In this document: one piece after another, positions 1 to 64,000 of the stretch
How the letters are laid out: each line of letters opens with the position of its first letter
Position numbering within the stretch: the stretch's first letter is position 1
Assembly (NCBI GenBank): GCA_021324635.1
Contig: JAJPIS010000050.1
Coordinates: forward strand, 1-64,000
Direction of reading: 5' to 3'
Length of the DNA: 64,000 nt
DNA from: Gemmatimonadota bacterium
GTDB lineage: Bacteria; Gemmatimonadota; Gemmatimonadetes; Gemmatimonadales; Gemmatimonadaceae
Notes under the pieces: model-generated
Databases searched by the model: none
Told to the model about the DNA's origin: nothing
Seen by the model: the letters and a program-made list of their open reading frames with translations, nothing else
Made by a program: the position numbers and the translations under genes

Positions 1-983
1 CCAGTGCGCCCGCGCCCGCCTCCCCCGCCGCCGCCGCCGCTGACCCCTCCCCCGCCCCCCAAGCCGCCGAAGCCGCCGAACCCCCCGCCCCCCCCGCCCC
101 CGCCCCCTCCCCCGCCGCCGCTCCATCCGCCGCCTCCCCAACCGCCGCCGAAGGGGATGAAGATCGGCAGGCACCCGCCGCGCGCCCCGCCCCGCCGAGC
201 GAGGATGCTGAGCACGAAGTAGGCGATGATGAGGAGGAGGAAGAGCTTGCCTGGCGAGAGGCCGCCGCCGTTGCCGCCGGCGCTCGGCCCTGGAGGCGGC
301 GCCGACGCTCGGAGGGTCGTGTCGAGGGCGAAGTGGAACTCCTGCGCGAACCGCTGGGCCGTACGGTAGGCGACGAGCGTCAGGCCATCGCCGTAGTCCC
401 GCTGTCGGAAGTACGGGATCGCCTCACGGCAGATGTCGCCGGCGTCGGCGTCGGTGATGAACCCTTCGGTCCCCTGGCCGGTGGCGACGTAGCAGTGCCC
501 GCGACCGTCGGAGCTGGTCTCCTTGGGGACGAGCAGAATGACGGCGCCGGCGTTGCGGGTGGGGTCCCCGGGGGCGCCGATCTTCCCGACCTTCCACTGG
601 CGCCCGATCTCGAGGCTGATCTCGTTCGGCGACCGGTCGTCGATGTCGGGCAGGGTGACGACCGCGATCTCGCCCCGCGACTTGTCCCGCACGTCGGCGG
701 CGATCTGCTCGATGCGCGCGGCGGCGTCCGCGGGGATGACGTGCGCGAAGTCGTTGACCAGCCCGACCGGCGGCGGAATCCGGACGCCGGTGGCGGTGAC
801 CTTGGGCGCGCTCCCGGCCGTCCCCGACTGCGCGGCCTGGGTATTCGCGCTGTGCGCGGCGAGCGACCGAGGACTGGCCGCGAGGGTCAGGACGACGAGT
901 ACGCCCGTGACCGGGGGCCGACGCGTGCACCGTCGCGGCGCCGCGCGACCGTGAGGCGCTCGGCGCCCGGAAAGAAGTGTCAC
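1..983 (-). CDS. TPM-domain (YgcG-type) membrane-anchored protein, C-terminus cut by window edge
   Basis: Read on the minus strand from a GTG at 983; the frame stays open to base 1, so the C-terminus lies outside. An N-terminal hydrophobic segment (LVVLTLAASPRSLAAHSA) acts as signal or anchor. It is followed by the start of a TPM domain (PPPVGLVNDFAHVIP) with IAVVTLPDIDD and ILLVPK strands, then one TM segment (KLFLLLIIAYFVLSILARR) and a Gly-rich tail typical of the YgcG family. TPM domains are found in envelope proteins, often next to LemA; their role is unsettled (thylakoid acid phosphatase, PSII repair homologues). No LemA gene is visible here. A TACTAT hexamer ends six bases before the GTG and no Shine-Dalgarno is seen, so the message may be leaderless. 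The start is the main uncertainty. Confidence 0.8.
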   Translation of the reverse strand, partial: MTLLSGRRAPHGRAAPRRCTRRPPVTGVLVVLTLAASPRSLAAHSANTQAAQSGTAGSAPKVTATGVRIPPPVGLVNDFAHVIPADAAARIEQIAADVRDKSRGEIAVVTLPDIDDRSPNEISLEIGRQWKVGKIGAPGDPTRNAGAVILLVPKETSSDGRGHCYVATGQGTEGFITDADAGDICREAIPYFRQRDYGDGLTLVAYRTAQRFAQEFHFALDTTLRASAPPPGPSAGGNGGGLSPGKLFLLLIIAYFVLSILARRGGARGGCLPIFIPFGGGWGGGGWSGGGGGGGGGGGGGFGGFGGLGGGGGVSGGGGGGGGRGRT

Positions 984-1086
984 GCATCGATAGTAGCCCC
1001 GCGCTCGACGGCGTGGAAGGCGCGAGCGCGAAGGTGCGCACCCGCGGGTTCGAGTTCCACTCACTCGATCTCCGGATCCGCATCGA

Positions 1087-1269
1087 GTGAGTCGAGACGA
1101 GCGCATCTCGGCGATCCTCCCCGAGCTCGACGAGATGATCGGCGGCGAACTCGTGACGCTCGAACGAGCCCACGTGCTCATGTACCGGCCCGGCGCGCCC
1201 ACCCCCCGCCCACCCCCGCCCACCCCCGCCCAGCCCGCCCAGCCCGGCGACACGCCCGCACGACGCTGA
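1087..1269 (+). CDS. Possible small protein, helix plus Pro-rich tail
   Basis: GTG-started frame of 60 codons with strongly G/C third positions in its first 40 codons. It reads as a short amphipathic stretch (ISAILPELDEMIGGELVTLE) and then a Pro-rich tail made by short CGCCCACCC/CGCCCAGCC repeats. It ends just before the copA promoter. No Shine-Dalgarno or recognised family is seen. It could be a truncated relic or chance reading frame. Confidence 0.25.
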   Translation: MSRDERISAILPELDEMIGGELVTLERAHVLMYRPGAPTPRPPPPTPAQPAQPGDTPARR

Positions 1270-1276
1270 CACGTCC

Positions 1277-1305
1277 TTGACATACCCCGGGGGGGTACGC
1301 AATCT
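1277..1305 (+). promoter_or_regulatory. copA promoter with overlapping CsoR-type operator
   Basis: A consensus -35 TTGACA (1277-1282) is followed after 17 bp by a weak -10 (CAATCT, 1300-1305). Inside the spacer lies an inverted repeat TACCCC-GGG-GGGGTA (1283-1297), the C4/G4 palindrome typical of CsoR operators. A second half-site (GTACCCC) lies near 1310. Because the downstream operon encodes CsoR, copper-relieved repression of copA-csoR is the natural reading. Confidence 0.65.
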
Positions 1306-1320
1306 TCGGTGTACCCCGGC

Positions 1321-1390
1321 GGCGGCATGAATGCCGGGCCAGGCATCCGCGCGGGATGCGAATCGCGGGCGGCATGAATGCCGCCCCTAC
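1321..1390 (+). repeat. Palindromic intergenic repeat, copy A
   Basis: A 70-bp unit with a small palindrome GGCGGCATGAATGCC at each end around a central AGGCATCCGCGCGGGATG dyad, closing with CCGCCCCTAC. The same unit recurs in inverted orientation at 4402-4466 and in direct orientation at 4581-4642 and 4849-4909. It separates the copA promoter from the copA start, so it lies within the presumed 5' leader. Confidence 0.85.
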
Positions 1391-1420
1391 GACGACCCAA
1401 CAAACCCCGTTCCGAATTCC

Positions 1421-3928
1421 ATGAACACGTTGACACGCTCTCCGAGACGGCACGAGGCCAGCGGCGTGGACGCACCGCGCCCAACGACCCCGGCCGGTGT
1501 CGCGACCGCCGAGCTGGCGGTCACCGGGATGACGTGCGCGTCGTGCCAGGCGCATGTGCAGAACGCGCTCGCACGCCACCCCGGCGTGCACGACGCGAGC
1601 GTCAATCTCATGACGGGCAGCGCCCGGGTGGCCTACGATCCGGCCCGGACGTCCCCCGTCGCCCTCATCGATGTCGTGCGCGACACCGGCTACGACGCCA
1701 CGCTGCCGCACCCGGCGCGCTCGGTGGCCGACGCCCAGGCCGACGAGGACGAGGCGCGTGAGGCGGAGCTCCGCGATCTCCGACGCAAGGTGATCGGGAG
1801 CGGCGTGGCGGGCGTGGTCGCGATGGCGCTCTCGATGCCGCTCATGACGGCCCGCACGGCGCCCCACCCTGGCGCGATGGGGCCCACGAGCGATCCGCTC
1901 ATGCGCTGGGCGGCGCGCGTGATCGCCCCCTCGTACCAGCACGTCATGCCATGGGCGTACGCGATCCCGCCGGCCGTGCTCTCGGCCGGGCTCCTGCTGC
2001 TGACGGCAGCCGTCATGATCTGGGCGGGCCGCGACTTCTACACCGGGGCCTGGTCGGCGCTGCGTCACCGGACCGCGAACATGAACACGCTGGTCGCCGT
2101 CGGGACGGGGGCCGCCTTCCTCTACTCGGCCGCCGCGACGCTCGCGCCGGACTTCTTCGCCCGCCGCGGGCTCGCGCCCGATGGCTACTACGAGGCGGTC
2201 ATCATCATCACGGCCCTGGTCCTCGCCGGCACGATGCTCGAGGCACAGGCGAAGCGACGGACGGCGGCGGCACTGCGCCGACTGATCGCCCTCCAGCCCA
2301 GCACGGCCCGCGTGCTCCGCGACGGAGATGAAGTGGACGTGCCGGTCGAGATGGTCCGCGCCGGCGATGTCATCGTCGTCCGCCCGGGCGAGCGGCTGCC
2401 GGTGGATGGCGAGGTCGTCGCGGGCGCGAGCGCCGTCGACGAGTCGATGCTCACGGGGGAGTCGATGCCGGTCGAGAAGTGCCCGGGCGATCGGGTGATC
2501 GGCGGGACGCTCAACCGCACGGGCTCGTTCCGCTACCGCGCGACCACGCTGGGTGCCGAGAGCGCCCTCGCCCGCATCGTCCGCCTCATGCGCGAGGCAC
2601 AGAGCTCCCGGGCACCGATCCAGCGCCTGGCGGACCGCGTCAGCGCGGTTTTCGTGCCCGTCGTCCTCGCCATCGCGGTCGTCACGTTCGCGGCCTGGAC
2701 GATCGCCGGCGGCCCCGGCACGATGGTCCGCGCGGTCGCCGCCGCCGTCGCCGTACTGGACATCGCCTGCCCGTGTGCCATGGGGCTCGCCGTCCCGACG
2801 GCGGTCATGGTCGCCACCGGTGCGGGGGCGGAGCTCGGGGTGCTCATCAAAGGCGGCGAAGCGCTCCAGCGGGCCGGAGACCTCGACACGATCGTGCTCG
2901 ACAAGACCGGGACGGTGACCGAGGGGCGGCCGACGGTCACCGACGTGGTGCTCGCCGGGCCGGGCTGGTCGGAGCTCGAGCTGCTGCGTCTCGCCGCGGC
3001 CGTCGAGCGCTCATCCGAGCACCCGCTGGCCGACGCGATCGTCACGGCCGCACGGACGCGCGGGCGGGTCACGGGCGTGAGTGCCGGCCGAGACGCGAGC
3101 GCCAGCGGAGATCTCCCGCGGGCCGAGATGTTTCAGTCGGTGACGGGCCACGGCGCGCTCGGCGTGGTGGCCGGACGCGCGGTCGCGATCGGCAACGAGG
3201 CGTTGATGCGCGACTACGCGATCGATGTCGGTCCGCTCCGCGCCGACGCCGACCGCCTGGCCGGCGAGGGGCGGACGCCAGCGTTCGTCGCCGTCGACGG
3301 CGCACTGGCCGGCGTCATCGGCATCGCCGATGCGATCAAGCCCACGTCCCGTTCGGCGGTCGAGGCGTTCCGCCGGATGGGGCTCGACGTCGTCCTGTTG
3401 ACCGGCGACACGCCGAGGACGGCGGACGCGATCGCACGCGAGGCGGGCATCGCGCATGTCGTCGCGGGCGTGCACCCCGAGGGCAAGGTCGCCGAGATCG
3501 CGCGGTTGCAGGGTGCGGGGCACGTGGTCGCCATGGTCGGCGACGGGGTCAACGACTCGCCGGCGCTGGCGCGCGCCGATGTCGGGATCGCGATGGGCAG
3601 CGGCGCCGAGGTTGCCATCGAGGCGGGCGACATCACGCTCATGCGGAACGATCTGCACGGGGTCGTCGCGGCGGTCGCGCTCAGCCGGCGGACGATGCGC
3701 ACGATGAAGCAGAACCTGTTCTGGGCGTTCATCTACAATGTCATCGGCATCCCGATCGCGGCCGGCGTGCTCTATCCGGCGTTCGGCCTGCTGCTCAGCC
3801 CCGTGCTCGCGAGCGCCGCGATGGCCCTGAGCTCCGTCAGCGTCGTCGGCAACAGCCTGCGGCTCCGCCGCTTTCGACCGCCGCGCGCCGGCGCCGCCGT
3901 TCCGATCGCGCTGGTTCCGGCACCGTGA
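1421..3928 (+). CDS. copA: Copper-exporting P1B-type ATPase CopA
   Basis: 835 residues from ATG 1421. An earlier in-frame ATG at 1331 lies inside the palindromic repeat and is rejected. One N-terminal heavy-metal-associated domain carries MTCASC (Cys39, Cys42). Further landmarks in order: the actuator TGES loop ([11 protein letters not shown]), the membrane CPC copper motif (about 450-452), the phosphorylation site DKTGT (Asp494), SEHPLADAI of the nucleotide domain, and the hinge GDGVND (about 707-712). This set defines Cu(I)-exporting ATPases that pump copper across the inner membrane using ATP. The stop overlaps the csoR start (GTGA), so the two genes are co-translated. Expression is probably derepressed by copper through the operator at 1283-1297. 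Confidence 0.95.
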
Positions 3929-4323
3929 CTCGGACGAGCACGCGGCCCACGGCCCGCCCGCCCGCGCCCTCCGCGCCGTCGCCCGTCGCCAGCTGCGGGT
4001 GCGGCGTCGCCCGCGACCCGGCCGCGCCGGACGGGCGGAAGGCGGTCGCGGTCGATGCCGATCTCAAGGCGCGGAACCTCAAGCGTCTGCGCCGGGTCGA
4101 GGGGCAGATCCGCGGGATCCAGAAGATGATCGAGGACGACCGGTACTGTGCCGACATCATGATGCAGGTGTCGGCCGTCCACGAGGCGCTCCGTTCCGTC
4201 GGTCGAGAGCTGATGCGGAACCACCTCCGCCACTGCGCGACGCACGCGATCAGGGAAGGGCCGGAGCAGGCGGACGCGATGTACGATGAGCTGCTCGATC
4301 TCATGTACACGCACAGCCGGTGA
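3925..4323 (+). CDS. csoR: CsoR-family copper-sensing repressor
   Basis: 132 residues from GTG 3925, overlapping the copA stop. After a Pro/Ala-rich N-terminal 40 residues with a CGC motif comes the all-helical DUF156 core ([20 protein letters not shown]). The copper ligands of CsoR proteins are present as Cys75 (DRYCADIM), His100 and Cys104 (NHLRHC). The DNA-binding Arg/Lys of helix 1 are also present. Cu(I) binding releases DNA. Linkage to copA and a matching operator support autoregulation of the operon. Formaldehyde (FrmR) or nickel (RcnR) sensing is less likely given the full C-H-C set. Confidence 0.92.
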
Positions 4324-4401
4324 TCCGTACGCGGCACGATGTCGGTCACGGGACGGTGTGACATCCCGGTCGGCATCCCGCGCGAAATGCCGGTGCACGT
4401 C

Positions 4402-4466
4402 GTAGGGGCGGCATTCATGCCGCCCGCGACCCGCATTCGCGCGGATGCCTGGCCCGGCATTCATGC
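4402..4466 (-). repeat. Palindromic intergenic repeat, copy B (inverted)
   Basis: Starts GTAGGGGCGGCATTCATGCC and is close to the reverse complement of copy A over 65 bp, including the internal GCGGATGCCTGGCCCGGCAT. Copies A and B therefore bracket copA-csoR as inverted repeats. Confidence 0.85.
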
Positions 4467-4515
4467 CCCCCGCGACCCGCATCCCGCACCGATGCCGGCC
4501 GCCCGGGAATGCCGC
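4457..4515 (-). repeat. Palindromic intergenic repeat, copy C (partial)
   Basis: Shares its first GGCATTCATGCC with the end of copy B, then continues CCCCGCGACCCGCATCCCGC and decays. It looks like a degenerate tandem neighbour of copy B. Confidence 0.6.
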
Positions 4516-4580
4516 CCGGGTGTGGCATTCCGCGCCCGCGCCGGGCCCCGGGTATGCCGAACGGCAACGGCGAACGGCGG

Positions 4581-4642
4581 GAATGCCGGGCCACACATCC
4601 GTGCGGGATGGGATTCGCGGGCGGCATGAATGCCGCCCCTAC
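4581..4642 (+). repeat. Palindromic intergenic repeat, copy D
   Basis: Runs GAATGCCGGGCCACACATCC through GCGGGCGGCATGAATGCC to CGCCCCTAC. Same orientation as copy A. Confidence 0.8.
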
Positions 4643-4690
4643 GGAACACCACGTTGCGATGCGCCCACGCCGGCACCGTCATCCCACCCG

Positions 4691-4740
4691 CCGTCACCCG
4701 CCGTCCCCCGCCGTCCCCCGCCGTCCCCCGCCGTCCCCCG
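4691..4740. repeat. Five-copy 10-bp tandem repeat
   Basis: Unit CCGTCCCCCG, the first copy with one substitution (CCGTCACCCG). A length-variable simple repeat in non-coding DNA. Confidence 0.9.
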
Positions 4741-4761
4741 GCGCCCGTCGTTGCCGTTTCC

Positions 4762-4800
4762 GGTGCAGGGGTAATTCGCGTCGCGAATTGCCCCTGCACC
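4762..4800. repeat. 39-bp near-perfect palindrome of a second type
   Basis: Arms GGTGCAGGGG-T-AATTCGCG and CGCGAATT-G-CCCCTGCACC around a single central T, with one T/G mismatch. There is no T-run and the centre is one base, so it resembles an extragenic palindromic element more than a terminator. Confidence 0.8.
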
Positions 4801-4848
4801 ATCCAACAACCCCTGTTCCTTTGGTGGCCGCGGGACGCGGACCGCGTG

Positions 4849-4909
4849 AAATGCCGGCCAGGCATCGGTGTGGGATGCGGGTCGCGGGCGGCATGAATGC
4901 CGCCCCTAC
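4849..4909 (+). repeat. Palindromic intergenic repeat, copy E
   Basis: Runs from GAAATGCCGGCCAGGCATC to GCATGAATGCCGCCCCTAC. It ends exactly at the base before the stop codon of the next minus-strand gene. Confidence 0.85.
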
Positions 4910-5881
4910 CTACCGGCTGAAATTGAACGAGAACTCGAACGTGCCGGCGCCGGTGGTGGAGGGCGGGAGGCGCCATGCCCGCGCCTTCTCGAGGATGCAG
5001 CTTTCGACTTCGGCCGAGCCCGCGCCGGACCATGTCCGGCGGGCGACGTTCGCGTTGGTGACCGCGCCGCCGGCGGCGACGGTGAGCGCGACGGTCACAC
5101 TGCCGGCAAGATCGGGATTGACCTTGAGTCCGTACTCGTCATAGCAGAAGCGGAGCTGCGATTGGTGCTCGCGGACCGCGGTCCCCAGCGCTCCCACGTC
5201 ACGCGACGGTCCGCCGAGGCCGGGCGCGTCGACCGCGCGCGGGGCCGAGACGGTGACGCCCTGGTGCCCGATCCCCCCGCCCCCCGAGACGCCGCCGATC
5301 GCGCTCACCGCGCCCCCGCCGCCCATGTCGCCACGGCCCGGCGTGCGCTCCCCCTGCCCGCCCTGGCCATAGGCGAGCACGGTCTTCCCGGCCGCGGCGC
5401 CGGACCCAGGACCGGCGGCGGCCACGGCCACCCCCCGGAGCACGTTCGACACATCACCGACCGGCCCGGCTGCCGGCGCCGCGCCGCCAAAGGCTGCCCC
5501 GATGGCCGCCGCGCGCGCCGCCGCCCGCGCCGCCTCGCGCTCCGGTGCGGCCGCGGGCTTCGGTGCCGACGGAGCCGCCGGTCCGCCGGGTGCGCGGTGT
5601 CGCTCCACGGGCGCCGCGGGCGCGGGGAGGGGCGGCGGAGACTCGAATGTGACGGTGACCGGTCGCTCCTCGGGTGAGAGAAGGTGCGTCACGTCGGTGC
5701 GCGGACCGAAGAGCACGAGCAGTAGCCAGACGAGACCGAGGGCGCCGGAGGCGGCCCACGACCCGAGAAGGGCGCGCCCCTCCTCGTCCGCCAGCTCGTA
5801 GCGGAGGTTGCGGGTGAAGGTCGCCTCGTCGACGCGCCACCCGCCGCCCGAGCGCGACTCCGCGCGCCGCTCAGACGCCAT
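4910..5881 (-). CDS. TonB-like protein with AgmX/PglI C-terminal domain
   Basis: 323 residues. A short cytoplasmic N-terminus is followed by one TM helix near residues 38-60 (GALGLVWLLLVLFGP). Then comes a long Pro/Ala/Gly-rich periplasmic linker, and from about residue 220 a domain with RAVDAPGLGGPSRDVGAL, QLRFCYDEYGLKVNPDLAG, SVTVALTVAAGGAVTNANV and VESCILEKARAWRLPP. This is the conserved AgmX/PglI-type C-terminal domain of adventurous gliding proteins, related to TonB transducers. Two Cys (FCYDEY, ESCILEK) may form a disulphide. It is the last gene of the nine-gene run and its start overlaps the ExbD-2 stop, so it is the probable partner transmitting force from the TolQ/TolR-like complex to the outer envelope. 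Confidence 0.85.
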   Translation of the reverse strand: MASERRAESRSGGGWRVDEATFTRNLRYELADEEGRALLGSWAASGALGLVWLLLVLFGPRTDVTHLLSPEERPVTVTFESPPPLPAPAAPVERHRAPGGPAAPSAPKPAAAPEREAARAAARAAAIGAAFGGAAPAAGPVGDVSNVLRGVAVAAAGPGSGAAAGKTVLAYGQGGQGERTPGRGDMGGGGAVSAIGGVSGGGGIGHQGVTVSAPRAVDAPGLGGPSRDVGALGTAVREHQSQLRFCYDEYGLKVNPDLAGSVTVALTVAAGGAVTNANVARRTWSGAGSAEVESCILEKARAWRLPPSTTGAGTFEFSFNFSR

Positions 5882-6410
5882 CGGTCACCCGGCGGACCTG
5901 GAGCGAGATGTTCTTGAACCCGGCGAGCCGCGCGGTCTGCATGATGCGCGACAGGAGATCGTACCGCATGCTCCGGTCGCCCTGGATGGCGAGCGGCGCC
6001 TCGACGGGCCCGATCCCGGGCTCGGCGCTCGCCGTCCGAATGGAGTCGGCCTTGAGCCGTAGCGCCGAATAGAGCGCCGGGATGAGCAGCGGCTGCCGCG
6101 GGTCGCTCGACTCGGCCTGCGCGGCGTCGAGCGTGCTCATGACGGGATTCCCGGCGAGCGTCACCTGACGGCCGACCCCGAGGGTCAGTTGCTGCAACGC
6201 GTTGCTCCCGACCCGCGCCTCGGGCAGCGTGACGCCGGGCGTCACCGGCGCCAGCTCGCCGACGGTGGCGGTCGTCAGCGCGAAGAACACGATCGACACA
6301 AGGGTGTCGACGAGCGGCACGAGATTGAGCTCGGCGAACTTGAACTTCGCGAATTGCTGGTGCCGGCGTCCCTCCCGCACGGCACGGGCCCGTCCGACGC
6401 GGCGCCCCAC
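5871..6410 (-). CDS. ExbD/TolR-family protein 2
   Basis: 179 residues from GTG 6410, three bases after the stop of ExbD-1. It has the usual architecture: a basic N-terminus, one TM helix carrying the conserved Asp (NLVPLVDTLVSIVFFALTT), and a periplasmic domain ending with LLSRIMQTARLAGFKNISLQV. The TM Asp is the proton-relay residue in ExbD/TolR/MotB-type stators. It differs from its neighbour in the periplasmic part, so the two are likely non-redundant subunits of one motor with the upstream ExbB/TolQ protein. The pairing of one TolQ with two TolR proteins is the arrangement of Myxococcus AglR-AglQ-AglS. Confidence 0.88.
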   Translation of the reverse strand: MGRRVGRARAVREGRRHQQFAKFKFAELNLVPLVDTLVSIVFFALTTATVGELAPVTPGVTLPEARVGSNALQQLTLGVGRQVTLAGNPVMSTLDAAQAESSDPRQPLLIPALYSALRLKADSIRTASAEPGIGPVEAPLAIQGDRSMRYDLLSRIMQTARLAGFKNISLQVRRVTDGV

Positions 6411-6413
6411 CGG

Positions 6414-6962
6414 CTACGCGCCCCCCGCGGCGGTCAGCGCGCCCGGCACTCCGACACGGGCCCGGGTCCCGAGTGCCACGTTCGGGAACTGCGCCATCTT
6501 GAGCCGCTCGAGCACGTGCACGATGTCGTCGTAGCTCACGTCGTCGGCCGGAAGGACCAGCACGTCGTTGTTCTGGGGATACTGCCGGTGGATGTCGCGC
6601 ATGAGCGCCTGGAGGGTGTCGAGCTGCGCTACCCCGAGCCCCACGATCTCCCGCCGGTACCCGCCACCACCCGAGTGCTCGACGAGCATCCGGTCCGCCT
6701 GCACCCGCACCGCGAGGAGCAGGGCAAGCTGGTGCTCGGGCTGTGCCGCCGCCACCTGCTGCGCGGTGACGACGACGGGCGGCAGGGCGAGGTCGAACGA
6801 GGTCAGCTCGGCGAGCAATCCCTGGTACGACACGAGACTGAAGAACACGATCGACGTCAACACGTCGATGAGCGGCACGAGATTGATGCCGCCGTGCCCG
6901 AGCGACGAGGCGGCGCGCTCGGCGCGGCGGACTCTGGCGCGGTGGAAGCGCGAGCCGGGCAT
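6414..6962 (-). CDS. ExbD/TolR-family protein 1
   Basis: 182 residues. Basic N-terminus, then a TM helix with the conserved Asp (GGINLVPLIDVLTSIVFFSL) and a periplasmic domain with the ExbD-like end NDVLVLPADDVSYDDIVHVL. It lies 51 bp downstream of the ExbB/TolQ gene and just upstream of ExbD-2. Expected role: proton-driven inner-membrane stator subunit that moves envelope partners such as the AgmX-type protein. Its C-terminal PNVALGTRARVGVPGAL is not matched in ExbD-2. Confidence 0.88.
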   Translation of the reverse strand: MPGSRFHRARVRRAERAASSLGHGGINLVPLIDVLTSIVFFSLVSYQGLLAELTSFDLALPPVVVTAQQVAAAQPEHQLALLLAVRVQADRMLVEHSGGGGYRREIVGLGVAQLDTLQALMRDIHRQYPQNNDVLVLPADDVSYDDIVHVLERLKMAQFPNVALGTRARVGVPGALTAAGGA

Positions 6963-7013
6963 GGGCCGTTACGACGAGCGACGGGGGCGGACGGGGACTG
7001 GCCGCGCGGCGGA

Positions 7014-7652
7014 TCAGCGCCCGATCTGGACGTCCGGCCGCTCGATCAACGTGTTGATGAGCCGCGCGGAGAACTCGTCCACCTGCTCGATGATCGACTC
7101 GGCCTGCGACGCCAGGTACGAGTGGGTGACGGTGAGCAGAATGGCGGTGGCGAGGCCGAAGCCGGTGGCGTTCAGGGCGATCGCGATCCCCGACGCCAGT
7201 CGCTCGGATCGGGTCGCCGCCGAGGCGGCCGCGACCGACGCGAACGCGCCCTTGAGGCCGTAGATCGTTCCGAGCAGTCCGATCAGGGTCGCGACGTTGG
7301 CCAGCATCGGCAGGTACTGGAGACGCCGGGTGAGGCGGGGGATGACCGACAGCGAGGCGGCGTCGGCGACGCTCTGGAGGTCGGCCTCCTCGCGGCTCTT
7401 GCTCCGGAGGATCAGCAGCCCGATGTCGGGCAGCGGCGCATGCGACTGCGCACAGAGGCGCATCGCGTCGTCGGTCTTCTGCGCCCGCACGAGCTGCATC
7501 ACCCGCTCGACAAAGGCCGTGGCGTTGATCCGCGACCGCACGATGACGACGTAGAATCGCTCGAGGAAGATCGCCAGGCCGGTCAGGGCGACGACCAGGA
7601 TGAAGTACATGACCGGTCCGCCGGTCCGGAACCACTCGAGCGCGGGTCGCAT
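7014..7652 (-). CDS. MotA/TolQ/ExbB-family proton channel protein
   Basis: 212 residues from ATG 7652, chosen because it forms an ATGA overlap with the upstream gene's stop and begins right before the first TM helix (GGPVMYFILVVALTGLAIFLE). A long cytoplasmic loop precedes the signature MotA/TolQ region with LPMLANVATLIGLLGTIYGL and a third TM, IAIALNATGFGLATAILLTV. With the two ExbD proteins it should form a pentamer-dimer type proton-driven motor in the inner membrane. Only one such protein is present for two ExbD proteins. Confidence 0.92.
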   Translation of the reverse strand: MRPALEWFRTGGPVMYFILVVALTGLAIFLERFYVVIVRSRINATAFVERVMQLVRAQKTDDAMRLCAQSHAPLPDIGLLILRSKSREEADLQSVADAASLSVIPRLTRRLQYLPMLANVATLIGLLGTIYGLKGAFASVAAASAATRSERLASGIAIALNATGFGLATAILLTVTHSYLASQAESIIEQVDEFSARLINTLIERPDVQIGR

Positions 7653-8113
7653 CACTTCTCCCTCGGAGCTTTCGGTGAAGGGCCCGCCGAGCCGGCGGCC
7701 GGGACGTGGCCGGCGGACAGCGTGCCGGGACTGGACGCGGAGACGGGTGTCGTGCCGGGCGACATCACGCGGGTCGAGAGGTCCGCTCGCGGAGGACGAT
7801 GCCCGCTGTCGGCCGGCAACGGCATCAGGGTCGCGGTCGCACCCGCCTCCGGCGAGAGGTCCGGCGCGAGCTCGAGCGGCGCGAGCAGCGCGGCCCAGAA
7901 ATGCCGGTCGAAGAACGCCGGGGTCAGCACGTCGCGGGAGAATACCGGAACCTGCCGCGGCCGAACGGTCACGACCTGCGGCGTCGGGACCTGCCCACGG
8001 ATCTCGATCGGCTGCGATCGCCGCGCCTGGGCCTGGCCAGCCCGCGGCAGCAGGAGCGCGATGCACCCGACGATCACCGCCCACGTGGCGCGCCGCACGG
8101 GCTCACGGGTCAT
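7652..8113 (-). CDS. Small secreted Pro-rich protein of the envelope-machine operon
   Basis: 153 residues from ATG 8113, which overlaps the stop of the giant TPR gene by 11 bp; longer frames upstream run into that gene. Signal peptide VIVGCIALLLPRAGQAQA, then a segment RGQVPTPQVVTVRPRQVPVF and FFDRHFWAALLAP, then a low-complexity Pro/Ser/Ala tail. No known family is recognised. Coupling on both sides argues that it is a structural or assembly part of the same periplasmic machine. Confidence 0.7.
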   Translation of the reverse strand: MTREPVRRATWAVIVGCIALLLPRAGQAQARRSQPIEIRGQVPTPQVVTVRPRQVPVFSRDVLTPAFFDRHFWAALLAPLELAPDLSPEAGATATLMPLPADSGHRPPRADLSTRVMSPGTTPVSASSPGTLSAGHVPAAGSAGPSPKAPREK

Positions 8114-11100
8114 CTGCCACCGTCCCACGCACGCCGTCGCGTGCCCGGTCGACCCACTGGTTTGCGATCCCCTGCTGACCGGCCTTGTCGACGAGGGCCT
8201 GCCAGGTCGCCTTCGCCTGCTGGTAGTAGACGTCGGCCTGCCGAGCCGCGCCCTGCCGCGCCGCGGCGCGCTCGGCATCGCTCAGCGAGGCCGGAAGCTG
8301 CACGCTGGCGAGGAAGGTGCCGTACTCCCACTGCGCGAGCCCGATGTAATAGGTCCCGGCCGCGAGGTAGCCGGGATCGCCGGACTCGATCGCCCGCGTG
8401 AAGTCGCGCGTGACGATCGCGAGCAGCTCCTGCTTGCGGGCCGCGGCACGCTTGACCCCGGCCGCCGTGAGCTGCGCGGGGGTGGCGATCACCAGCCGCA
8501 ACGGCCGGTACGTCCGGAACGCCTCGAGACCGGCGGCGAAGGCGGCCCGCCCGGCACGAGTCGCGCAGTCGGCGCGCAGCTCGGCCGGCGGGCTGGCGGT
8601 GCACAGGACGGCGAGATCGGCGGCGGCCGCGATCGTATCGCCGCTCGCCGTCAACAGCCCGACACGTTGCGCGCGGGCCTGCCCGGCCCGCGGGTCGGTC
8701 GCGTGGTGCCGCGCGAACGCACCGTACGCCCGGGCCGCCGCCGCCGTGTCGCGCGCCTCGAGGAAGGTCTCGGCCGCGTCGTACTCCGCGTCGGGAGCGC
8801 GCCGGTCGTGCGGGTAGTCGGCTGCAAATCGCTGGTAGGCGGCCGCCGCATCCGTCTTCTTGCCGAGCGAGTCGAGCCGCACGGCGAGCCGGATCTCGGC
8901 GTCGGCACGCCCCGACCAGGTGGGGTCGCCCGCGATGAGCCGCCGGAGCGCGTCGACCGACTCGTCGCCGCGCCCGATCTGCGCCAGGAGATCGGAGTAC
9001 AGGGTCTGATACTGCCGGCGGTATCGGTAGAGCGGGTACTGGGTGACCAGACGCTGGGCGAGGTCGGCCGCGTGCGTGCGCGCGACTCGCGAGCCGTCGT
9101 CGTCGCCCCGGGCGCGCGCGGCGCTGTCGGCGAGCAGGTACGTCTCGACGGCGTCGCGCAGCGCGTCGGCTGCCTTCTCGGTCGTCGGGTGGGCGTCGGC
9201 ATAGGCGACATACACGTCGCTCGCGGCCCGCGCATATTCCCCCGCCCTGACGAGCGAGTCGGCGTAGCTGGAGGCCGCTGAGGTCTGGATCCGCTGGACC
9301 GAGTCGGCGAGGGCGCGCCGGCCAGCTCGCTGCGCGACGAGCGACGCCGAGTCCCACTGCGCCTGCGCGTCGGCGTACTTGCCGTCCCTGTACAGGGCAT
9401 CGCCGACGAGCTTGGCGGCCGTCGGCGCGTACGGATCGCGAGGGTACTCGGCCGCGTACTGCCGGAACGCGGCCGCCATGACGGCCCATCGCCCGGCCTC
9501 GGACGCGCGTCGCCCCTCCTCGATCAACGCCCGCTTGGCGACGTCGCTGCCGGGATACCGTGCCGCGTACTGGGTGATGGCCGAGAAGAGGGAGTCCTGG
9601 AGCGTGCGATCGCCGGCGTGCGCGGCGAGCGCCGAGTCGTACGCCACGATCGCGTTCTGCGCCGCGCGTTGCTCGGCGGCCGCCGCGCCGCGCGCCGAGT
9701 CGCCCGGGAAGCCGTACGCCGCCCGCTCGTACTCGGCGCCGGCCCGCCCGTAATCTCCGGTGCCGAACAGGGCCTCGGCGTAGTACGTCTCGACCGCGCG
9801 GGCGCTGTCGGAGGTACCGTAGTCCGCCATGTAGCGGGCATAGAGTCGGGCGGCTTCGGCGTAGTGCACCCGAGCCAGCGAGCTGCCGGGACCGCTCGGC
9901 GCTGGCGGCGGAGGGTGAGCGGCGCGGGAGCGCCCGTGGCCGGCGCCCGTGGCCGTGGTGGGGCTCAGGGCCTCGGCTCGGGCCAGCTCGTACTGCGCGC
10001 TCTGGCGCAGCGCGTCCTCCCGCGCCGCCTCGGCCGGCCGGGCGAGCGGCTGGTTGGCGACGGTCCAGGAGAAGCCCGGCGTGAACCGCTCGACGAGCGC
10101 GAGTCGAGCCGCCTGCGCCTTGTCCGGCTCGAGCGTGCGGTTCTGATAGATGTCGACCACGTCCCGCGAGACGGCGAGTGCGCCCGAGTCGGTGGGCACC
10201 GCGACCAGCAGCTCCTGATAGGCCTGCACGGCACGCGTGAAATCGCCCTGGTCGCGGAGGCGCACCGCGACCCGGCGGAGCACCTGGCTCTTGTACGACG
10301 TGTCGGACCGACCGACGAAGTACTGATCGAGCGCGTCCGGGCCGCCGACCTGCGTGAGCGACACCGCCATGTAGTCGAGCGTCTCGTCGCGAAGGCCGAG
10401 CCGAGCCTGCCGCTCGGGCGGCAGCCGATCGTAGGCTTCGATCAGGCGGCCGAAGACGTCGACCGCCTTGCGGTAGGCGTCGAGGTTCTGCTGGGATCCC
10501 TGGCTGTAGTACGACCATCCCAGCTTGTAGAGCGCGAGGTAGTAGAGATCGCTCGTGACCGCCGCCCCGGCGGCCGCCCGCTCGTATGCGGCCGCCGCAC
10601 TCCCGAAGAGTCCACGCCGGACGTCCTCGCGCGCGCCGCTCGCCAGCTCGAATCGCGCGTCCCCGAGCCGGAACCACGACTCGACCTGGAGTGGCGAGCC
10701 GTCGGCGGCGCTCACCCGCTCGAACATGGACGCAGCGTCGGCGTAGCGCCCGTCCGCCGCGTACAGCGTCCCCAGGGTGTAGGCGGCGCCGTCGAGCTGC
10801 GGGAAGGCGGGGTACCGCCGGATCAGCTCCTCGAACCGCGCGATCGCGGGACCGTAGTCGGGGTGCCCCTGCTGGTCGGGGACACCGCGCACCGCTTCAC
10901 CGATCGCCCTCCGCTGGGCGGCCGCGAACCGCTCGTCGGCCCGACGCACGAGCAGCTCGCCCAGCTCGAAGAGCGCGCTCGCCCGCGCCGCGCTGGCCGG
11001 GTAGCGCGCAACGACTCGCTCGAGGTCGGCCAGCGCCGAGTCGGCGGCCAGGGGCTCGTCGCCAGGGGTGGCGCTGGCGGCGGTGGCGCGGAAGAATCCG

Positions 11101-13328
11101 GCGCTCGCCGCCCCGAACGCGGCGGCCTCCTGATCGCGACGGAACGCGGCCGCGAGCATCTCGGCCCGGCGCCCCAGGGCGCGCGCGACGGCGGCGGTGA
11201 GGGCCGCAGCCGCCTGGTCCTGCGCGGCGGAGGCGGCGACGAGCGTCCGCCGGAGCACCTCACGGGTCGTATCGTCGGCGGACACCCGGGCCACCTGGTC
11301 ATCGACCGCCGCCTCGCCGGCGGCCACGGCGCGGCGGGTCTGCACGATGAGCTGACGGGTGCGTTCGCCGCGCAGCCGGATCGTGTCGCGGAGCGCGAAG
11401 GCCGGGTGATTACCGATCGCGCGAACGAGCCCGCGGTCGACGGCGTCGGCGAGATGGGCGTACGTGGCCGCGATCTCCGCTTCCCGGCGCAGCGCCTCCC
11501 GATCGTCGGCCGTTCCGACGGCGGCGACGGCGAGTCGCACGCTGTCGATCTGCCGCAGGTTCTCCGAGGCGAGCGACCGCGTGCCGGTGACCTGCGGCTC
11601 GAACATCCGATGCAGCCGGCCCCCGGCGGCATCGACCGTCTCGGTGACGCGGGCCAGTGAATCCTCGATGGCCGCGACTCGACCGAGTGTGGGGGCGAGG
11701 CTGTCGCCGGCCACGCCGATCGCCTGGCGCGTATGCTCGAGCACCAGCAGTTGGAGCCCGACATTGTCGCGATAGGCCCGGGCGCTCGCGTCCGCGACGG
11801 CGACGGCGACATCGGCGTCGTGCAGCGCACGTACACTGCGCGCCAGTTGCGCGCGGGCCTCGGTGGCGGCCGCGTCCGGCGGGTCACCGGCGAAGATCGC
11901 CCGCCGGAGCAACGCTTCGTCCGACGGCGTCATGACGTCGCCGTCCCGCCGCTGCGCCGCGTGGACGGCCGAATCGATGCGCGCGCCGACCGCGGCGACG
12001 GAGAGTACCGCCGGCGGGGTGTGGGCCGCATCGCCCGCTCCGGCCCGAGGGCCTCCCACCGCGCGAAGGGCAGCCCGATCGGCGGCCTCGCTGTCCGACA
12101 TCGCGAGCGTCTTGCCCAGCGTCACGTCGGGGAGCAGGAGCAGGTCGGCCGCGCGCGCCTCGACGAGCGCACGGGCGGCGCTGTGCGGGTCGGCGCTCCA
12201 CTGCCCGAAGCTCGTCTCCTCGGCGCCAGCCAGATCGCCCACGGCGCGGAAGGCGCCCTGCGCATCGGCCGCGTGCTGCGCGTCGAGCATCGCCTGTGCG
12301 GCGAGCAGTCGGCTCTCCTCCTGCTCCGGGAGCTGCGGATACCGGTCGGCGAGATCCCCGAACGCCTTGGCGGCCCGGTCGGGATGCGCGCTCCGCGCCA
12401 GCACCCAGGCGCGTATCAGGCGCGCCTGGACGTCCGAGCCGCTCGCCGGGTCGACGGCGTCCACGAGCGCGATGGCGCGGTCCGACTGGCCGGCGTCGGC
12501 CGCGAGCTCGGCGGTCGCGACCCGCAACTGGTTCCCGGCTTCGCCGCCCGTCGAGGGCAGCCCCGCATCCAGGGTCGGGAGCGCGGCCGCGGCGCGACTA
12601 CTGTCGTCGGCGATGCCGCCGGCGCCCCGCGTGGCGCTGGTGCTCGAGACGGCGGTCATGTAGCGGGCGTAGTCGGCGATCGGACCGGCGCCCGGCGCGC
12701 GTTGCGCGCCGGCGAACCCGGCCCGGGCGCCGGCGGAGTCCCCGCGCCGGTACGCGACGAGTCCCCCGATAAGGGCGGTGACGGCCGACCGATCACTGTC
12801 GGGCAAGCCGGCGGCGATCGCCGCAGCGGTCTCGATGTCGCCGGCGCGGTACGCGGTGACGAGGAGCTGTGCGCGCAGCACGCTGCCGTACCGCGCCCCG
12901 GCCGGACCCGCCAGCACGCGCCGCGCGGTCGCGGCGAGACTGTCGGCCATCGCGAGGCGGAAGAAGCACTCGGCCATGAGAAAGCGCCGGTCTTCCTCGT
13001 CCAGCCGGCGGTCGGACGGACCCGTGCCGGCGGTCGTCCCGGCCGAGTCTCCGCCGACTCCTGCCGCCGCACGAAGGCGCGCGAGGGCGGCGGCCGGACG
13101 GCCGGTGACCATCTCGTAGAGCGCGATGCGGATCTCGGCGTCGCCGGCCCGCACGCCGTCGAGCTCCGGCACGAGCGCCGTGTCGGCGCGGAGCGCGGTA
13201 CGGTCCCGGCCCTGGGCGGCGGCCGGCGCCACGGACGCGGCAGTGGTCACGAGGAGCCCCGCGACAGCGACGAGCGCGAGCCGTCTCGATGATGGCGACG
13301 TCCGCGCACTCCGCTCCCGGTGGTTCAC
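8103..13328 (-). CDS. Giant secreted TPR-repeat protein (1741 residues)
   Basis: The N-terminal signal peptide (LALVAVAGLLVTTAASVAPAAAQG) is followed by helical repeats along the whole length. Clear TPR/YbgF-type units include AAAFRQYAAEYPRDPYAPTA, GDALYRDGKYADAQAQWDSA and AVQAYQELLVAVPTDSGALA, spaced with hydrophobic-Ala helices. A central part near residues 480-720 is more coiled-coil-like. Expected location is the periplasm, as a protein scaffold. TPR proteins of this size inside TolQ/TolR/barrel clusters are known from Myxococcus gliding (GltI-like) machinery; homology here is inferred from architecture only. It lies between the coiled-coil protein and the secreted small protein in the same operon. 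Confidence 0.88.
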   Translation of the reverse strand: MNHRERSARTSPSSRRLALVAVAGLLVTTAASVAPAAAQGRDRTALRADTALVPELDGVRAGDAEIRIALYEMVTGRPAAALARLRAAAGVGGDSAGTTAGTGPSDRRLDEEDRRFLMAECFFRLAMADSLAATARRVLAGPAGARYGSVLRAQLLVTAYRAGDIETAAAIAAGLPDSDRSAVTALIGGLVAYRRGDSAGARAGFAGAQRAPGAGPIADYARYMTAVSSTSATRGAGGIADDSSRAAAALPTLDAGLPSTGGEAGNQLRVATAELAADAGQSDRAIALVDAVDPASGSDVQARLIRAWVLARSAHPDRAAKAFGDLADRYPQLPEQEESRLLAAQAMLDAQHAADAQGAFRAVGDLAGAEETSFGQWSADPHSAARALVEARAADLLLLPDVTLGKTLAMSDSEAADRAALRAVGGPRAGAGDAAHTPPAVLSVAAVGARIDSAVHAAQRRDGDVMTPSDEALLRRAIFAGDPPDAAATEARAQLARSVRALHDADVAVAVADASARAYRDNVGLQLLVLEHTRQAIGVAGDSLAPTLGRVAAIEDSLARVTETVDAAGGRLHRMFEPQVTGTRSLASENLRQIDSVRLAVAAVGTADDREALRREAEIAATYAHLADAVDRGLVRAIGNHPAFALRDTIRLRGERTRQLIVQTRRAVAAGEAAVDDQVARVSADDTTREVLRRTLVAASAAQDQAAAALTAAVARALGRRAEMLAAAFRRDQEAAAFGAASAGFFRATAASATPGDEPLAADSALADLERVVARYPASAARASALFELGELLVRRADERFAAAQRRAIGEAVRGVPDQQGHPDYGPAIARFEELIRRYPAFPQLDGAAYTLGTLYAADGRYADAASMFERVSAADGSPLQVESWFRLGDARFELASGAREDVRRGLFGSAAAAYERAAAGAAVTSDLYYLALYKLGWSYYSQGSQQNLDAYRKAVDVFGRLIEAYDRLPPERQARLGLRDETLDYMAVSLTQVGGPDALDQYFVGRSDTSYKSQVLRRVAVRLRDQGDFTRAVQAYQELLVAVPTDSGALAVSRDVVDIYQNRTLEPDKAQAARLALVERFTPGFSWTVANQPLARPAEAAREDALRQSAQYELARAEALSPTTATGAGHGRSRAAHPPPPAPSGPGSSLARVHYAEAARLYARYMADYGTSDSARAVETYYAEALFGTGDYGRAGAEYERAAYGFPGDSARGAAAAEQRAAQNAIVAYDSALAAHAGDRTLQDSLFSAITQYAARYPGSDVAKRALIEEGRRASEAGRWAVMAAAFRQYAAEYPRDPYAPTAAKLVGDALYRDGKYADAQAQWDSASLVAQRAGRRALADSVQRIQTSAASSYADSLVRAGEYARAASDVYVAYADAHPTTEKAADALRDAVETYLLADSAARARGDDDGSRVARTHAADLAQRLVTQYPLYRYRRQYQTLYSDLLAQIGRGDESVDALRRLIAGDPTWSGRADAEIRLAVRLDSLGKKTDAAAAYQRFAADYPHDRRAPDAEYDAAETFLEARDTAAAARAYGAFARHHATDPRAGQARAQRVGLLTASGDTIAAAADLAVLCTASPPAELRADCATRAGRAAFAAGLEAFRTYRPLRLVIATPAQLTAAGVKRAAARKQELLAIVTRDFTRAIESGDPGYLAAGTYYIGLAQWEYGTFLASVQLPASLSDAERAAARQGAARQADVYYQQAKATWQALVDKAGQQGIANQWVDRARDGVRGTVADDP

Positions 13329-13353
13329 GAGCGTCCGCCTGCGGGGACCGCGG

Positions 13354-14199
13354 TTACGGCGACCGATTGCCGCGGCTGGTCCACGTGCTCAGCCCGAGCT
13401 GGCCGTTGTGCACGGCGAACTGCACATAGGTGATCGCGTCGGCCGGCACCTCGACGGCGGCGCCCGTGGAGATCGTCGCCCCGGCGAGCGACGCCGAGAG
13501 CGTCACGGCGTGGGTGGCCGGGAGCACGTTGGAGTCGTAGACCTCATCGACCGCCCCGGCGTTCAGGGCGTCCAGCGCCACGGGGCCGTACCGCCGGTGC
13601 GTCGCGGGCGCGCTGTCGATCTGCACGACCACGCTGTCGAGGCGGCCGGCGGCGCCCGTGGAGTCGAGTCGGACGAGCACCACCAGCTCGGCCGCGGCAC
13701 GGCGCCGCACGGCGTCGGCCAGGGCGAGGAACCGATCGCGCTGGGCGAGGAGGTTGTCCTGCGACACGGTGAGCACCGAGTCGAGCGATCGGAGCGCGGT
13801 GGTCTCGTGGCTGAGCAGCAGCTCACTCGCCCGCTGGGCGGTCGCGCGCGCGGCGGCGCTATCGACGCGCGATTCCAGGTGAATGCGCTCGGCGCGGAGC
13901 TCCGCCAGCTTGCGCTGCGCCTGCCGGATGTCCTGGGTCGCCGCCTGGCGCCGCGCGAGGTACTCGCGCTCGGTGCCGGCACCCGCCGCCGCCGACGACG
14001 CCGTGTCGGGACGGCGCGGGGTCGTGTCCTGCGCGGGGGCCGGGGTCGTGCCCTGGGCAGCGGCGGGAGCCGCGGTGAGGGCGGCCGCGACTGCCCCCGC
14101 GAACGCCACGACAAGGGCCGATGTGAGCCCCACCGTGCGCGCGCCCAGGGGGCGAGGGCCGCTCGTCACCACGGCCGGCGCGGGCCGGCGGCCGGGCAT
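13354..14199 (-). CDS. Secreted coiled-coil protein
   Basis: 281 residues from ATG 14199, 17 bp after the stop of the preceding barrel gene; the frame is open further upstream only because that region codes in another frame. Signal peptide TSALVVAFAGAVAAALTAAPAAAQG, a Pro/Thr linker, then a long coiled coil starting REYLARRQAATQDIRQAQRK through LADAVRRRAAAELVVLV, and a C-terminal beta-rich domain ending ITYVQFAVHNGQLGLSTWTS. No family is recognised. Position in the run and the coiled coil suggest a periplasmic linker between the TPR protein and the barrel proteins. Confidence 0.75.
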   Translation of the reverse strand: MPGRRPAPAVVTSGPRPLGARTVGLTSALVVAFAGAVAAALTAAPAAAQGTTPAPAQDTTPRRPDTASSAAAGAGTEREYLARRQAATQDIRQAQRKLAELRAERIHLESRVDSAAARATAQRASELLLSHETTALRSLDSVLTVSQDNLLAQRDRFLALADAVRRRAAAELVVLVRLDSTGAAGRLDSVVVQIDSAPATHRRYGPVALDALNAGAVDEVYDSNVLPATHAVTLSASLAGATISTGAAVEVPADAITYVQFAVHNGQLGLSTWTSRGNRSP

Positions 14200-14216
14200 G
14201 ATGCGGGTCACACCGG

Positions 14217-15524
14217 TCACGGCGTTCGGCCGGCCGGGGGGCTGGCGGGTGACGGGGTGGGTGGGGCGGGTGGGGCGGCTGGGGTGGGTCGTGGCGTGGC
14301 CGACGGGTCGGCGGGGGCCATGCCGGCCGTCTCGGCCTCGACTCGACGGAGTCGCTCCTCGAGGCGGTGGAGCGCGTCGGTCTCCGTTCGGAGCTGGGTC
14401 TCCGCCTGCGCGCGGCGCTCCTCCAACTCGAGGAGGTTCTGCGCTTCGTAGCGGTGGATCTCGCCCTGCAACTCGACGATCCGCTCTTGCCGCTGCCCGA
14501 TCTCCGCCAGCAACAGCGCCTGCTGCCGGCGGAGGGTCGCCACCCGGTTCCGGAGGACGTCGCCGTGGACTATCGCGAACAGATTGCTCTGCCACCCGAT
14601 CGTGAAGTCGAGCTTGGAGTAGCGGTAGAGCGCCGACGTCGGGACGCTCGGCGCGAACCTCGGGCTGCCGGCCCCGAGCTCGGTCATGGCGAGCCCGGCT
14701 CGGAGACCGCGGTACCCGACATACGCGCCGGCATTGAAGTCCCAGGCGTTGTTCTCGGCCATGAGCGCGACAACGGTGTTCGGCGAGGGACGGACGTCCG
14801 CCTTGACGCCGTAGAACAGCCCGCCGGTGGCGTCGGCGGCGTATGTCCGCGTCGGCAGCGTGCCGTGGTTGGAGAAGAGGCCGTCGCCGTAGCCCAGGGT
14901 CAGGCTCACCCCGACGTCCGGCCAGGTGGGGCGCAAATCGGCGAGTGAGAAGCTCTTGGTCGCCACCCCGTACAGGGTGTTGGCGGTCGAGAAGCTCCGG
15001 TGTGAGGCGTCGGGGACGATGACCGGCGCCGACGCGCGGCCCGGACCGAGTGCCTGCTGGTATCCGAGCCCGAGGCGATCGATGTGGCTGTACGGCCCGA
15101 CATTCCGCATGCCGACGGCGACCGAGGGAAGCAAGCCGGCGGGCCGGCCGCGGAAGTCATCTTCGTTGAACAGGAGCGCCTGCCCGTAAAGGCCGTGCTC
15201 GAAGTCACTCGAGAGCAGGGACATCCCGAGCTCGGCACGGCCGAACAGCGCGACCTGGAGTGCGGCTGTCCCGGCGAGCGATCGGTGGTAGCTCGGGATG
15301 GCCGGCGTCGTCCGGAGCGACCGGGCGGCCCAGTCGAGCGCGAAATCGCCGGTGACGGGGGAGACCCACGCGGCCGGGATGTCGATCAGCCCCGACCCCC
15401 AGTTCAGGGTCTGCGGAAACTCGGTCTGGCCGTATCCGGTCCGGGCGCCGGCCGAGAGCGCGGCCATGACGACCGTGGCCACGATGACGGAGCGTCGCGT
15501 GGTGCAGCGCTGACGGCGTGTCAC
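14217..15524 (-). CDS. Outer-membrane beta-barrel protein with C-terminal coiled coil, paralogue 2
   Basis: 435 residues. Signal peptide (VIVATVVMAALSAGARTGYGQ) is followed by a barrel-like region of alternating strands with LNWGSGLIDIPAAWVSPVTG, GVSLTLGYGDGLFS and AENNAWDFNAGAYVGYRGLR. After the last strand a coiled coil (LRRQQALLLAEIGQRQERIV) ends in a Pro/Thr tail. It is clearly a paralogue of the adjacent upstream protein (shared GLID, AWVSP, GDGLFS, NxWDxNAG). Expected in the outer membrane with the coiled coil in the periplasm. The start overlaps the upstream stop by 4 bp. Confidence 0.82.
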   Translation of the reverse strand: MTRRQRCTTRRSVIVATVVMAALSAGARTGYGQTEFPQTLNWGSGLIDIPAAWVSPVTGDFALDWAARSLRTTPAIPSYHRSLAGTAALQVALFGRAELGMSLLSSDFEHGLYGQALLFNEDDFRGRPAGLLPSVAVGMRNVGPYSHIDRLGLGYQQALGPGRASAPVIVPDASHRSFSTANTLYGVATKSFSLADLRPTWPDVGVSLTLGYGDGLFSNHGTLPTRTYAADATGGLFYGVKADVRPSPNTVVALMAENNAWDFNAGAYVGYRGLRAGLAMTELGAGSPRFAPSVPTSALYRYSKLDFTIGWQSNLFAIVHGDVLRNRVATLRRQQALLLAEIGQRQERIVELQGEIHRYEAQNLLELEERRAQAETQLRTETDALHRLEERLRRVEAETAGMAPADPSATPRPTPAAPPAPPTPSPASPPAGRTP

Positions 15525-16879
15525 TCGGGCGTCTCACCCTGGAGGTGCCGCAGGCGCGCGTTCGCGCGCTCGATCGCATCGCGCTCCTGCTGGAGCTGAC
15601 GCTCGATCTCCTGCCGCGCCCTGGTGGCGTCGCCCTGCTCGCCCTGCTCGAGCTGGGCCAGCCTGCCCTGGAGCTTCGCGATCACGCGCTCGCGGCGATT
15701 GACGTCCGTCCGCAACTCCTGCTCTTCCCGCTCGAGAGCCGAGATCTGGGTCCGGAGCAGGTGGCCGCCGGCGACGTCCGCCAGGTTGCCGTTGTACCCG
15801 AAGGCGATGTTCCACTTCCGGTAGTTGTACAGATTGAGGCTCGACGCCCGGACGGCCGTGCCCTTGTCGAGCTCCGTCGCATAGAGCCCGGCGGTGAGCC
15901 CGCGCCACGTCCCCGTCACGCCCGCGTTCCAATCCCAGCCGTTGTTCTCGCCGACGAGCGCCAGGGCGGCGTTGCTCGAGAGGCGCGTGACCGCACGGGC
16001 CCCGAAGAAGAGTCCCCGGACGACGGTGCCGGACCGGTCGTAGGCGGCCCCGAGGCCGCCGTCGTCGCTGAACAGCCCGTCCCCGCCCCCCACCGTCAGG
16101 CTCAGGCTCGAGAGGGCAGGGCTGTTGATCGCGATCGACTTGGTCGCGACCGCGTAGAGCGTCGGCGCCGTATGGAAGTTCTTGAAGTAGGGCGGCGTGA
16201 CTTCGTGCGTGCGACCGGCGCTGTCCACCGTGACGTCGCTGCCGATCAGGTAGCGTTCCTCGTGCCCGAACGGACCGATGTTGCGGGCGCCCACGGCGAT
16301 CGCCGGGAAGAACGACGCGATCTCTCCGTCGCGCAGCGCGAGCACCTGACCGAAGAAGCCCCACTCGGGGTTGTTGCTGTAGAGCGAGACACCGACGGAG
16401 AAGCGTCGCATCCAGTGGGTGTCGAGCGCGAAGTTGCCGTTCCAGTGCTGCGGCGTGCCGGGCGCGCCCGGGGGCGCAAGCATGTGCGTCGCCCCGTACG
16501 AGAGCCAGAAGTCGGAGGAGCGCGGTGACACCCACGCGACCGGGTCATCGATCAGCCCGGTCCCGAAGTCGAGGGTCGGGCCGAATCCATCGGAGCTGCC
16601 CTCGATGGCCGGCGTGTCATGGGCGGGCGCAGGTGCCGCGGCGGAGGCGGGCGGCGTGGCCGGCGTGGCCGGCGTGGCCGGCGTGCCGGGCACAGTGGCC
16701 GACGCCTGGCCCTCGAGCGATGTTACCAGGAGCGCCACATGCAAGGCGACACCCGCGACCCAGGGCGCCAGTGGCGCGCGACGGCGCCCCCGCGCCAGTA
16801 CTCGCAGGAGCCCAGCGGAACCGACCCGCGCCGGGGGACCGTCGCGCCGCGCGGGGAAGACTGCGATCGTGTCTTGCAA
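15521..16879 (-). CDS. Outer-membrane beta-barrel protein with C-terminal coiled coil, paralogue 1
   Basis: First gene of the nine-gene minus-strand run. No ATG precedes the signal-like hydrophobic stretch (WVAGVALHVALLVTSLEG); TTG 16879 is used here, with GTG 16924 as the alternative, giving 452-467 residues. A linker with repeated PATPATPATP is followed by a barrel whose strands match paralogue 2: LDFGTGLIDDPVAWVSPRSS, GGGDGLFSDDGG, GENNGWDWNAGVTGTWRGL. It ends in a coiled coil (LEREEQELRTDVNRRERVIA). Divergent from the thioredoxin-like lipoprotein; the shared 100-bp spacer must hold both promoters. Confidence 0.8.
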   Translation of the reverse strand: MQDTIAVFPARRDGPPARVGSAGLLRVLARGRRRAPLAPWVAGVALHVALLVTSLEGQASATVPGTPATPATPATPPASAAAPAPAHDTPAIEGSSDGFGPTLDFGTGLIDDPVAWVSPRSSDFWLSYGATHMLAPPGAPGTPQHWNGNFALDTHWMRRFSVGVSLYSNNPEWGFFGQVLALRDGEIASFFPAIAVGARNIGPFGHEERYLIGSDVTVDSAGRTHEVTPPYFKNFHTAPTLYAVATKSIAINSPALSSLSLTVGGGDGLFSDDGGLGAAYDRSGTVVRGLFFGARAVTRLSSNAALALVGENNGWDWNAGVTGTWRGLTAGLYATELDKGTAVRASSLNLYNYRKWNIAFGYNGNLADVAGGHLLRTQISALEREEQELRTDVNRRERVIAKLQGRLAQLEQGEQGDATRARQEIERQLQQERDAIERANARLRHLQGETPE

Positions 16880-16976
16880 GGCAGATCCGTAGGCGCCTAT
16901 GATGTGTGTCCAAACCGGGCACACCCACTCCCGATGGACTCCCGATGTGCTCGGGCTCTCTCGTCCCAGACCCTCA

Positions 16977-17720
16977 ATGACGACACAACGACCGGTTTGG
17001 TTAAATGCCGGTGCCCTGCTCCTCATCGCCTGCTGCGGGTTGGCGGGCGCCGGCTGCGCGCCGGCCGCCGACGCGCGAGCGACCGATGCGGCCGGGGGCC
17101 GGTCGTCGGCCCAGGCGACGGGGGCGCCGGGGCGAGGCGCGGCGAACGCCGTGACTGGCAGGGACCCGGCGGATTCGCTCACCAGCCGCATGGATCAGGC
17201 GCGCATCCTGGGGAGTCCCTCGGCGCGGGTCTGGCTCGTGATGGTGAGCGACTTCCAATGCCCGTACTGCAAGCAGTTCCACGACGAGACGTTCGACGCG
17301 CTGCGCCGGGAGTATGTCGAGACCGGGAAGGTGCGGATGGCGTTCGTCAACTTTCCGCTGCCGATGCACGCCAATGCCTGGCCCGCCGCCGAGGCGGCGA
17401 TGTGCGTCGGGCTCCAGGGCAAGTTCTGGCCCTTTCAGGACGCGCTCTTCGCCTCACAGCGTACCTGGGCCGACCGGCACCCCGCGAGCCCCGCCATCGA
17501 CTCGATCGCCCACACACTGGGGATCGACACGGCGGCGCTCGACCGGTGTGCGGCATCGCCGGAAGTGAAATCGCTCATCCAGGCGGATCAGGATCGCGCG
17601 GAGCGGGCGGGCGTGAACGCGACTCCGACGATCATCATCGGGCAGACGCTGATTCCGGGCGCGCAGCCGATCGCCACCTACCGGCACGCGCTCGACTCCA
17701 CGCTCGCCGCCGGCAAGTAA
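16977..17720 (+). CDS. DsbA/thioredoxin-family lipoprotein
   Basis: 247 residues from ATG 16977, selected because it directly precedes a lipoprotein signal (GALLLIAC, Cys19). After a flexible Ala/Gly stretch comes a thioredoxin fold with active site CPYC (Cys95, Cys98) in VSDFQCPYCKQFHDETFDAL and a cis-Pro loop (VNATPTIIIG). The inserted helical domain (LGIDTAALDRCAASPEV) is typical of DsbA/DsbG-like DSBA_2 proteins. It should act as a membrane-tethered periplasmic disulphide oxidase or isomerase. An upstream in-frame ATG at 16899 would bury the signal and is rejected. Confidence 0.88.
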   Translation: MTTQRPVWLNAGALLLIACCGLAGAGCAPAADARATDAAGGRSSAQATGAPGRGAANAVTGRDPADSLTSRMDQARILGSPSARVWLVMVSDFQCPYCKQFHDETFDALRREYVETGKVRMAFVNFPLPMHANAWPAAEAAMCVGLQGKFWPFQDALFASQRTWADRHPASPAIDSIAHTLGIDTAALDRCAASPEVKSLIQADQDRAERAGVNATPTIIIGQTLIPGAQPIATYRHALDSTLAAGK

Positions 17721-17805
17721 CGACGCGCGCGGTGCGGCCCGCCGCTCTCCTCCCGCGGCGCGGCCGGCCGGCGCTCGCCCGCCGCGACATCGCTCGAGAT
17801 CGGCC

Positions 17806-19131
17806 GTGAACCCGGCCCTGCGCCTCGCCTATGGCCTGGCCGGCAGGGTGGCGGTCGGTGCCGCGCGCGTGGCGTCCCGCGCGCCGGGCGACTCGAAGCT
17901 GGTGCGCTCGGCGCGCGGCCGCGACGGGCTCGCGGGCCGCTACGAGGCCTGGGGCGCGGCGGAGCGCGACCGAGGGCGACCCCTCCTCTGGATCCACGCG
18001 CCGTCGGTCGGAGAGGGCCTTCAGGCGCGGCCCGTCCTGGAGCAACTCCGGCGCGCACGACCCGACGTGCAGGTCGCATACACCCACTACTCACCGAGCG
18101 CCGAATCGTTCGCGCAGCGGCTGCGTGTGTCCGGGCTCGCCGATTTTGCCGACTACCTCCCGTGGGACACGGCGTCGGCCGTGCGGGGGGCGCTCGACGT
18201 GCTCGCCCCGACGGCGTTGGTGTTCGCGAAGCTCGACGTGTGGCCCATCCTGGTCGCCGAGGCCGCCGCCCGGGGCGTGGCGCTCGGGTTGGTGAGCGCC
18301 ACGCTGGCGCCGCATTCGGCGCGGCGCTCGCGGCTCGGGACGGCGCTGCTCGCCGACGCCTATGCCCGCCTGGAGCGCGTGGGGGCGGTGGACGATGACG
18401 ACGCGGCGCGGCTCCGGGCGCTCGGCGTCCGCGCGGACGCGCTCCGGGTCACCGGCGACACGCGCTACGACCAGGTCTGGGCGCGGGCGGTCGCCATCGA
18501 CCGGCGCGGTCCGCTCCTGGCCCCGCTGCTCGCGGCCGCCCGGCCGACCGTCGTCGCCGGCTCGACATGGCCCCCCGATGAGCGGGTCGTGCTCGAGGGG
18601 TGGGGCCTGCTGCAGGCCAGGATACCGGGCGCGCGCCTCATCGTGGCACCGCACGAGCCGACCGGCCCGCACGTCGCATCGATCGAACGGTGGGCCGCCG
18701 CTCGTGGCATCCGCGTCGCTCGGGTCGGGGCGGCGAGCGATGGAGCGACCGCGGAACCGGCGGCACTTCTCATCCTCGACCGGGTCGGCCCGCTCGGCGA
18801 CCTCTATGCCGCGGCGGACGTGGCGTACGTCGGCGGCGGGTTCCATGCCGACGGGCTCCACTCGGTCCTCGAGCCGGCGGCGTTCGGGGTCCCGGTGGTC
18901 GTCGGACCGCGCCATGGCGAGAGTCGAGATGCGCGGCGTCTGCTGGCGGCCGGCGGCGCGGCCGCGGTGCGGAACGCCGGCGAGCTGGCGAGCACCGTCG
19001 GCCGGTGGCTTGCCGACCCCGTCACACGGCGGGACGCCGGGTCGCGGGCCCAGCAGATCGTCGTGGGCGGGCTCGGCGCGGCGAGCCGGTCCGCCGCCAT
19101 GGTCGCCGAGCTGCTGGAGCGGAGAGCGTAG
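17806..19131 (+). CDS. waaA: 3-deoxy-D-manno-octulosonic acid (Kdo) transferase
   Basis: 441 residues from GTG 17806. The GT30 N-terminal domain has the catalytic-Glu motif LWIHAPSVGEG (Glu70), followed by VAYTHYSPSAE and YLPWDT. The C-terminal GT-B domain has VAGSTWPPDERVVLEG, APHEPTGPH, DRVGPLGDLYAAADVAYVGG and HSVLEPAAFGVPVVVGP. Transfers Kdo from CMP-Kdo to lipid A precursor at the inner membrane, so the organism makes LPS. The N-terminal membrane segment is short and weakly hydrophobic. Convergent with the EAL gene, three bases apart. Confidence 0.93.
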   Translation: MNPALRLAYGLAGRVAVGAARVASRAPGDSKLVRSARGRDGLAGRYEAWGAAERDRGRPLLWIHAPSVGEGLQARPVLEQLRRARPDVQVAYTHYSPSAESFAQRLRVSGLADFADYLPWDTASAVRGALDVLAPTALVFAKLDVWPILVAEAAARGVALGLVSATLAPHSARRSRLGTALLADAYARLERVGAVDDDDAARLRALGVRADALRVTGDTRYDQVWARAVAIDRRGPLLAPLLAAARPTVVAGSTWPPDERVVLEGWGLLQARIPGARLIVAPHEPTGPHVASIERWAAARGIRVARVGAASDGATAEPAALLILDRVGPLGDLYAAADVAYVGGGFHADGLHSVLEPAAFGVPVVVGPRHGESRDARRLLAAGGAAAVRNAGELASTVGRWLADPVTRRDAGSRAQQIVVGGLGAASRSAAMVAELLERRA

Positions 19132-19134
19132 CGC

Positions 19135-20376
19135 TCACGTCCCGCCGTTCACGAAGAACCCCTGCACGAGGTGCACGCCCAGGCGGCGGACGGTGTCGAA
19201 CTCCTCGGCCCGCTCGACCCCCTCGGCGATGACGCGGGCGTTCTGGTCGTTGGCGAAGCGGACCATCGTCTCGACCAGGTTCTGCTTGATCGGGTTCGTG
19301 TCGATCCCGGTGATGAGCGAGATGTCGAGCTTGATGAAATCGGGCTCGAGGTTGGCGATCGAGCCCAGCCCCGCGTACCCGCTCCCGGCATCGTCGACCG
19401 CGAATCGGTAGCCGCGGGTCCGGAAGGCCTGAAGCAGCTCGCGGAGCGCCGGGTAATCCTTGATCGCGGTGCGCTCGGTGATCTCGATGACGACACGCCG
19501 CGGGTCGTCCGGTGCGGTGCCGCTCGGTGGATCGGCGAGCGACGGCTCGCCGGCGAATTCCGGGTCCGCGAAGTCGTGCGGATCGACGTTGATGAACAGC
19601 AGCTGATGCGGGGCGAGCCGCGTGCGCATCCCCTCGAACGCCTTGGCCCGGCAGAGGCGGCTCAGCTCCCAGAGCAGGTTCGACTCGGCGGCGGTGGCGA
19701 ACATCACCTCCGGGTTCCGGAGCGAGCGGACGCCGCCGCGCGCCAGCGCCTCGTAGCCGAACACGGCGCCGGAATCGGCGGCGACGATCGGGTGATAGTC
19801 GATGTAGACGGCCCGCTCGCGCAGCACGGCGCGCAGCTCGGCGATCTGGCGCGCCCGCTCGCGCTGGGCGACGCTGCGCGCCGCCGCCGCCGCCTCGCGC
19901 ACGCCCCGGTAGATGAGGCGCTCGAGCCGCGATTTGGGCGCGACGGTGACGTGCGCGCGACCGGCGAAGACGTCGACCAGGGCGGCGATCTTCTCGCCGT
20001 GGGCCGCCTCGACCCGCCGCGAGACGGCCGCCTGGAGCTGCGTCACGAGCTGGGTGACGTCGGCGCTGGCACGCGCGACGCGCGTCGGCGAGATCCCGGC
20101 CGGCGGGATGTCGAGGCAGATGACGTCCTCGTCGTTGGGGTAGGCGACCGCCGCCCGCACGGGGTGGCCGCCGGCGCCGGCCTGCTGGTCGCGCAGGCAC
20201 TCGGCGACCGCGTCACACGCGGTATTGAGGACCGCGTCCAGCTTCTCCCATCCGTAGACGTCCTCGAGCTTGCCGAATTGCCCGAACGACAGGTACAGCA
20301 CGACCACCTCGCCTCGCTCGACGATGAGCGCGCGCGTCTGGTCGATCAGCTCAGCGAGGGTCGGCAGCACGCGCAA
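19135..20376 (-). CDS. EAL-domain cyclic-di-GMP phosphodiesterase with degenerate N-terminal GGDEF-like domain
   Basis: 413 residues from TTG 20376; a GTG two codons later (20370) is an equal candidate. Residues 1-150 resemble a GGDEF fold (VVVLYLSFGQFGKLEDVYGW) but without a GGDEF motif. A basic helix (QRERARQIAELRAVL) leads into the EAL domain: FGYEALARG (EAL at 209-211), LLFINVDPHD, VVIEITERTAI, FAVDDAGSGYAGL, PDFIKLDISL, VIAEGVERAEE and QGFF. All metal and catalytic residues appear present, so hydrolysis of c-di-GMP to pGpG is likely. No TM segment. Confidence 0.9.
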   Translation of the reverse strand: MRVLPTLAELIDQTRALIVERGEVVVLYLSFGQFGKLEDVYGWEKLDAVLNTACDAVAECLRDQQAGAGGHPVRAAVAYPNDEDVICLDIPPAGISPTRVARASADVTQLVTQLQAAVSRRVEAAHGEKIAALVDVFAGRAHVTVAPKSRLERLIYRGVREAAAAARSVAQRERARQIAELRAVLRERAVYIDYHPIVAADSGAVFGYEALARGGVRSLRNPEVMFATAAESNLLWELSRLCRAKAFEGMRTRLAPHQLLFINVDPHDFADPEFAGEPSLADPPSGTAPDDPRRVVIEITERTAIKDYPALRELLQAFRTRGYRFAVDDAGSGYAGLGSIANLEPDFIKLDISLITGIDTNPIKQNLVETMVRFANDQNARVIAEGVERAEEFDTVRRLGVHLVQGFFVNGGT

Positions 20377-20427
20377 GGGCGCGGTGGGGACGGCGGGGAG
20401 CGCGGACCGTCATCGCGGCTCGGCGGG

Positions 20428-21132
20428 CTACGGTGCCCGCAGGCCGGCGGGCGACCAGGCGACGCCGAAGCCGATCGTGTTGTCCTCGCCGCCCAGGCTG
20501 GAGCCGCGGATCGCCGTATCGAGCCGCACCGACACGCGCGGCGAGAGCTCGAGGTTGGCGCCGATACCGACGCCGCCGCCGACGCCCGTCGCCGAGCCGC
20601 GTCCGCCGCCCCGGATCTCGGCGTGACAGACGGTGCAGAAGTCGATCGACACTCGCGGATCGAGGTACGGCGTGATGGCGGCACCGTTGCCGAGGGCAAA
20701 GCGATGCCCGACCGCGGCCGTGAACGGGATCTGCGCCAACGTGCCGTGCCCGCCGAAGGCGAACGTCGCGCCGACCAGGCCCATCACCTCGAGCGGTTCG
20801 GAGTCGTGCTGCACGAGCAGCTGGTAGCCGTACTGGCCGCCCAGGAAATCGACCGCGTGCCCGTTGACACTCGAGGCGATGCCGCCGTCGAAGACGAACT
20901 GGCTTCGTGGCGCGAGCTGTTCCCGCCACTGAAAGATGAAGCTCGTGCCGTCGTAGCCGCCGCTCGCGATGGCCGCGGTGAACTCCCGGTTCACGATGTG
21001 CGGCTGCTGGAAGCTCGGGTAGATCCACGCCTGCGCCCCTGCCGCGGGTGCCGCGGCCATGCTCAGGAGTGCGGCGATCGCACACGCTCCCAGGGTGGCC
21101 GCGGCACGCCGCGGCCCCGATTCGTGGCCCAT
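20428..21132 (-). CDS. Small outer-membrane beta-barrel protein with a CXXCH motif
   Basis: 234 residues from ATG 21132, with GAGAGGAT upstream as ribosome site. Signal peptide (ACAIAALLSMAAAPAAGAQA) and eight or so alternating amphipathic strands (FTAAIASGGYDGTSFIFQW, YGYQLLVQHDSEPLEVMGLV, NTIGFGVAWSP) fit an OmpA/OmpW-like barrel. A loop carries FCTVCHAEIRGG, which matches the CXXCH haem-c consensus. No family can be named. Lies between the EAL gene and the ATP synthase genes on the same strand. Confidence 0.72.
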   Translation of the reverse strand: MGHESGPRRAAATLGACAIAALLSMAAAPAAGAQAWIYPSFQQPHIVNREFTAAIASGGYDGTSFIFQWREQLAPRSQFVFDGGIASSVNGHAVDFLGGQYGYQLLVQHDSEPLEVMGLVGATFAFGGHGTLAQIPFTAAVGHRFALGNGAAITPYLDPRVSIDFCTVCHAEIRGGGRGSATGVGGGVGIGANLELSPRVSVRLDTAIRGSSLGGEDNTIGFGVAWSPAGLRAP

Positions 21133-21162
21133 CTCACATCCTCTCGAGGAATTCGGCGGCCA

Positions 21163-21181
21163 GGTCGGCGGGCCGCCGACC
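21163..21181 (-). terminator. GC-rich hairpin downstream of atpC
   Basis: Palindrome GGTCGGCGGGCCGCCGACC in the 71-bp space between the ATP synthase run and the barrel gene. It has no T-run, so termination is only a suggestion. Confidence 0.3.
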
Positions 21182-21203
21182 GGCGTCATCGTCGTGGCGC
21201 ACG

Positions 21204-22960
<1,757 letters not shown>

Positions 22961-23839
22961 TCAGCCGCCGAGGGCGGCCGCTCCCCCGACGATCTCGGCG
23001 ATCTCCTGCGTGATCTGCGCCTGGCGGGCGCGGTTGAACTGACGCCGGAGCGTGTTGATCACCTCGTTGGCGTTGTCGGTCGCCGCCTTCATCGCCGTCC
23101 GGCGGGCACCTTGCTCGGCCGCCGCCGTCTCCACCAGCGCGCGATACACCGCATTCCGCACGTAGGCCGGCAGCAGCTCCTCGAGGATCGCTTCGGCGGA
23201 CGGGAGCAGGAGATAGTCGTGCTGCCGCCCGGTCGTCCGTCCTCCAGGCCTGGCCGGCGGCTCCACGGGAAGGATGCGATCGGTCGTCGGCGGAGTCGCG
23301 AGCGCGGAGACGAAGCGGGCGTAGACGACGTACACGGCGTCGAGCGCGCCCCGCACGAAGGCGTCCATGACACCCGTGACGAGGTCGGTCGCATCGCGCG
23401 TCGTCGGCCGGTCCGTGAGGTCGGTGCGGCTCGAGGCCATCGCGCGGCCGATGTACCGGAAGTAGCCGACTCCCTTGCGCCCCACGACGTGCAGCTCGAC
23501 CGCGGTGCCGCTCCGCTCGAGGCGGTCGACCAGCCCGCGGGCTTCACGGATGAGGTTCGAGTTGAAGGCGCCGGCCTGCCCGCGGTTGGAGGTGAGGAGC
23601 AGCACCGCCGCACGCCGCACGGTCGCGGGCTGACGGAGGAGCGGGAAGCGGGCGGCCAGCTCCGGGCTGTACAGGCTTCCGATCACCTCGCGCAGCGCCG
23701 CCGCGTACGGGCGCGCGGCCACGACCCGGTCCTGCGCGCGCTTCATCTTCGACGTCGCCACCATCTCCATCGTGCGCGTGATCTTGCGCGTGTTCTCGAA
23801 GGATCTGATGCGCCCCTTGAGCTCCCGGCCCTTGGCCAT
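22961..23839 (-). CDS. atpG: ATP synthase gamma subunit
   Basis: 292 residues with both terminal coiled-coil helices: N-terminal LKGRIRSFENTRKITRTMEMV and C-terminal AMKAATDNANEVINTLRR followed by FNRARQAQITQEIAEIVGG. The central Rossmann-like domain has VLLLTSNRGQAGAFNSNLI. Forms the rotating F1 shaft. A Pro/Arg-rich insert near residue 205 (VEPPARPGGRTTGRQ) is unusual but in frame. Confidence 0.96.
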   Translation of the reverse strand: MAKGRELKGRIRSFENTRKITRTMEMVATSKMKRAQDRVVAARPYAAALREVIGSLYSPELAARFPLLRQPATVRRAAVLLLTSNRGQAGAFNSNLIREARGLVDRLERSGTAVELHVVGRKGVGYFRYIGRAMASSRTDLTDRPTTRDATDLVTGVMDAFVRGALDAVYVVYARFVSALATPPTTDRILPVEPPARPGGRTTGRQHDYLLLPSAEAILEELLPAYVRNAVYRALVETAAAEQGARRTAMKAATDNANEVINTLRRQFNRARQAQITQEIAEIVGGAAALGG

Positions 23840-23862
23840 GCGGTCGTCCGGCCGTGTTCGCG

Positions 23863-25515
23863 CTAGGCCGCTGCGCCGGCCGTCGATCCGGCCGCCGGCC
23901 CGCCGGCGCCGCCCGCCGTGACGGCGGCCGCCGGTGACGCGTGGCGGCGGGTGAACTCGTGGGTGAAGCGTTCGATCGCCTGGCGAAGCTGCGCCTCGGT
24001 GTCCTTGGACAGGGCCTTCTCGGTCCGGATCCGCTCGCCGACCTGCGGGCCCTGGGCGTCCATGTACTGGTGGAACTCCCGCTCCCAGGGACGAACGAGC
24101 GCGACGTCGACGCCGTCGAGGTATCCGTTGGTGACGGCGAAGATGCTCATCACCTGCTTCTCGACCGGCATCGGCTGATACTGCGGCTGCTTCAGGATCT
24201 CGACTGTCCGGGCCCCCCGCTCGAGCTGCCGCTTGGTGGCGGCATCGAGGTCGGAGGCGAAGGCGGAGAACGCCTCGAGCTCGCGGTACTGGGCGAGGTC
24301 GAGACGGAGCCGGCCGGCGACCGCCTTCATCGCCTTGATCTGCGCCGACCCGCCGACGCGCGACACCGAGATACCGACGTTGATGGCCGGCCGGACGCCG
24401 GCGAAGAACAGGTCGGCCTCGAGAAAGATCTGTCCGTCGGTGATCGAGATGACGTTGGTCGGGATGTACGCCGACACGTCCCCCGCCTGCGTCTCGATGA
24501 TCGGCAGGGCGGTCAGTGAGCCGCCGGGCTTGAAGATCGTCTTGCCGTCGACGACCGACGGATCGTCGCTCAGCTTGGCCGCCCGCTCGAGGAGCCGCGA
24601 GTGCAGGTAGAACACATCGCCCGGGTACGCCTCGCGCCCCGGGGGGCGCCGCAGGACGAGGGAGATCTCGCGGTACGCGGCCGCCTGCTTCGACAGATCA
24701 TCGTACACGCAGAGGGTGGGCTTGCCCTCGTGGTACATGAAGTACTCGGCCATGGCGCACCCCGAGTACGGCGCGATGTACTGCATCGGCGCCGGGTCGG
24801 AGGCCGGCGCGTTGACGATGATCGTGTACTCCATCGCGCCCGCCTCGCGCAACCGTGCCTCGACGCCGCGGACGGTCGACGCCTTCTGCCCGATGGCGAC
24901 GTAGACGCAGATGACGCCGGTGCCCTTCTGGTTGATGATCGTGTCGAGCGCGATCGCGGTCTTGCCGATCCCGCGGTCGCCGATGATGAGCTCGCGCTGC
25001 CCGCGGCCGATCGGGATCATGGAGTCGACGGCCTTGAGCCCCGTCTGGAGGGGCTCCTTCACCGGCTGCCGAACGATGATGCCGGGGGCCGGAGATTCGA
25101 CCTTACGCGACATGGTCGTCCGGAGCTCGCCGAGCCCATCGATCGGGCGGCCCAGCGCATCGACGACACGGCCGATGAGGGCGGGGCCGACCGGCACCTC
25201 GAGCACCCGCGCGGTGCGGCGCACGTCGTCGCCCTCGCGGAGCACCAGGTAGTCGCCGAGGACGACCGCGCCGATGTTGTCCTCCTCGAGGTTGAGAGCG
25301 AGGGCGGTGACGGACTCCCCGGTCTCGGAGGAGGTGATCTCCAGCATCTCCCCCGCCATCGCCTTCTCCAACCCATAGATGCGGGCGATGCCGTCCCGGA
25401 CCTCGAGAACACTGCCGACTTCTTCGACGTTCAGCTCGTGCAGATCCGCTGCTTCGATCTCGCGCAGCAGGATGTCCTTCATCTCGCCGGGACGGAGCGT
25501 GGTGTCAGAGGCCAT
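23863..25515 (-). CDS. atpA: ATP synthase alpha subunit
   Basis: 550 residues, first of four F1 genes. Walker [15 protein letters not shown] near residue 175, [46 protein letters not shown]. The C-terminus carries an Ala/Gly-rich extension of about 25 residues. The usual upstream neighbours atpH (delta), atpF, atpE and atpB are absent: the next gene upstream is an AraC-type regulator. Promoter elements and a CRP-like palindrome lie about 100 bp upstream. Confidence 0.97.
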
Positions 25516-25619
25516 GAGAAGTCACAGGAACAGGACGGCCCGAAACGGGGACGCGCGCGACGGGACGCGCACCGCGCACGACCGCGGGCCGCGCGCTCGG
25601 GGATCGATTCCGGTACAGA

Positions 25620-25637
25620 TTGTGAAAATTATCACAA
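25620..25637 (-). promoter_or_regulatory. Perfect CRP/FNR-type palindrome upstream of atpA
   Basis: TTGTGA-N6-TCACAA, an exact inverted repeat fitting the TGTGA-N6-TCACA consensus of the CRP family, in an AT-rich island inside GC-rich DNA. On the minus strand it contains GATAAT, a good -10 hexamer, with TTGCTG 15 bp upstream as a possible -35. It sits 105 bp before the atpA start. Binding here would overlap the polymerase site, suggesting repression, but the palindrome could also be partly incidental to the -10. Confidence 0.55.
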
Positions 25638-25756
25638 GCCGCGAGACCCAGCAAGACGGGCCCGCCACACCGAGCGGCTGGAGCGCGCCGAGAGGCATGC
25701 CGGGACGACGACTGGCGGCGACCCCGGCACCCATGACCGGCGCCGACGACCGGCGA

Positions 25757-26650
25757 CTAGGCGGAGCCTCTGCTCCGCCCACGGCCGACCGCGAAGCGCC
25801 GAATCAGGTCGACGGCGCGGAGGCGGGCGAGGGAGGCCGGGCGCAGCCCAACGACGCGCTGCGTGGTGCTCGAGAGGTGGGAGGGGGACGCGAATCCGAG
25901 CACGCTCGCGACGTCGCGCAGGTCGTAGCCGGGGTTCTTGGCCAGCTCGGCGGCCGCGACGAGCCGCACGAGATCGATCACGCGCTTCAGGTTTGGCGCG
26001 CGCGCGGCCGCGAAGGCGCGACTCAGATGCTCGCGCGTGACGCCCACCGCGCGCGCGACGGCGTCCGTGCGCACGGGCAGTCCGGCATGGACTACGATGC
26101 ACGTCCAGGTGGTCACCTGGAGCGGCGAGGACAGCTCGAGGGCCGGCGGCGGCTCGCGGAGCGTGTCGGCGAAGCGGGCACGGAAGGTTCGGGTGAGCAC
26201 CTCCGTCCGGGCGCTCACTTCGTCGATCCCCTCGATGAGGACGCCGGCGAAATCCAGCGCGGCGCAGCGGGCGAGCGCGGGCGCGTCGCCGGACCTGAGC
26301 GGGGTGACGCCGAAGAACGGCGCGCTCGGGAACTCGCGCGCGAGCGCGGCGGCGGCCCAGACGTCGTCGCTCGGCGCCGACAGATCGACGAGCGCGGCAT
26401 CGATCAGTTCGGTGCGGAAGGTCGCGGCCAGGTCGGCGGCGGTTCGCAACACGACGAGGCGGGCTTGCCGGCGGGGGAATGCCGCCCGCGCAAAGGCGCG
26501 GGCCCGATCGCGCGGCGCGTACACGGCGACGCACGGCATCGTGGCCGCCTTGAGGGCCGCCACGCCGGACAGCGGCCGGCCCGGCCGCGGCCGAGCGGAC
26601 CGGCGGACGCTCGGAGCGGCACCCGCGCCGACGCGCGCGGTCCGGGTCAT
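25757..26650 (-). CDS. AraC-type regulator with receiver-like N-terminal domain
   Basis: 297 residues from ATG 26650 (ATGA overlap with the Nudix stop). Residues about 35-145 look like a degenerate receiver (CVAVYAPRDRARAF, ELIDAALVDLSAP, SAPFFGVTPLRSGD) with an Asp in the expected third-strand position. A linker leads to a C-terminal AraC/XylS DNA-binding domain with two helix-turn-helix units: VTREHLSRAFAAARAPNLKR and LRDVASVLGFASPSHLSSTT. Target genes are unknown. It ends the mlaF-nudix-araC run. Confidence 0.8.
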   Translation of the reverse strand: MTRTARVGAGAAPSVRRSARPRPGRPLSGVAALKAATMPCVAVYAPRDRARAFARAAFPRRQARLVVLRTAADLAATFRTELIDAALVDLSAPSDDVWAAAALAREFPSAPFFGVTPLRSGDAPALARCAALDFAGVLIEGIDEVSARTEVLTRTFRARFADTLREPPPALELSSPLQVTTWTCIVVHAGLPVRTDAVARAVGVTREHLSRAFAAARAPNLKRVIDLVRLVAAAELAKNPGYDLRDVASVLGFASPSHLSSTTQRVVGLRPASLARLRAVDLIRRFAVGRGRSRGSA

Positions 26651-27282
26651 GCGCGGCCCTCGCGGACCATGGCGTACGCGCGGGCGAGCACGTCGCGGGC
26701 GTTGGCGTAGGAGATCCGCGCCCGAGCGGTCTCGTAGGGCACCCACTCGCAGGCGGTGATGCCCTCGGCGGCCTGTGGCGAGGTCGTGGCCGGCGTTCCC
26801 GGGGGCACGGCCATGAGATAGAAGTCGCAGACTTTGTGGATCAGCCGACCCTTGAAGCGGAACCACCAGTCGATGGTATCGATGAGCCCTTCGACGGAGA
26901 GCGACCGGAGCCCGGTTTCCTCCTCGACCTCGCGCCGCGCCGCATCCTCGCGCCGCTCGCCACGCTCGACGTGCCCCTTGGGGAACCCCCAGTTCTCGTA
27001 GCTGTCCCGGATCAGCAGGAAGAGAGGCTCGGCATCGCCGGCCGCGTGCCCTCCGGACCACCCATCGGCCTGCGGGTCGCTCGGCGCCGTGGCCCGGGCG
27101 GGGGGCGACGCGCCGTTCGTCGCCGGGTCGGACTCAGCCGGGAGTCGGACCACGACTCCACCGGCCGAGCGTTCCTGCCGCGCCCGTGGCTTGGGCGGGG
27201 GAGATCGGTCGGCGGCCGCCCCCGTGGCGACGGCTGGCGGCCGCGGGCGGCCGCGCGGGCGCTTGCGGGGTGGTCTGCTCAC
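26647..27282 (-). CDS. Nudix hydrolase
   Basis: 211 residues. A Lys/Arg/Pro-rich N-terminus of about 45 residues precedes a Nudix domain whose box reads GHVERGERREDAARREVEEE followed by TGL, an exact GX5EX7REUXEEXGU match. Flanking NWGFPKG and WFRFKGRLIHKVCDFYLM are typical of the MutT/Ap4A-hydrolase-like group. It should hydrolyse a nucleoside diphosphate linked to another group; substrate cannot be told. Its start overlaps the ABC ATPase stop by 4 bp. Confidence 0.9.
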   Translation of the reverse strand: MSRPPRKRPRGRPRPPAVATGAAADRSPPPKPRARQERSAGGVVVRLPAESDPATNGASPPARATAPSDPQADGWSGGHAAGDAEPLFLLIRDSYENWGFPKGHVERGERREDAARREVEEETGLRSLSVEGLIDTIDWWFRFKGRLIHKVCDFYLMAVPPGTPATTSPQAAEGITACEWVPYETARARISYANARDVLARAYAMVREGRA

Positions 27283-28031
27283 GCCGGGGCGGCTGTCGCG
27301 GCCAGCGACGCGCGCCCCTCGATGAACTGCCGGACGACGGGGTCGGTCGTGTGCTGGATCTCGTGGACCGTGCCCACCTGGCGAACCCGGCCCTCGTAGA
27401 GCATGGCGATGCGTGTCCCGACGAGATAGGCGCTGCGCATGTCGTGGGTGATCACGATGCTGGTCACACCGAGTTGGCGCTGCATGCGGAGCATGAGGTC
27501 GTCAATGACCGCGCTCGTTACAGGGTCGAGGCCGGTGGTGGGCTCGTCGTAGAGAATGTACTTGGGCCGAAGAGCAATGGCACGGGCGATCCCGGCGCGC
27601 TTGCGCATTCCGCCGGACAGCTCGGCCGGATAGAGGGGTCCGGCGTCGGGAAGGTCGACCAACTCGAGCGATTCGCGGACGCGGCCGTCGATCTCGGCGG
27701 CGCCGAGCTCCGTCTGCCGCCGCAGGCCCATCGCGATGTTCTGGGCGATGGTCATCGAGTCGAAGAGCGCCGCGAACTGGAAGACATACGCGATCCGGGC
27801 GCGCAGGGCGTACAGCTCGCGCCGCGTGAGCGTCGGGACGCTGACGCCATCGACGAGCACGTCGCCCCGATCGGGGACGAGCAGCCCGATGAGATGCTTG
27901 AGGACGACCGACTTCCCGCTCCCGGAGAACCCGATGATCACCATCGTCTCGCCCTCCGCGACCTCGAGCGAGAACCCGGTGAGCACCCGCTTCGGGCCGA
28001 ACGACTTGTAGACGTCGCGAAGCGCAATCAT
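27279..28031 (-). CDS. MlaF-type ABC transporter ATP-binding protein
   Basis: 250 residues. Walker A GFSGSGKS, Q-loop AYVFQFAALFDSMT, signature LSGGMRKRAGIARAI, Walker B KYILYDEPTTGLDP and switch VITHDMRSA. The GMRKR signature and FQFAALFDSMT are characteristic of the Mla/Ttg2 lipid-transport ATPases. No permease (MlaE) lies next to it; an MCE/MlaD-like protein is 22 kb away (50.5 kb). First gene of a three-gene overlapping run. Confidence 0.9.
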   Translation of the reverse strand: MIALRDVYKSFGPKRVLTGFSLEVAEGETMVIIGFSGSGKSVVLKHLIGLLVPDRGDVLVDGVSVPTLTRRELYALRARIAYVFQFAALFDSMTIAQNIAMGLRRQTELGAAEIDGRVRESLELVDLPDAGPLYPAELSGGMRKRAGIARAIALRPKYILYDEPTTGLDPVTSAVIDDLMLRMQRQLGVTSIVITHDMRSAYLVGTRIAMLYEGRVRQVGTVHEIQHTTDPVVRQFIEGRASLAATAAPA

Positions 28032-28089
28032 GGGGACATGGGGGAGGGAGTCGGCGGAGTATCGGGGACGCCGGGAGGGGGGCGGGCGC

Positions 28090-28129
28090 GATCAGGGCCG
28101 GCAGCGGAGCATCGCTGCCGGCCCTGATC
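28090..28129 (-). terminator. Strong hairpin between sigma-factor gene and mlaF
   Basis: A perfect 17-bp stem (GATCAGGGCCGGCAGCG and its complement) around a 6-base loop GAGCAT. It follows the sigma-factor stop by 55 bp. No U-tract on the minus strand; a short AATAT follows on the plus strand. Probably a terminator for the sigma gene that insulates mlaF. Confidence 0.6.
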
Positions 28130-28184
28130 AATATCGCCTCACGAGGCCGGCCCGTGGGCTACGGCCGATCGCGGTCGCCGTCGC

Positions 28185-29192
28185 CTACGCGGCGAAGCTC
28201 CCCAGGGCGCGACCGACATCGCCCTCGCGGAGCCGCTTGAGCGCGCGGTCCCGGAGTTGCCGCACGCGCTCGCGCGTGACCCCGAGCATGGAACCGATCT
28301 CCTCGAGCGTGTGCTCGCGACCACCCTCGAGCCCGAAGTAGAGTCGGAGGACCTTGGCATCGCGCGCCGGCAGCGTCCCGAGCGCCTGCTCGATCTCGTC
28401 GTTGAGGAAGCGGTTCATCGCCTCCTCCTCGGCGTCCGGCATCTCGTCGGCGACGAACCGCTCGATGAGCGACCGGTCCCCTTCCGGATCCATCGGCGCA
28501 TCCAGCCGCACGTCGCCGGTGTTGAGGGCGGCGAGGGACTGGACGACATCGACCGACAGCCCGGTGAGGTGCGCGAGCTCCTGCGGGTTGGGCTCGCGGC
28601 GGAGCTTCTGCCGCAGAATCTCCGACGCCTTGATGATGCGCGAGAGATCGGCCGTGCGGTTGAGGGGTACGCGGACCGTCCGACCCTGCCGCGCGAGGGA
28701 GGACAGGATCGCCTGCCGGATCCACCAGACGGCATAGGAGATGAACTTCACACCCTGGTCCGGATCGAACTTCCGAGCGGCCGTGAGGAGCCCCACGTTG
28801 CCCTCGCCGATCAGGTCGATGAGCGGGAGGCCCCGGTTCTGGTACTTCTTCGCGACCGAGATGACGAAGCGGAGGTTGCGCTTGACCAGCTCCTGGAGCG
28901 CATCCGGGTCACCGGCGCGGATCTTCCGGGCGAGGTCGAGCTCCTCCGTTCCCTTGAGGAGCGGGTAGGTGCTGACCTCGTAGAGGTACTGGTCGAGGAT
29001 ATCCCGCTCCGGCTCGCTGGGTGCGATCCCGGTCGGCGTGGCGGCGCCGCGCCGGCGGCGGACGGTACCCTTGACCGGGGCAGCGGCGGGCTTCAACGGC
29101 AGCGGGGCGGCGACGGCAGGAGACTTGGCGGACGCGGATTTGCTGGGGCGCGTCGACGAGCCCTGCTTGGCAGCCTGCTGGAGTTCGGGCAT
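28185..29192 (-). CDS. RNA polymerase sigma factor, sigma-70 group 1/2 (short)
   Basis: 335 residues. An Ala/Pro/Lys-rich N-terminus of about 60 residues precedes region 1.2 (DILDQYLYEVSTYPLL). Region 2 has NLRFVISVAKKYQNRGLPL and FISYAVWWIRQAI, region 3 NPQELAHLTGLSVDVV, and region 4.2 the HTH TLEEIGSMLGVTRERVRQLR. It lacks the acidic non-conserved region of large RpoD proteins, so it may be a short primary sigma or a stress/stationary (group 2) factor; the sequence alone does not decide. Confidence 0.93.
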   Translation of the reverse strand: MPELQQAAKQGSSTRPSKSASAKSPAVAAPLPLKPAAAPVKGTVRRRRGAATPTGIAPSEPERDILDQYLYEVSTYPLLKGTEELDLARKIRAGDPDALQELVKRNLRFVISVAKKYQNRGLPLIDLIGEGNVGLLTAARKFDPDQGVKFISYAVWWIRQAILSSLARQGRTVRVPLNRTADLSRIIKASEILRQKLRREPNPQELAHLTGLSVDVVQSLAALNTGDVRLDAPMDPEGDRSLIERFVADEMPDAEEEAMNRFLNDEIEQALGTLPARDAKVLRLYFGLEGGREHTLEEIGSMLGVTRERVRQLRDRALKRLREGDVGRALGSFAA

Positions 29193-29585
29193 GTGTGTGT
29201 GAGTCCTGGCTGGTCGCTCGGGGCGCGAGCGACGGGGGTCCGGTGTGAACGACGCTGAGAGGTACGGCCGCCGTCGGCCCGCGATCCGTGGGGCGCGACG
29301 CGCGTCAGGCGCGCTTCAGGTGTCCAAAGAGCACGAACGGCGACGGACGGCTAGGAGCACCCATGAAGAACGATGAGCAGAGATGCGAGCCGCACCGCGC
29401 GAGCTCGAATGTTGGTGAAGGTCGTGCAAGATACCGGCCCGTCAGATTTCCGCCAGCCCCAATCAATTGACACCCGAGATACACACGGATAGGTTCAGAG
29501 GTTCCTGTGTGAAGACGTCGCGTTGCGCCAAAAGTCGTGCCGTCGCGACGCGAGAGTGGCCCCGGGACTGGTCGTGCGAGTGGAC
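29193..29585. other. Spacer between sigma gene and tRNA cluster, with tRNA promoter
   Basis: 393 bp without a credible gene. It holds a plus-strand promoter TTGACA-17-TAGGTT (29467-29495), 90 bp ahead of tRNA-Ala, and must hold the minus-strand promoter of the sigma gene, whose ribosome site (AGGA) lies 12 bases before the ATG. Open frames here lack the third-position bias of real genes. Confidence 0.6.
29467..29495 (+). promoter_or_regulatory. Probable promoter of the tRNA cluster
   Basis: Perfect -35 TTGACA, 17-bp spacer, weak -10 TAGGTT. The nearest downstream genes on this strand are tRNA-Ala, tRNA-Val and tRNA-Arg. Confidence 0.5.
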
Positions 29586-29658
29586 GGGGGCGTAGCTCAG
29601 TTGGGAGAGCGCGTGAATGGCATTCACGAGGTCAGGGGTTCGATTCCCCTCGCCTCCA
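29586..29658 (+). tRNA. tRNA-Ala (GGC)
   Basis: Acceptor GGGGGCG pairs with CGCCTCC, D-arm GCTCAGTTGGGAGAGC, anticodon stem CGTGA/TCACG with loop ATGGCAT (anticodon GGC), T-arm GGGGTTCGATTCCCC. CCA is not encoded. Confidence 0.96.
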
Positions 29659-29751
29659 CTCTCGGACGACGGGACGCGCACGCCATGCGCACCGGTGCCG
29701 TGCGGGCATGCGGCCGGGCACGGGCCGGAACAGGTGGGACGACCGGCGTGC

Positions 29752-29825
29752 GGGCGGTTAGCTCAGTTGGTTAGAGCGCCACGTTGACATCGTGGAGGTC
29801 ACAAGTTCGAGTCTTGTACCGCCCA
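29752..29825 (+). tRNA. tRNA-Val (GAC)
   Basis: Acceptor GGGCGGT/ACCGCCC, anticodon stem CCACG/CGTGG with loop TTGACAT (anticodon GAC), T-arm ACAAGTTCGAGTCTTGT. 94 bp after tRNA-Ala. CCA not encoded. Confidence 0.96.
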
Positions 29826-29902
29826 TCCAGCTCGTGTGTGTGGACTGACTATGAGGGATGCAGGGACTACGAAGCGGTCTGCAACATCTGTTTAACCCGT
29901 AA

Positions 29903-29976
29903 GCGCCCGTAGCTCAACTGGATAGAGCATCTGACTACGGATCAGAAGGTTGGCGGTTCGACTCCGTCCGGGCGCG
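29903..29976 (+). tRNA. tRNA-Arg (ACG)
   Basis: Acceptor GCGCCCG/CGGGCGC, anticodon stem TCTGA/TCAGA with loop CTACGGA (anticodon ACG, expected to be edited to ICG by TadA). 78 bp after tRNA-Val. Confidence 0.96.
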
Positions 29977-30116
29977 TAAGTCGAAGCGAAACAAAGAGAT
30001 ACGGAGGTTGAGTAAGCAGACGTTTCGGCGTTTCTGGCGCGGCGGCGGTTCCGTAGTCACCCCGCGCCGCCGAACCGTCACCGCTGAACGGGCGGGCCAG
30101 AGGCGAATCGTGCGTG

Positions 30117-30160
30117 AAAATGCGAGACTCCGCGGTGCCGGGATGTCTCGCATTTTTTTT
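30117..30160 (+). terminator. Intrinsic terminator of the tRNA cluster
   Basis: Stem AAAATGCGAGAC with GTCTCGCA and a run of eight T; the loop can form an inner GC stem. Classic rho-independent terminator about 140 bp after tRNA-Arg. Confidence 0.92.
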
Positions 30161-30228
30161 CGTTCGCTATCGTGGCGGCTCATCGATTGCCCAGGAGCCG
30201 CGCAGGTGCCGACCAGAGACTCGTGGGT

Positions 30229-30390
30229 GTCAAGCGGGCGGAGATCGCGCTCCTGCTGGCCGGCGCGGACTCGTGGCCGCGGATCGAGCGAGAGATTGCC
30301 CAGTGCATCGTGCTGTGTGCGAACTGTCACCGCATCCGGACCAGCCGCGAGCGCCGGAATTGGCGATGTGTGCGCGAGCGGTCCGCGCCG
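30229..30390 (+). pseudogene. C-terminal remnant of an HNH-type protein
   Basis: In this frame the DNA reads VKRAEIALLLAGADSW then RIEREIAQCIVLCANCHRIR and TSRERRNW. The LCANCHR segment with flanking REIAQC is the typical end of small HNH endonucleases of phage or mobile origin. The zinc/His N-terminal half (CxxC...H) is missing: upstream lies the tRNA terminator, downstream the frame turns into low-complexity sequence up to tRNA-Pro. It is a decayed fragment lodged between two tRNA genes. Confidence 0.6.
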
Positions 30391-30515
30391 CCGTACACGT
30401 CGACGCGCGGTCGCGCCCCTGCCCTGCCCTCGACCGCGTGGACCGACGCCGGTGCGGGCTCCATGCCGGCGTGCTCGGGATGTCGGGATCTCCCTGCGCC
30501 TCCTCGCGTCCGCAC

Positions 30516-30543
30516 TTGGCGGCCGCGCGGCGGGGCGTATACT
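30516..30543 (+). promoter_or_regulatory. tRNA-Pro promoter
   Basis: TTGGCG, 16-bp spacer, TATACT. It ends 24 bases before the tRNA-Pro acceptor stem. Confidence 0.6.
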
Positions 30544-30567
30544 TTTCGGGTCCTACGCAACATGCAT

Positions 30568-30641
30568 CGGGGCGTAGCTTAGCCCGGTAGAGCGCCTGCT
30601 TCGGGAGCAGGAGGTCGCTGGTTCAAATCCAGTCGCCCCGA
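30568..30641 (+). tRNA. tRNA-Pro (CGG), island integration site
   Basis: Acceptor CGGGGCG/CGCCCCG, anticodon stem CCTGC/GCAGG with loop TTCGGGA (anticodon CGG), T-arm CTGGTTCAAATCCAG. The gene is intact. Its part from the anticodon stem to the 3' end is duplicated exactly at 34084-34132, marking it as the attachment gene of the downstream island. Confidence 0.96.
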
Positions 30642-30643
30642 CT
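30595..30643 (+). repeat. Attachment repeat, tRNA-proximal copy (attL)
   Basis: 49 bp running from the anticodon stem (CCTGCTTCGGGAGCAGG) to GACT just past the discriminator base. Identical to 34084-34132. Length and position in the tRNA 3' half are those of tyrosine-recombinase attachment cores. Confidence 0.93.
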
Positions 30644-30670
30644 GTAAGTACAATTTCCACAGTGGGTTAG

Positions 30671-30698
30671 AAGCGTCCGCTCGTCGGGCGCTTTTTCT
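30671..30698 (+). terminator. Intrinsic terminator after tRNA-Pro, inside the island end
   Basis: Stem AAGCGTCCG/CGGGCGCTT (one G-T pair), loop CTCGT, then a T-rich run. It replaces the terminator displaced by the insertion, which is now at 34143-34176. Confidence 0.85.
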
Positions 30699-31068
30699 TT
30701 TTGTGGTGGCCACGTGTGGGAACCAGCGTAGGCAGGCGCGCAATGCGCGCGTCGCCGTCACGCGGCCGCAACGTATCTCAGATCATTGGCATCTCCCGGT
30801 TGAGCAGAACTTCGTCACACCGCGCACTAGGGATCGTGTCGCAATCGGAATCAAGGGGATCATTACAGCTCTATCTGCATTCATTGGCGAGTGTCCGGGT
30901 CCCGGACACTCGCTCTGCTCGGGCCGAGCGATGCCTCCTGACTCCATGTCGCGCACTTCGGGACGCGCGCTCTGCCCAACGCTAGGTCTGGGTCGCAGTC
31001 GGAGAGCATTTCTACAAGGAGAGTCCGATGCAACAGACGGTCGCCGTCCTCAACTCGCTCGACCTCGT
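30699..31068. other. Non-coding stretch of the island with a large palindrome
   Basis: About 370 bp. The plus frame is open but codon use is unlike a gene. Its main feature is the perfect 27-bp palindrome listed next. A short frame from ATG 31028 (beginning MQQTVAVLNSLDLVW) stops after 17 codons and may be a frameshifted piece of the HigB-like toxin's N-terminus. Confidence 0.5.
30887..30913. repeat. Perfect 27-bp palindrome
   Basis: Arms GCGAGTGTCCGGG and CCCGGACACTCGC around one central T. With no loop and no T-run it is not a terminator. It could be an operator, recombination site or end of a former insertion. Confidence 0.9.
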
Positions 31069-31332
31069 GTGGACACGCTGAACGGTTCTAAGCACGCGAA
31101 CATGAAGGAGCTGCGGTTCGAGGCAGCTGGCGGCGTGTGGCGCTTCCCCTTCGCGTTCGATCCGAACCGGGAGGCCATCGTCTTATGCGGTGGGGACAAG
31201 TCCGGTGGGAGCGAGAAGCGGTTCTATAGGCGATTGATAGAGCAAGCCGATCCTCGTTTCGACGCCCATGTAGCCAAGACCAAGAAGACAAGACCTGACG
31301 AATTGCGAAAATCGAAGAAGGGGAGACGATGA
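31069..31332 (+). pseudogene. HigB/RelE-type toxin (Gp49 family), N-terminus missing
   Basis: From GTG 31069 the frame encodes 87 residues with the family core: VDTLNGSKHANMKELRFEAA, FAFDPNREAIVLCGGDKSGG, SEKRFYRRLIEQADPRFDAH. Full-length relatives are 110-125 residues and have about 35-40 more before this point; the frame upstream (RRPQLARPRVDTL) keeps a few matching residues but has no start codon. So the gene is 5'-truncated or frameshifted, though a residual short product is possible. It overlaps the antitoxin start by 4 bp (ATGA), the usual arrangement in this toxin-first class. Confidence 0.7.
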
Positions 31333-31712
31333 CTATGACAAATCTTGAGAGGATCCGAAAGGAGCTGACTCCTGCGCGTCGCAGAAAGATCGATGCGCGG
31401 GCACGTCTGCTAATCGCCGAAGAAAAGTCTTTGCGCGAGCTGCGGGAGGCTCAGCGGTTGACTCAGGAAAGCATGGCTAAGGCGCTCGGTATCGGCCAAG
31501 ATAGCGTCTCGCGGCTCGAAAAGCGCACGGATCTTCTGCTTACAACTTTGCGTGGGTATATCGAGGCAATGGGTGGCCGCTTGCACCTGATTGTCGAGTT
31601 TCCCAACCGCGAACCAGTCTCGTTATCGAGTTTTGGAGCGACGTCAGAGTCGAAGTCGCAATCGCCTACGCGCGGTCGCCGGCTGACTGCGCATGCCTAC
31701 GAATCGTCCTGA
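31329..31712 (+). CDS. XRE-family antitoxin, HigA-like
   Basis: 127 residues from ATG 31329, overlapping the toxin stop. After an N-terminal helix (NLERIRKELTPARRRKIDAR) comes a helix-turn-helix: LRELREAQRLTQESMAKALG then IGQDSVSRLEKRTDLLLTTL. The region GYIEAMGGRLHLIVEFPNRE is typical of antitoxins paired with Gp49-type toxins. Would bind and neutralise the toxin and repress the operon. Codon use has more A/T at third positions than the chromosome. The C-terminal 30 residues look disordered. Confidence 0.88.
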   Translation: MTMTNLERIRKELTPARRRKIDARARLLIAEEKSLRELREAQRLTQESMAKALGIGQDSVSRLEKRTDLLLTTLRGYIEAMGGRLHLIVEFPNREPVSLSSFGATSESKSQSPTRGRRLTAHAYESS

Positions 31713-31888
31713 AGCGGAGCTTGACTGAGGGAAGAGCGCTATTCGTCAACCACGTCGCCTGCGGAAGCGAACGCCAGAGCGCGACTTCGTTCTGCATCGA
31801 GCGCGGCTTGATACCCGTTCCTTTCGACTATGCTGAACGGGACCGGATTCACGTCAAGCTGCGCTGCGGTCCCCACCTCGCGGACTCG

Positions 31889-32188
31889 CCGCCCGGGCTC
31901 ATACACCACTCCGACCGGGGGGGCCAGTACACGTCCCGGCAGTATCGTGAGCGGCTGGCCGAGCATGGCGTCCGCGGCTCGATGTCCCGCCGCGGCAATC
32001 CCTACGACAACGCCACGATGGAAAGCTTGATCAAAACGCTCAAGTGCGAAGAGATCTATCCTCGCGAGTACACCACGGTCGAGGACGTCATTATCAACCT
32101 CCCGCACGTTATCGAGGAGCTCTACAATCGTCGACGGCTCCACTCGTCGCTCGGCTACCATCCCCCAGAGGAGTTCGAGAGACTTGCA
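31889..32188 (+). pseudogene. IS3-family transposase, C-terminal remnant
   Basis: The reading frame has the end of an IS3 OrfB DDE domain: GLIHHSDRGGQYTSRQYRER, NPYDNATMESLIKTLKCEE and HSSLGYHPPEEFE. The second catalytic Asp and the Glu are 35 residues apart as in D-D-35-E transposases, but the first Asp and the whole OrfA are missing. No terminal inverted repeats are seen. An inactive scar inside the island. Confidence 0.88.
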
Positions 32189-32467
32189 CACTCAACCTGC
32201 CGCCTAGGTCGAATCGTCGACCCCCGTCTGTCCAGCCTCCAAGGGGTCACTCCAGGTTTCGTGCGATTCCAAGCCGCCGTTGACAGCGCGAGCTCATGGA
32301 CAGCACCGCGGGACAGCCCGCGATAGAGCGGGTCCAGCCAATGACATCATCATCATGATGATCGTCGGTCATCGACCCGCCATCATGATGATGATGATCA
32401 TGATCATCCCTATGCTTTGCGCCAGCGGTCCCGCGGTGATGATCACCGCTGACGAGCGGTCCGCGGG
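32189..32467. other. Spacer with clustered ATG/CAT dyads
   Basis: About 280 bp without a gene. Between 32346 and 32409 it is built from CATCAT/ATGATG triplets forming nested dyads such as ATCATCATGATGAT (32349-32362) and GATGATCATGATCATC (near 32393-32408). A further dyad GCGGTGATGATCACCGC lies near 32434-32450. It is downstream of the acetyltransferase gene. Confidence 0.7.
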
Positions 32468-32995
32468 CTACTCCAACCGGCGGATCATGCGGCCGGTACT
32501 CGATACTTGGGTGAACCCGAATCCTTCATACCAGTGAGCAAGCCAGGGGTCTTTCGGATCGACTGCGAGGAACAAGCCTCCAACCTTGCGTCGATCGTCC
32601 GCGGCGTATGAGAGCGCAACGCTGACCAGAGCGGGGCCCAACTTCTCACCCTTGTATCTCTGATCGACACCGAGTCGCCCCAGAAGGTAGCCGCCGATCT
32701 GCTTATAGGGGGCCTCTGCGAGCCCCAGGGTTTTCAGCACTGAAGCATCGACACGTACGCTCACAGGGGACAGGGTGAAGAAGCCGGCCACCCGTGCTGG
32801 TACTTCCCTGTCAGTAGTGACCGTGGCCGCGCAGATCCCTAGTGCGTGGTGGCCGAGCGCCTCCTCCCGGAAGTAACGGGTGATGATCGGCCCATGCCTT
32901 TTTGGCCCGCAGTCAAACCCTGCCGTGTCGTGGTGCGGCGCCAGCGGCTCGAGCCGCAGCGGTGATTCGGGGGTACTGATGCGAACTCCCGCCAC
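32468..32995 (-). CDS. GNAT acetyltransferase, probable TacT/AtaT-type toxin
   Basis: 175 residues from GTG 32995. Matches the toxin group of GNAT enzymes: an opening LRLEPLAPHHDTAGFDCGPK, a central VAGFFTLSPVSV, and the acetyl-CoA loop region GGYLLGRLGVDQRYKGEKLG followed by GLFLAVDPKDPWLAHWYEGF. Such toxins acetylate the amino group of aminoacyl-tRNAs and are held by an RHH antitoxin. The antitoxin gene lies 45 bp upstream on the same strand. The gap, instead of the usual overlap, and several substitutions leave activity open. Confidence 0.85.
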   Translation of the reverse strand: MAGVRISTPESPLRLEPLAPHHDTAGFDCGPKRHGPIITRYFREEALGHHALGICAATVTTDREVPARVAGFFTLSPVSVRVDASVLKTLGLAEAPYKQIGGYLLGRLGVDQRYKGEKLGPALVSVALSYAADDRRKVGGLFLAVDPKDPWLAHWYEGFGFTQVSSTGRMIRRLE

Positions 32996-33040
32996 AGCGT
33001 GGCTGGGTCATGCCTGTGAACGACCTACGGCACCGTAATG

Positions 33041-33358
33041 CTACAGGGTAGCGTCGGGCCCGAAGAGATCCCGGGCCCGCTCGCGTGCCGCCTCGAGCGC
33101 CGGCGTGGTCGGCGCTGGCGATGCCAGAATGCGGAGCAACTCCGCTTGCTGGAGTGGGGTCAGAGTCCACTCAATAACAGACCGGGCATCCTCGGCCACA
33201 TGGCGCGCGATCAACGCAATGAGGTATTGCGCCAGCCGCTGGCCGTGCGCCCTCGCCACTGCCTCCGCATCGTGCTTTAGCAGACCCGGAATCCGAAGCT
33301 CCAGCCGCTCGTCGGCTTGAAGCTCTAGGTATGTTCGCGCTGCGGCCTGGGCAGCCAT
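33041..33358 (-). CDS. DUF1778/TacA-type antitoxin
   Basis: 105 residues. A ribbon-helix-helix N-terminal part (DERLELRIPGLLKHDAEAVA, RLAQYLIALIARHVAED) is followed by the toxin-neutralising tail (TLTPLQQAELLRILASPAPT, then ALEAARERARDLFG), which matches the common shape of DUF1778 antitoxins with NPxL-type tails. Should wrap the GNAT toxin and bind the palindromes just upstream. Confidence 0.85.
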   Translation of the reverse strand: MAAQAAARTYLELQADERLELRIPGLLKHDAEAVARAHGQRLAQYLIALIARHVAEDARSVIEWTLTPLQQAELLRILASPAPTTPALEAARERARDLFGPDATL

Positions 33359-33374
33359 AAATCACCCCGTGAAC

Positions 33375-33412
33375 TTGTACCGTACAAACGTACGGACGTC
33401 GTAGTCCGTACG
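33375..33412 (-). promoter_or_regulatory. Palindromic operators of the TacA/TacT-like operon
   Basis: Two perfect inverted repeats lie 16-54 bp before the antitoxin start: TTGTAC-C-GTACAA (33375-33387) and CGTACGGAC-N6-GTCCGTACG (33389-33412). Both share the GTAC core, as expected for cooperative RHH dimers. A TATAGC-like hexamer follows at about 33425. Confidence 0.75.
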
Positions 33413-33631
33413 CAAGTGACAGGCTATACTAGCTGGCAGGAGCACCGAATAAACGCCGACCTGCGCGTTCGTTAGCCCCGGAAGGAAGGACCCAACGGCC
33501 TGATCACCGGCGGGGCCCAGTGTTGAGGCAATGCAGCACGCCTCGGGGCGGCTGGGGCTGGCTTGCTTCTCGAGCGATATTCGTAGGGTCAAGAATCGGG
33601 GCTGCCAGCTGCGGGCTACGTGGAGGCACTG

Positions 33632-33865
33632 ATGACTGGGTTCCCGCACGTGCAGCCGCGCACTCAGACGATCGGCAACTACACAGTGACAATCCCAAAG
33701 ATCGAACAATCGGGTGCTCCGGGGCGGCACGCGTGGGTAGCCATTGGCGTCATCGAACCTGGTGTTACAGGTGCCGAGCCGGACTATGTGCTCGGGTACG
33801 GCCCCTCTCCGTTCGACGCCCATTCGGACGCAGTCGAAACTGCCCGGCGCCTCATACACCCCTGA
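33632..33865 (+). CDS. Small hypothetical protein of the island
   Basis: 77 residues from ATG 33632 (a GTG at 33620 is the alternative). Contains TIGNYTVTIPKIEQSG and VAIGVIEPGVTGAEPDYVLG then a helix SDAVETARRLIHP. Composition and codon bias look coding. No family recognised; cytosolic. Confidence 0.5.
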   Translation: MTGFPHVQPRTQTIGNYTVTIPKIEQSGAPGRHAWVAIGVIEPGVTGAEPDYVLGYGPSPFDAHSDAVETARRLIHP

Positions 33866-34083
33866 GATCACGACTGAGGAGAGCCCATCAAGGGCTCGCG
33901 TCCGCCGACTGCTCCGCCGTAGGGGCAGCCGGAAGGCGCCGAGTCGCGAGCAAGCTCGCGCTTGACCCGTTTCTTTACCCGTTTCTTCCGGCAAAGTCCG
34001 ACATTGATTGACACGAGGTCCGGCGCCGATGCCCGGGTTCCCTCTACCGACCGTCAGGTTGCCGTACTTCCCTACCTCCTTGT

Positions 34084-34132
34084 CCTGCTTCGGGAGCAGG
34101 AGGTCGCTGGTTCAAATCCAGTCGCCCCGACT
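34084..34132 (+). repeat. Attachment repeat, distal copy (attR)
   Basis: Exact 49-bp copy of the tRNA-Pro 3' part. The 5' part of a tRNA is absent, so this is not a functional tRNA gene. Confidence 0.93.
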
Positions 34133-34142
34133 CATCATCTCC

Positions 34143-34176
34143 AAGCCCTGCCATCCCCTTTCGATGCGCAGGGCTT
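34143..34176 (+). terminator. Probable original tRNA-Pro terminator, displaced by the island
   Basis: Stem AAGCCCTG/CAGGGCTT with a 18-base loop, starting 10 bases after the distal attachment copy, the distance expected for a terminator of the pre-insertion tRNA gene. Confidence 0.55.
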
Positions 34177-34613
34177 TGGCTTGCGCGGACGCGCTCCGCC
34201 ACAAGCACGATCTGTCCGACTCCGCACTGGCGAAGGAGGTGCGGCGCGTCGTCGCTCGGGTGTCCGCCGCGGGACTCTTCTCCGGGATCGTGACCGTGGC
34301 GCGCGACACGCAAGTGATCGTGCGAGCCGTGGGCGGCTACGCGAACCGGGCCACGCATACGCCAGTCACCGGCTGGTCGCAGTTTACGCTCGGGTCGATG
34401 GGGAAGATCTTCACCGCCGCGTCGATCGGGCAACTCGTCGATCGGGGCAAGATCTCGTTCGATGATCACGTCGGGAAATTCTTCCCCGACTACCCAAACG
34501 CGACGGCCCGCGACCACGGACGGCGGGCTCATGCCCCTCGCGCTCGTCGTGGAGAGGGCCAAGCGAGACGAGTGACCGCGGCGTCAGCCATGCTCCGCCA
34601 AGTTCGCGCCTAG
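34164..34613 (+). pseudogene. Beta-lactamase-family serine hydrolase, truncated
   Basis: The frame from ATG 34164 encodes the start of a class C-like serine hydrolase: LFSGIVTVARDTQVIVRAVG, NRATHTPVTGWSQFTLGSM and the nucleophile motif SMGK within LGSMGKIFTAASI, then GQLVDRGKISFDDHVGKFFP. After PDYPNATARD homology stops and the frame becomes Arg-rich. The Tyr-x-Asn and HxG motifs and two thirds of the domain are absent. A remnant directly downstream of the island. Confidence 0.75.
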
Positions 34614-34892
34614 GCGCCTGTCGCTCGATCGGCTGCTCGCGCTCGGGCACGAGCGCGATGGCACGCGGAAGGACGTTGCAGGCCTGCAATCGTGGCGCGA
34701 TCGTCGTCATCAGCCGCCGCGCGGCGGAGGGGCGCCGCCCACGGCGCTTCCGAGACGCTCCGGGGGCGCCGGCCGGTTTCGCGAGGGTCACGAGCGACCA
34801 CGGAGCGCATGCGCGGGAGCAGTGAGCCATCCCCCCAGGCCCGCAAGCCTGCCGCGGAAGCAAGGGCTGGCGCGCCCGTCCCCGCGGTCCCG
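34614..34892. other. Spacer without recognisable gene
   Basis: About 280 bp of GC-rich sequence between the hydrolase remnant and the convergent MEDS gene. Several frames are open but none shows family features or a ribosome site. It may hold more decayed DNA. Confidence 0.6.
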
Positions 34893-35534
34893 CTACGCGA
34901 CGCGCTCCCCTGGGTCGTCGAATCCGTGCGCACGGCCGTGCTGAGTCAGCACGTGACGAAATCCCTCGTCACCCGCCGCACGGAACACGCCCTCCATGCT
35001 GTACCCGCAGAGCAGCGAGTAGGCGTAGCGGTCTGCCAACTCGTTCCAGAGGCCCTCGAGCGCTAACGCCCCCCGGAGATTGCCGTCCTGGCACAGCAGA
35101 TCGACCATCTCGCCGTACGCACGAACCAGGAGATACTCACGTTTCCGGAGCAGTCGGTCGAACACGCTGCCCACGGTTGCCATGAACAGATCACGATCGG
35201 GTCGGCCGCCTTCCATAAACGCGGCGAGCGTCTCCCGCGCGTCGAGCCAGACTGCCAGACGACCGCTGTACGCCTCGTCAGGGTCCAGCCCCATCTTCCG
35301 CAGCCCATCGGCGAACGCGCGCCGGTGTGCCTTCGTGGCGATGACGAGAATGGGCTGGCCGAGGGCCAGCCCGTCCGCCAGGAAGCCCACGAGAGCCCGG
35401 CTCAGGTCGTCGTCGGCATTGTAGAAATGGACATCGTGCGTACAGGGCCCGTGATGCGTTCGGTGGGGCTCGCGCCCCATCTGCCTGATCAGGTGCCCGA
35501 CCCGACGACGCAGATCGTGCTGCTCCTGCTCCAT
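34893..35534 (-). CDS. MEDS-domain sensory protein
   Basis: 213 residues from ATG 35534; ATG 35558 is the alternative. After a helical N-terminus (HDLRRRVGHLIRQMG) the MEDS domain runs THDVHFYNADDDLSRALVGF, GLALGQPILVIATKAHRRAF, LAVWLDARETLAAFMEGGRP, FMATVGSVFDRLLRKREYLL, YGEMVDLLCQDGNLRGALAL and YSLLCGYSM. These domains (as in DcmR) are thought to bind small ligands or hydrocarbon derivatives and commonly sit beside histidine kinases. It is divergent from one here. A TATACA hexamer abuts the chosen ATG, so transcription could start inside the gene. Confidence 0.88.
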   Translation of the reverse strand: MEQEQHDLRRRVGHLIRQMGREPHRTHHGPCTHDVHFYNADDDLSRALVGFLADGLALGQPILVIATKAHRRAFADGLRKMGLDPDEAYSGRLAVWLDARETLAAFMEGGRPDRDLFMATVGSVFDRLLRKREYLLVRAYGEMVDLLCQDGNLRGALALEGLWNELADRYAYSLLCGYSMEGVFRAAGDEGFRHVLTQHGRAHGFDDPGERVA

Positions 35535-35732
35535 TGTATACCACCCGGTGGCGGACATCGAAGGGTACCCGGTATCCGCCGGGAGGACAAGCACAGAGAG
35601 AGAAACCGAAGCCGCTTTCCTGACCGGGTTCTCCTGACCGGTCCGGCCGCGATTGACTCCGGGTCCGGCCTCGATTTCCGGCTTCCCTCTGCCGGGTCCG
35701 GTTGGCGTGACGGGGAGGGTGACTGCCTGACC

Positions 35733-35738
35733 TATATT
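35733..35738 (+). promoter_or_regulatory. -10 element immediately before the histidine kinase start
   Basis: TATATT ends eight bases before ATG 35747, leaving almost no 5' leader and no Shine-Dalgarno. This predicts a leaderless transcript. Confidence 0.45.
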
Positions 35739-35746
35739 CCAGCCCA

Positions 35747-36955
35747 ATGGGGAGAGACGCCACGGATGACGCGCTGTCCCACGCCGTAGCCGAGCGGCTG
35801 CGCGAGGCGAGGGTAGAGCTGGCCGAGCGGTGGCTCACGCGCATCACGGAGCGCGTGTCCCTTTCGCCGGATCGGGTCTTCCCGACCGATGCGCTCCTCG
35901 ACCACGTCCCGTTGCTCATCCTGGGCATCGCCGAGTTTGTCGAGGATCCCACGCGCACGGTCGTGGCCGACAGTCAGGTCATTCGGCACGCGATGGAGCT
36001 CGGTGCGCTCCGACACGAGCAGGGATTCACCGAGTACGAGATCCTCAAGGAGTTCGAGATCTTCGGCGCCATCGTGTTCGCGTTCATGCGGCGCGTGGCC
36101 GACGCGGTCGGCGGGTCGCCCGTCGAGTGGGCGGTGTGTGCCCAGCGGCTCTTCCTGGCGGTCACCACCATTCAGCAGGCGACCGCGATGCGGTACTTCG
36201 AGGTCATGGCGGCGCGTGTGCGGGAGAGTGAAGATCGGCTCCGCGCGTTCGACCGGGCGCTGACGCACGAGATGCGGAACCGGATCGGCGCGACGCTGGG
36301 CGCCGCCGAGCTGCTCGAGTCGATCGATCTGGTCGAGGCGGACCGGCGGCGGCTGGCGGGAGTCGTGGTCCGGAACGCGCGATCCATGCAGGTCGTGCTC
36401 GAGAACCTCCTGGAGTTGACCCACGTCGCCAGTGACGCACGGCAGCACCGGCGTGTCCCGCTGCCGGCGGCGGTCGCGGAAGCGGCGCGTCAGCTCCGCG
36501 ACGCGGCGGCGACCGAAGGGGTGGAGATTCGGATCGACGACGCGTTGCCGCCGGTCGAGGTGAGCGCGGCGGTCGTCGAGCTCTCCCTCGTCAACTTCCT
36601 GTCGAACGCGATCAAGTACCGGGACCCGGCCCATCCGGCCCCGTTCGCGCACGTCACCGGACGCATCGAGGGCGATGAGGTGGTCGTCCAGGTGCGCGAC
36701 AACGGACGCGGTGTCCCGGCCACCGTCCGGGATCGGCTCTTCGACCGCTTCTTCCGCGCCCAGGTGGAGGGCGGACCGGAGATCGACGGCACCGGACTCG
36801 GGTTGAGCATCGTCCGTGAGGCGATCCAGCGCGCCGGCGGGCGCACGTGGGCCGAGTTTCCGGACGATGGGGGCTCGGTGTTCGGGCTGGCGCTGCCCGC
36901 GCGCCGAGTCGACGACGCAAGTGCGGCCGGGAGCCTCAGGGCCGCCAGATCGTGA
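35747..36955 (+). CDS. Sensor histidine kinase with RsbRD-type N-terminal domain
   Basis: 402 residues, cytosolic. Residues about 15-150 form an all-helical domain of the RsbRD_N type (AERWLTRITERVSLSPDRVF, HAMELGALRHEQGFTEYEIL). The kinase core has the H-box ALTHEMRNRIGATLG with phospho-acceptor His174, N-box VNFLSNAIKYRD, G1 VRDNGRGVP, F-box LFDRFFRA and G2 GTGLGLSIVREA. No TM helix or response regulator is adjacent. Its partner is probably encoded elsewhere; the divergent MEDS protein may feed it signals. The 3' end overlaps the nitroreductase gene by 20 bp. Confidence 0.92.
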   Translation: MGRDATDDALSHAVAERLREARVELAERWLTRITERVSLSPDRVFPTDALLDHVPLLILGIAEFVEDPTRTVVADSQVIRHAMELGALRHEQGFTEYEILKEFEIFGAIVFAFMRRVADAVGGSPVEWAVCAQRLFLAVTTIQQATAMRYFEVMAARVRESEDRLRAFDRALTHEMRNRIGATLGAAELLESIDLVEADRRRLAGVVVRNARSMQVVLENLLELTHVASDARQHRRVPLPAAVAEAARQLRDAAATEGVEIRIDDALPPVEVSAAVVELSLVNFLSNAIKYRDPAHPAPFAHVTGRIEGDEVVVQVRDNGRGVPATVRDRLFDRFFRAQVEGGPEIDGTGLGLSIVREAIQRAGGRTWAEFPDDGGSVFGLALPARRVDDASAAGSLRAARS

Positions 36956-37496
36956 ATGCGCCGGCGGGCGCCCGCGTCTTCGCGGGTGCCGCGTCGGCGG
37001 GCTCGCCGACGTTCACGGTGGCGACGACCCGCTCGCCGTCCCCGACCCCCACCGCCGCCCGAGACGCCGCGTCGCCCATGACGCCGCCGGTCTTGATGTG
37101 GGTCCCGAGGCCGAGTGCCACCGCCGCGAGCGCGAGATTCTCGACCGCCATCATCGCCGCCGCGTAGTCCTCCTCGCGGACCTCGAGGTTGTCGCTCTGG
37201 ACGACGGCCACCGCGATCATGCACGGTAGGTCGCGATGCTCGGCCGCGACCGCCTCGCGCAGCGCGCGAGCGGCCTCCGGGTCCGGGAGCTTGCGTGCCT
37301 TCCGGTCGCCGAGCGCGAGCCCGTAGGCGTAGCGCGACTCCGGCCCCAGAACGTAGAAGCGCCAGGGCTGCGTGAGGCGGTGGTTGGGCGCCAGGACGGC
37401 GGCGGCGAGCAGGGCTTCGATCTCCTCGCGGGAAACGGGTCGGTTCGTGAACTTCCTGACCGAGCGCCGATCCTGGATGAGGGCGGGAATGTGCAT
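36936..37496 (-). CDS. Nitroreductase-family flavoprotein
   Basis: 186 residues from ATG 37496. Flavin site pattern of the family: IQDRRSVRKFTNRPVSREEI with the RRS/RKF FMN-contact motif, APNHRLTQPWRFYVLGPES, and ENLALAAVALGLGTHIKTGG. Catalyses NAD(P)H-dependent two-electron reduction of an unknown acceptor (nitro compounds or quinones) in the cytosol. The C-terminus reads VNVGEPADAAPAKTRAPAGA. Confidence 0.9.
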   Translation of the reverse strand: MHIPALIQDRRSVRKFTNRPVSREEIEALLAAAVLAPNHRLTQPWRFYVLGPESRYAYGLALGDRKARKLPDPEAARALREAVAAEHRDLPCMIAVAVVQSDNLEVREEDYAAAMMAVENLALAAVALGLGTHIKTGGVMGDAASRAAVGVGDGERVVATVNVGEPADAAPAKTRAPAGAFTIWRP

Positions 37497-37612
37497 GCGT
37501 GGAAGGTAGACGCCGTCCGTCCACCCTGGCTCCGTCGCGTCGCAGCCGTGCCCGGCGCTCTGCGGGCGAGCTCCTCCGCCGCGGGGACGAGGGGGCGATG
37601 ATGCGGCAACGC

Positions 37613-38236
37613 TCATTGCACCCTCGTCGCCGTGCCACTCTGGACGGTTTGCCAGTCGTTGCCGTTGGGCGCGATCTGCCAGATGAAACGGTACGAGGTG
37701 GCGGATGTGGGTGTGTCGACGCCGCGACTCTTGATGGTCCTGCCGCCGACGACGTACTCCGATGTCCACGTCCACCTGTCGCCCGGGGTCCAAGTCTCGT
37801 CGCCGCCTGCCGGCGGCGCCGCCCCTCGCGCCGTGTCGTGCCCCGCGTCGGGCCGCGCCCCATGAGGCGCCGCGACCGCCGGTTGACCGTGCGTGAGCGT
37901 GCCGACCCGACGGCCCACTCCGCCTTGCATGTCGAACGAGTACGAGACGTAGACCTTCTTTTCCGGATCGTACCCGGTGATGCTCAGGACCTCGAACGTG
38001 CCGGACGTGTTCTGCTCCTCGTGGTGCGAGATGTAGAAGAACTTGTTCAAGGTCCATTCGTTGCGCGTGGTGTTGCTCACCGTACCGGCGGGACCGAACA
38101 TGCTGGCACGCATCTCCCCCTGGCCCCGCCATGTCCCGATAAAGTAGGCGAGCTTCTTGAGCTCAGGCCCCGGTTGTGCTTGCTGCGCGCCGACCAGAGA
38201 TGACCACGCGAGCAGTGCGAGAAGGCTGCGTCTCAT
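37613..38236 (-). CDS. Secreted DUF1579-like protein
   Basis: 207 residues from ATG 38236 with a signal peptide (SLLALLAWSSLVGAQQ). Lipocalin-like strands follow: KKLAYFIGTWRGQGEMRAS, NEWTLNKFFYISHHEEQNTS, FEVLSITGYDPEKKVYVSYS. A Pro/His-rich insert (residues about 120-145) precedes WTSEYVVGGRTIKSRG. The family is usually a beta-barrel ligand binder or unknown secreted protein. Last gene of a PadR-membrane protein-DUF1579 operon, overlapping the preceding gene by 4 bp. Confidence 0.8.
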   Translation of the reverse strand: MRRSLLALLAWSSLVGAQQAQPGPELKKLAYFIGTWRGQGEMRASMFGPAGTVSNTTRNEWTLNKFFYISHHEEQNTSGTFEVLSITGYDPEKKVYVSYSFDMQGGVGRRVGTLTHGQPAVAAPHGARPDAGHDTARGAAPPAGGDETWTPGDRWTWTSEYVVGGRTIKSRGVDTPTSATSYRFIWQIAPNGNDWQTVQSGTATRVQ

Positions 38237-38673
38237 AGGTAGTAGACGATGACGTGAGTGATGAAGGTGGTCGCGAACAGGAGGAGGCCGGCGGCGACGA
38301 ACCGCCGTCTGCGCCAGCATGCGACCGCGCCGGCGATGACGACGGCGACCGGCAGGGCGATTTCGGCCAGGAACGCCGTGCCCCCCCGCAGGGCGAGCAG
38401 GCGAGAGAAGCCAGCAAGGCAGAGCGCCACGACCCCGGCGGCGAGAGCCATGCCGGAGAGCACCCCGGTCGCTCGTCGTCTCACGTCCGTCAGCGTTTCC
38501 CGGCGCAAGAGGACGAACGCGCCGCCGACGGCCCACCGCAGGGCGTCCCACTCGGACTCCACGACGTCGAGCTCGCGGAGCATGGCCTCGCCCCACCCCC
38601 GGTCGGCGCCCGAGAGGCGCCGCACGACGATGCGGAGCAGCGTGCTCGCCAGGCGACGTCGGCGCGGCATCAT
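38233..38673 (-). CDS. Membrane protein of the PadR operon
   Basis: 146 residues, three or four TM helices: WAVGGAFVLLRR, VLSGMALAAGVVALCLAG, FLAEIALPVAVVIAGAVAC, FVAAGLLLFATTFITHVIVY. The cytosolic N-terminus has RGWGEAMLRELDVVESEWDA, a motif often seen in membrane proteins partnered with PadR regulators. Function unknown; a role in drug or lipid export can only be guessed. Start overlaps the PadR stop by one base. Confidence 0.78.
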   Translation of the reverse strand: MMPRRRRLASTLLRIVVRRLSGADRGWGEAMLRELDVVESEWDALRWAVGGAFVLLRRETLTDVRRRATGVLSGMALAAGVVALCLAGFSRLLALRGGTAFLAEIALPVAVVIAGAVACWRRRRFVAAGLLLFATTFITHVIVYYL

Positions 38674-38993
38674 CAGCTCGTCGCCGGGTCGAGGGTCGCG
38701 GGGCCCACTGCCCGTTGCGCCCGCGCCCGCAGGTGGTCGCGCGTGGACACGCGCGCGTATCGCAGACCGGCCGGCGTCAGCCGGTACATGTGACGCGGCG
38801 GCTTGCCGGTGTCCCCCGGCTCCCAGCACGCCTCGAGCAACTCGTGATCAGCCAGCCGCATGAGAATGGGATACAGCGTCCCCGATTTGAGCCCGGTCCG
38901 GCGGCTCAAGTCGTAGCCGTATTTCCACTCTGCTGGCGATTCGAGAAACAGCTCGAGCACATCCACCGTTTGGCGGGTGAGGCGCGGCGGCAT
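38673..38993 (-). CDS. PadR-family transcriptional regulator
   Basis: 106 residues: winged helix with VDVLELFLESPAEWKYGYDL, RRTGLKSGTLYPILMRLADH and wing PRHMYRLTPAGLRYA. Single PadR domain with a short C-terminal helix, as in ligand-responsive repressors. A 16-bp palindrome lies 7 bp before the start, so it likely represses its own operon with the membrane protein and the DUF1579-like protein. Confidence 0.92.
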   Translation of the reverse strand: MPPRLTRQTVDVLELFLESPAEWKYGYDLSRRTGLKSGTLYPILMRLADHELLEACWEPGDTGKPPRHMYRLTPAGLRYARVSTRDHLRARAQRAVGPATLDPATS

Positions 38994-38999
38994 GCTGTA

Positions 39000-39015
39000 C
39001 TCTACATATGTAGAG
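39000..39015 (-). promoter_or_regulatory. PadR operator
   Basis: Perfect 16-bp palindrome CTCTACATATGTAGAG immediately upstream of padR. It contains the TACATATGTA core frequently found before PadR genes and overlaps the likely transcription start, leaving a leader of a few bases. Confidence 0.75.
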
Positions 39016-39110
39016 ATAAGCCGTCAAGGGAGGCACTGCCCGGCGGCGTGCCCTGGGGCGGAGCCGACGGGGGACGTCGGCGTTCTGGACAGAGCCCCGA
39101 GGGAGCACGC

Positions 39111-39662
39111 ATGTTGACGGAGCGTGCAACCATGACCCGACTCCGGCCGCGACACCTCTGGCTCGCGGCGCTTCCGCTGCTCACCCTCGCCGCCGGTCTG
39201 GCGTGGGCGGGAGCCCGCGCGTCGACGACGCTCGTCGGCGGCACCTGCGGGGCGACGGTGCAGGCCGACGAGGCAGCCCAGTCTCGGCTCCTGGCCCAGG
39301 CCGACGCCGAGCTTCGGGCCAATGACATTGCCGCCGCCGAGCGGCACATCGACGAGGCCAGGCAGATCGCCGCTCCCCTGCTGTCGGCCATCAGCGCCCG
39401 GATCACCTGTCGCCATCGGGCGGCTGTTCTGATCGCCGTCGCGCGCACGGCGGAGCCTGTCCTGCTGCTCGCCGCCCTCACCCTCCTGATCGCGGCGATC
39501 GCGTGGGCGGAGCGCCTGATCGCGAGCCCCGACGCCGCCCCGAGCCCGGGGCGCCCCCTGCCCGCCGGCGCGGGCGGCGCGGGCGGCAGGGGCGGCAGGG
39601 GCGGCAGGGGCAGCGCAATCGACCGGCCGGCACGGCCGGTCGACGGTCGGGATCGGGGCTGA
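39111..39662 (+). CDS. Hypothetical membrane protein with Gly/Arg-rich tail
   Basis: 183 residues from ATG 39111 with GAGGGAG as ribosome site. Two TM helices (LWLAALPLLTLAAGLAWAGA and VLLLAALTLLIAAIAWAER) enclose a periplasmic helical domain of about 85 residues (AQADAELRANDIAAAERHID) with two Cys. The tail GGAGGRGGRGGRGS comes from a 9-bp tandem repeat. No family recognised. Confidence 0.6.
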   Translation: MLTERATMTRLRPRHLWLAALPLLTLAAGLAWAGARASTTLVGGTCGATVQADEAAQSRLLAQADAELRANDIAAAERHIDEARQIAAPLLSAISARITCRHRAAVLIAVARTAEPVLLLAALTLLIAAIAWAERLIASPDAAPSPGRPLPAGAGGAGGRGGRGGRGSAIDRPARPVDGRDRG

Positions 39663-39812
39663 CCGCGGCGCCGGCCGGTCCCCGAGTCGGCCCGGGGCGA
39701 CTCCACGCCCACCCGACCCGACGTCGGACGGCGACCGCGGCCGCCCTATGCGCCGACCTTGCGGCGGCGACGGAGACCGCGAGCCGGATCGCGCGTCCGG
39801 CTGCCGCGCCGC

Positions 39813-40358
39813 TCAGCGCGGCGAGCTCCGCCCGGTCGGCTGACCGGCCGGCGGACCGGAGGAGGTGCGGTGGGCACCGCGCTGGAAGGCGAGGAACGCG
39901 CGCACCGCGGCCACGGCCGCCGGGTCGGTGGTCTCGATCCGCAACGCGCCGCCGTTGGGAAGGTCCGATTCCGTGTACCGGATGAGGTGCCGCCGCTCCG
40001 CCATGACGGTGGCACCGGGCACGGTCTGCATGTGGATGAACATTGGCATCGAGAAATCGCCGGCGGCAAACGCGTCCCGCAACGCGCGGAGGTGAGCACG
40101 GATCCGTTCGGCGCCGGCAGAGTCGGGCGCATCGCGGACGAGCACGATCCGCCCGCCGTCCGGCAGCGGCTCGAAGCGGTGCGTCGACGTCGCCTGATCG
40201 ACGCCCATGGTCTGCGCGCCGCGCGCCTGCATGGCGCTGAAGGCGGTGTCACTGCTCTGGGCGTGGGCCCGGACGGACGTGGTGGCGACCGCCGCGACGG
40301 CGCCGACGACCAGGGCGCGCAGCGGTGCCCGCCCTCGTGATTCGCTCCGGTGACGCAT
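39813..40358 (-). CDS. Conserved secreted protein of unknown function
   Basis: 181 residues from ATG 40358 with GAGAGGAT as ribosome site. Signal peptide ALVVGAVAAVATTSVRAHAQ, then a compact domain: MQARGAQTMGVDQATSTHRF, LPDGGRIVLVRDAPDSAGAE, HLRALRDAFAAGDFSMPMFI, VPGATVMAERRHLIRYTESD and AAVAAVRAFLAFQRGAH. I recall this pattern in many secreted proteins of unknown role; no catalytic residues can be named. Divergent from the Crp/Fnr gene. Confidence 0.72.
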   Translation of the reverse strand: MRHRSESRGRAPLRALVVGAVAAVATTSVRAHAQSSDTAFSAMQARGAQTMGVDQATSTHRFEPLPDGGRIVLVRDAPDSAGAERIRAHLRALRDAFAAGDFSMPMFIHMQTVPGATVMAERRHLIRYTESDLPNGGALRIETTDPAAVAAVRAFLAFQRGAHRTSSGPPAGQPTGRSSPR

Positions 40359-40529
40359 ATCCTCTCCCGTGTCTCTGGTGCGGTCTGCTCTGGCCGGACG
40401 CCTGCGGTCGACGCGCCGTCGAGCCACGCCTCGGTCGAGACGCACGGAAGAGACTAGGCTCGGGCCTCGGCACGCGCCGGAACCAAAGTCCCACTCGACA
40501 TCTCCACCGTCCGCAGCCGTCGGTATACC

Positions 40530-41207
40530 ATGCTTGACCTCGACACGATCGTGCGGGCGCCGTTCGTCGGGCAGCTCCTTCCGGCGGCGCAGCGTGCGGT
40601 GGCTGCGCGGGCGGTCCTTCGCCGCTACGACGCCGGCCAGGTGCTCTGGACCGCCGGCGATCGCCTCCCCGGTCTCGTGATCGTGCTCGAGGGCCGAGTG
40701 CGAGTCGTCCGCGAGGCACGCGGGCGCCAGCACGTCGTGCACACCGAGGGGCCGGGCGGCACGCTCGGCGAGGTGCCGCTCTTCGCGGGCGGCCCGGCTC
40801 CCGCCACCGCCATCGCCGCCGAAGACACGCGCTGCGTGCTCGTGCCGCGCGAGGCGATCGATGCCGCGATCGTCGCCGAGCCCTCGACGGCCTGGCTGCT
40901 GCTCCAGCGTCTCGCCGAGCGGGTGCGCGCGCTCGTCGAGCGGCTGAATCGACTGGGGTTCGAGACGACGATCATCCGCCTCGCCGGCTTCCTCGTGGCC
41001 CACGCCGAGAAGCGCGGCGGTCGTGCCTACGTCACCGGGGTGACCCAGACGGCGCTCGCCCAGGAGCTGGGCACCGTGCGCGAGGTCGTCGTGCGCGCGC
41101 TTCGCACGCTCCGCGAGCGCGGGCTCGTCGCGTCGGCCGGCCGTGGACGGCTCCTGCTCACCGACCTGGCCGCTCTCCGGGACCTGGTCGCCACTGCACG
41201 CGACTGA
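40530..41207 (+). CDS. Crp/Fnr-family transcriptional regulator
   Basis: 225 residues. Cyclic-nucleotide-binding-like barrel (VLWTAGDRLPGLVIVLEGRV, GPGGTLGEVPLFAGGPAPAT), dimer helix (AWLLLQRLAERVRALVERLN) and a C-terminal winged helix with the recognition helix in TQTALAQELGTVREVVVRAL. No N-terminal Cys cluster, so not an oxygen sensor of the FNR type. The effector is unknown. A TATACC sequence directly precedes ATG 40530; GTG 40551 is an alternative start. It is a candidate binder of the palindrome before atpA. Confidence 0.9.
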   Translation: MLDLDTIVRAPFVGQLLPAAQRAVAARAVLRRYDAGQVLWTAGDRLPGLVIVLEGRVRVVREARGRQHVVHTEGPGGTLGEVPLFAGGPAPATAIAAEDTRCVLVPREAIDAAIVAEPSTAWLLLQRLAERVRALVERLNRLGFETTIIRLAGFLVAHAEKRGGRAYVTGVTQTALAQELGTVREVVVRALRTLRERGLVASAGRGRLLLTDLAALRDLVATARD

Positions 41208-41410
41208 GCCGGGGTCGTGCGGGGTGGGGGGGGCGGGTCGGCGCCCATCTTCCGGCGTCAGACCCGGCGGTGGAGGCGCACCGATCCCCACGCTTGTGGA
41301 GGTCGGCACGATCCCCCAGCTTGCGGCCGGTGGGACCGGTCTCCGTCTTCCAGAGGGTCGCTCTGTCTCCTGCGTCTACACCCGGTGCCGACGCCGACGC
41401 GCTCGGCGCC

Positions 41411-42574
41411 ATGATGCCGCCCCGCGCAGCGGTGCCGCCGCCCGCGGCCGCGGATCCGCTCGGAGACGTCGTGTGTCTCGCGGACCTGGAGCCGCTCGCC
41501 CGTCAGGTGCTCCCGCCCATGGCGTACGAGTACGTCTCGGGCGGCGCGGCGGACGAGCTGACGCTGCGCTGGAACGTCGAGGCCTTTCAACGCATTCGCC
41601 TCCGCCCGCGCGTGCTCGTGGCGATGAGCGAGCCCGACACCCGCGTGACGCTGCTCGGTACTCCCCTCGCCTGCCCGATCCTGCTCGCGCCGACCTCGTA
41701 CCACCGCCTCATGCATCCCGACGGCGAGCTGGCGACGGCGCGCGGGGCGGCGGCGGCCGGTGTCGCGTACGTCGTCAGCACGGCCACCACCACCCCGCTC
41801 GACGCGATCGCCGGCGCAGCGGACGGCGTGCGCTGGTTTCAGCTCTACCCGCTGGCCGAGCGTGAGCGAACCCGGTCGCTCGTGGCGGCCGCCGAGGCGG
41901 CCGGGTGTCGCGCCGTCTGCCTGACGGTCGACACGCCCGTCGCGGGCGCCCGAAACCGCGAGCAACGCGCCCGCGTGCGGCTGCCGGACGGCATCTCGGC
42001 GCCGTACTTCCATCACGTCATCGACGCCTCCAACGCGCGCACCCGGTTCACGCCGCTCTCGTGGGCCGATGTCGCCTGGCTCCGATCCGTCACCCGGCTG
42101 CCGCTGCTGCTCAAAGGGGTACTGACCGGGGACGACGCCGCGCGCGCGTGTGAGGCCGGCGTGGCCGGGATCATCGTCTCGAACCACGGCGCCCGGAACC
42201 TCGATACGGTGCCGGCGTCGATCGATGCCCTGCCGGAAGTCGCCGATGCCGTGGGCGGCCGCGTCCCGATCCTGCTCGATGGCGGCGTCCGCCGCGGCAC
42301 CGACGTGCTCAAGGCGCTCGCACTCGGCGCGGCGGCGGTGATGATCGGCCGGCCATATCTCTACGGACTGGCGGTCGGGGGCGCGGCCGGCGTCACACGC
42401 GTGGTGGAGCTGCTGCGCTCCGAGCTCGAGGCGGCCCTCGCGTTGACCGGCCGGCCGTCGGTCGCCGCCGTCGACGCGACCGTCCTCTGGGACGCCCCAC
42501 CCGGGCGGCCGCTCGGACGCCCGAGCGGACGCCCGAGCGGACGCCCCTTCGGCCCGAGCAGTAGCGAGCAGTAG
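41411..42574 (+). CDS. FMN-dependent alpha-hydroxy-acid oxidase/dehydrogenase
   Basis: 387 residues from ATG 41411; the frame is open 141 bp further but lacks family residues. TIM-barrel of the LldD/glycolate oxidase family: MAYEYVSGGAADELTLRWN, PTSYHRLMHPDGELATARGA, STATTTPLD, LLLKGVLTGDDAARA (catalytic Lys), IIVSNHGARNLDTVPA (active-site His and Arg) and ILLDGGVRRGTDVLKALALG. Oxidises an L-2-hydroxy acid such as lactate or glycolate; electrons go to oxygen or the quinone pool. The usual SNHGGRQLD is varied to SNHGARNLD. The C-terminus ends in a GRPSGRPSGRP repeat. Confidence 0.92.
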   Translation: MMPPRAAVPPPAAADPLGDVVCLADLEPLARQVLPPMAYEYVSGGAADELTLRWNVEAFQRIRLRPRVLVAMSEPDTRVTLLGTPLACPILLAPTSYHRLMHPDGELATARGAAAAGVAYVVSTATTTPLDAIAGAADGVRWFQLYPLAERERTRSLVAAAEAAGCRAVCLTVDTPVAGARNREQRARVRLPDGISAPYFHHVIDASNARTRFTPLSWADVAWLRSVTRLPLLLKGVLTGDDAARACEAGVAGIIVSNHGARNLDTVPASIDALPEVADAVGGRVPILLDGGVRRGTDVLKALALGAAAVMIGRPYLYGLAVGGAAGVTRVVELLRSELEAALALTGRPSVAAVDATVLWDAPPGRPLGRPSGRPSGRPFGPSSSEQ

Positions 42575-42618
42575 CGCGCGGGAGCGACTGCGACGCCCGA
42601 GTGCGCCGTGCGCCAGCG

Positions 42619-43905
42619 TCAGCTCACGTACGCCGGCGGCCCCTGGAGGATGGCGACCAGCAACTCGGCGGGCCGGCGGTCGCCGGCGGCGACGGCGAGG
42701 CATTCGCGGTGTGCGCCGAGCCACTCGCGCCGGACGCGCACGAGGTGCGCGGATCCGCACCGGCACATCCAGCGGTGGCGACCCACGACGTCCAGCCCCG
42801 GAAGAGGGTACGGTCCCGCGAGAGCGGTCGCGGGGCAGCGCGCCGAGCAGGCGAACTGGACCCAGATCAGGCCCGCTCCCGGGTCGATCGGAATCCGGCC
42901 GCGCCCATCGAGCTCGCGGAGCTGGACCCGCACCTGCCGGGGGCCGAGCATGACCACCCGCTCGGGGGGTGCGCGCACCACGCGCACCACCGCGGCGCCA
43001 TCGACCGTCGCCGCCCCGGCCGCGAGCAGGGCACGCGCGCAGGCGTCGAGTGTGGCACCGGTCGTGACCAGATCATCGGCGATGATCACGTGCCGCCCCT
43101 GGAGCCCCCGACGCCAGGCTGCGCGGACCGCGTACGCACCGGCGCTCTCGGCCTCGCGCTCCCGCCGGGTCAGACCCTTCTGCGTGAAGTCGTGCGTCTT
43201 GGTGAGCGCGTGCAGGCGGAGGGATACCCGCGGGAGCCGCACAGCGGCGAGCGCGACGAGCTGGAGGACGTGGGGCCGCCGGCCGCGGTAGGACGGGACG
43301 GGGACGAGCACCGCGCGCCTGCCCGTCCCCGCGCCGGCGAGGCGCGTCGCGCCCGCCAGCCGGTCGCCGCCAGCGCCCCCGCGATCGGGTCCGTCGTCCC
43401 GGGTGACGAGCGTATCGATGCACAGGGCGAGGGCGCGGGCGAGCGGCGCCGCGAGCGCCACCCAGTCGCCGCGGCGCTCCTTGAACTCGACCACCGCCCG
43501 GTACACCTCGCCCAGCGCGCGGCGCGGCGAGCCGACCCGGCCCCGGTAGGCGGCCGCGAGCCGGCCCCACACGAGCGCGCCGCCGAGCACCGCGCGGCCG
43601 CACTCACCGCAGACGAGCTGCGCGCCGACCGCCACCCACTCGTCGATCGCGACATCGTCGGTCGCGCAGATCCCGCAGCGACGGACTCCGATCCGCTCCC
43701 CAAACCGTGCAGGCAGTCCGGCGGTCGACGGGTGATCGGGCGGCCGGCCGGCTCCCGCATCCCGCGCGGCACGGTATGCAGCGGCGCCGGGCTCGCGGAT
43801 GAGCTCACGCGCGGCTCGCCACACCGCCCCGCGCGTCCCGGGCGGGAAGGCGTGCACCGCGCGCACCGCCCGCAGCCAGCCGCGGATGGACGGAGCCTCC
43901 ACCAC
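42619..43905 (-). CDS. ComF-like phosphoribosyltransferase-fold protein, enlarged
   Basis: 428 residues from GTG 43905 (the adjacent GTG 43902 is equal), against about 230 for typical ComF. An extra N-terminal helical part of about 60 residues leads to a zinc ribbon (RCGICATDDVAIDEWVAVGA, CGECG). The PRTase core follows: VLVPVPSYRGRRPHVLQLVA, LTKTHDFTQKGLTRRERE, HVIIADDLVTTGATLDACAR. A C-terminal extension of about 110 residues holds a second Cys cluster (RWMCRCG, HRECLA). ComF proteins assist DNA uptake in competence; the extensions make that role uncertain here. Confidence 0.78.
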   Translation of the reverse strand: MVEAPSIRGWLRAVRAVHAFPPGTRGAVWRAARELIREPGAAAYRAARDAGAGRPPDHPSTAGLPARFGERIGVRRCGICATDDVAIDEWVAVGAQLVCGECGRAVLGGALVWGRLAAAYRGRVGSPRRALGEVYRAVVEFKERRGDWVALAAPLARALALCIDTLVTRDDGPDRGGAGGDRLAGATRLAGAGTGRRAVLVPVPSYRGRRPHVLQLVALAAVRLPRVSLRLHALTKTHDFTQKGLTRREREAESAGAYAVRAAWRRGLQGRHVIIADDLVTTGATLDACARALLAAGAATVDGAAVVRVVRAPPERVVMLGPRQVRVQLRELDGRGRIPIDPGAGLIWVQFACSARCPATALAGPYPLPGLDVVGRHRWMCRCGSAHLVRVRREWLGAHRECLAVAAGDRRPAELLVAILQGPPAYVS

Positions 43906-44012
43906 GTGAACCTGTGGAGCGCCCGGCTGCGCACCCCCATCGCTCGCGTGCGGACCCCATCGGCGCGGTGGCGGCGAGAGGTCGCGGCGGACCGGCCCGT
44001 GCGCCCTCGGCG

Positions 44013-45119
44013 CTAGGCGACGAGCGGCATCACCTCGCTGGCGAAGCGCTCCATCTCCTCGTGCTGCGGGCTGCACTGGAGCAGCAGCAGGTCGAGCCCG
44101 GCGTCGGCGAAGGCGCGGAGTCGGTCGGCGACCATCTCCGGTGTCCCGACCAGCCCTGCCCGGAGGCCCCGGTTGGAGACCGAGTAGTCTTCGAGGCTGA
44201 CCCGCTGCTCGAGCTGCGTGTGGGCGATCCAGTCCTGATAGTTGGCGTATCCCGGCGTGCCGGGCGCGACGTTGGTGATCCGCGCCAGCTCGCGCTGCGC
44301 CGCCTCGACCGTCGGCCGGACGATCGCGTATGCCGCCATGCCGAAGGTGAGCGGCGGCAGTCCGAGCGCGGCACGCCGCGCGCGCATGTCGGCGATCTTC
44401 GGCGCGATCCGGTCCGGCGGGTCCCCGTGCATCACGTACGCGTCGCACCGCCGCGCGATGAGCGTCTTGGCGGCGTCCGACTCGCCGCCGGCGTAGAGCG
44501 TGGGAAGCCGCCTCGGCTTGGGGGAGAGGACGGTCTCGTCCACGGCGTAGTAGCGGCCCTTGTAACTGAAGCGGGACTCCGTCCAGGCCCCGTGCAGCAC
44601 GGCGAGCCACTCATCGGTCCGCGCATAGCGGTCGTCGTGCTCCTCGAACCGCACACCGTAGCGGCGCGCCTCGTCGGCCCACCAGCTCGAGACGACATTG
44701 AGCGAGAGGCGGCCGGGGGCGATCTGATCGATGTTGGCCGCCTGCTTGGCGAGGATCGCCGGCTGATGGAAGGTCGGGCGCACCGCGACCATCAGCTCGA
44801 GCCGCTCGGTCACGGCCGCGAGCGCCGCGGCCGTCGACCAGGCGTCGAGCGCGGGTGCATCGATGCCCTTGATGTCGTTGAGGAACAGCTCCGCGATGAG
44901 GGAGAGGTCGAAGCCGATCTGCTCGCTCCGGCAGGCCAGGCGCCGCACGTACTCCCATGACGCCTCCATCGACTCGTCGGGAACGTTGCGCAGCCAGCCG
45001 CCGAAGACCGGCATCCAGTAGCCGTACCGCAGGCGCGACCGGGGGGGGAGCGCGCCGGCGTCCGCGCCCCTCTCCGCCACCCCGGTCACGGTCGTGGCGC
45101 CGACCGACGCCGGCGACAT
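44013..45119 (-). CDS. LLM-class FMNH2-dependent monooxygenase
   Basis: 368 residues. Bacterial-luciferase-like barrel with RYGYWMPVFGGWLRNVPDES, SEQIGFDLSLIAELFLNDIK, ELMVAVRPTFHQPAILAKQA, GRLSLNVVSSWWADEARRYG, HDDRYARTDEWL, PTLYAGGESDAAK and DLLLLQCSPQHEEMERF. This is the alkanesulfonate/dimethylsulfone monooxygenase group, which splits C-S bonds using FMNH2 from a partner reductase. Substrate is unknown. It starts right at the stop of the ATP-grasp gene (no gap), so the two are co-translated. Confidence 0.88.
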   Translation of the reverse strand: MSPASVGATTVTGVAERGADAGALPPRSRLRYGYWMPVFGGWLRNVPDESMEASWEYVRRLACRSEQIGFDLSLIAELFLNDIKGIDAPALDAWSTAAALAAVTERLELMVAVRPTFHQPAILAKQAANIDQIAPGRLSLNVVSSWWADEARRYGVRFEEHDDRYARTDEWLAVLHGAWTESRFSYKGRYYAVDETVLSPKPRRLPTLYAGGESDAAKTLIARRCDAYVMHGDPPDRIAPKIADMRARRAALGLPPLTFGMAAYAIVRPTVEAAQRELARITNVAPGTPGYANYQDWIAHTQLEQRVSLEDYSVSNRGLRAGLVGTPEMVADRLRAFADAGLDLLLLQCSPQHEEMERFASEVMPLVA

Positions 45120-46139
45120 TCAGCGCACCCCCGCCGGCGCCGTCGTCCCCGGCACGGGGCGGCGCGGCGGTCCGGCGGCCGGTCGGTCCCGGGCGATGCG
45201 CGCCAACAGATAATCGACCAGCCGCTCGTGCGGATCGAAGCCGACGACGCGCGATGCATCGGCGACGAAGTTCGAGAGGGCGTTGATGTCGTAGAAGTAG
45301 TGTCGCCCGTCACGGTCATCGACCAGGAACTCGATCCCGCCCACGTCCAGCCGCACGTGCCGCGCGATCCGCTCGACCTGGGCGATGATGTCCGCCGGCG
45401 GCTCGGCACGCTCCACCCGGAGGCCCGTCTTCGGCGCGTCGAGGGCGCACGCGGAGCGCGACAGCGCTCGCCCATCGGTCGTCTGGCAGACGTCCGCGGG
45501 ACACAGGTTGAAGACCGAGTCGGGCGCCGGGAAGACATTGATCGCGTAGAGGAACCGGCCGTCGAGGACCTCGACCCGCGTGATGTGCCCGTCGCGCAGC
45601 GGCGCCATCTCCTGCACGAGCGCGACGCCGTCGGGCCCGCAATCGATCGCGCCCGCGTCGGTCGCCGCGGCCAGCGCGGCGGCATCGTCGAACCGCTCGA
45701 TCCCCGCGCCACTGCCGCCGACGTTCGCCTTCACCAGCACGGGAAACCGAAGCCCGTCGGCGGCCGCAGCGACCGCGCCGGCGCTGTTGGCGACCCGCGT
45801 CGCCGGGTAGGGGAGACCCAGCGTCTCGAAGACGTCGAGCTGCACCGCCTTGGAGATATCCATCTGATACGCAGACGTGCCGTTGACGACCGGCACGCCG
45901 AGCCGCTCGAGATGGCGCAGCCACTGAAGCGTGTAGAACGTCGACTGCCGATGGCCGCGGAGATACGCCGATGGGCTGGCGCGGTTGAAGACGAGCGCGT
46001 ACGGGACCGCCCGTTCCGTCGGGTCGTAGTGGTGGCTCGCGGCGTCCAGGCGCACGTACGGCACGCCGCGTCGGTCGAGCTCCGCGAAGAGCGGACGGAA
46101 CCAGTCCGGATGCTCGTGGAAGATCGCGATCGGGTTCAC
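45120..46139 (-). CDS. ATP-grasp ligase, RimK-like
   Basis: 339 residues. Preceding fold MNPIAIFHEHPDWFRPLFAE and FTLQWLRHLERLGVPVVNGT; ATP-grasp domain with FPVLVKANVGGSGAGIERFD (phosphate-binding loop), VALVQEMAPLRDGHITRVEV, and metal ligands in VGGIEFLVDDRDGRHYFYDI followed by NALSNF. Forms an amide bond between a carboxylate and an amine through an acyl phosphate. Not a ribosomal modification enzyme by context. Its tight pairing with the LLM monooxygenase suggests one small-molecule pathway. Confidence 0.88.
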   Translation of the reverse strand: MNPIAIFHEHPDWFRPLFAELDRRGVPYVRLDAASHHYDPTERAVPYALVFNRASPSAYLRGHRQSTFYTLQWLRHLERLGVPVVNGTSAYQMDISKAVQLDVFETLGLPYPATRVANSAGAVAAAADGLRFPVLVKANVGGSGAGIERFDDAAALAAATDAGAIDCGPDGVALVQEMAPLRDGHITRVEVLDGRFLYAINVFPAPDSVFNLCPADVCQTTDGRALSRSACALDAPKTGLRVERAEPPADIIAQVERIARHVRLDVGGIEFLVDDRDGRHYFYDINALSNFVADASRVVGFDPHERLVDYLLARIARDRPAAGPPRRPVPGTTAPAGVR

Positions 46140-46184
46140 GGGTCGGGAATGGGAGATGTGTTCGAGGAGCCCACGCTCACGCCG

Positions 46185-46207
46185 AAAAAGATAGCCACTG
46201 GGCTATC
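46185..46207 (-). terminator. Intrinsic terminator after the M16 gene pair
   Basis: On the minus strand GATAGCC-CAGT-GGCTATC is followed by TTTTT. It lies between the end of the M16 run and the ATP-grasp start, separating the two transcripts. Confidence 0.75.
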
Positions 46208-46290
46208 CCGGCCGGGGCCGGCAGGTTCCCCGCCGCCGGCGTCGTCCTCCCGAATACCCCCTCAGGGAGGGCCAGGGCGCCGCGCCCCGG

Positions 46291-47784
46291 TCAGGACGCG
46301 GGCCGCGCCGGAGCGGTGGCGTGGTGCGCCATGGCCGGCGGGGCGTCCGGGGGCCGGGGGAGCGAGTCGAGGACCATGGTCGGCGCGAGGTGCATCGCGG
46401 CGAGCCCCGGCTCGACCGCTTTCCGGTCACCTACGACCACGACCGTCAGATGCTCCGGATCGAGCCGACGCTCGGCGACCGACCGCACGTCGCGGAGGGT
46501 CACACCCTCGAAGCGCCGGGTCAGGTGATCGTAGTAGTCGAGCGGGAGCCGGAACTCGAGCAACGCCGCGGCCGCCTCGGCGGTGGCCGGCACCGTCGCG
46601 AACTGGAGGGGCAGCGACAGCGTCTCCGTCCGCTTGGCGAACGTCAGCTCCGAGTCACTCACCGGCCGCGTCGAGCGGATGGTCCGAAGCTCGTCGAGCA
46701 CATCGGCGACCGAGCTGTCCGTCTTGGCGGTTGCCACATCCGTCTCGACCTCGAACGTCGACGGCTGCGGCACGCGCCGGTACAGGAACCCCGAGGACGC
46801 GCCATACGTGTAGCCGTGCACCTCGCGGAGCGAGAGGTTGAGCCGGCTGTTGAAGGCGCCGCCCACGATCGTGTTCAGGAGCTCCAGCGCGTAGTAGTCC
46901 CTGCTGTCGCGCGGCGGACCGAGCGACCCGGCGAGGACCACGCTCTGCGGCGACGTGGGCCGGTCGTAGAGGTAGATCCGGGTCGGCCCCGGGGGCGGCG
47001 GTGGGGCGGGCGTGGCCCATCCATCCTTCCCACCCGTGGGCCAATCCACGAGCGCGTGCTCGAGGGCAGTCACGGCGCGCTCGGGCGTGATGTCGCCGGC
47101 CACGATGAAGGTCACGTTGCGCGGCCGGTAGTAGTCGCGGTGGAACGCGATCAGGTCATTGCGCGTGATCGCCCGCACGCTTCCCTCGGTCTCGGTGCGC
47201 GCATAGGGATGGGCCGGCCCGTAGAGGGCCGCTGCGAAGACGCGGCCGGCCACGTACGCGGGCTGCGCGCGCTGTCGGTCGAGCCGAGCGATCGTGTTGG
47301 CCTTGATCCGCTCGAGCGCCGGCTCGGGGAAGGCGGGATGCAGGAGCTCGTCGAGCATCAGCGCGAGGGCGGGCTCGAAGTACCGGGGCACGGTATAGAA
47401 GCCCCTCGCCGACACGGCCGTGCCCAGGTCTGCCTCGGCGTCGGCGATCGCATCGGCGCTCCGCGTCGTCGTTCCTTCGGCGAGCATCTGGGCCGTGAGC
47501 GCGCTGACCCCCGACTTGCCCGGCGGATCGAGCACGGCCGGGGCGACGACCACCGCCTGGACGTCGACGACCGGAAAATCGTGGTTCTCGAGCACGGCGA
47601 CCCGCACGCCGTTGTGGAGCGTCCGCATCTGGATCGCCGGAACGCGCACGGCCGGCGCGGGGCCCGGGACGGGCGCGGGCCGGCTTCCATCGGTCTGGGC
47701 GGCCGCCGCGGGCGCCCACGCCAGCGCGACCGACAGCGCGATCGACAGCGCGACCGACAGCACTGCGGATGGGAGTCTCCGCAT
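46291..47784 (-). CDS. M16-family peptidase-like protein lacking the zinc motif
   Basis: 497 residues from ATG 47784 with a signal peptide (VLSVALSIALSVALAWAPAA). Two M16 domains: NGVRVAVLENHDFPVVDVQA, RNVTFIVAGDITPERAVTAL, PTSPQSVVLAGSLGPPRDS, REVHGYTYGASSGFLYRRV. Where active members have HXXEH, this one reads SALTAQMLAEGTTT, so it cannot bind zinc. The R/Y pair (VHGYTYG) used in substrate binding is kept. It is the non-catalytic partner of the gene upstream, as in processing-peptidase heterodimers. Periplasmic. Confidence 0.9.
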   Translation of the reverse strand: MRRLPSAVLSVALSIALSVALAWAPAAAAQTDGSRPAPVPGPAPAVRVPAIQMRTLHNGVRVAVLENHDFPVVDVQAVVVAPAVLDPPGKSGVSALTAQMLAEGTTTRSADAIADAEADLGTAVSARGFYTVPRYFEPALALMLDELLHPAFPEPALERIKANTIARLDRQRAQPAYVAGRVFAAALYGPAHPYARTETEGSVRAITRNDLIAFHRDYYRPRNVTFIVAGDITPERAVTALEHALVDWPTGGKDGWATPAPPPPPGPTRIYLYDRPTSPQSVVLAGSLGPPRDSRDYYALELLNTIVGGAFNSRLNLSLREVHGYTYGASSGFLYRRVPQPSTFEVETDVATAKTDSSVADVLDELRTIRSTRPVSDSELTFAKRTETLSLPLQFATVPATAEAAAALLEFRLPLDYYDHLTRRFEGVTLRDVRSVAERRLDPEHLTVVVVGDRKAVEPGLAAMHLAPTMVLDSLPRPPDAPPAMAHHATAPARPAS

Positions 47785-47864
47785 CGCGCGAGGCGCCGGC
47801 CGTGTCGCCGGGCGCGGCACGCTCCACCGATTGGCTCCCGTCGCGCCGGGCCGCGCGAGCGCGC

Positions 47865-49397
47865 TCACTGTCCCGCGCCGCCGGCGGCCGCCGGTCCCTG
47901 CGTGACGTTCGTGTACGACTCGCCCGGCTTGCTCACGAGATCGAGCTTCCCCGACGGGACCATGCTCAGCACGACCCGCCCGGCCGTGAGGTACTCGCGC
48001 GCCACTCGTTCGACGTCGGCCGCCGTCACCGCCTGGGCGGCACGCAGCTCCGTCCGGTAGTGCAGCGGGTCCTGGAAGTAAGTCTCGCCCTCGGCCAGTG
48101 TCTCGGCCCTGCTCTGCGTCGGCTCGAGGTCCGTGATCGTGCCGACGAGGCGGTACGCCTTGGTGCGATCGACCTCCTGCGGCCGCGGGGGCATGGCGCC
48201 GAGCCCGCCGACCACGCTGTCGACCAGTTGCTCGATGGTCGTGAGCGGCACCCCGGGTCGCGGGCTCACGGTGATCGAGAAGCTGCCCGCGTCCTCGTGC
48301 GACACATTGGTCGCGCTCACGGTCGTCGCGACCTGACGGTCGTAGACGAGCAGCTTCGTCAGCCGGCTCGTGCGATCCTGGCTGAGGATGTCCGCCAACG
48401 CGTCGAGCGGCGCCATGTCGGGGCTGTGGACACCGACGGCCGGCCAGACGATCGCCAGTCGCGGGACCGTCGCCTTGGGGTCCTCGAGCACGAGCCGTTT
48501 CTCGGCCACGAGCCGGACCGGCGCGACAGTCGGACGGTCGACCGCCGGGCCGCGCGGGATCGGGCCAAAGTAGTGCTCGACCAGCTCGCGCGTGCGGCGC
48601 GGATCGACGTCGCCGCTGATCGCGAGCACGGCGTTGTCGGGGGCGTAGTAGCGGCGGAAAAACTGCCGCACATCCTCGAGGCTCGCCGCCGAGAGATCGG
48701 CCATCGAGCCGATGACCGGCCACGAGTACGGGTTGGTGGCGGGGTAGAGCGCGGCGTCCACCACCTCACCGGCGCGCCCGAACGGCTGGTTGTCGACGCG
48801 GTAGCGGCGCTCGTTCTTCACGACGTCGCGCTGGTTGTCGAGCGTCCCCTGCGTGAGCGCCGGCAGCAGGTAGCCCATGCGGTCGGACTCGAGCCACAGC
48901 ACCGTCTCGAGATAGTTCACGGGGACCGTCTCGAAGTAGTTCGTCCGGTCGTTCTGCGTCGTGCCGTTCATCGTCCCCCCGGCGTCCTCGATCGTCCTGA
49001 TGTGGACGCCCTTGGCCGCGTGCGCCGACCCCTGGAACATCAGGTGCTCGAACAGGTGCGCGAACCCCGTGCGTCCGGGGAGCTCGTTCTTGGAGCCGAC
49101 GTGATACCAGACGGTGACGCTCACGATCGGCGCCGCGGTGTCGCGCGACACCAGCACCGTGAGCCCGTTGGGGAGCACGAAGCGGTCGACCGGGAGAGTC
49201 GGCACCGGGACCGAGTCCGCCTGGCGGCTGCCCGGTGCGGTCTGTGTCACGTTGGCCGGCGCGTTGGCCGGCGCGATCGCCGGCGGGCGTGCCGGCGGGC
49301 GTACCGGCGGGGTCGGGGCGCCCCCGGCCGTGAGTCCGGCGGCAGCGCCGCCGACCGTCAGGACGGCGACCGCCCGGGAGAACGGCGGAACAGTCAC
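47865..49397 (-). CDS. M16-family zinc metallopeptidase
   Basis: 510 residues from GTG 49397. Short hydrophobic N-terminus (AVAVLTVGGAAAGLTAGG), a Pro/Ala linker, then LPNGLTVLVSRDTAAPIVSV and the inverted zinc motif HLFEH in TGFAHLFEHLMFQGSAH; the downstream Glu ligand lies in NQRDVVKNERRYR. The C-terminal domain has ATTVSATNVSHEDAGSFSIT. Probably works in the periplasm with the inactive partner to degrade peptides. Starts three bases from the fpg stop. Confidence 0.92.
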   Translation of the reverse strand: MTVPPFSRAVAVLTVGGAAAGLTAGGAPTPPVRPPARPPAIAPANAPANVTQTAPGSRQADSVPVPTLPVDRFVLPNGLTVLVSRDTAAPIVSVTVWYHVGSKNELPGRTGFAHLFEHLMFQGSAHAAKGVHIRTIEDAGGTMNGTTQNDRTNYFETVPVNYLETVLWLESDRMGYLLPALTQGTLDNQRDVVKNERRYRVDNQPFGRAGEVVDAALYPATNPYSWPVIGSMADLSAASLEDVRQFFRRYYAPDNAVLAISGDVDPRRTRELVEHYFGPIPRGPAVDRPTVAPVRLVAEKRLVLEDPKATVPRLAIVWPAVGVHSPDMAPLDALADILSQDRTSRLTKLLVYDRQVATTVSATNVSHEDAGSFSITVSPRPGVPLTTIEQLVDSVVGGLGAMPPRPQEVDRTKAYRLVGTITDLEPTQSRAETLAEGETYFQDPLHYRTELRAAQAVTAADVERVAREYLTAGRVVLSMVPSGKLDLVSKPGESYTNVTQGPAAAGGAGQ

Positions 49398-49400
49398 GGG

Positions 49401-50330
49401 TCACTCCACATCGTCGATCGATCGGGGCCAGTCCTGCCTCAGGAGCCGCGAGAGCGCGCGGTCGGCCAGGAGTCGGCCGCCGGTCTGACAGCGCGCGCAG
49501 TAGTTCGTCTCGTTCGCGGCGTAGCGGATGCGCTGCACCGGCGTCCCGCACACGGGGCACGGCCGACCGAACCGTCCGTGCACCGCCATCCCGTCGCGGA
49601 ACGCGGTCACCGTCTCGGGAAAGCCCTGGCCGACATCGGCGCGGAGCCGAGCCGTCCACTCCGTCAGCACGTCCCGCGCCGCCCGGTGGAGCTGTTCGGC
49701 GTGCTCGGGTGACAGCTTGCCGGTGAGGGCGAGTGGCGAGAGTCGGGCCCGGTGGAGAATCTCATCCGAATAGGCGTTCCCTACCCCGCTGAACAGGCGC
49801 GGGTCCGTCAGGGCGCGCTTGAGCGTGTGGTTCTCGCTCCGGAGCCGGGCGGCGAACGCGGCCGCGTCGGCGTCGAGAATCTCGAGTCCGCCGCGGTCGA
49901 ACGCCTCGAGCGCCGCCGTCCCCTGGACGAGATGCAGCGACGCGCGTCGCGTCGTGCCGGCCTCGGTGAAGTAGAGGGTTCCACCGGCGGCCGCGAGACT
50001 CGCGAGCACGAGGCGGGGGGGAACGGCCGGCGTCCCCGTGGTCCCCGGTTTGCCCTTCCGGGTCGGGGCCGCCAGCCCGGTGTCACGCCAGCGGAGCCGC
50101 CCGGCGATCATGAGATGGAAGATGAGATACAGGTCGCCGTCGAGGGCGAGCACGATGCGTTTCCCGAGGCGGCGAACATCGACCACCGGACGGCCGACCA
50201 GTGCCTCGATCGGCGGGTCGACCGTCCGTAGCACGAACGGCTTGGCGATCGTGACCCGCTCGATGGCGTGGCCCACGAGCCGCGCCGCCATCCGCTCCAC
50301 GTAGATCGTGACATCGGGCAACTCGGGCAT
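49401..50330 (-). CDS. mutM: Fpg/Nei-family DNA glycosylase/AP lyase
   Basis: 309 residues from ATG 50330, needed so that Pro2 becomes the N-terminal nucleophile (MPELPDV, Pro2, Glu3). The beta-hairpin Lys lies in LGKRIVLAL, the H2TH region in LFSGVGNAYSDEILHRARLS, and the zinc finger is CPVCGTPVQRIRYAAN then CARCQTGGRLL. Removes oxidised bases from DNA. The sequence around ETVTAFRDGMAVHGRFGRPC departs from classical MutM, so an Nei-like specificity is possible. Confidence 0.9.
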   Translation of the reverse strand: MPELPDVTIYVERMAARLVGHAIERVTIAKPFVLRTVDPPIEALVGRPVVDVRRLGKRIVLALDGDLYLIFHLMIAGRLRWRDTGLAAPTRKGKPGTTGTPAVPPRLVLASLAAAGGTLYFTEAGTTRRASLHLVQGTAALEAFDRGGLEILDADAAAFAARLRSENHTLKRALTDPRLFSGVGNAYSDEILHRARLSPLALTGKLSPEHAEQLHRAARDVLTEWTARLRADVGQGFPETVTAFRDGMAVHGRFGRPCPVCGTPVQRIRYAANETNYCARCQTGGRLLADRALSRLLRQDWPRSIDDVE

Positions 50331-50334
50331 TCGC

Positions 50335-50363
50335 TTGATCATGCGCCATGCGGGGCCTACATT
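50335..50363 (+). promoter_or_regulatory. tRNA-Arg promoter abutting the 5' end of mutM
   Basis: TTGATC, exactly 17 bp, TACATT; ends 20 bases before the tRNA. It runs opposite to mutM and starts four bases upstream of its start codon. Confidence 0.55.
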
Positions 50364-50383
50364 GCCAGTCTCCCACCGCATAC

Positions 50384-50457
50384 GCGCGAGTAGCTCAGTT
50401 GGATAGAGCGTCGGCCTCCGGAGCCGAAGGTCGTGGGTTCGAATCCCGCCTCGCGCA
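50384..50457 (+). tRNA. tRNA-Arg (CCG)
   Basis: Acceptor GCGCGAG/CTCGCGC, anticodon stem TCGGC/GCCGA with loop CTCCGGA (anticodon CCG), T-arm GTGGGTTCGAATCCCGC. CCA not encoded. Confidence 0.96.
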
Positions 50458-50521
50458 TCGCCGCCAACGGACCCCGGGCGGCCCATGAGCCGGTCACCGT
50501 AGGATCGCGCGGTCTCGTCCA

Positions 50522-51478
50522 TTGCCCCGGCCCATTCGCTGGTCCACCCTCGTGCCCGGCCTCGCGATCGTCGGCGGCCTCATCGCTGCCTCGGCCGCCG
50601 TCTTTCTCTTTGCGCGGGTCGGCGCGATGCACGGCCGGACGATCCGCCTGTACATGACCACCGGCCAGGCGCGTGGCGTCATCCGGGGGACCGAGGTCTG
50701 GCTGGACGGGCTTCGCGTCGGGCGGGTCGCCGGGCTGACATTCGAGGCCCCCACGGCCGACACGGCGCGGCGGCTGGTCCTCGCGCTCGACATCCTCGAA
50801 TCGGCGCGCCCGCGCGTGCGGCGTGACACCCGGGCCGAGATCCGGACCGGCACCAGCATGCTCGGCTCGCCGGTCGTGCAGTTGGTCGGGGGCTCGTCCG
50901 CGGCCACCGAAGTGGGGATCGGCGACACGTTGGTGAGCGTCGCGCGTCGGCCCTGGGACGGCGAGCGCGCCGAGCTGGCGCGGGCAGCGCAGGATCTCCC
51001 GGTCGTGCTCGAGAACTTCAATGCCGTGCGCCATCAGCTCTTCTCGGAGTCCGGCACGATCGGCGCCTTCGGCAACGGGGCGGGCATCCGACATCTGCAT
51101 GCGCTGCACGGCGACGCCACCCGGCTGCGGGCCCGGGCATCGGAGCGGGGTGGCACGGTCGGTCAGCTCGCGAGGGGCGATCTCATCGCCCGGGCCCAGC
51201 GCGTGCTCGCGGCCGCCGACTCGCTCGCCCATGCGGCGACCGGGCCGGGGTCGGCGATGGCCCGCGTCGGGTCCGACACCGCGCTCGCGCACGATGTGCG
51301 GGACGCGCGGGCGGAGCTGGCGGCCGTGGCCGCGGGCCTCGGCGATCCCGCCGCCACACCACCCGGACCGGCGGCCGACGTCACGGCGCTTCGGGCCCGG
51401 CTCCGTGCGGCGGACGCGCGGCTGCGGGGTCTCGAGACCGACATCGCGCGTCGTCCGCTGCGGTATCTGGTTTTTTGA
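50522..51478 (+). CDS. MCE/MlaD-domain protein
   Basis: 318 residues from TTG 50522; no Shine-Dalgarno, and GTG 50552 would also keep the TM helix ([20 protein letters not shown]). The MCE domain follows: [55 protein letters not shown]. The remaining part is helical ([20 protein letters not shown]). MlaD-like proteins form hexameric lipid-transport rings between the membranes. The cognate ATPase may be the MlaF-like protein at 27.3-28.0 kb. Confidence 0.85.
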
Positions 51479-51569
51479 CCGCGTCCGTCGCGAGCCGGCG
51501 ACCGGCGCCGGGCCGGCCGCAGTGCGCGCGGTTGTCCGTCGCGCCGACCCGTATCACCTTACCTGCCTC

Positions 51570-52823
51570 GTGGACATCGTCGACCTGAAGCGGAAGAGCG
51601 TGACCGAGCTGCAAGCGGTCGCCGAGGATCTGCACATCGAGAATGTGTCGGGTCTCCGGAAGCAGGATCTCATCTTTCGCATCGAGCGCAATCTGCTCGG
51701 CGCCGCCGTCGAGCTGCACGCCTCGGGCGTACTCGAGATCCTCGAGGAGGGCTACGGGTTCCTGCGCAGCCAGGATTGGAGCTACCTCGCGGGCCCGGAC
51801 GACGTCTACGTGTCGCCGTCGCAGATCAAGCGTTTCGAACTCCGGACCGGCGACTCGATCAACGGCCAGGTCCGGCCGCCCAAGGAATGGGAGCGGTACC
51901 TCGCGCTGCTGCGCGTCGACACCGTCAACGGCGAGCCGGCGACGCCGGGAGCGCCGCGACCGATCTTCGACAACCTGCGGCCGCGATACCCCGACCAGCG
52001 GATCCATCTCGAGACCGCGGGCGGTGATCTGAGCATGCGCGTCGTCGACATCGTGGCGCCGGTCGGCAAGGGACAGCGGGGGTTGATCGTCGCGCCCCCG
52101 CGCGCGGGCAAGACCATCCTGCTGCAAAAGATGGCGAACGCGATCGCCGAGAACCATCCGGAGATCGTGCTCATCGTGCTCCTGATCGACGAGCGCCCGG
52201 AGGAGGTCACCGACTTTCAGCAGAACGTGCCCGGCGCCGAGGTCGTGAGCTCGACCTTCGACGAGCCGGCGGAGCGGCACGTGCAGGTGGCCGACATGGT
52301 GATCGAGAAGGCGAAGCGGCTCGTCGAGCACGGCCGGGACGTGGTCATCCTCCTCGATTCGATCACGCGCCTCGCGCGGGCGCACAACACCGTCGCCCCC
52401 CACTCGGGAAAGATCCTCTCCGGAGGCGTCGAGGCCCAGGCGTTGCAGAAGCCGAAGCATTTCTTTGGGGCAGCGCGGAAGATCGAGGGTGGCGGATCGC
52501 TCACCATCATCGGCACCGCGCTCGTCGAGACGGGCTCGCGCATGGACGACGTGATCTTCGAGGAGTTCAAGGGCACCGGCAACATGGAGCTGGTGCTGGA
52601 TCGGAAGATCGCCGACCGGCGCATCTACCCGGCGATCGACGTCGCGCGCTCGGGAACGCGGCGTGAGGAGCTGTTGTTCGATCCGTTCGAGGCGAACCGC
52701 GTCTTCCTGCTCAGGAGCTTCCTCGGCGACATGCCCGAGGACGAGGCGATCTTCTTCCTGCTGCAACGCATGGTGCGGACGAAGACGAATCGCGAGTTCT
52801 TCGAGACCATGGCGCAGGGCTGA
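51570..52823 (+). CDS. rho: Transcription termination factor Rho
   Basis: 417 residues from GTG 51570, matching the usual length of about 419. Rho N-terminal domain [20 protein letters not shown], cold-shock RNA-binding domain ([35 protein letters not shown]), Walker [13 protein letters not shown] near residue 177, Walker [17 protein letters not shown] and the R-loop [14 protein letters not shown]. Hexameric RNA helicase that ends transcription. The GC-rich, U-poor hairpins in this window are consistent with reliance on Rho. Confidence 0.97.
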
Positions 52824-52825
52824 GC

Positions 52826-53257
52826 GTGACCGGACCGGCTCCCCGCCGCCTGCTGGCGATCGACTACGGCGACCGCCGGATCGGGCTGGCCGTGAGCGAC
52901 CCCACGGGGACCATCGCCTCGCCGGCCGGGCACATCGCGCGGCGTGCGGGCAAGCGTCCACCGGTCGCCGCGCTCGTCGAGCGAGCGCAGACCCTCGGCG
53001 TCACGGCGATCGTCCTCGGACTGCCGCTCGATGCGGAGGGCCGCGACACGCCCCGCGCTGCCGAGGTGCGGACCGTCGGCGCCGCGCTCGGCGCGCGCAC
53101 GGGGCTACCGGTCCGGTACGTCGACGAGCGGTTCACGACCGCCGTCGCGCTCCGGGCGGTTCGCGCCATGGGCGGCTCGACGCACGGACGAAAGGGAGAT
53201 GTCGACGCGCTGGCCGCCACCGTGCTCCTTCAGCATGCGCTCGCGCTGCCCGACTGA
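52826..53257 (+). CDS. ruvX: RuvX/YqgF Holliday-junction resolvase-like nuclease
   Basis: 143 residues from GTG 52826, two bases after rho. RNase H-like fold: RRLLAIDYGDRRIGLAVSDP (first Asp), IVLGLPLDAEGRDTPRAAEV, VRYVDERFTTAVALR (Glu) and KGDVDALAATVLLQ (last Asp). Implicated in pre-16S rRNA 5' end processing as well as junction resolution. Followed by mltG 19 bp later, a common order. Confidence 0.94.
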   Translation: MTGPAPRRLLAIDYGDRRIGLAVSDPTGTIASPAGHIARRAGKRPPVAALVERAQTLGVTAIVLGLPLDAEGRDTPRAAEVRTVGAALGARTGLPVRYVDERFTTAVALRAVRAMGGSTHGRKGDVDALAATVLLQHALALPD

Positions 53258-53276
53258 GGGGCGGCAGCGGGCGGCG

Positions 53277-54269
53277 ATGCGGGCGCTCGCCGCGGCAGTG
53301 TGGCTGGCGGCGGGCGTGGTGGCCTGCGGCCGGGAGCCGAGCGGGCTGCCGGAACGCGTCGTGATCCCGTCGGGGGCGACGCTCCGCGCGGCAGCCGACT
53401 CCCTGGCGCACGCGGGGGTGATCGAGTCGCCGTGGCTCTTCCGGATGTACGCGAGCTTCAAGCACCATGACCGCGACCTCAGAGCGGGCACCTACCTGCT
53501 CCAGCGGCATCTGCCGTGGTCCGAGGCGCTCGAGGCGCTGACGCGGGGGAAGGGGCTCGTGCACACGGTGACGATCCCGGAAGGGTGGGATCTGACCGAG
53601 ATCGCGCCGCTCCTCGCGCGCACGCTGGCCGTGCCGCCCGAGTCGGTGGCCGCGGCCGTGCGGGACACGACCCTGCTCGCGTACGTCGGGGCGCCCGGGC
53701 CGACGCTCGAGGGGTATCTGTTCCCCGACACGTACGGCTTTCCCGACGGGACGACGGCGCGGGCCGCCGTCGGCGAGATGGTGCGGTCCTTCGCGCGGGC
53801 GTGGCGACCACAGTGGGACAGCGCCGCGCACGCCCTCGGCATGACGCGGAACGATGCCGTGACCCTCGCGTCGATCATCGAGAAGGAGGCGCGCCGGGCG
53901 GACGAGCGACCGATCATCTCGGCCGTCTATCACAACCGGCTCCGGCGTGGCATGCCGTTGCAGGCCGACCCGACCGTGCAGTACGCGATCGGGCACCATG
54001 TGGAGCGCGTGACCTTCAAGGACCTGACGATCCCATCGCCCTACAACACCTATCGGCACGCGGGGCTTCCGCCCGGGCCGATCGGATCGCCCGGCGGCGC
54101 CAGCCTGGAGGCGGCGGTCGCGCCGGCCGACGTCCCGTACCTCTATTTCATCGCCGCCGCCGACGGGCATCACGAGTTTCGAACGACGTTCGCCGAGCAC
54201 AAGGCCGCGCGCCATGCGCTTCAGCACGAGAGCGGCCGGCGGACGGGCCAGGCGCGCCCCCGCGCGTGA
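53277..54269 (+). CDS. mltG: Endolytic transglycosylase MltG
   Basis: 330 residues from ATG 53277. Lipoprotein-like or anchor N-terminus (ALAAAVWLAAGVVACG, Cys17). YceG domain: [56 protein letters not shown], then the catalytic-Glu segment LASIIEKEARRADERPIISA, VYHNRLRRGMPLQADPTVQY and IPSPYNTYRHAGLPPGPIGS. Cuts nascent peptidoglycan strands at the inner membrane. It may be a lipoprotein here instead of the usual TM-anchored form. Confidence 0.94.
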   Translation: MRALAAAVWLAAGVVACGREPSGLPERVVIPSGATLRAAADSLAHAGVIESPWLFRMYASFKHHDRDLRAGTYLLQRHLPWSEALEALTRGKGLVHTVTIPEGWDLTEIAPLLARTLAVPPESVAAAVRDTTLLAYVGAPGPTLEGYLFPDTYGFPDGTTARAAVGEMVRSFARAWRPQWDSAAHALGMTRNDAVTLASIIEKEARRADERPIISAVYHNRLRRGMPLQADPTVQYAIGHHVERVTFKDLTIPSPYNTYRHAGLPPGPIGSPGGASLEAAVAPADVPYLYFIAAADGHHEFRTTFAEHKAARHALQHESGRRTGQARPRA

Positions 54270-55024
54270 CGATCCCCGCGTTTCGGCCGGACCGGCCGGC
54301 CGAGCGGCGAGACACGGCCGATCCCGTTCCCTGGCGTCTCATCGCCATCACCGACGATCTGCGGGACGGACGTGACGGATTGGTCGCGCGGGCCGCGGCC
54401 GCCGTGCGCGGCGGTGTCACCATGGTGCAGCTTCGGCTCAAGCACACCGATCCGCGCACGCTGCTCGGCGTCGCGCGCGCGCTCGTCGAGGCGGTTCCGG
54501 TCCCGGTCATCGTCAACGATCGGGCGGACCTCGCGTTGGCGGCCGGTGCCGCCGGCGTGCACCTCGGCGCCGACGACGTGCCGGTGGCCGCGATTCGTCG
54601 CATCGCCCCACCCGGGTTCCTGATCGGCGCGTCGGTCGGGAGCGACAGCGAGGCCGAGACCGCCGGGGGCGCCGACTATGCGGGAATCGGCCCGGTCTAT
54701 CGAAGCCGGTCGAAGCTCGATGCCGGGGCGGCGATCGGGCTCGTGGAGTTCACGCGGCTCGCCGAGCGCGCCGGCCTTCCCGCGGTGGCGATCGGTGGGA
54801 TCACGGCCGACACCGCCGGCGCCGCGATCGCGGCCGGCGCGGCCGGGGTCGCCGTCATCGCGGCGATCTTCGCGAGTCCCGAGCCGGAGGCGTCGGCTCG
54901 GGCGCTGCGACGCGCGATCGATCGCGCGCTGGCACCGGCCGATCGGGTCCCGGGCGATCCGGGGGACGCGCATCGCCCGCCGGAGCATCGCCCGCCGGAG
55001 CGTCGCCCCGCCACCGAAAGCTGA
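54266..55024 (+). CDS. thiE: Thiamine-phosphate synthase
   Basis: 252 residues from GTG 54266, overlapping the mltG stop (GTGA). TIM-barrel with WRLIAITDDLRDG, VTMVQLRLKHTDPRTLL, VIVNDRADLALAAGAAGVHL, GADDVPVAAIRRIAP, YAGIGPVYRSRSKLDAGAAI and VAIGGITADTAG. Condenses HMP-pyrophosphate with thiazole phosphate to thiamine phosphate. The final 45 residues (after ALAPADRV) are a His/Pro/Arg-rich tail from a repeated CGCCCGCCGGAGC unit and overlap the convergent HD-GYP gene. Confidence 0.9.
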   Translation: MTIPAFRPDRPAERRDTADPVPWRLIAITDDLRDGRDGLVARAAAAVRGGVTMVQLRLKHTDPRTLLGVARALVEAVPVPVIVNDRADLALAAGAAGVHLGADDVPVAAIRRIAPPGFLIGASVGSDSEAETAGGADYAGIGPVYRSRSKLDAGAAIGLVEFTRLAERAGLPAVAIGGITADTAGAAIAAGAAGVAVIAAIFASPEPEASARALRRAIDRALAPADRVPGDPGDAHRPPEHRPPERRPATES

Positions 55025-55805
55025 CATCCGGGCCAGGTTCAGTCGGGATGGGCACAGCGGCCCGCCGCTCCGTGTGTCGCGTCGCCGGGCGGTGCGTGGA
55101 GCGCATGACATCACCGATCTGCCGGAGCACCTCCGGCTGCTCGACGCGATCGACCAGCGTGGGATCGAACTGCGTGCCCCGTCCCGCGCGAATGACCGCC
55201 ATCGCCTCCCGGAATCCCCGCGCGTGGCCGTAACGGCGCCGGTGCGTGATCGCGTCCAAGGTGTCGGCGATCGAGACGACCCGCGCATGGTAGGGGATGC
55301 GCGTGCCGACGAGACCCTGCGGGTAGCCAGTCCCGTCCCACCGCTCGTGATGGGCCAACACGCCCGCCGGCAGCTCGGGGTAGAAGCCGGCGAGCGGCGC
55401 GAGCACGGCGGCGCCACGGGCCGGGTGCGTCGCGATCGCGCGCCGCTCGTCGGCGGTCAGCTCGGTGCCCTCGTGGATGATGTCGAACAGCGCCTCGTGG
55501 ATCTTGCCGATGTCGTGGAACAGCGCCACCCGCTCGATCTCGTGCCGCGTGGCATCGTCCGCGCCGGCCGCGGCGGCCAGGATGAGCGCGTATCGGGCGA
55601 CACGGCGCACGTGTGCGCCCGTCTCCGGATCGGTGGCATCGATGGCGTTGAGCAGTGTCTCGGAGAGCGCCGCGGCGAGGCGCTCGGCGCGGCGGCGCCC
55701 ACGCCGCTCGCGCGCCAGCAGCGCGGCGCCGAGCGTCGCGGCGGACGCGCCGAGGACAACCGGCAGCGAGCGCGGGGGATCCGACTCAGCGCCCTCAGGC
55801 ATCAT
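54855..55805 (-). CDS. HD-GYP/HD-domain phosphohydrolase, membrane-anchored
   Basis: 316 residues from ATG 55805. An N-terminal TM helix (SLPVVLGASAATLGAALLAR) and basic linker lead to an HD-GYP domain: HVRRVARYALILA, ERVALFHDIGKIHEALFD (HD), ATHPARGAAVLAPL, VLAHHERWDGTGYPQGL (HHExxDGxGYP) and IVSIADTLDAITHRRRY. Probably hydrolyses c-di-GMP, acting with or against the EAL protein at 19-20 kb. The last 70 residues are a Pro/Arg-rich tail; its final 170 bp are antisense to thiE. Confidence 0.9.
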   Translation of the reverse strand: MMPEGAESDPPRSLPVVLGASAATLGAALLARERRGRRRAERLAAALSETLLNAIDATDPETGAHVRRVARYALILAAAAGADDATRHEIERVALFHDIGKIHEALFDIIHEGTELTADERRAIATHPARGAAVLAPLAGFYPELPAGVLAHHERWDGTGYPQGLVGTRIPYHARVVSIADTLDAITHRRRYGHARGFREAMAVIRAGRGTQFDPTLVDRVEQPEVLRQIGDVMRSTHRPATRHTERRAAVPIPTEPGPDVSFRWRGDAPAGDAPAGDARPPDRPGPDRPVPARDRSRVAAPEPTPPARDSRRSPR

Positions 55806-55837
55806 CTTTCAACGTAACCAGGGCAGTAGCTTTCTGC

Positions 55838-57049
55838 GTGCCGACCGTGCCGACCGTGCCGACCGCGCCCGCCCCGGCCAGTGCCCTGGCCACCCTGGCC
55901 GTCGTATCCGCGCGCGGCGCCCAGCGGGCGGCGGGCGGCCATCCGTGGATCTTCCGGAGCGATCTCGTCCGGGCTCCGGCCGGGCCGGCGGGAGTCGTCG
56001 TCGTGCACGATGGCCGCGGGCGCCCCGTCGGGTCGGCGCTCTGGAGCCCCCGATCCGAGATCGCGCTGCGGCTCCTCGATCGCGCGGACGCCTGCATCGA
56101 CCGCACCTGGTGGACCGACCGGATCGCCCGCGCCGTCTCCCGTCGAGCGGGCATCGCGCCGGAGGCGACGGCCTTTCGCCTCGTCCACGGCGAGGCCGAC
56201 GGGTGCCCGTCGCTCGTGTGCGACCGGTACGGCGACTGGCTCGTCGTGCAACTGCTGAGCGCCGGGCTGGAGGCATGCCGCACCGACATCGTGCGCGCGC
56301 TGACCGACACCGTTCGCCCGGCCGGGATCCTGGCGCGGCACGACGTGGGGGCGCGCCGCCGGGAGGGCCTCGGGTCCGACGTCGAGGTGCTCGCCGGGGA
56401 GGTGCCGCGGGCGATCCGGGTCGTCGAGCACGGCGTCGCCTATCTCGCCGCGCCGTGGGATGGGCAGAAGACCGGGGCGTTCCTCGACCAGCGGGAGAAT
56501 CGGGCCCTGGTCGGCGAGCTCGCCCGTGGCCGGGCCCTCGACTGCTTCAGCTACCACGGGTCGTTCGCGCTGCATCTCGCGCGGCGCGCCGCGCGCGTCA
56601 CCGCGCTCGACTCCTCGGGCCCGGCGCTCACCCGTGCGCGCGCGAACGCGGCCCTGAACGACGCCACGAACATCGACTTTCTCGAGGAAGATGCGTTCGC
56701 GTTCCTGAAACGTGCCGACCACGCGCGGGAGCGGTACGATACCATCGTCCTCGACCCGCCGGCGTTCGCCAAGGCCCGGGCGGCGGTGCCGGCGGCGCTG
56801 CGCGGGTACAAGGAGATCAACCTTCGGGCCATGCGGCTCCTCGCGCCGCTCGGGCTATTGTACACGGCGAGCTGTAGCTTCCACGTGAGCCGGGCGCGCT
56901 TTCTCGACATGCTGGGCGAGGCGGCCGCGGACAGCGGCCGTCGGCTGGCCCTGCGGCGCGTGCTCGGCCAGGCCGCTGACCATCCCGAGATCCTCACCAT
57001 CCCGGAGACCGGCTACATCAAGGGTGCCCTGATCGAGGCCCTGGACTGA
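55838..57049 (+). CDS. RlmI-like class I rRNA cytosine methyltransferase
   Basis: 403 residues from GTG 55838; GTG 55847 and 55856, within a VPTVPTVPT repeat, are alternatives. An N-terminal PUA-like domain (RAAGGHPWIFRSDL, GRPVGSALWSPRSEIALRLL) is followed by EEI-type central strands, then the methyltransferase core: GQKTGAFLDQRENRALVGEL, ALDCFSYHGSFALHLARRAA, RVTALDSSGPALTRARANAA and YDTIVLDPPAFAK, with LYTASCSFHV near the end. Predicted to make 5-methylcytosine in 23S rRNA. Confidence 0.9.
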   Translation: MPTVPTVPTAPAPASALATLAVVSARGAQRAAGGHPWIFRSDLVRAPAGPAGVVVVHDGRGRPVGSALWSPRSEIALRLLDRADACIDRTWWTDRIARAVSRRAGIAPEATAFRLVHGEADGCPSLVCDRYGDWLVVQLLSAGLEACRTDIVRALTDTVRPAGILARHDVGARRREGLGSDVEVLAGEVPRAIRVVEHGVAYLAAPWDGQKTGAFLDQRENRALVGELARGRALDCFSYHGSFALHLARRAARVTALDSSGPALTRARANAALNDATNIDFLEEDAFAFLKRADHARERYDTIVLDPPAFAKARAAVPAALRGYKEINLRAMRLLAPLGLLYTASCSFHVSRARFLDMLGEAAADSGRRLALRRVLGQAADHPEILTIPETGYIKGALIEALD

Positions 57050-57105
57050 GTCGCTGGCGTGACGACACAGATGTGCGAGACCCCGGGCACCTCGGGACGA
57101 GCGGC

Positions 57106-58029
57106 ATGACGCATCGGAGCGCCGCGCCACAGCGGACGACGCCCGGCGCGGTCGCCGTCCGGGCGGAGCTGACGCAGCGCTCGCCGGCCGTGCGGCGTGC
57201 GCTCGCCGTCGTGCTGCTGCTGAACCTCGTCGTCGTGGCGGCAAAGCTGGCCGTCGGGTGGGCGACGGGGTCGCTGGCCGTCCTCGGCGCGGCACTCGAG
57301 TCCGGGTTGGATCTGCTCAACATCGCCGTCGGGATGACGCTCGTGTCCATCGCGGCGCGGGCACCGGACGAAGACCACCCCTACGGCCACGACAAGTTCG
57401 AGTCGCTCGGGGCGCTCGTGATCGTCGGCTTCCTGTCGATCTCCTGTTTCGAGCTGGTGCGGGAGGCGGTGACCGATCTCATCCGACGCTCCGTGCCGCT
57501 CGCCCCGTCGCCGGCCGAGCTGGGCGTGCTGGTCGCGACCGCCGGCATCAACGCCTTCATCGGGTGGTACGAGCGCCGGCGGGGGCGGGCGCTCGACAGC
57601 GCCTTCCTGCTGGCGGACGCGGCGCACAGCCGCGGCGACTTTTTCGTCACCGTGCTGGCGATCATCTCGCTGCTCCTGGTCCGCGTGCACCTGGGGGGGC
57701 TGGACGCCCCGCTGGCAATCGTCGTGGCCCTCCTGATCGCCGCCAACGGCTACGGCATCCTCAAGGGCTCGGTGCCGGTCCTGGTCGACCAGCGGGCCGT
57801 CGATGCGGCCCGGATCCGGCACCTGGTCGCCGAGGTCCCGCAGGTGACCGACGTCCGCGTCGTGCGTTCCCGGGCGACATCATCGGGTCTGCTCTTTGCC
57901 GAAGTCACGATCGGCATCTCGGGTGCGACCTCGGTGGCCGACGCGCACGCCATCGCCGACGCCGTCGAGACGCGGATCCGCTCGGCGCTCGGCGCGGCCG
58001 AGGTGACCGTGCATGTCGAACCGGCCTAA
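57106..58029 (+). CDS. Cation diffusion facilitator transporter
   Basis: 307 residues from ATG 57106. Six TM helices and a C-terminal cytosolic domain. Landmarks: VAAKLAVGWATGSLAVLGAA, LESGLDLLNIAVGMTLVSI, the loop DEDHPYGHDKFESLGALVIV, LADAAHSRGDFFVTVLAI (TM5 His/Asp pair) and VPQVTDVRVVRSRATSSGLL. Exports divalent metal (Zn, Fe or Co) by proton antiport. TM2 has an ESGLD sequence where Zn transporters have HxxxD or DxxxD, hinting at Fe/Mn-type specificity. Confidence 0.9.
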   Translation: MTHRSAAPQRTTPGAVAVRAELTQRSPAVRRALAVVLLLNLVVVAAKLAVGWATGSLAVLGAALESGLDLLNIAVGMTLVSIAARAPDEDHPYGHDKFESLGALVIVGFLSISCFELVREAVTDLIRRSVPLAPSPAELGVLVATAGINAFIGWYERRRGRALDSAFLLADAAHSRGDFFVTVLAIISLLLVRVHLGGLDAPLAIVVALLIAANGYGILKGSVPVLVDQRAVDAARIRHLVAEVPQVTDVRVVRSRATSSGLLFAEVTIGISGATSVADAHAIADAVETRIRSALGAAEVTVHVEPA

Positions 58030-58110
58030 CGACTTGCGGAATGGCATGGCGGGTCTACCTTCTAGCAGGCGCCGGTCAGCCGGGCGCTAGTCGACCCCAA
58101 CGGTCACCGC

Positions 58111-58875
58111 GTGCGCGCTCGCTCTCTCAAACACGAGTACGAGCTCTACGTCGAACGGGAGATCGAGCAGTACAAGGACTCGCTCCCGCGACACGTCCTG
58201 CTGGCCATCGGCGACGAGGCTGTCACCGCGCTCCGCCAGCAGTCACAGCTCGTGCTGACCGAGCTCGTGCTCTGGGAGGAAGTCGACCGCATCATCATGC
58301 GGCGGCTTCGGATCCCGACCTACCCCACGTGGCGGCGTCGCTGCTTTCGCACACTGGAGCAGTACCGCCGGCCTGAACATTGGGGGCTGAAGCCGGAGAG
58401 CGCGCTGGTGCGTGCGATCCCGCCCGAGAGCGACGGGCACGTGCTCGTCGCGGGCGAGACCGCGGCCCGGGCGGCGCTCTACCTGGCCGCCAACGGGTGC
58501 GCGGTCACGGCGGTCGAGCTGTCGGACGACGTGCTCGAGCGGGTGCTCGCGGCGGCGGGTGCGGCGGGGCTCACGCAGCGGGTGCGAGGCTGCGCGACCG
58601 ACATCGGCCACTGGACCCCGGACGTTCCGCTGAACGCGGTCGTCTGCACGCCGGCCGCCTTCGCGGGGCTCACGCCCAGCGAGCGAGCGAAGGTGATCGC
58701 ACTGCTTCAGCAGGCGACGACGGATGGCGGCGTGCATCTCGTCGAGACCATCGTGGCGGGCCAGGAGGCCGTCTCGCTGGCCGAGCTGCGTACGCGGTAC
58801 GCCGGGTGGACCATCAGCGTCGAGCGCGACGGGACGACATCGAAGTCGTTCGTCGCGCGGAAGGGAGCGGCCTGA
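58111..58875 (+). CDS. SAM-methyltransferase-like cytosolic protein
   Basis: 254 residues from GTG 58111. The N-terminal 90 residues are helical (EYELYVEREIEQYKDSLPRH, LVLTELVLWEEVDRIIMRRL). The second half has a Rossmann pattern: GHVLVAGETAARAALYLAAN, GCAVTAVELSDDVLERVLAA, CATDIGHWTPDVPLNAVVCT, HLVETIVAGQ. The usual GxGxG is reduced to AGETAA, so SAM binding is uncertain. No specific substrate can be named. Confidence 0.75.
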   Translation: MRARSLKHEYELYVEREIEQYKDSLPRHVLLAIGDEAVTALRQQSQLVLTELVLWEEVDRIIMRRLRIPTYPTWRRRCFRTLEQYRRPEHWGLKPESALVRAIPPESDGHVLVAGETAARAALYLAANGCAVTAVELSDDVLERVLAAAGAAGLTQRVRGCATDIGHWTPDVPLNAVVCTPAAFAGLTPSERAKVIALLQQATTDGGVHLVETIVAGQEAVSLAELRTRYAGWTISVERDGTTSKSFVARKGAA

Positions 58876-59101
58876 ACAGCCTGTCACTCGTCGCAGATCG
58901 ACACGCACGCGCGCCCACGATCGTGTCAGAAGCGCACGGGACGGGGGACAGCGCCGGCGGGCCCGGCAGTGCACCATCAACGCTGACAACGACTTCCGGA
59001 TTTCCACTCCGGTGGCACCGAGGGTGCCACACGGGGGAGCGTCGGTGCTCCGCCGGGGTCGGTGCGCGGGGCGAATTTTCGTCTCTCTTGGAGTGGCAAC
59101 G
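58876..59101. other. Spacer with a stable hairpin
   Basis: About 225 bp without a gene. It contains GTGGCACC-GAG-GGTGCCAC (59012-59030), without a T-run, 70 bp before the next small gene. It may be a terminator of the methyltransferase-like gene or a leader structure of the small gene. Confidence 0.5.
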
Positions 59102-59254
59102 ATGAGCGACAGTCGGGAGCGCGGCGCAGTCGAGGAGCCGGTCGGGATCATCATCTCGCGCGGATCGCGCGAGGAAGTGGCGCCGCGTGTCTCCGCCTAC
59201 ATCTGGGGTCCGGTGCCGGGGCAGGATGAGCCGGCGTCGAAAGTGGCGGCGTAG
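59102..59254 (+). CDS. Small protein, 50 residues, conserved-looking
   Basis: ATG 59102 with GGAG nine bases upstream. Starts MSDSRERGAVEEPVGIIISR and continues GSREEVAPRVSAYIWGPVPG. Codon bias is coding-like and the gene is closed by a strong terminator. The Gly-Ile-Ile-Ile-Ser-Arg-Gly segment and AYIWGP look like a folded beta core. No known family. Confidence 0.6.
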   Translation: MSDSRERGAVEEPVGIIISRGSREEVAPRVSAYIWGPVPGQDEPASKVAA

Positions 59255-59300
59255 TCGGGCTCGACGGCGCATCGAGCGCGGACCGAGCAGGGGAAGAAAC

Positions 59301-59340
59301 ACCGAGGGCCAGCGCCAGGACATCGGCGCTGGCCCTCGGT
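59301..59340. terminator. Bidirectional terminator
   Basis: Perfect 16-bp stem ACCGAGGGCCAGCGCC with its complement and an 8-base loop AGGACATC, between the convergent 50-residue and 30-residue genes. On the minus strand it is followed by GTTTCTTCC. Confidence 0.8.
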
Positions 59341-59352
59341 GCGTCATTCACA

Positions 59353-59445
59353 CTAGCGACGCGCCTTCTTCCGCGCGCCCTTTCTGGCCGTCTTTCTTCC
59401 ACCCTTCTTCGCGGCCTTCTTCTTGGCACCCTTCTTCGCTGCCAT
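59353..59445 (-). CDS. Highly basic Lys/Arg/Ala peptide, 30 residues
   Basis: Begins MAAKKGAKKKAAKK and ends TARKGARKKARR: 11 Lys and 5 Arg in 30 residues, no acidic residue. A good ribosome site (GGAG, nine bases before ATG) lies in the 3' arm of a small hairpin CTCCA-GAAC-TGGAG (59454-59467). Composition resembles the C-terminal tails of histone H1-like bacterial nucleoid proteins and ribosome-associated basic peptides. Nucleic-acid binding is the simplest inference. Confidence 0.7.
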   Translation of the reverse strand: MAAKKGAKKKAAKKGGRKTARKGARKKARR

Positions 59446-59639
59446 TTGATCAGCTCCAGTTCTGGAGTGAAGCACCTGACCGATCCCCCGGTGGATCGGC
59501 AGGCGCGGTTCCGCGCCACGCGGTTCGAGACCGCGGGAGCGGAGCCGACGTTACACGGATTCTCCGCCGCGACGCGTCGCGCACCGCGTCGCGTGATCGT
59601 CCGTGAAATCGCAGATGCGAGTGAACGGGGGGGCGTCGA

Positions 59640-59828
59640 TCATCGTTCCTCGACGACCGGCCGGTCCGCTTTGTTACCGACAGAAGGTGCGCCACGCACG
59701 GTGCGAAGAGCATCGACCGCGGACATCGAGGCGATGTCGCCGGTCCGGTCCGCGAGTATCGGGGCGGCGACACCAAGCCCAGCGGGCTGGTCGCGACACC
59801 TCGGTACGTCGAGCGGACGAGTGGTCAT
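59640..59828 (-). CDS. Possible small protein, 62 residues
   Basis: ATG 59828 to stop 59640. Includes GVAAPILADRTGDIASMSAV and ALRTVRGAPSVGNKADRPVV. It lies 62 bp downstream of a good minus-strand promoter, but codon bias is weak and no family is seen. Confidence 0.28.
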   Translation of the reverse strand: MTTRPLDVPRCRDQPAGLGVAAPILADRTGDIASMSAVDALRTVRGAPSVGNKADRPVVEER

Positions 59829-59896
59829 GCAGTGTGCGCGAGTCCCGAATGGCGTGTCAGCGTGCGAGCGTCGACATTCATTATGTGCACAGCGCG

Positions 59897-59925
59897 AATA
59901 TAGGTCGCACCAAAATGCATTGCAA
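59897..59925 (-). promoter_or_regulatory. Minus-strand promoter upstream of the small basic gene region
   Basis: TTGCAA, exactly 17 bp, TATATT. Transcription would start near 59890 and run through the possible 62-residue frame toward the basic peptide gene. Confidence 0.6.
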
Positions 59926-60101
59926 TACGCAAGTTGAACTCGCACTGAGATCTGCGACACGCGTCGGCCGCGATCGATGGCGTTTGGTGCCCGGCGGCGC
60001 GCCGATGTAAGTTGAGAAGGCCGGTCTCCGGGGCGCGGGCGAGCGTCGGTCCGCGACGGTCGCGCCAGCCTGCGGGCCGCTTCCGCACGGAGGGTCGCGG
60101 A

Positions 60102-63100
60102 ATGTCAGACACCGCCATCACACTCACGATCGATGCCCGCCCGGTGACCGTCGAGCCGGGGGCGACGATCCTCGACGCCGCGCGCAGCGCCGGCATCGAT
60201 GTGCCGACGCTCTGCTGGTATCCCAAGCTGCCGACCGTCGGCAACTGCCGGATCTGCCTCGTCTCGGTCGAGGGGACGCCCAAGCTGGTGCCCGCGTGCG
60301 CCACCCAGGCGGCGGCCGGGATGGCGGTCACCACGGACTCGCAGGCCGCGGTCAAGAGCCGGCGTGCCGTCCTGAGCATGCTCCTCGAGCGCTACCCGAC
60401 GGACGCGATCCCGGAGGGCGGGGCGCGCAACGAGTTCGAGCAGCTCGTCCGCCGCTACGATGTGCCGGTCGTGCGTCGGTCCGGCCTTCCCCTCCGTCAG
60501 GGCGACACGCGGCACGAGGATCCGGCGATCCAGCATGACATGTCGACCTGCATCCTCTGTACCCGGTGTGTCCGGGCGTGCGAGGACATCCAGGTCGTCG
60601 GCGTGCTCGACGTCGCCGAGCGCGGCGAGCACGCGGAGATCATCGTCGGCGCGGACGGGAACCCGGAGCACGCGGGGTGCACGTGGTGCGGCGAGTGCGT
60701 CCGCGTCTGCCCGACCGGGGCCATCCACGACATCATCCCGCTTGCCAAGATGGCGGCCGACGTGATGGAGAAGGAGGAGCATCGGGTCCGGTCGGTCTGC
60801 CCCTACTGCGGCGTCGGGTGTCAGATCGACCTCTCCGTCCGGGGGAACGACGTCGTCCGGGTGGTGAGCCCGTGGATCGAGGAGTCGACGCCGAACCAGG
60901 GGTCGACGTGCGTGAAGGGCCGCTTCGGCACCGACTTCGTCCTGCACCACGATCGCCTGAAGGTGCCGCTCATCCGGCGCGGTTGGCAGCGGATCGACGG
61001 CGAGTGGCGGTGGGAGCCGGCGCGGGAGGCTACCGGCAACGGCCATGCGCACTGGGGGCGGCGCGGCGGGCCGTGGCAGGATGTCGAGGAGGAGAGCCAG
61101 GCGCGCAAGCGGCGGCCGCGCACCAACCCGCTGCGGACGCTGCCGACCGGTGCGAGCCCGCTGGGCGATCCGCGGGACCGGGTCGCGACGCCTGCCAGCT
61201 GGTACGAGCCGTTTCGGGAGGCGACGTGGGACGAGGCGCTGGAGCTGACGGCCCAGCAGCTCTGCCGCCTCCGCGACACATACGGGCCGGACAGCCTGGC
61301 GGTGTTCCAGTCGGCGAAGTGCTCCAACGAGGAGAACTACGTCCTCCAGCGCATGTTCCGCGCCGGCATCGGGACGAACAACGTCGATCACTGCACGCGG
61401 CTCTGCCACTCCTCGTCGGTGAGCGCGATGCAGCGGGCGATGAACACGAGCGCGGCGTCGGGGTCGATGCGGGAGGTCGAGGAGGACACCGACGTGATCC
61501 TGATCCTCGGCGCGAACACGACCGAGTCGCACCCGGTCTTCGGGGCGGCGATCAAGCGGGCGGTCAAGCGTGGGGCGATGCTGATCGTCGCCGACCCGCG
61601 ACGGATCGAGCTGGCCGCGCGGGCGCACATCCACCTCCAGATGCTCCCCGGCACCGATGTCGCGCTCCTCAACGCCATGCTGCACCACGTGCTCGACCGG
61701 GGGTTGGAGGACCGGGCGTTCATCGCGCGGCGGATGCGCGACTTCGAGGCCGTCCGGTCGGCCGTCGCGCCGTACACGCCCGAGCGCGCCGAGGCGATCA
61801 CCGGCGTGCCGGCGGACCTCATCCGGCGCGCCGCCGAGGCGTATGCCCGCGGCCCCCGCTCCTCGACCCTGTGGGCGATGGGCCTCACGCAGCACCGGAC
61901 GGGCACGGACATCGTGGCGTCGCTGCTCAACCTCATGCTCGCGTGCGGGATGATCGGCCGGCCGGGGGCAGCGATGATGCCGATCCGTGGCCAGAACAAC
62001 GTGCAGGGGGCGAGCGACGTCGGTGCGATCCCCATGTCGTACACCGACTACCAGCCTGTCGACGACCCGACCGTGCGGTCGATCTTCGCGGCCGCCTGGG
62101 CGGTGCCGGAGGAGCGGCTCTCGCTCCGCCCCGGGCTCAAGGTGACGCAGATCGTGCAGGCGGGGAGCCCGGTGCGGGGCATGTACATCTTCGGCGAGAA
62201 CCCGATCATCTCCGACCCGGACGTGGCGCACGCCGAGGACTGGTTCCGGTCGCTGGAGTTCCTCGCCGTCCACGATCTCTTTCTGACGGAGACGGCGCGG
62301 TACGCCGACGTCGTGCTCCCGGGCTCCTCGTTCGCCGAGAAGACGGGGACATTCGTGAACACGGAGCGCCGCGTGCAACTGGCGCATCGGGCGATCGATC
62401 CGCCGGGCGACGCGCGGGAGGATCTCGAGACGCTGATCGAGCTGTCGCGGCGCATCGGGCTCCCGACGCCCTTCCGCTCGGCCGCCGAGGTGATGGAGGA
62501 GATCGCGACCGTGACCCCGTCGTGGCGGGGGATCTCGCACGCGCGGTTGGACGGCGGTCCCGGGCTCCAGTATCCCGTCCCCGACGCCGAGCATGGCGGC
62601 ACGGCCTTCCTCTTCGACGACGGGTTCCCGACCGCGGACGGGAGAGCGGTCTTCATCCCGGTCGAGTATCTCCCGCCCGCCGAGCTGCCGGACGAGCAGT
62701 TCCCGTTCGTGCTCAACACCGGCCGCCAGATGTATCACTGGCATACCGGGACGATGACCCGTCGGTCGGTGGCGCTCGACGCGCGTGAATCCACGCCGAC
62801 GGTGGAGATCGGGCCGGCCGACGCCGCCGAGCTGGGGGTGCGGGACGGCGACGAGGTGCTCGTGACCTCCCGCCGGAACCGGATCCGGATCGCCGTCCGC
62901 GTATCGGACCGGGTGGCGCACCACCAGGTGTTCATCCCGATGCACTACCGCGAGGCGGCCGCCAACCTGCTGACCAACCCGGTGCTCGACCCCTACGCGG
63001 GGATCCCGGAGTTCAAGGTGTGCGCCGTGCGCATCGAGCCGGTGCCGGTGGACTCGAGGGAGAGGGTGCGCGCGGGTGCGGCGGACCGGCGGCGGCCGGT

Positions 63101-63119
63101 CGCGGCGGCCGGCGACTGA
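60102..63119 (+). CDS. Formate dehydrogenase-type molybdopterin oxidoreductase, alpha subunit
   Basis: 1005 residues from ATG 60102. In order: 2Fe-2S ferredoxin domain (Cys38, 49, 52, 66), His/Cys-type NuoG-like segment, two 4Fe-4S clusters (CILCTRCVRAC at 150-160; CTWCGECVRVC at 193-203), the 4Fe-4S of the Mo domain (CPYCGVGC 233-240 plus Cys270), then the bis-MGD domain. The likely Mo ligand is Cys435 with the neighbouring His436 (TRLCHSSSV), the Cys version of the formate dehydrogenase active site. The dinucleotide-binding domain ends with VSDRVAHHQVFIPMHYREAA. About 70 low-complexity residues (300-370) are inserted before FREATWDEAL. No beta/gamma, FdhD or Mo-cofactor genes are adjacent. 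Confidence 0.9.
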   Translation: MSDTAITLTIDARPVTVEPGATILDAARSAGIDVPTLCWYPKLPTVGNCRICLVSVEGTPKLVPACATQAAAGMAVTTDSQAAVKSRRAVLSMLLERYPTDAIPEGGARNEFEQLVRRYDVPVVRRSGLPLRQGDTRHEDPAIQHDMSTCILCTRCVRACEDIQVVGVLDVAERGEHAEIIVGADGNPEHAGCTWCGECVRVCPTGAIHDIIPLAKMAADVMEKEEHRVRSVCPYCGVGCQIDLSVRGNDVVRVVSPWIEESTPNQGSTCVKGRFGTDFVLHHDRLKVPLIRRGWQRIDGEWRWEPAREATGNGHAHWGRRGGPWQDVEEESQARKRRPRTNPLRTLPTGASPLGDPRDRVATPASWYEPFREATWDEALELTAQQLCRLRDTYGPDSLAVFQSAKCSNEENYVLQRMFRAGIGTNNVDHCTRLCHSSSVSAMQRAMNTSAASGSMREVEEDTDVILILGANTTESHPVFGAAIKRAVKRGAMLIVADPRRIELAARAHIHLQMLPGTDVALLNAMLHHVLDRGLEDRAFIARRMRDFEAVRSAVAPYTPERAEAITGVPADLIRRAAEAYARGPRSSTLWAMGLTQHRTGTDIVASLLNLMLACGMIGRPGAAMMPIRGQNNVQGASDVGAIPMSYTDYQPVDDPTVRSIFAAAWAVPEERLSLRPGLKVTQIVQAGSPVRGMYIFGENPIISDPDVAHAEDWFRSLEFLAVHDLFLTETARYADVVLPGSSFAEKTGTFVNTERRVQLAHRAIDPPGDAREDLETLIELSRRIGLPTPFRSAAEVMEEIATVTPSWRGISHARLDGGPGLQYPVPDAEHGGTAFLFDDGFPTADGRAVFIPVEYLPPAELPDEQFPFVLNTGRQMYHWHTGTMTRRSVALDARESTPTVEIGPADAAELGVRDGDEVLVTSRRNRIRIAVRVSDRVAHHQVFIPMHYREAAANLLTNPVLDPYAGIPEFKVCAVRIEPVPVDSRERVRAGAADRRRPVAAAGD

Positions 63120-63165
63120 ACGACGCCTGAGCGCGGCCGAGCGCCGCCGCCAGCCGCAGGCCGGA

Positions 63166-63246
63166 GTCGCGGTCGCCGGTCGCGAGTCGCGGGTCGCCGA
63201 GTCGCGGACCCCGAGTCGCGGGCCCGGGGTCGCGGTCGCGGTCGTC
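63166..63246. repeat. Degenerate GTCGCGG-type short repeats
   Basis: About ten near-copies of (G)AGTCGCGG/GGTCGCGG in 80 bp of the 195-bp spacer between the molybdoenzyme and threonine dehydrogenase genes. Slippage-type simple repeat; no gene seen. Confidence 0.7.
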
Positions 63247-63314
63247 ACGCCGATATGTTTCCCGCGCGCCGGCGATCGGCGCGCTTTGTCGTTCATCTCC
63301 CACCGAGGAGGCGC

Positions 63315-64000
63315 GTGCGCGCGCTGGTGAAGCGAACGGCGGGTCCGGGGCTGGCGCTCGCGGATGTGCCGGAGCCCGAGATCCGGGACGATGAGGTCCT
63401 GATTCGCGTCCGTCGGGCGGGGGTGTGCGGGACCGACCTCCACATCTATACGTGGGATGACTGGGCCCGGCGGCGGGTGAAGCCGCCGATCGTGGTCGGT
63501 CACGAGTTCGCGGGAGACGTCGTCCAGGTCGGCCGGTTGGTCACCGACGTCCGCGAGGGAGACCGGGTGACCGCGGAAGGCCACATCGTCGACGGCCGCT
63601 GCCTGCTCTGCCGGACCGGCAACTCGCACGTGTGCCCGTACACCCGGATCATCGGCGTCGACCGGGATGGCTGCTTCGCCGACTACATCGCCATGCCGGC
63701 GACCAACGTCTGGCATCTCGACCCCGCCATCCCGTACGAGATCGGTGGGATCCACGATCCGATGGGCAATGCGTTTCACACCGCGCTGACGGCCGAGATC
63801 CCGGGCGCATTCGTGCTCGTGACCGGGTGTGGACCGATCGGACTGTTCGCGATCGGGATCTGCAAGGCGGCCGGGGCCGCCCGGGTCGTGGCGTCCGATG
63901 TGAACGAGACGCGGCTCGCCCTGGCGCGCCGGATGGGCGCGGACGATGCCGTCCACCCCGAAGGGGCGGAGGCGGCCGTTCGCGCGGCGACGGCGGGGCT
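63315..64000 (+). CDS. tdh: L-threonine 3-dehydrogenase, C-terminus cut by window edge
   Basis: First 228 residues from GTG 63315 with GAGGAGG ribosome site; the full protein should be about 340. Zinc-dependent medium-chain dehydrogenase: catalytic-zinc ligands in AGVCGTDLHIYTWD and GHEFAGDVVQVG, structural-zinc region reduced to CLLCRTGNSHVCP, EIGGIHDPMGNAFHTALTAE, NAD-binding VLVTGCGPIGLFAIGICKAA and VVASDVNETRLALA. The HIYTWD and DPMGNAFHTAL motifs are specific to Tdh. Oxidises L-threonine to 2-amino-3-ketobutyrate with NAD. Confidence 0.94.
   Translation, partial: MRALVKRTAGPGLALADVPEPEIRDDEVLIRVRRAGVCGTDLHIYTWDDWARRRVKPPIVVGHEFAGDVVQVGRLVTDVREGDRVTAEGHIVDGRCLLCRTGNSHVCPYTRIIGVDRDGCFADYIAMPATNVWHLDPAIPYEIGGIHDPMGNAFHTALTAEIPGAFVLVTGCGPIGLFAIGICKAAGAARVVASDVNETRLALARRMGADDAVHPEGAEAAVRAATAG

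Follow-up and report, generated by a model that had tools for sequence, protein, structure and literature searches.

How a TolQR-type motor is coupled to the cell surface is still debated for Myxococcus, in which the parts of the machine are encoded in several separate gene clusters, and gliding and sporulation use a common motor. In the Agl-Glt and Agl-Nfs systems of M. xanthus, one TolQ-like protein is combined with two TolR-like ones and with a transmembrane protein that has an AgmX/PglI tail; TPR proteins of the periplasm also belong to them, as do two paralogous barrels of the outer membrane, encoded beside the gene of a periplasmic partner (PMC3169522, PMC3858216, PMC4488436). The barrels GltA and GltB bind this partner, the TPR protein GltC (PMC4488436). 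A core complex, aglRQS-gltCDEG, was described in 2011 from gamma- and betaproteobacteria, Geobacter and Fibrobacter, while gltA and gltB were limited in the same survey to Myxococcales and Bdellovibrionales; Gemmatimonadota are not mentioned in its text (PMC3169522).

The same kinds of components recur in nine co-directional genes on the minus strand (4910-16924) of the DNA analysed here, the window, a stretch of 64,000 nucleotides at the beginning of one contig of a 4.1-Mb, 97%-complete MAG of a soil bacterium of the Gemmatimonadaceae. By description, this locus is also similar to the core complex, which forms a single cluster of motor, GltG-like and TPR genes outside gliding bacteria (PMC3169522). 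In contrast to the M. xanthus systems, all genes lie in one block and are known as genes alone, the barrels are larger and have coiled-coil tails, the AgmX protein lacks an FHA domain, and GltF, GltH, GltI and GltK are not recognizable in the block. Judged from gene content and conservation, it is well supported that the locus encodes one trans-envelope machine driven by the proton motive force. The initial annotation had placed such a machine outside Myxococcota; core complexes outside that phylum were already published in 2011, and therefore the novelty consists of a Gemmatimonadaceae variant with barrels of its own.

Organization of the locus

The order of the genes is Bar1, Bar2, CC, TPR, small, TolQ, TolR1, TolR2 and AgmX (Table 1). 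With starts refined by homology, the intergenic distances from Bar1 to AgmX are -4, 17, 25, -11, -4, 51, 3 and -11 bp. The start of Bar1 is uncertain, with candidates at 16924 and closer to 16810. All nine reading frames are present, and the composition of the set given in the initial annotation is borne out by the frames, the profiles and a barrel model. Its gene bounds hold for the nine genes as such, with refined limits for TolQ, the small protein and CC. Neither Pfam nor NCBIfam assigns the barrels, CC or the small protein to any family. A promoter and a terminator were looked for at the ends of the block on the minus strand, and none was found.

Table 1. Positions of the annotated features in the window and the evidence for each
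Feature	Position	Strand	Basis
TPM-domain protein, Gly-rich tail reaching the window edge	150..785	-	PF04536 1.2e-21
Metal-transporting ATPase and CsoR-like regulator insert, outside the machine	1323..4910	genes on plus	69-nt repeats
AgmX/PglI-tail force-transducer candidate	4910..5881	-	NF033768 1.8e-17; alignment
TolR2 (ExbD/TolR)	5871..6410	-	PF02472 2.7e-13; invariant Asp
TolR1 (ExbD/TolR)	6414..6962	-	PF02472 2e-9; invariant D33
TolQ/ExbB-type proton channel subunit	7014..7655	-	PF01618 1.6e-20; TolQ structures 2.9e-10
Small secreted protein, conserved IEIRGQVPTPQVVTVRPR motif	7652..8113	-	alignment
TPR, periplasmic TPR protein, 1741 aa	8103..13328	-	Pfam/NCBIfam profiles
CC, secreted, two long helices and transthyretin-like beta sandwich	13354..14199	-	alignment, AF2
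Bar2, paralogous 12-stranded outer-membrane barrel, helical hairpin 315-399	14217..15524	-	AF2 model, alignment
Bar1, outer-membrane beta-barrel with C-terminal coiled coil	15521..16924	-	alignment; clade support 0.95

The nine genes are part of a larger conserved locus, and in this respect the extent initially given was too short. Downstream of AgmX, relatives encode a TPM-domain protein, a lipoprotein whose tail is AgmX-like, and LemA; some of them have beyond AgmX an extra protein of about 237 residues, nucleotidyltransferase-like by eye and without a Pfam match. The TPM gene of the window is 55% identical to that of a relative. The lipoprotein and LemA of this genome are found at the end of another contig, C62, the last 88 bases of which match the first bases of the window, within the Gly-rich tail of TPM, at about 86% (score 64, against 23 for the best of 300 random segments), so that both contigs are most likely neighbours. 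The lipoprotein gives a high score in 13 of the 15 genomes with the operon and a comparable one in none of the other 282; in the two genomes without it, contig ends interrupt the locus. The tails of the lipoprotein and of AgmX are homologous (hhalign 98.8%, 5.8e-17).

In this species AgmX and TPM are separated by the metal-ATPase/CsoR segment, which lies on the opposite strand and is flanked by copies of a 69-nt repeat (1323-1391, 4575-4643 and 4842-4910; 83-90% identical). The end of the last copy coincides with the AgmX stop codon, which gives the segment the look of an insertion. A sulfate permease gene occupies the same interval in a second genome of the genus.

Conservation and distribution

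The complete block is found in identical order in 12 loci, the window and 11 others (L028, L029, L031, L032, L034, L042, L043, L077, L079, L080 and L082), further loci being cut by contig ends. Its named relatives are from Gemmatimonadaceae MAGs. Because identical genes recur in identical order, the arrangement is not due to chance. Among 297 Gemmatimonadota genomes that are at least 80% complete, the C-terminal half of TPR has a strong match in 15. TolR2 matches strongly in 14 of them and in none of the remaining genomes of the family; the fifteenth, G035, has its locus split over contigs and a weak TolR2 match. Tandem barrels likewise occur in 14 of the 15 TPR genomes and nowhere else in the family. 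The exception is here G021, which keeps CC, TPR, the small protein, TolQ, both TolRs and AgmX and has no barrels, either at the locus or elsewhere in the genome. Part of the function is therefore independent of the barrels. Together with the invariant TolR aspartate described below, the conserved gene order and the near-perfect co-occurrence of TPR, TolR2 and barrels in the 297 genomes speak for one self-contained machine, as had been proposed; when it was asked whether the TolQR-AgmX half is usually unlinked from the barrel and TPR half, the linkage held with G021 as single exception. In G021 the machine exists naturally in a version that has no barrels; CC and the neighbouring genes are separated there by about 1.1 kb in which the operon strand carries no obvious gene (12650-13850 of locus L078).

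The block spans several genera and several different chromosomal settings, and it is patchy inside the genera g13 and g19. It thus behaves as though lost or transferred in one piece. TPR is a single chain in some genera, and in several others it is divided over two secreted chains of about 750 and 1000 residues. The conserved block contains no fixed gene for an adhesin, a polysaccharide or a regulator. Genes for an EAL protein, a KDO transferase and a DsbA-like protein adjoin the block in 7 to 8 loci; they were considered as parts of it and rejected, as they are absent from the other chromosomal settings. The EAL-domain protein, a member of the c-di-GMP phosphodiesterase family, is encoded at 19135-20376 of the window, adjoining the KDO transferase, and recurs beside the block in 7 loci as a feature of one of the chromosomal settings.

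The motor proteins

Profile searches recognize ExbD twice and MotA_ExbB once. The aspartate in the transmembrane helix (D33), a feature of the ExbD/TolR proton channel, is invariant in all 33 TolR1 and TolR2 sequences, and TolQ orthologs align along their full length with 58-82% identity. Both TolQ and the TolRs are closest to the Tol-Pal families. The same genome contains elsewhere a full Tol-Pal set (G000:C116) and an ExbB-ExbD-ExbD-TonB set (G000:C55), named by gene order and sequence, which indicates that the locus is a dedicated extra motor.

AgmX has one transmembrane helix, a linker rich in proline and glycine, and a tail with two nearly invariant cysteines. This tail matches the AgmX/PglI C-terminal domain model with 63 bits (cut-off 40). 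Such tails are widespread, with matches in 50 of 59 genomes of the family, 17 of them above the cut-off. In the force transducers TonB and TolA, binding to the motor involves an SxxxH motif in the transmembrane helix. This motif is absent from all 17 AgmX orthologs, and the coupling of AgmX to TolQ may therefore be different. Tol-Pal and ExbBD-TonB share with the locus the TolQ/ExbB and TolR/ExbD families and a TonB-like tail; unlike them, the block has no TolB, Pal, receptor or SxxxH motif.

Outer-membrane and periplasmic proteins

The AF2 model of Bar2 (pLDDT 81.5) has 12 strands, with a long helical hairpin on the periplasmic side. Its best fold match in the PDB is KdgM (Z 17.3 over 159 residues), and other small barrels also score high, among them FapF with Z 16.9. 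KdgM, NanC and FapF may have the 12-stranded barrel fold in common with the operon barrels, whereas the latter have a C-terminal periplasmic coiled coil, occur as tandem pairs beside a motor, and display no sequence similarity to these proteins. Searches of PDB sequences gave only chance matches for the barrels, with no match to KdgM or NanC, and likewise for CC and AgmX. CC is modelled with a pLDDT of 80 and has weak fold matches, its beta sandwich resembling among others the C-terminal domain of AlgF. In the TPR protein, profile searches detect TPRs of the YbgF/BamD type.

Bar1 and Bar2 form reciprocally monophyletic groups (support 0.95 and 0.84). On this phylogeny they go back to one old duplication that is retained wherever barrels occur, and the separation into two clades suggests that both barrels are needed. 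In about 54 genomes, of which nearly all belong to family f5, the barrel profile also picks up single proteins, the match being confined to their barrel part. Out of five long stand-alone barrels, three contain an OmpA domain (PF00691, best 2.4e-17), and no TolQR genes are found beside the stand-alone barrels of f5 in ten inspected loci. By their shared barrel sequence, operon barrels and stand-alone porins are of common ancestry. The operon barrels have a coiled coil where many stand-alone relatives carry a peptidoglycan-binding OmpA domain, and it is hence probable that the motor, and not the wall, is what they are coupled to; the exchange presumably went from OmpA to coiled coil. The f5 genomes themselves (loci L134-L143) encode 1 to 3 such proteins each, with a barrel that has no Pfam name; the C-terminal domain is OmpA in some of them and a different one, also unnamed, in others.

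Proposed mode of action and alternatives

From their families and invariant residues, TolQ and the two TolRs would form a proton channel and motor in the inner membrane. AgmX would be anchored there by its single helix, with its Pro/Gly-rich linker and TonB-like tail spanning the periplasm and conveying force outwards. The TPR protein or proteins, CC with its coiled coil and beta sandwich, and the small protein may constitute a periplasmic scaffold, on which, through CC and TPR, the coiled-coil arms of the barrels would most likely dock. The two barrels, 12-stranded and apparently non-redundant, would be the outer-membrane end of the machine. For AgmX, the lipoprotein with its tail of the same type may be a receptor or counterpart. 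The output would in the first place be a force-driven motion of the barrel complex with attached surface material, and in the second place an energized opening of the barrels. Complex formation, the transmission of force and its direction, the mobility of the barrels and the cargo are elements that we infer. As a whole, motor-coupled barrels that move surface material, or else gated barrels, seem to be the best explanation of the locus, to which a probability of about 0.5 can be given. It is weakened by the barrel-less G021, by the SxxxH motif missing from AgmX and by the fact that no gene fixed in the block points to a cargo. By analogy with the described systems, the machine might serve motility, cargo transport or polymer handling.

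Two other functions have to be weighed against this explanation. The locus could encode an outer-membrane channel or exporter energized by the proton motive force, in which AgmX gates both barrels in a TonB-like manner to let a polymer or protein pass, TPR and CC acting as secretion scaffolds as in the export of alginate or cellulose. The closest folds of Bar2, the oligosaccharide porins KdgM and NanC and the amyloid exporter FapF, are in line with this, as is, weakly, the AlgF-like sandwich of CC. However, the fold matches of small barrels are unspecific, no family search recognizes a TonB-dependent receptor domain, and synthase, polymerase, glycosyltransferase and substrate genes are all absent from the conserved block, which makes an exporter rather unlikely. 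Envelope maintenance or tethering of the Tol-Pal type, with a motor that draws outer membrane and lipoprotein to the wall and a surface that stays static, would account for the nearest relatives of TolQ and TolR, the AgmX-like tail of the lipoprotein and the YbgF/CpoB-type TPRs. It is nevertheless improbable in view of the complete Tol-Pal set present elsewhere in the genome, the absence of TolB and Pal from the locus, and the occurrence of the block in just 15 of 297 phylum genomes, most family members living without it.

As to its origin, the block might be a true member of the Agl-Glt/Nfs lineage that was acquired horizontally and to which local barrels were added, a descent that is compatible with motor-coupled barrels as the mechanism. 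The parts list is similar (TolQ, two TolRs, an AgmX/PglI tail, large TPRs), and the succession of two paralogous barrels in tandem and a periplasmic protein recalls GltA, GltB and GltC (PMC4488436), with the core complex as a further parallel (PMC3169522). On the other hand, the full GltG equivalog model gives AgmX 40.6 bits against a cut-off of 650, through the tail alone. The barrels moreover have relatives within Gemmatimonadota, and GltA and GltB measure 256 and 275 residues as against about 370-440 for Bar1 and Bar2. Such a descent is hence doubtful. A link to GltG beyond the tail was rejected, since tail-less AgmX fragments do not match GltG. The tail appears to be the sole sequence tie to Agl-Glt/Nfs, the remaining parts being compared by published description, and the Agl-Glt/Nfs-type identity put forward in the initial annotation is not supported. 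It is tentatively conceivable that Gemmatimonadaceae possess a proton-driven surface-transport machine of their own, assembled from TolQRR-AgmX and two local porins in which coiled-coil arms replaced OmpA, leaving the outer-membrane end free to be moved; an Agl-Nfs-like machine would then have arisen independently, and the phylum would have its first example.

In this locus, what appears to be a complete machine is encoded by a single block, and its outer-membrane part has relatives among stand-alone porins. From the exchange of OmpA for a coiled coil, a concrete hypothesis can be framed for the way in which a static porin could become coupled to a motor. If surface material is moved, a widespread uncultured soil group would gain surface transport, which is unreported for this group in the literature searched.

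A similar plan on a plasmid

The TolQ profile has no match in viral contigs, and relatives of TolQ and TolR1 were absent from plasmids at E 1e-5/1e-3. When plasmids were searched at E 10 with a consensus TolQ, a cluster with a similar plan came up on pMBL96 of Vibrio alginolyticus (NZ_CP013488.1): barrel, coiled-coil protein, large helical secreted protein, small proteins, TolQ, TolR, TolR and a Pro-rich transmembrane protein. Its TolQ is 33% identical (6e-21), one of its TolRs lacks the aspartate, and its barrel and coiled-coil protein have no sequence similarity to those described here. Because the likeness in sequence is confined to TolQ and TolR, pMBL96 has a similar plan and is not a relative of the whole. 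The succession of barrel, coiled coil, TPR-like protein, TolQ, TolR, TolR and TonB-like protein may be a general layout. On this mobilizable plasmid, the TolQ-TolR-TolR-TonB-like cluster (3615-15727 of locus L104) has Ig-domain adhesins on one side and a LapG-type C93 protease on the other, which suggests an adhesin system linked to a motor. In the window itself, the region 30000-34000 shows a decrease in G+C from about 0.72 to 0.62 and many short ORFs, and has the look of a genomic island.
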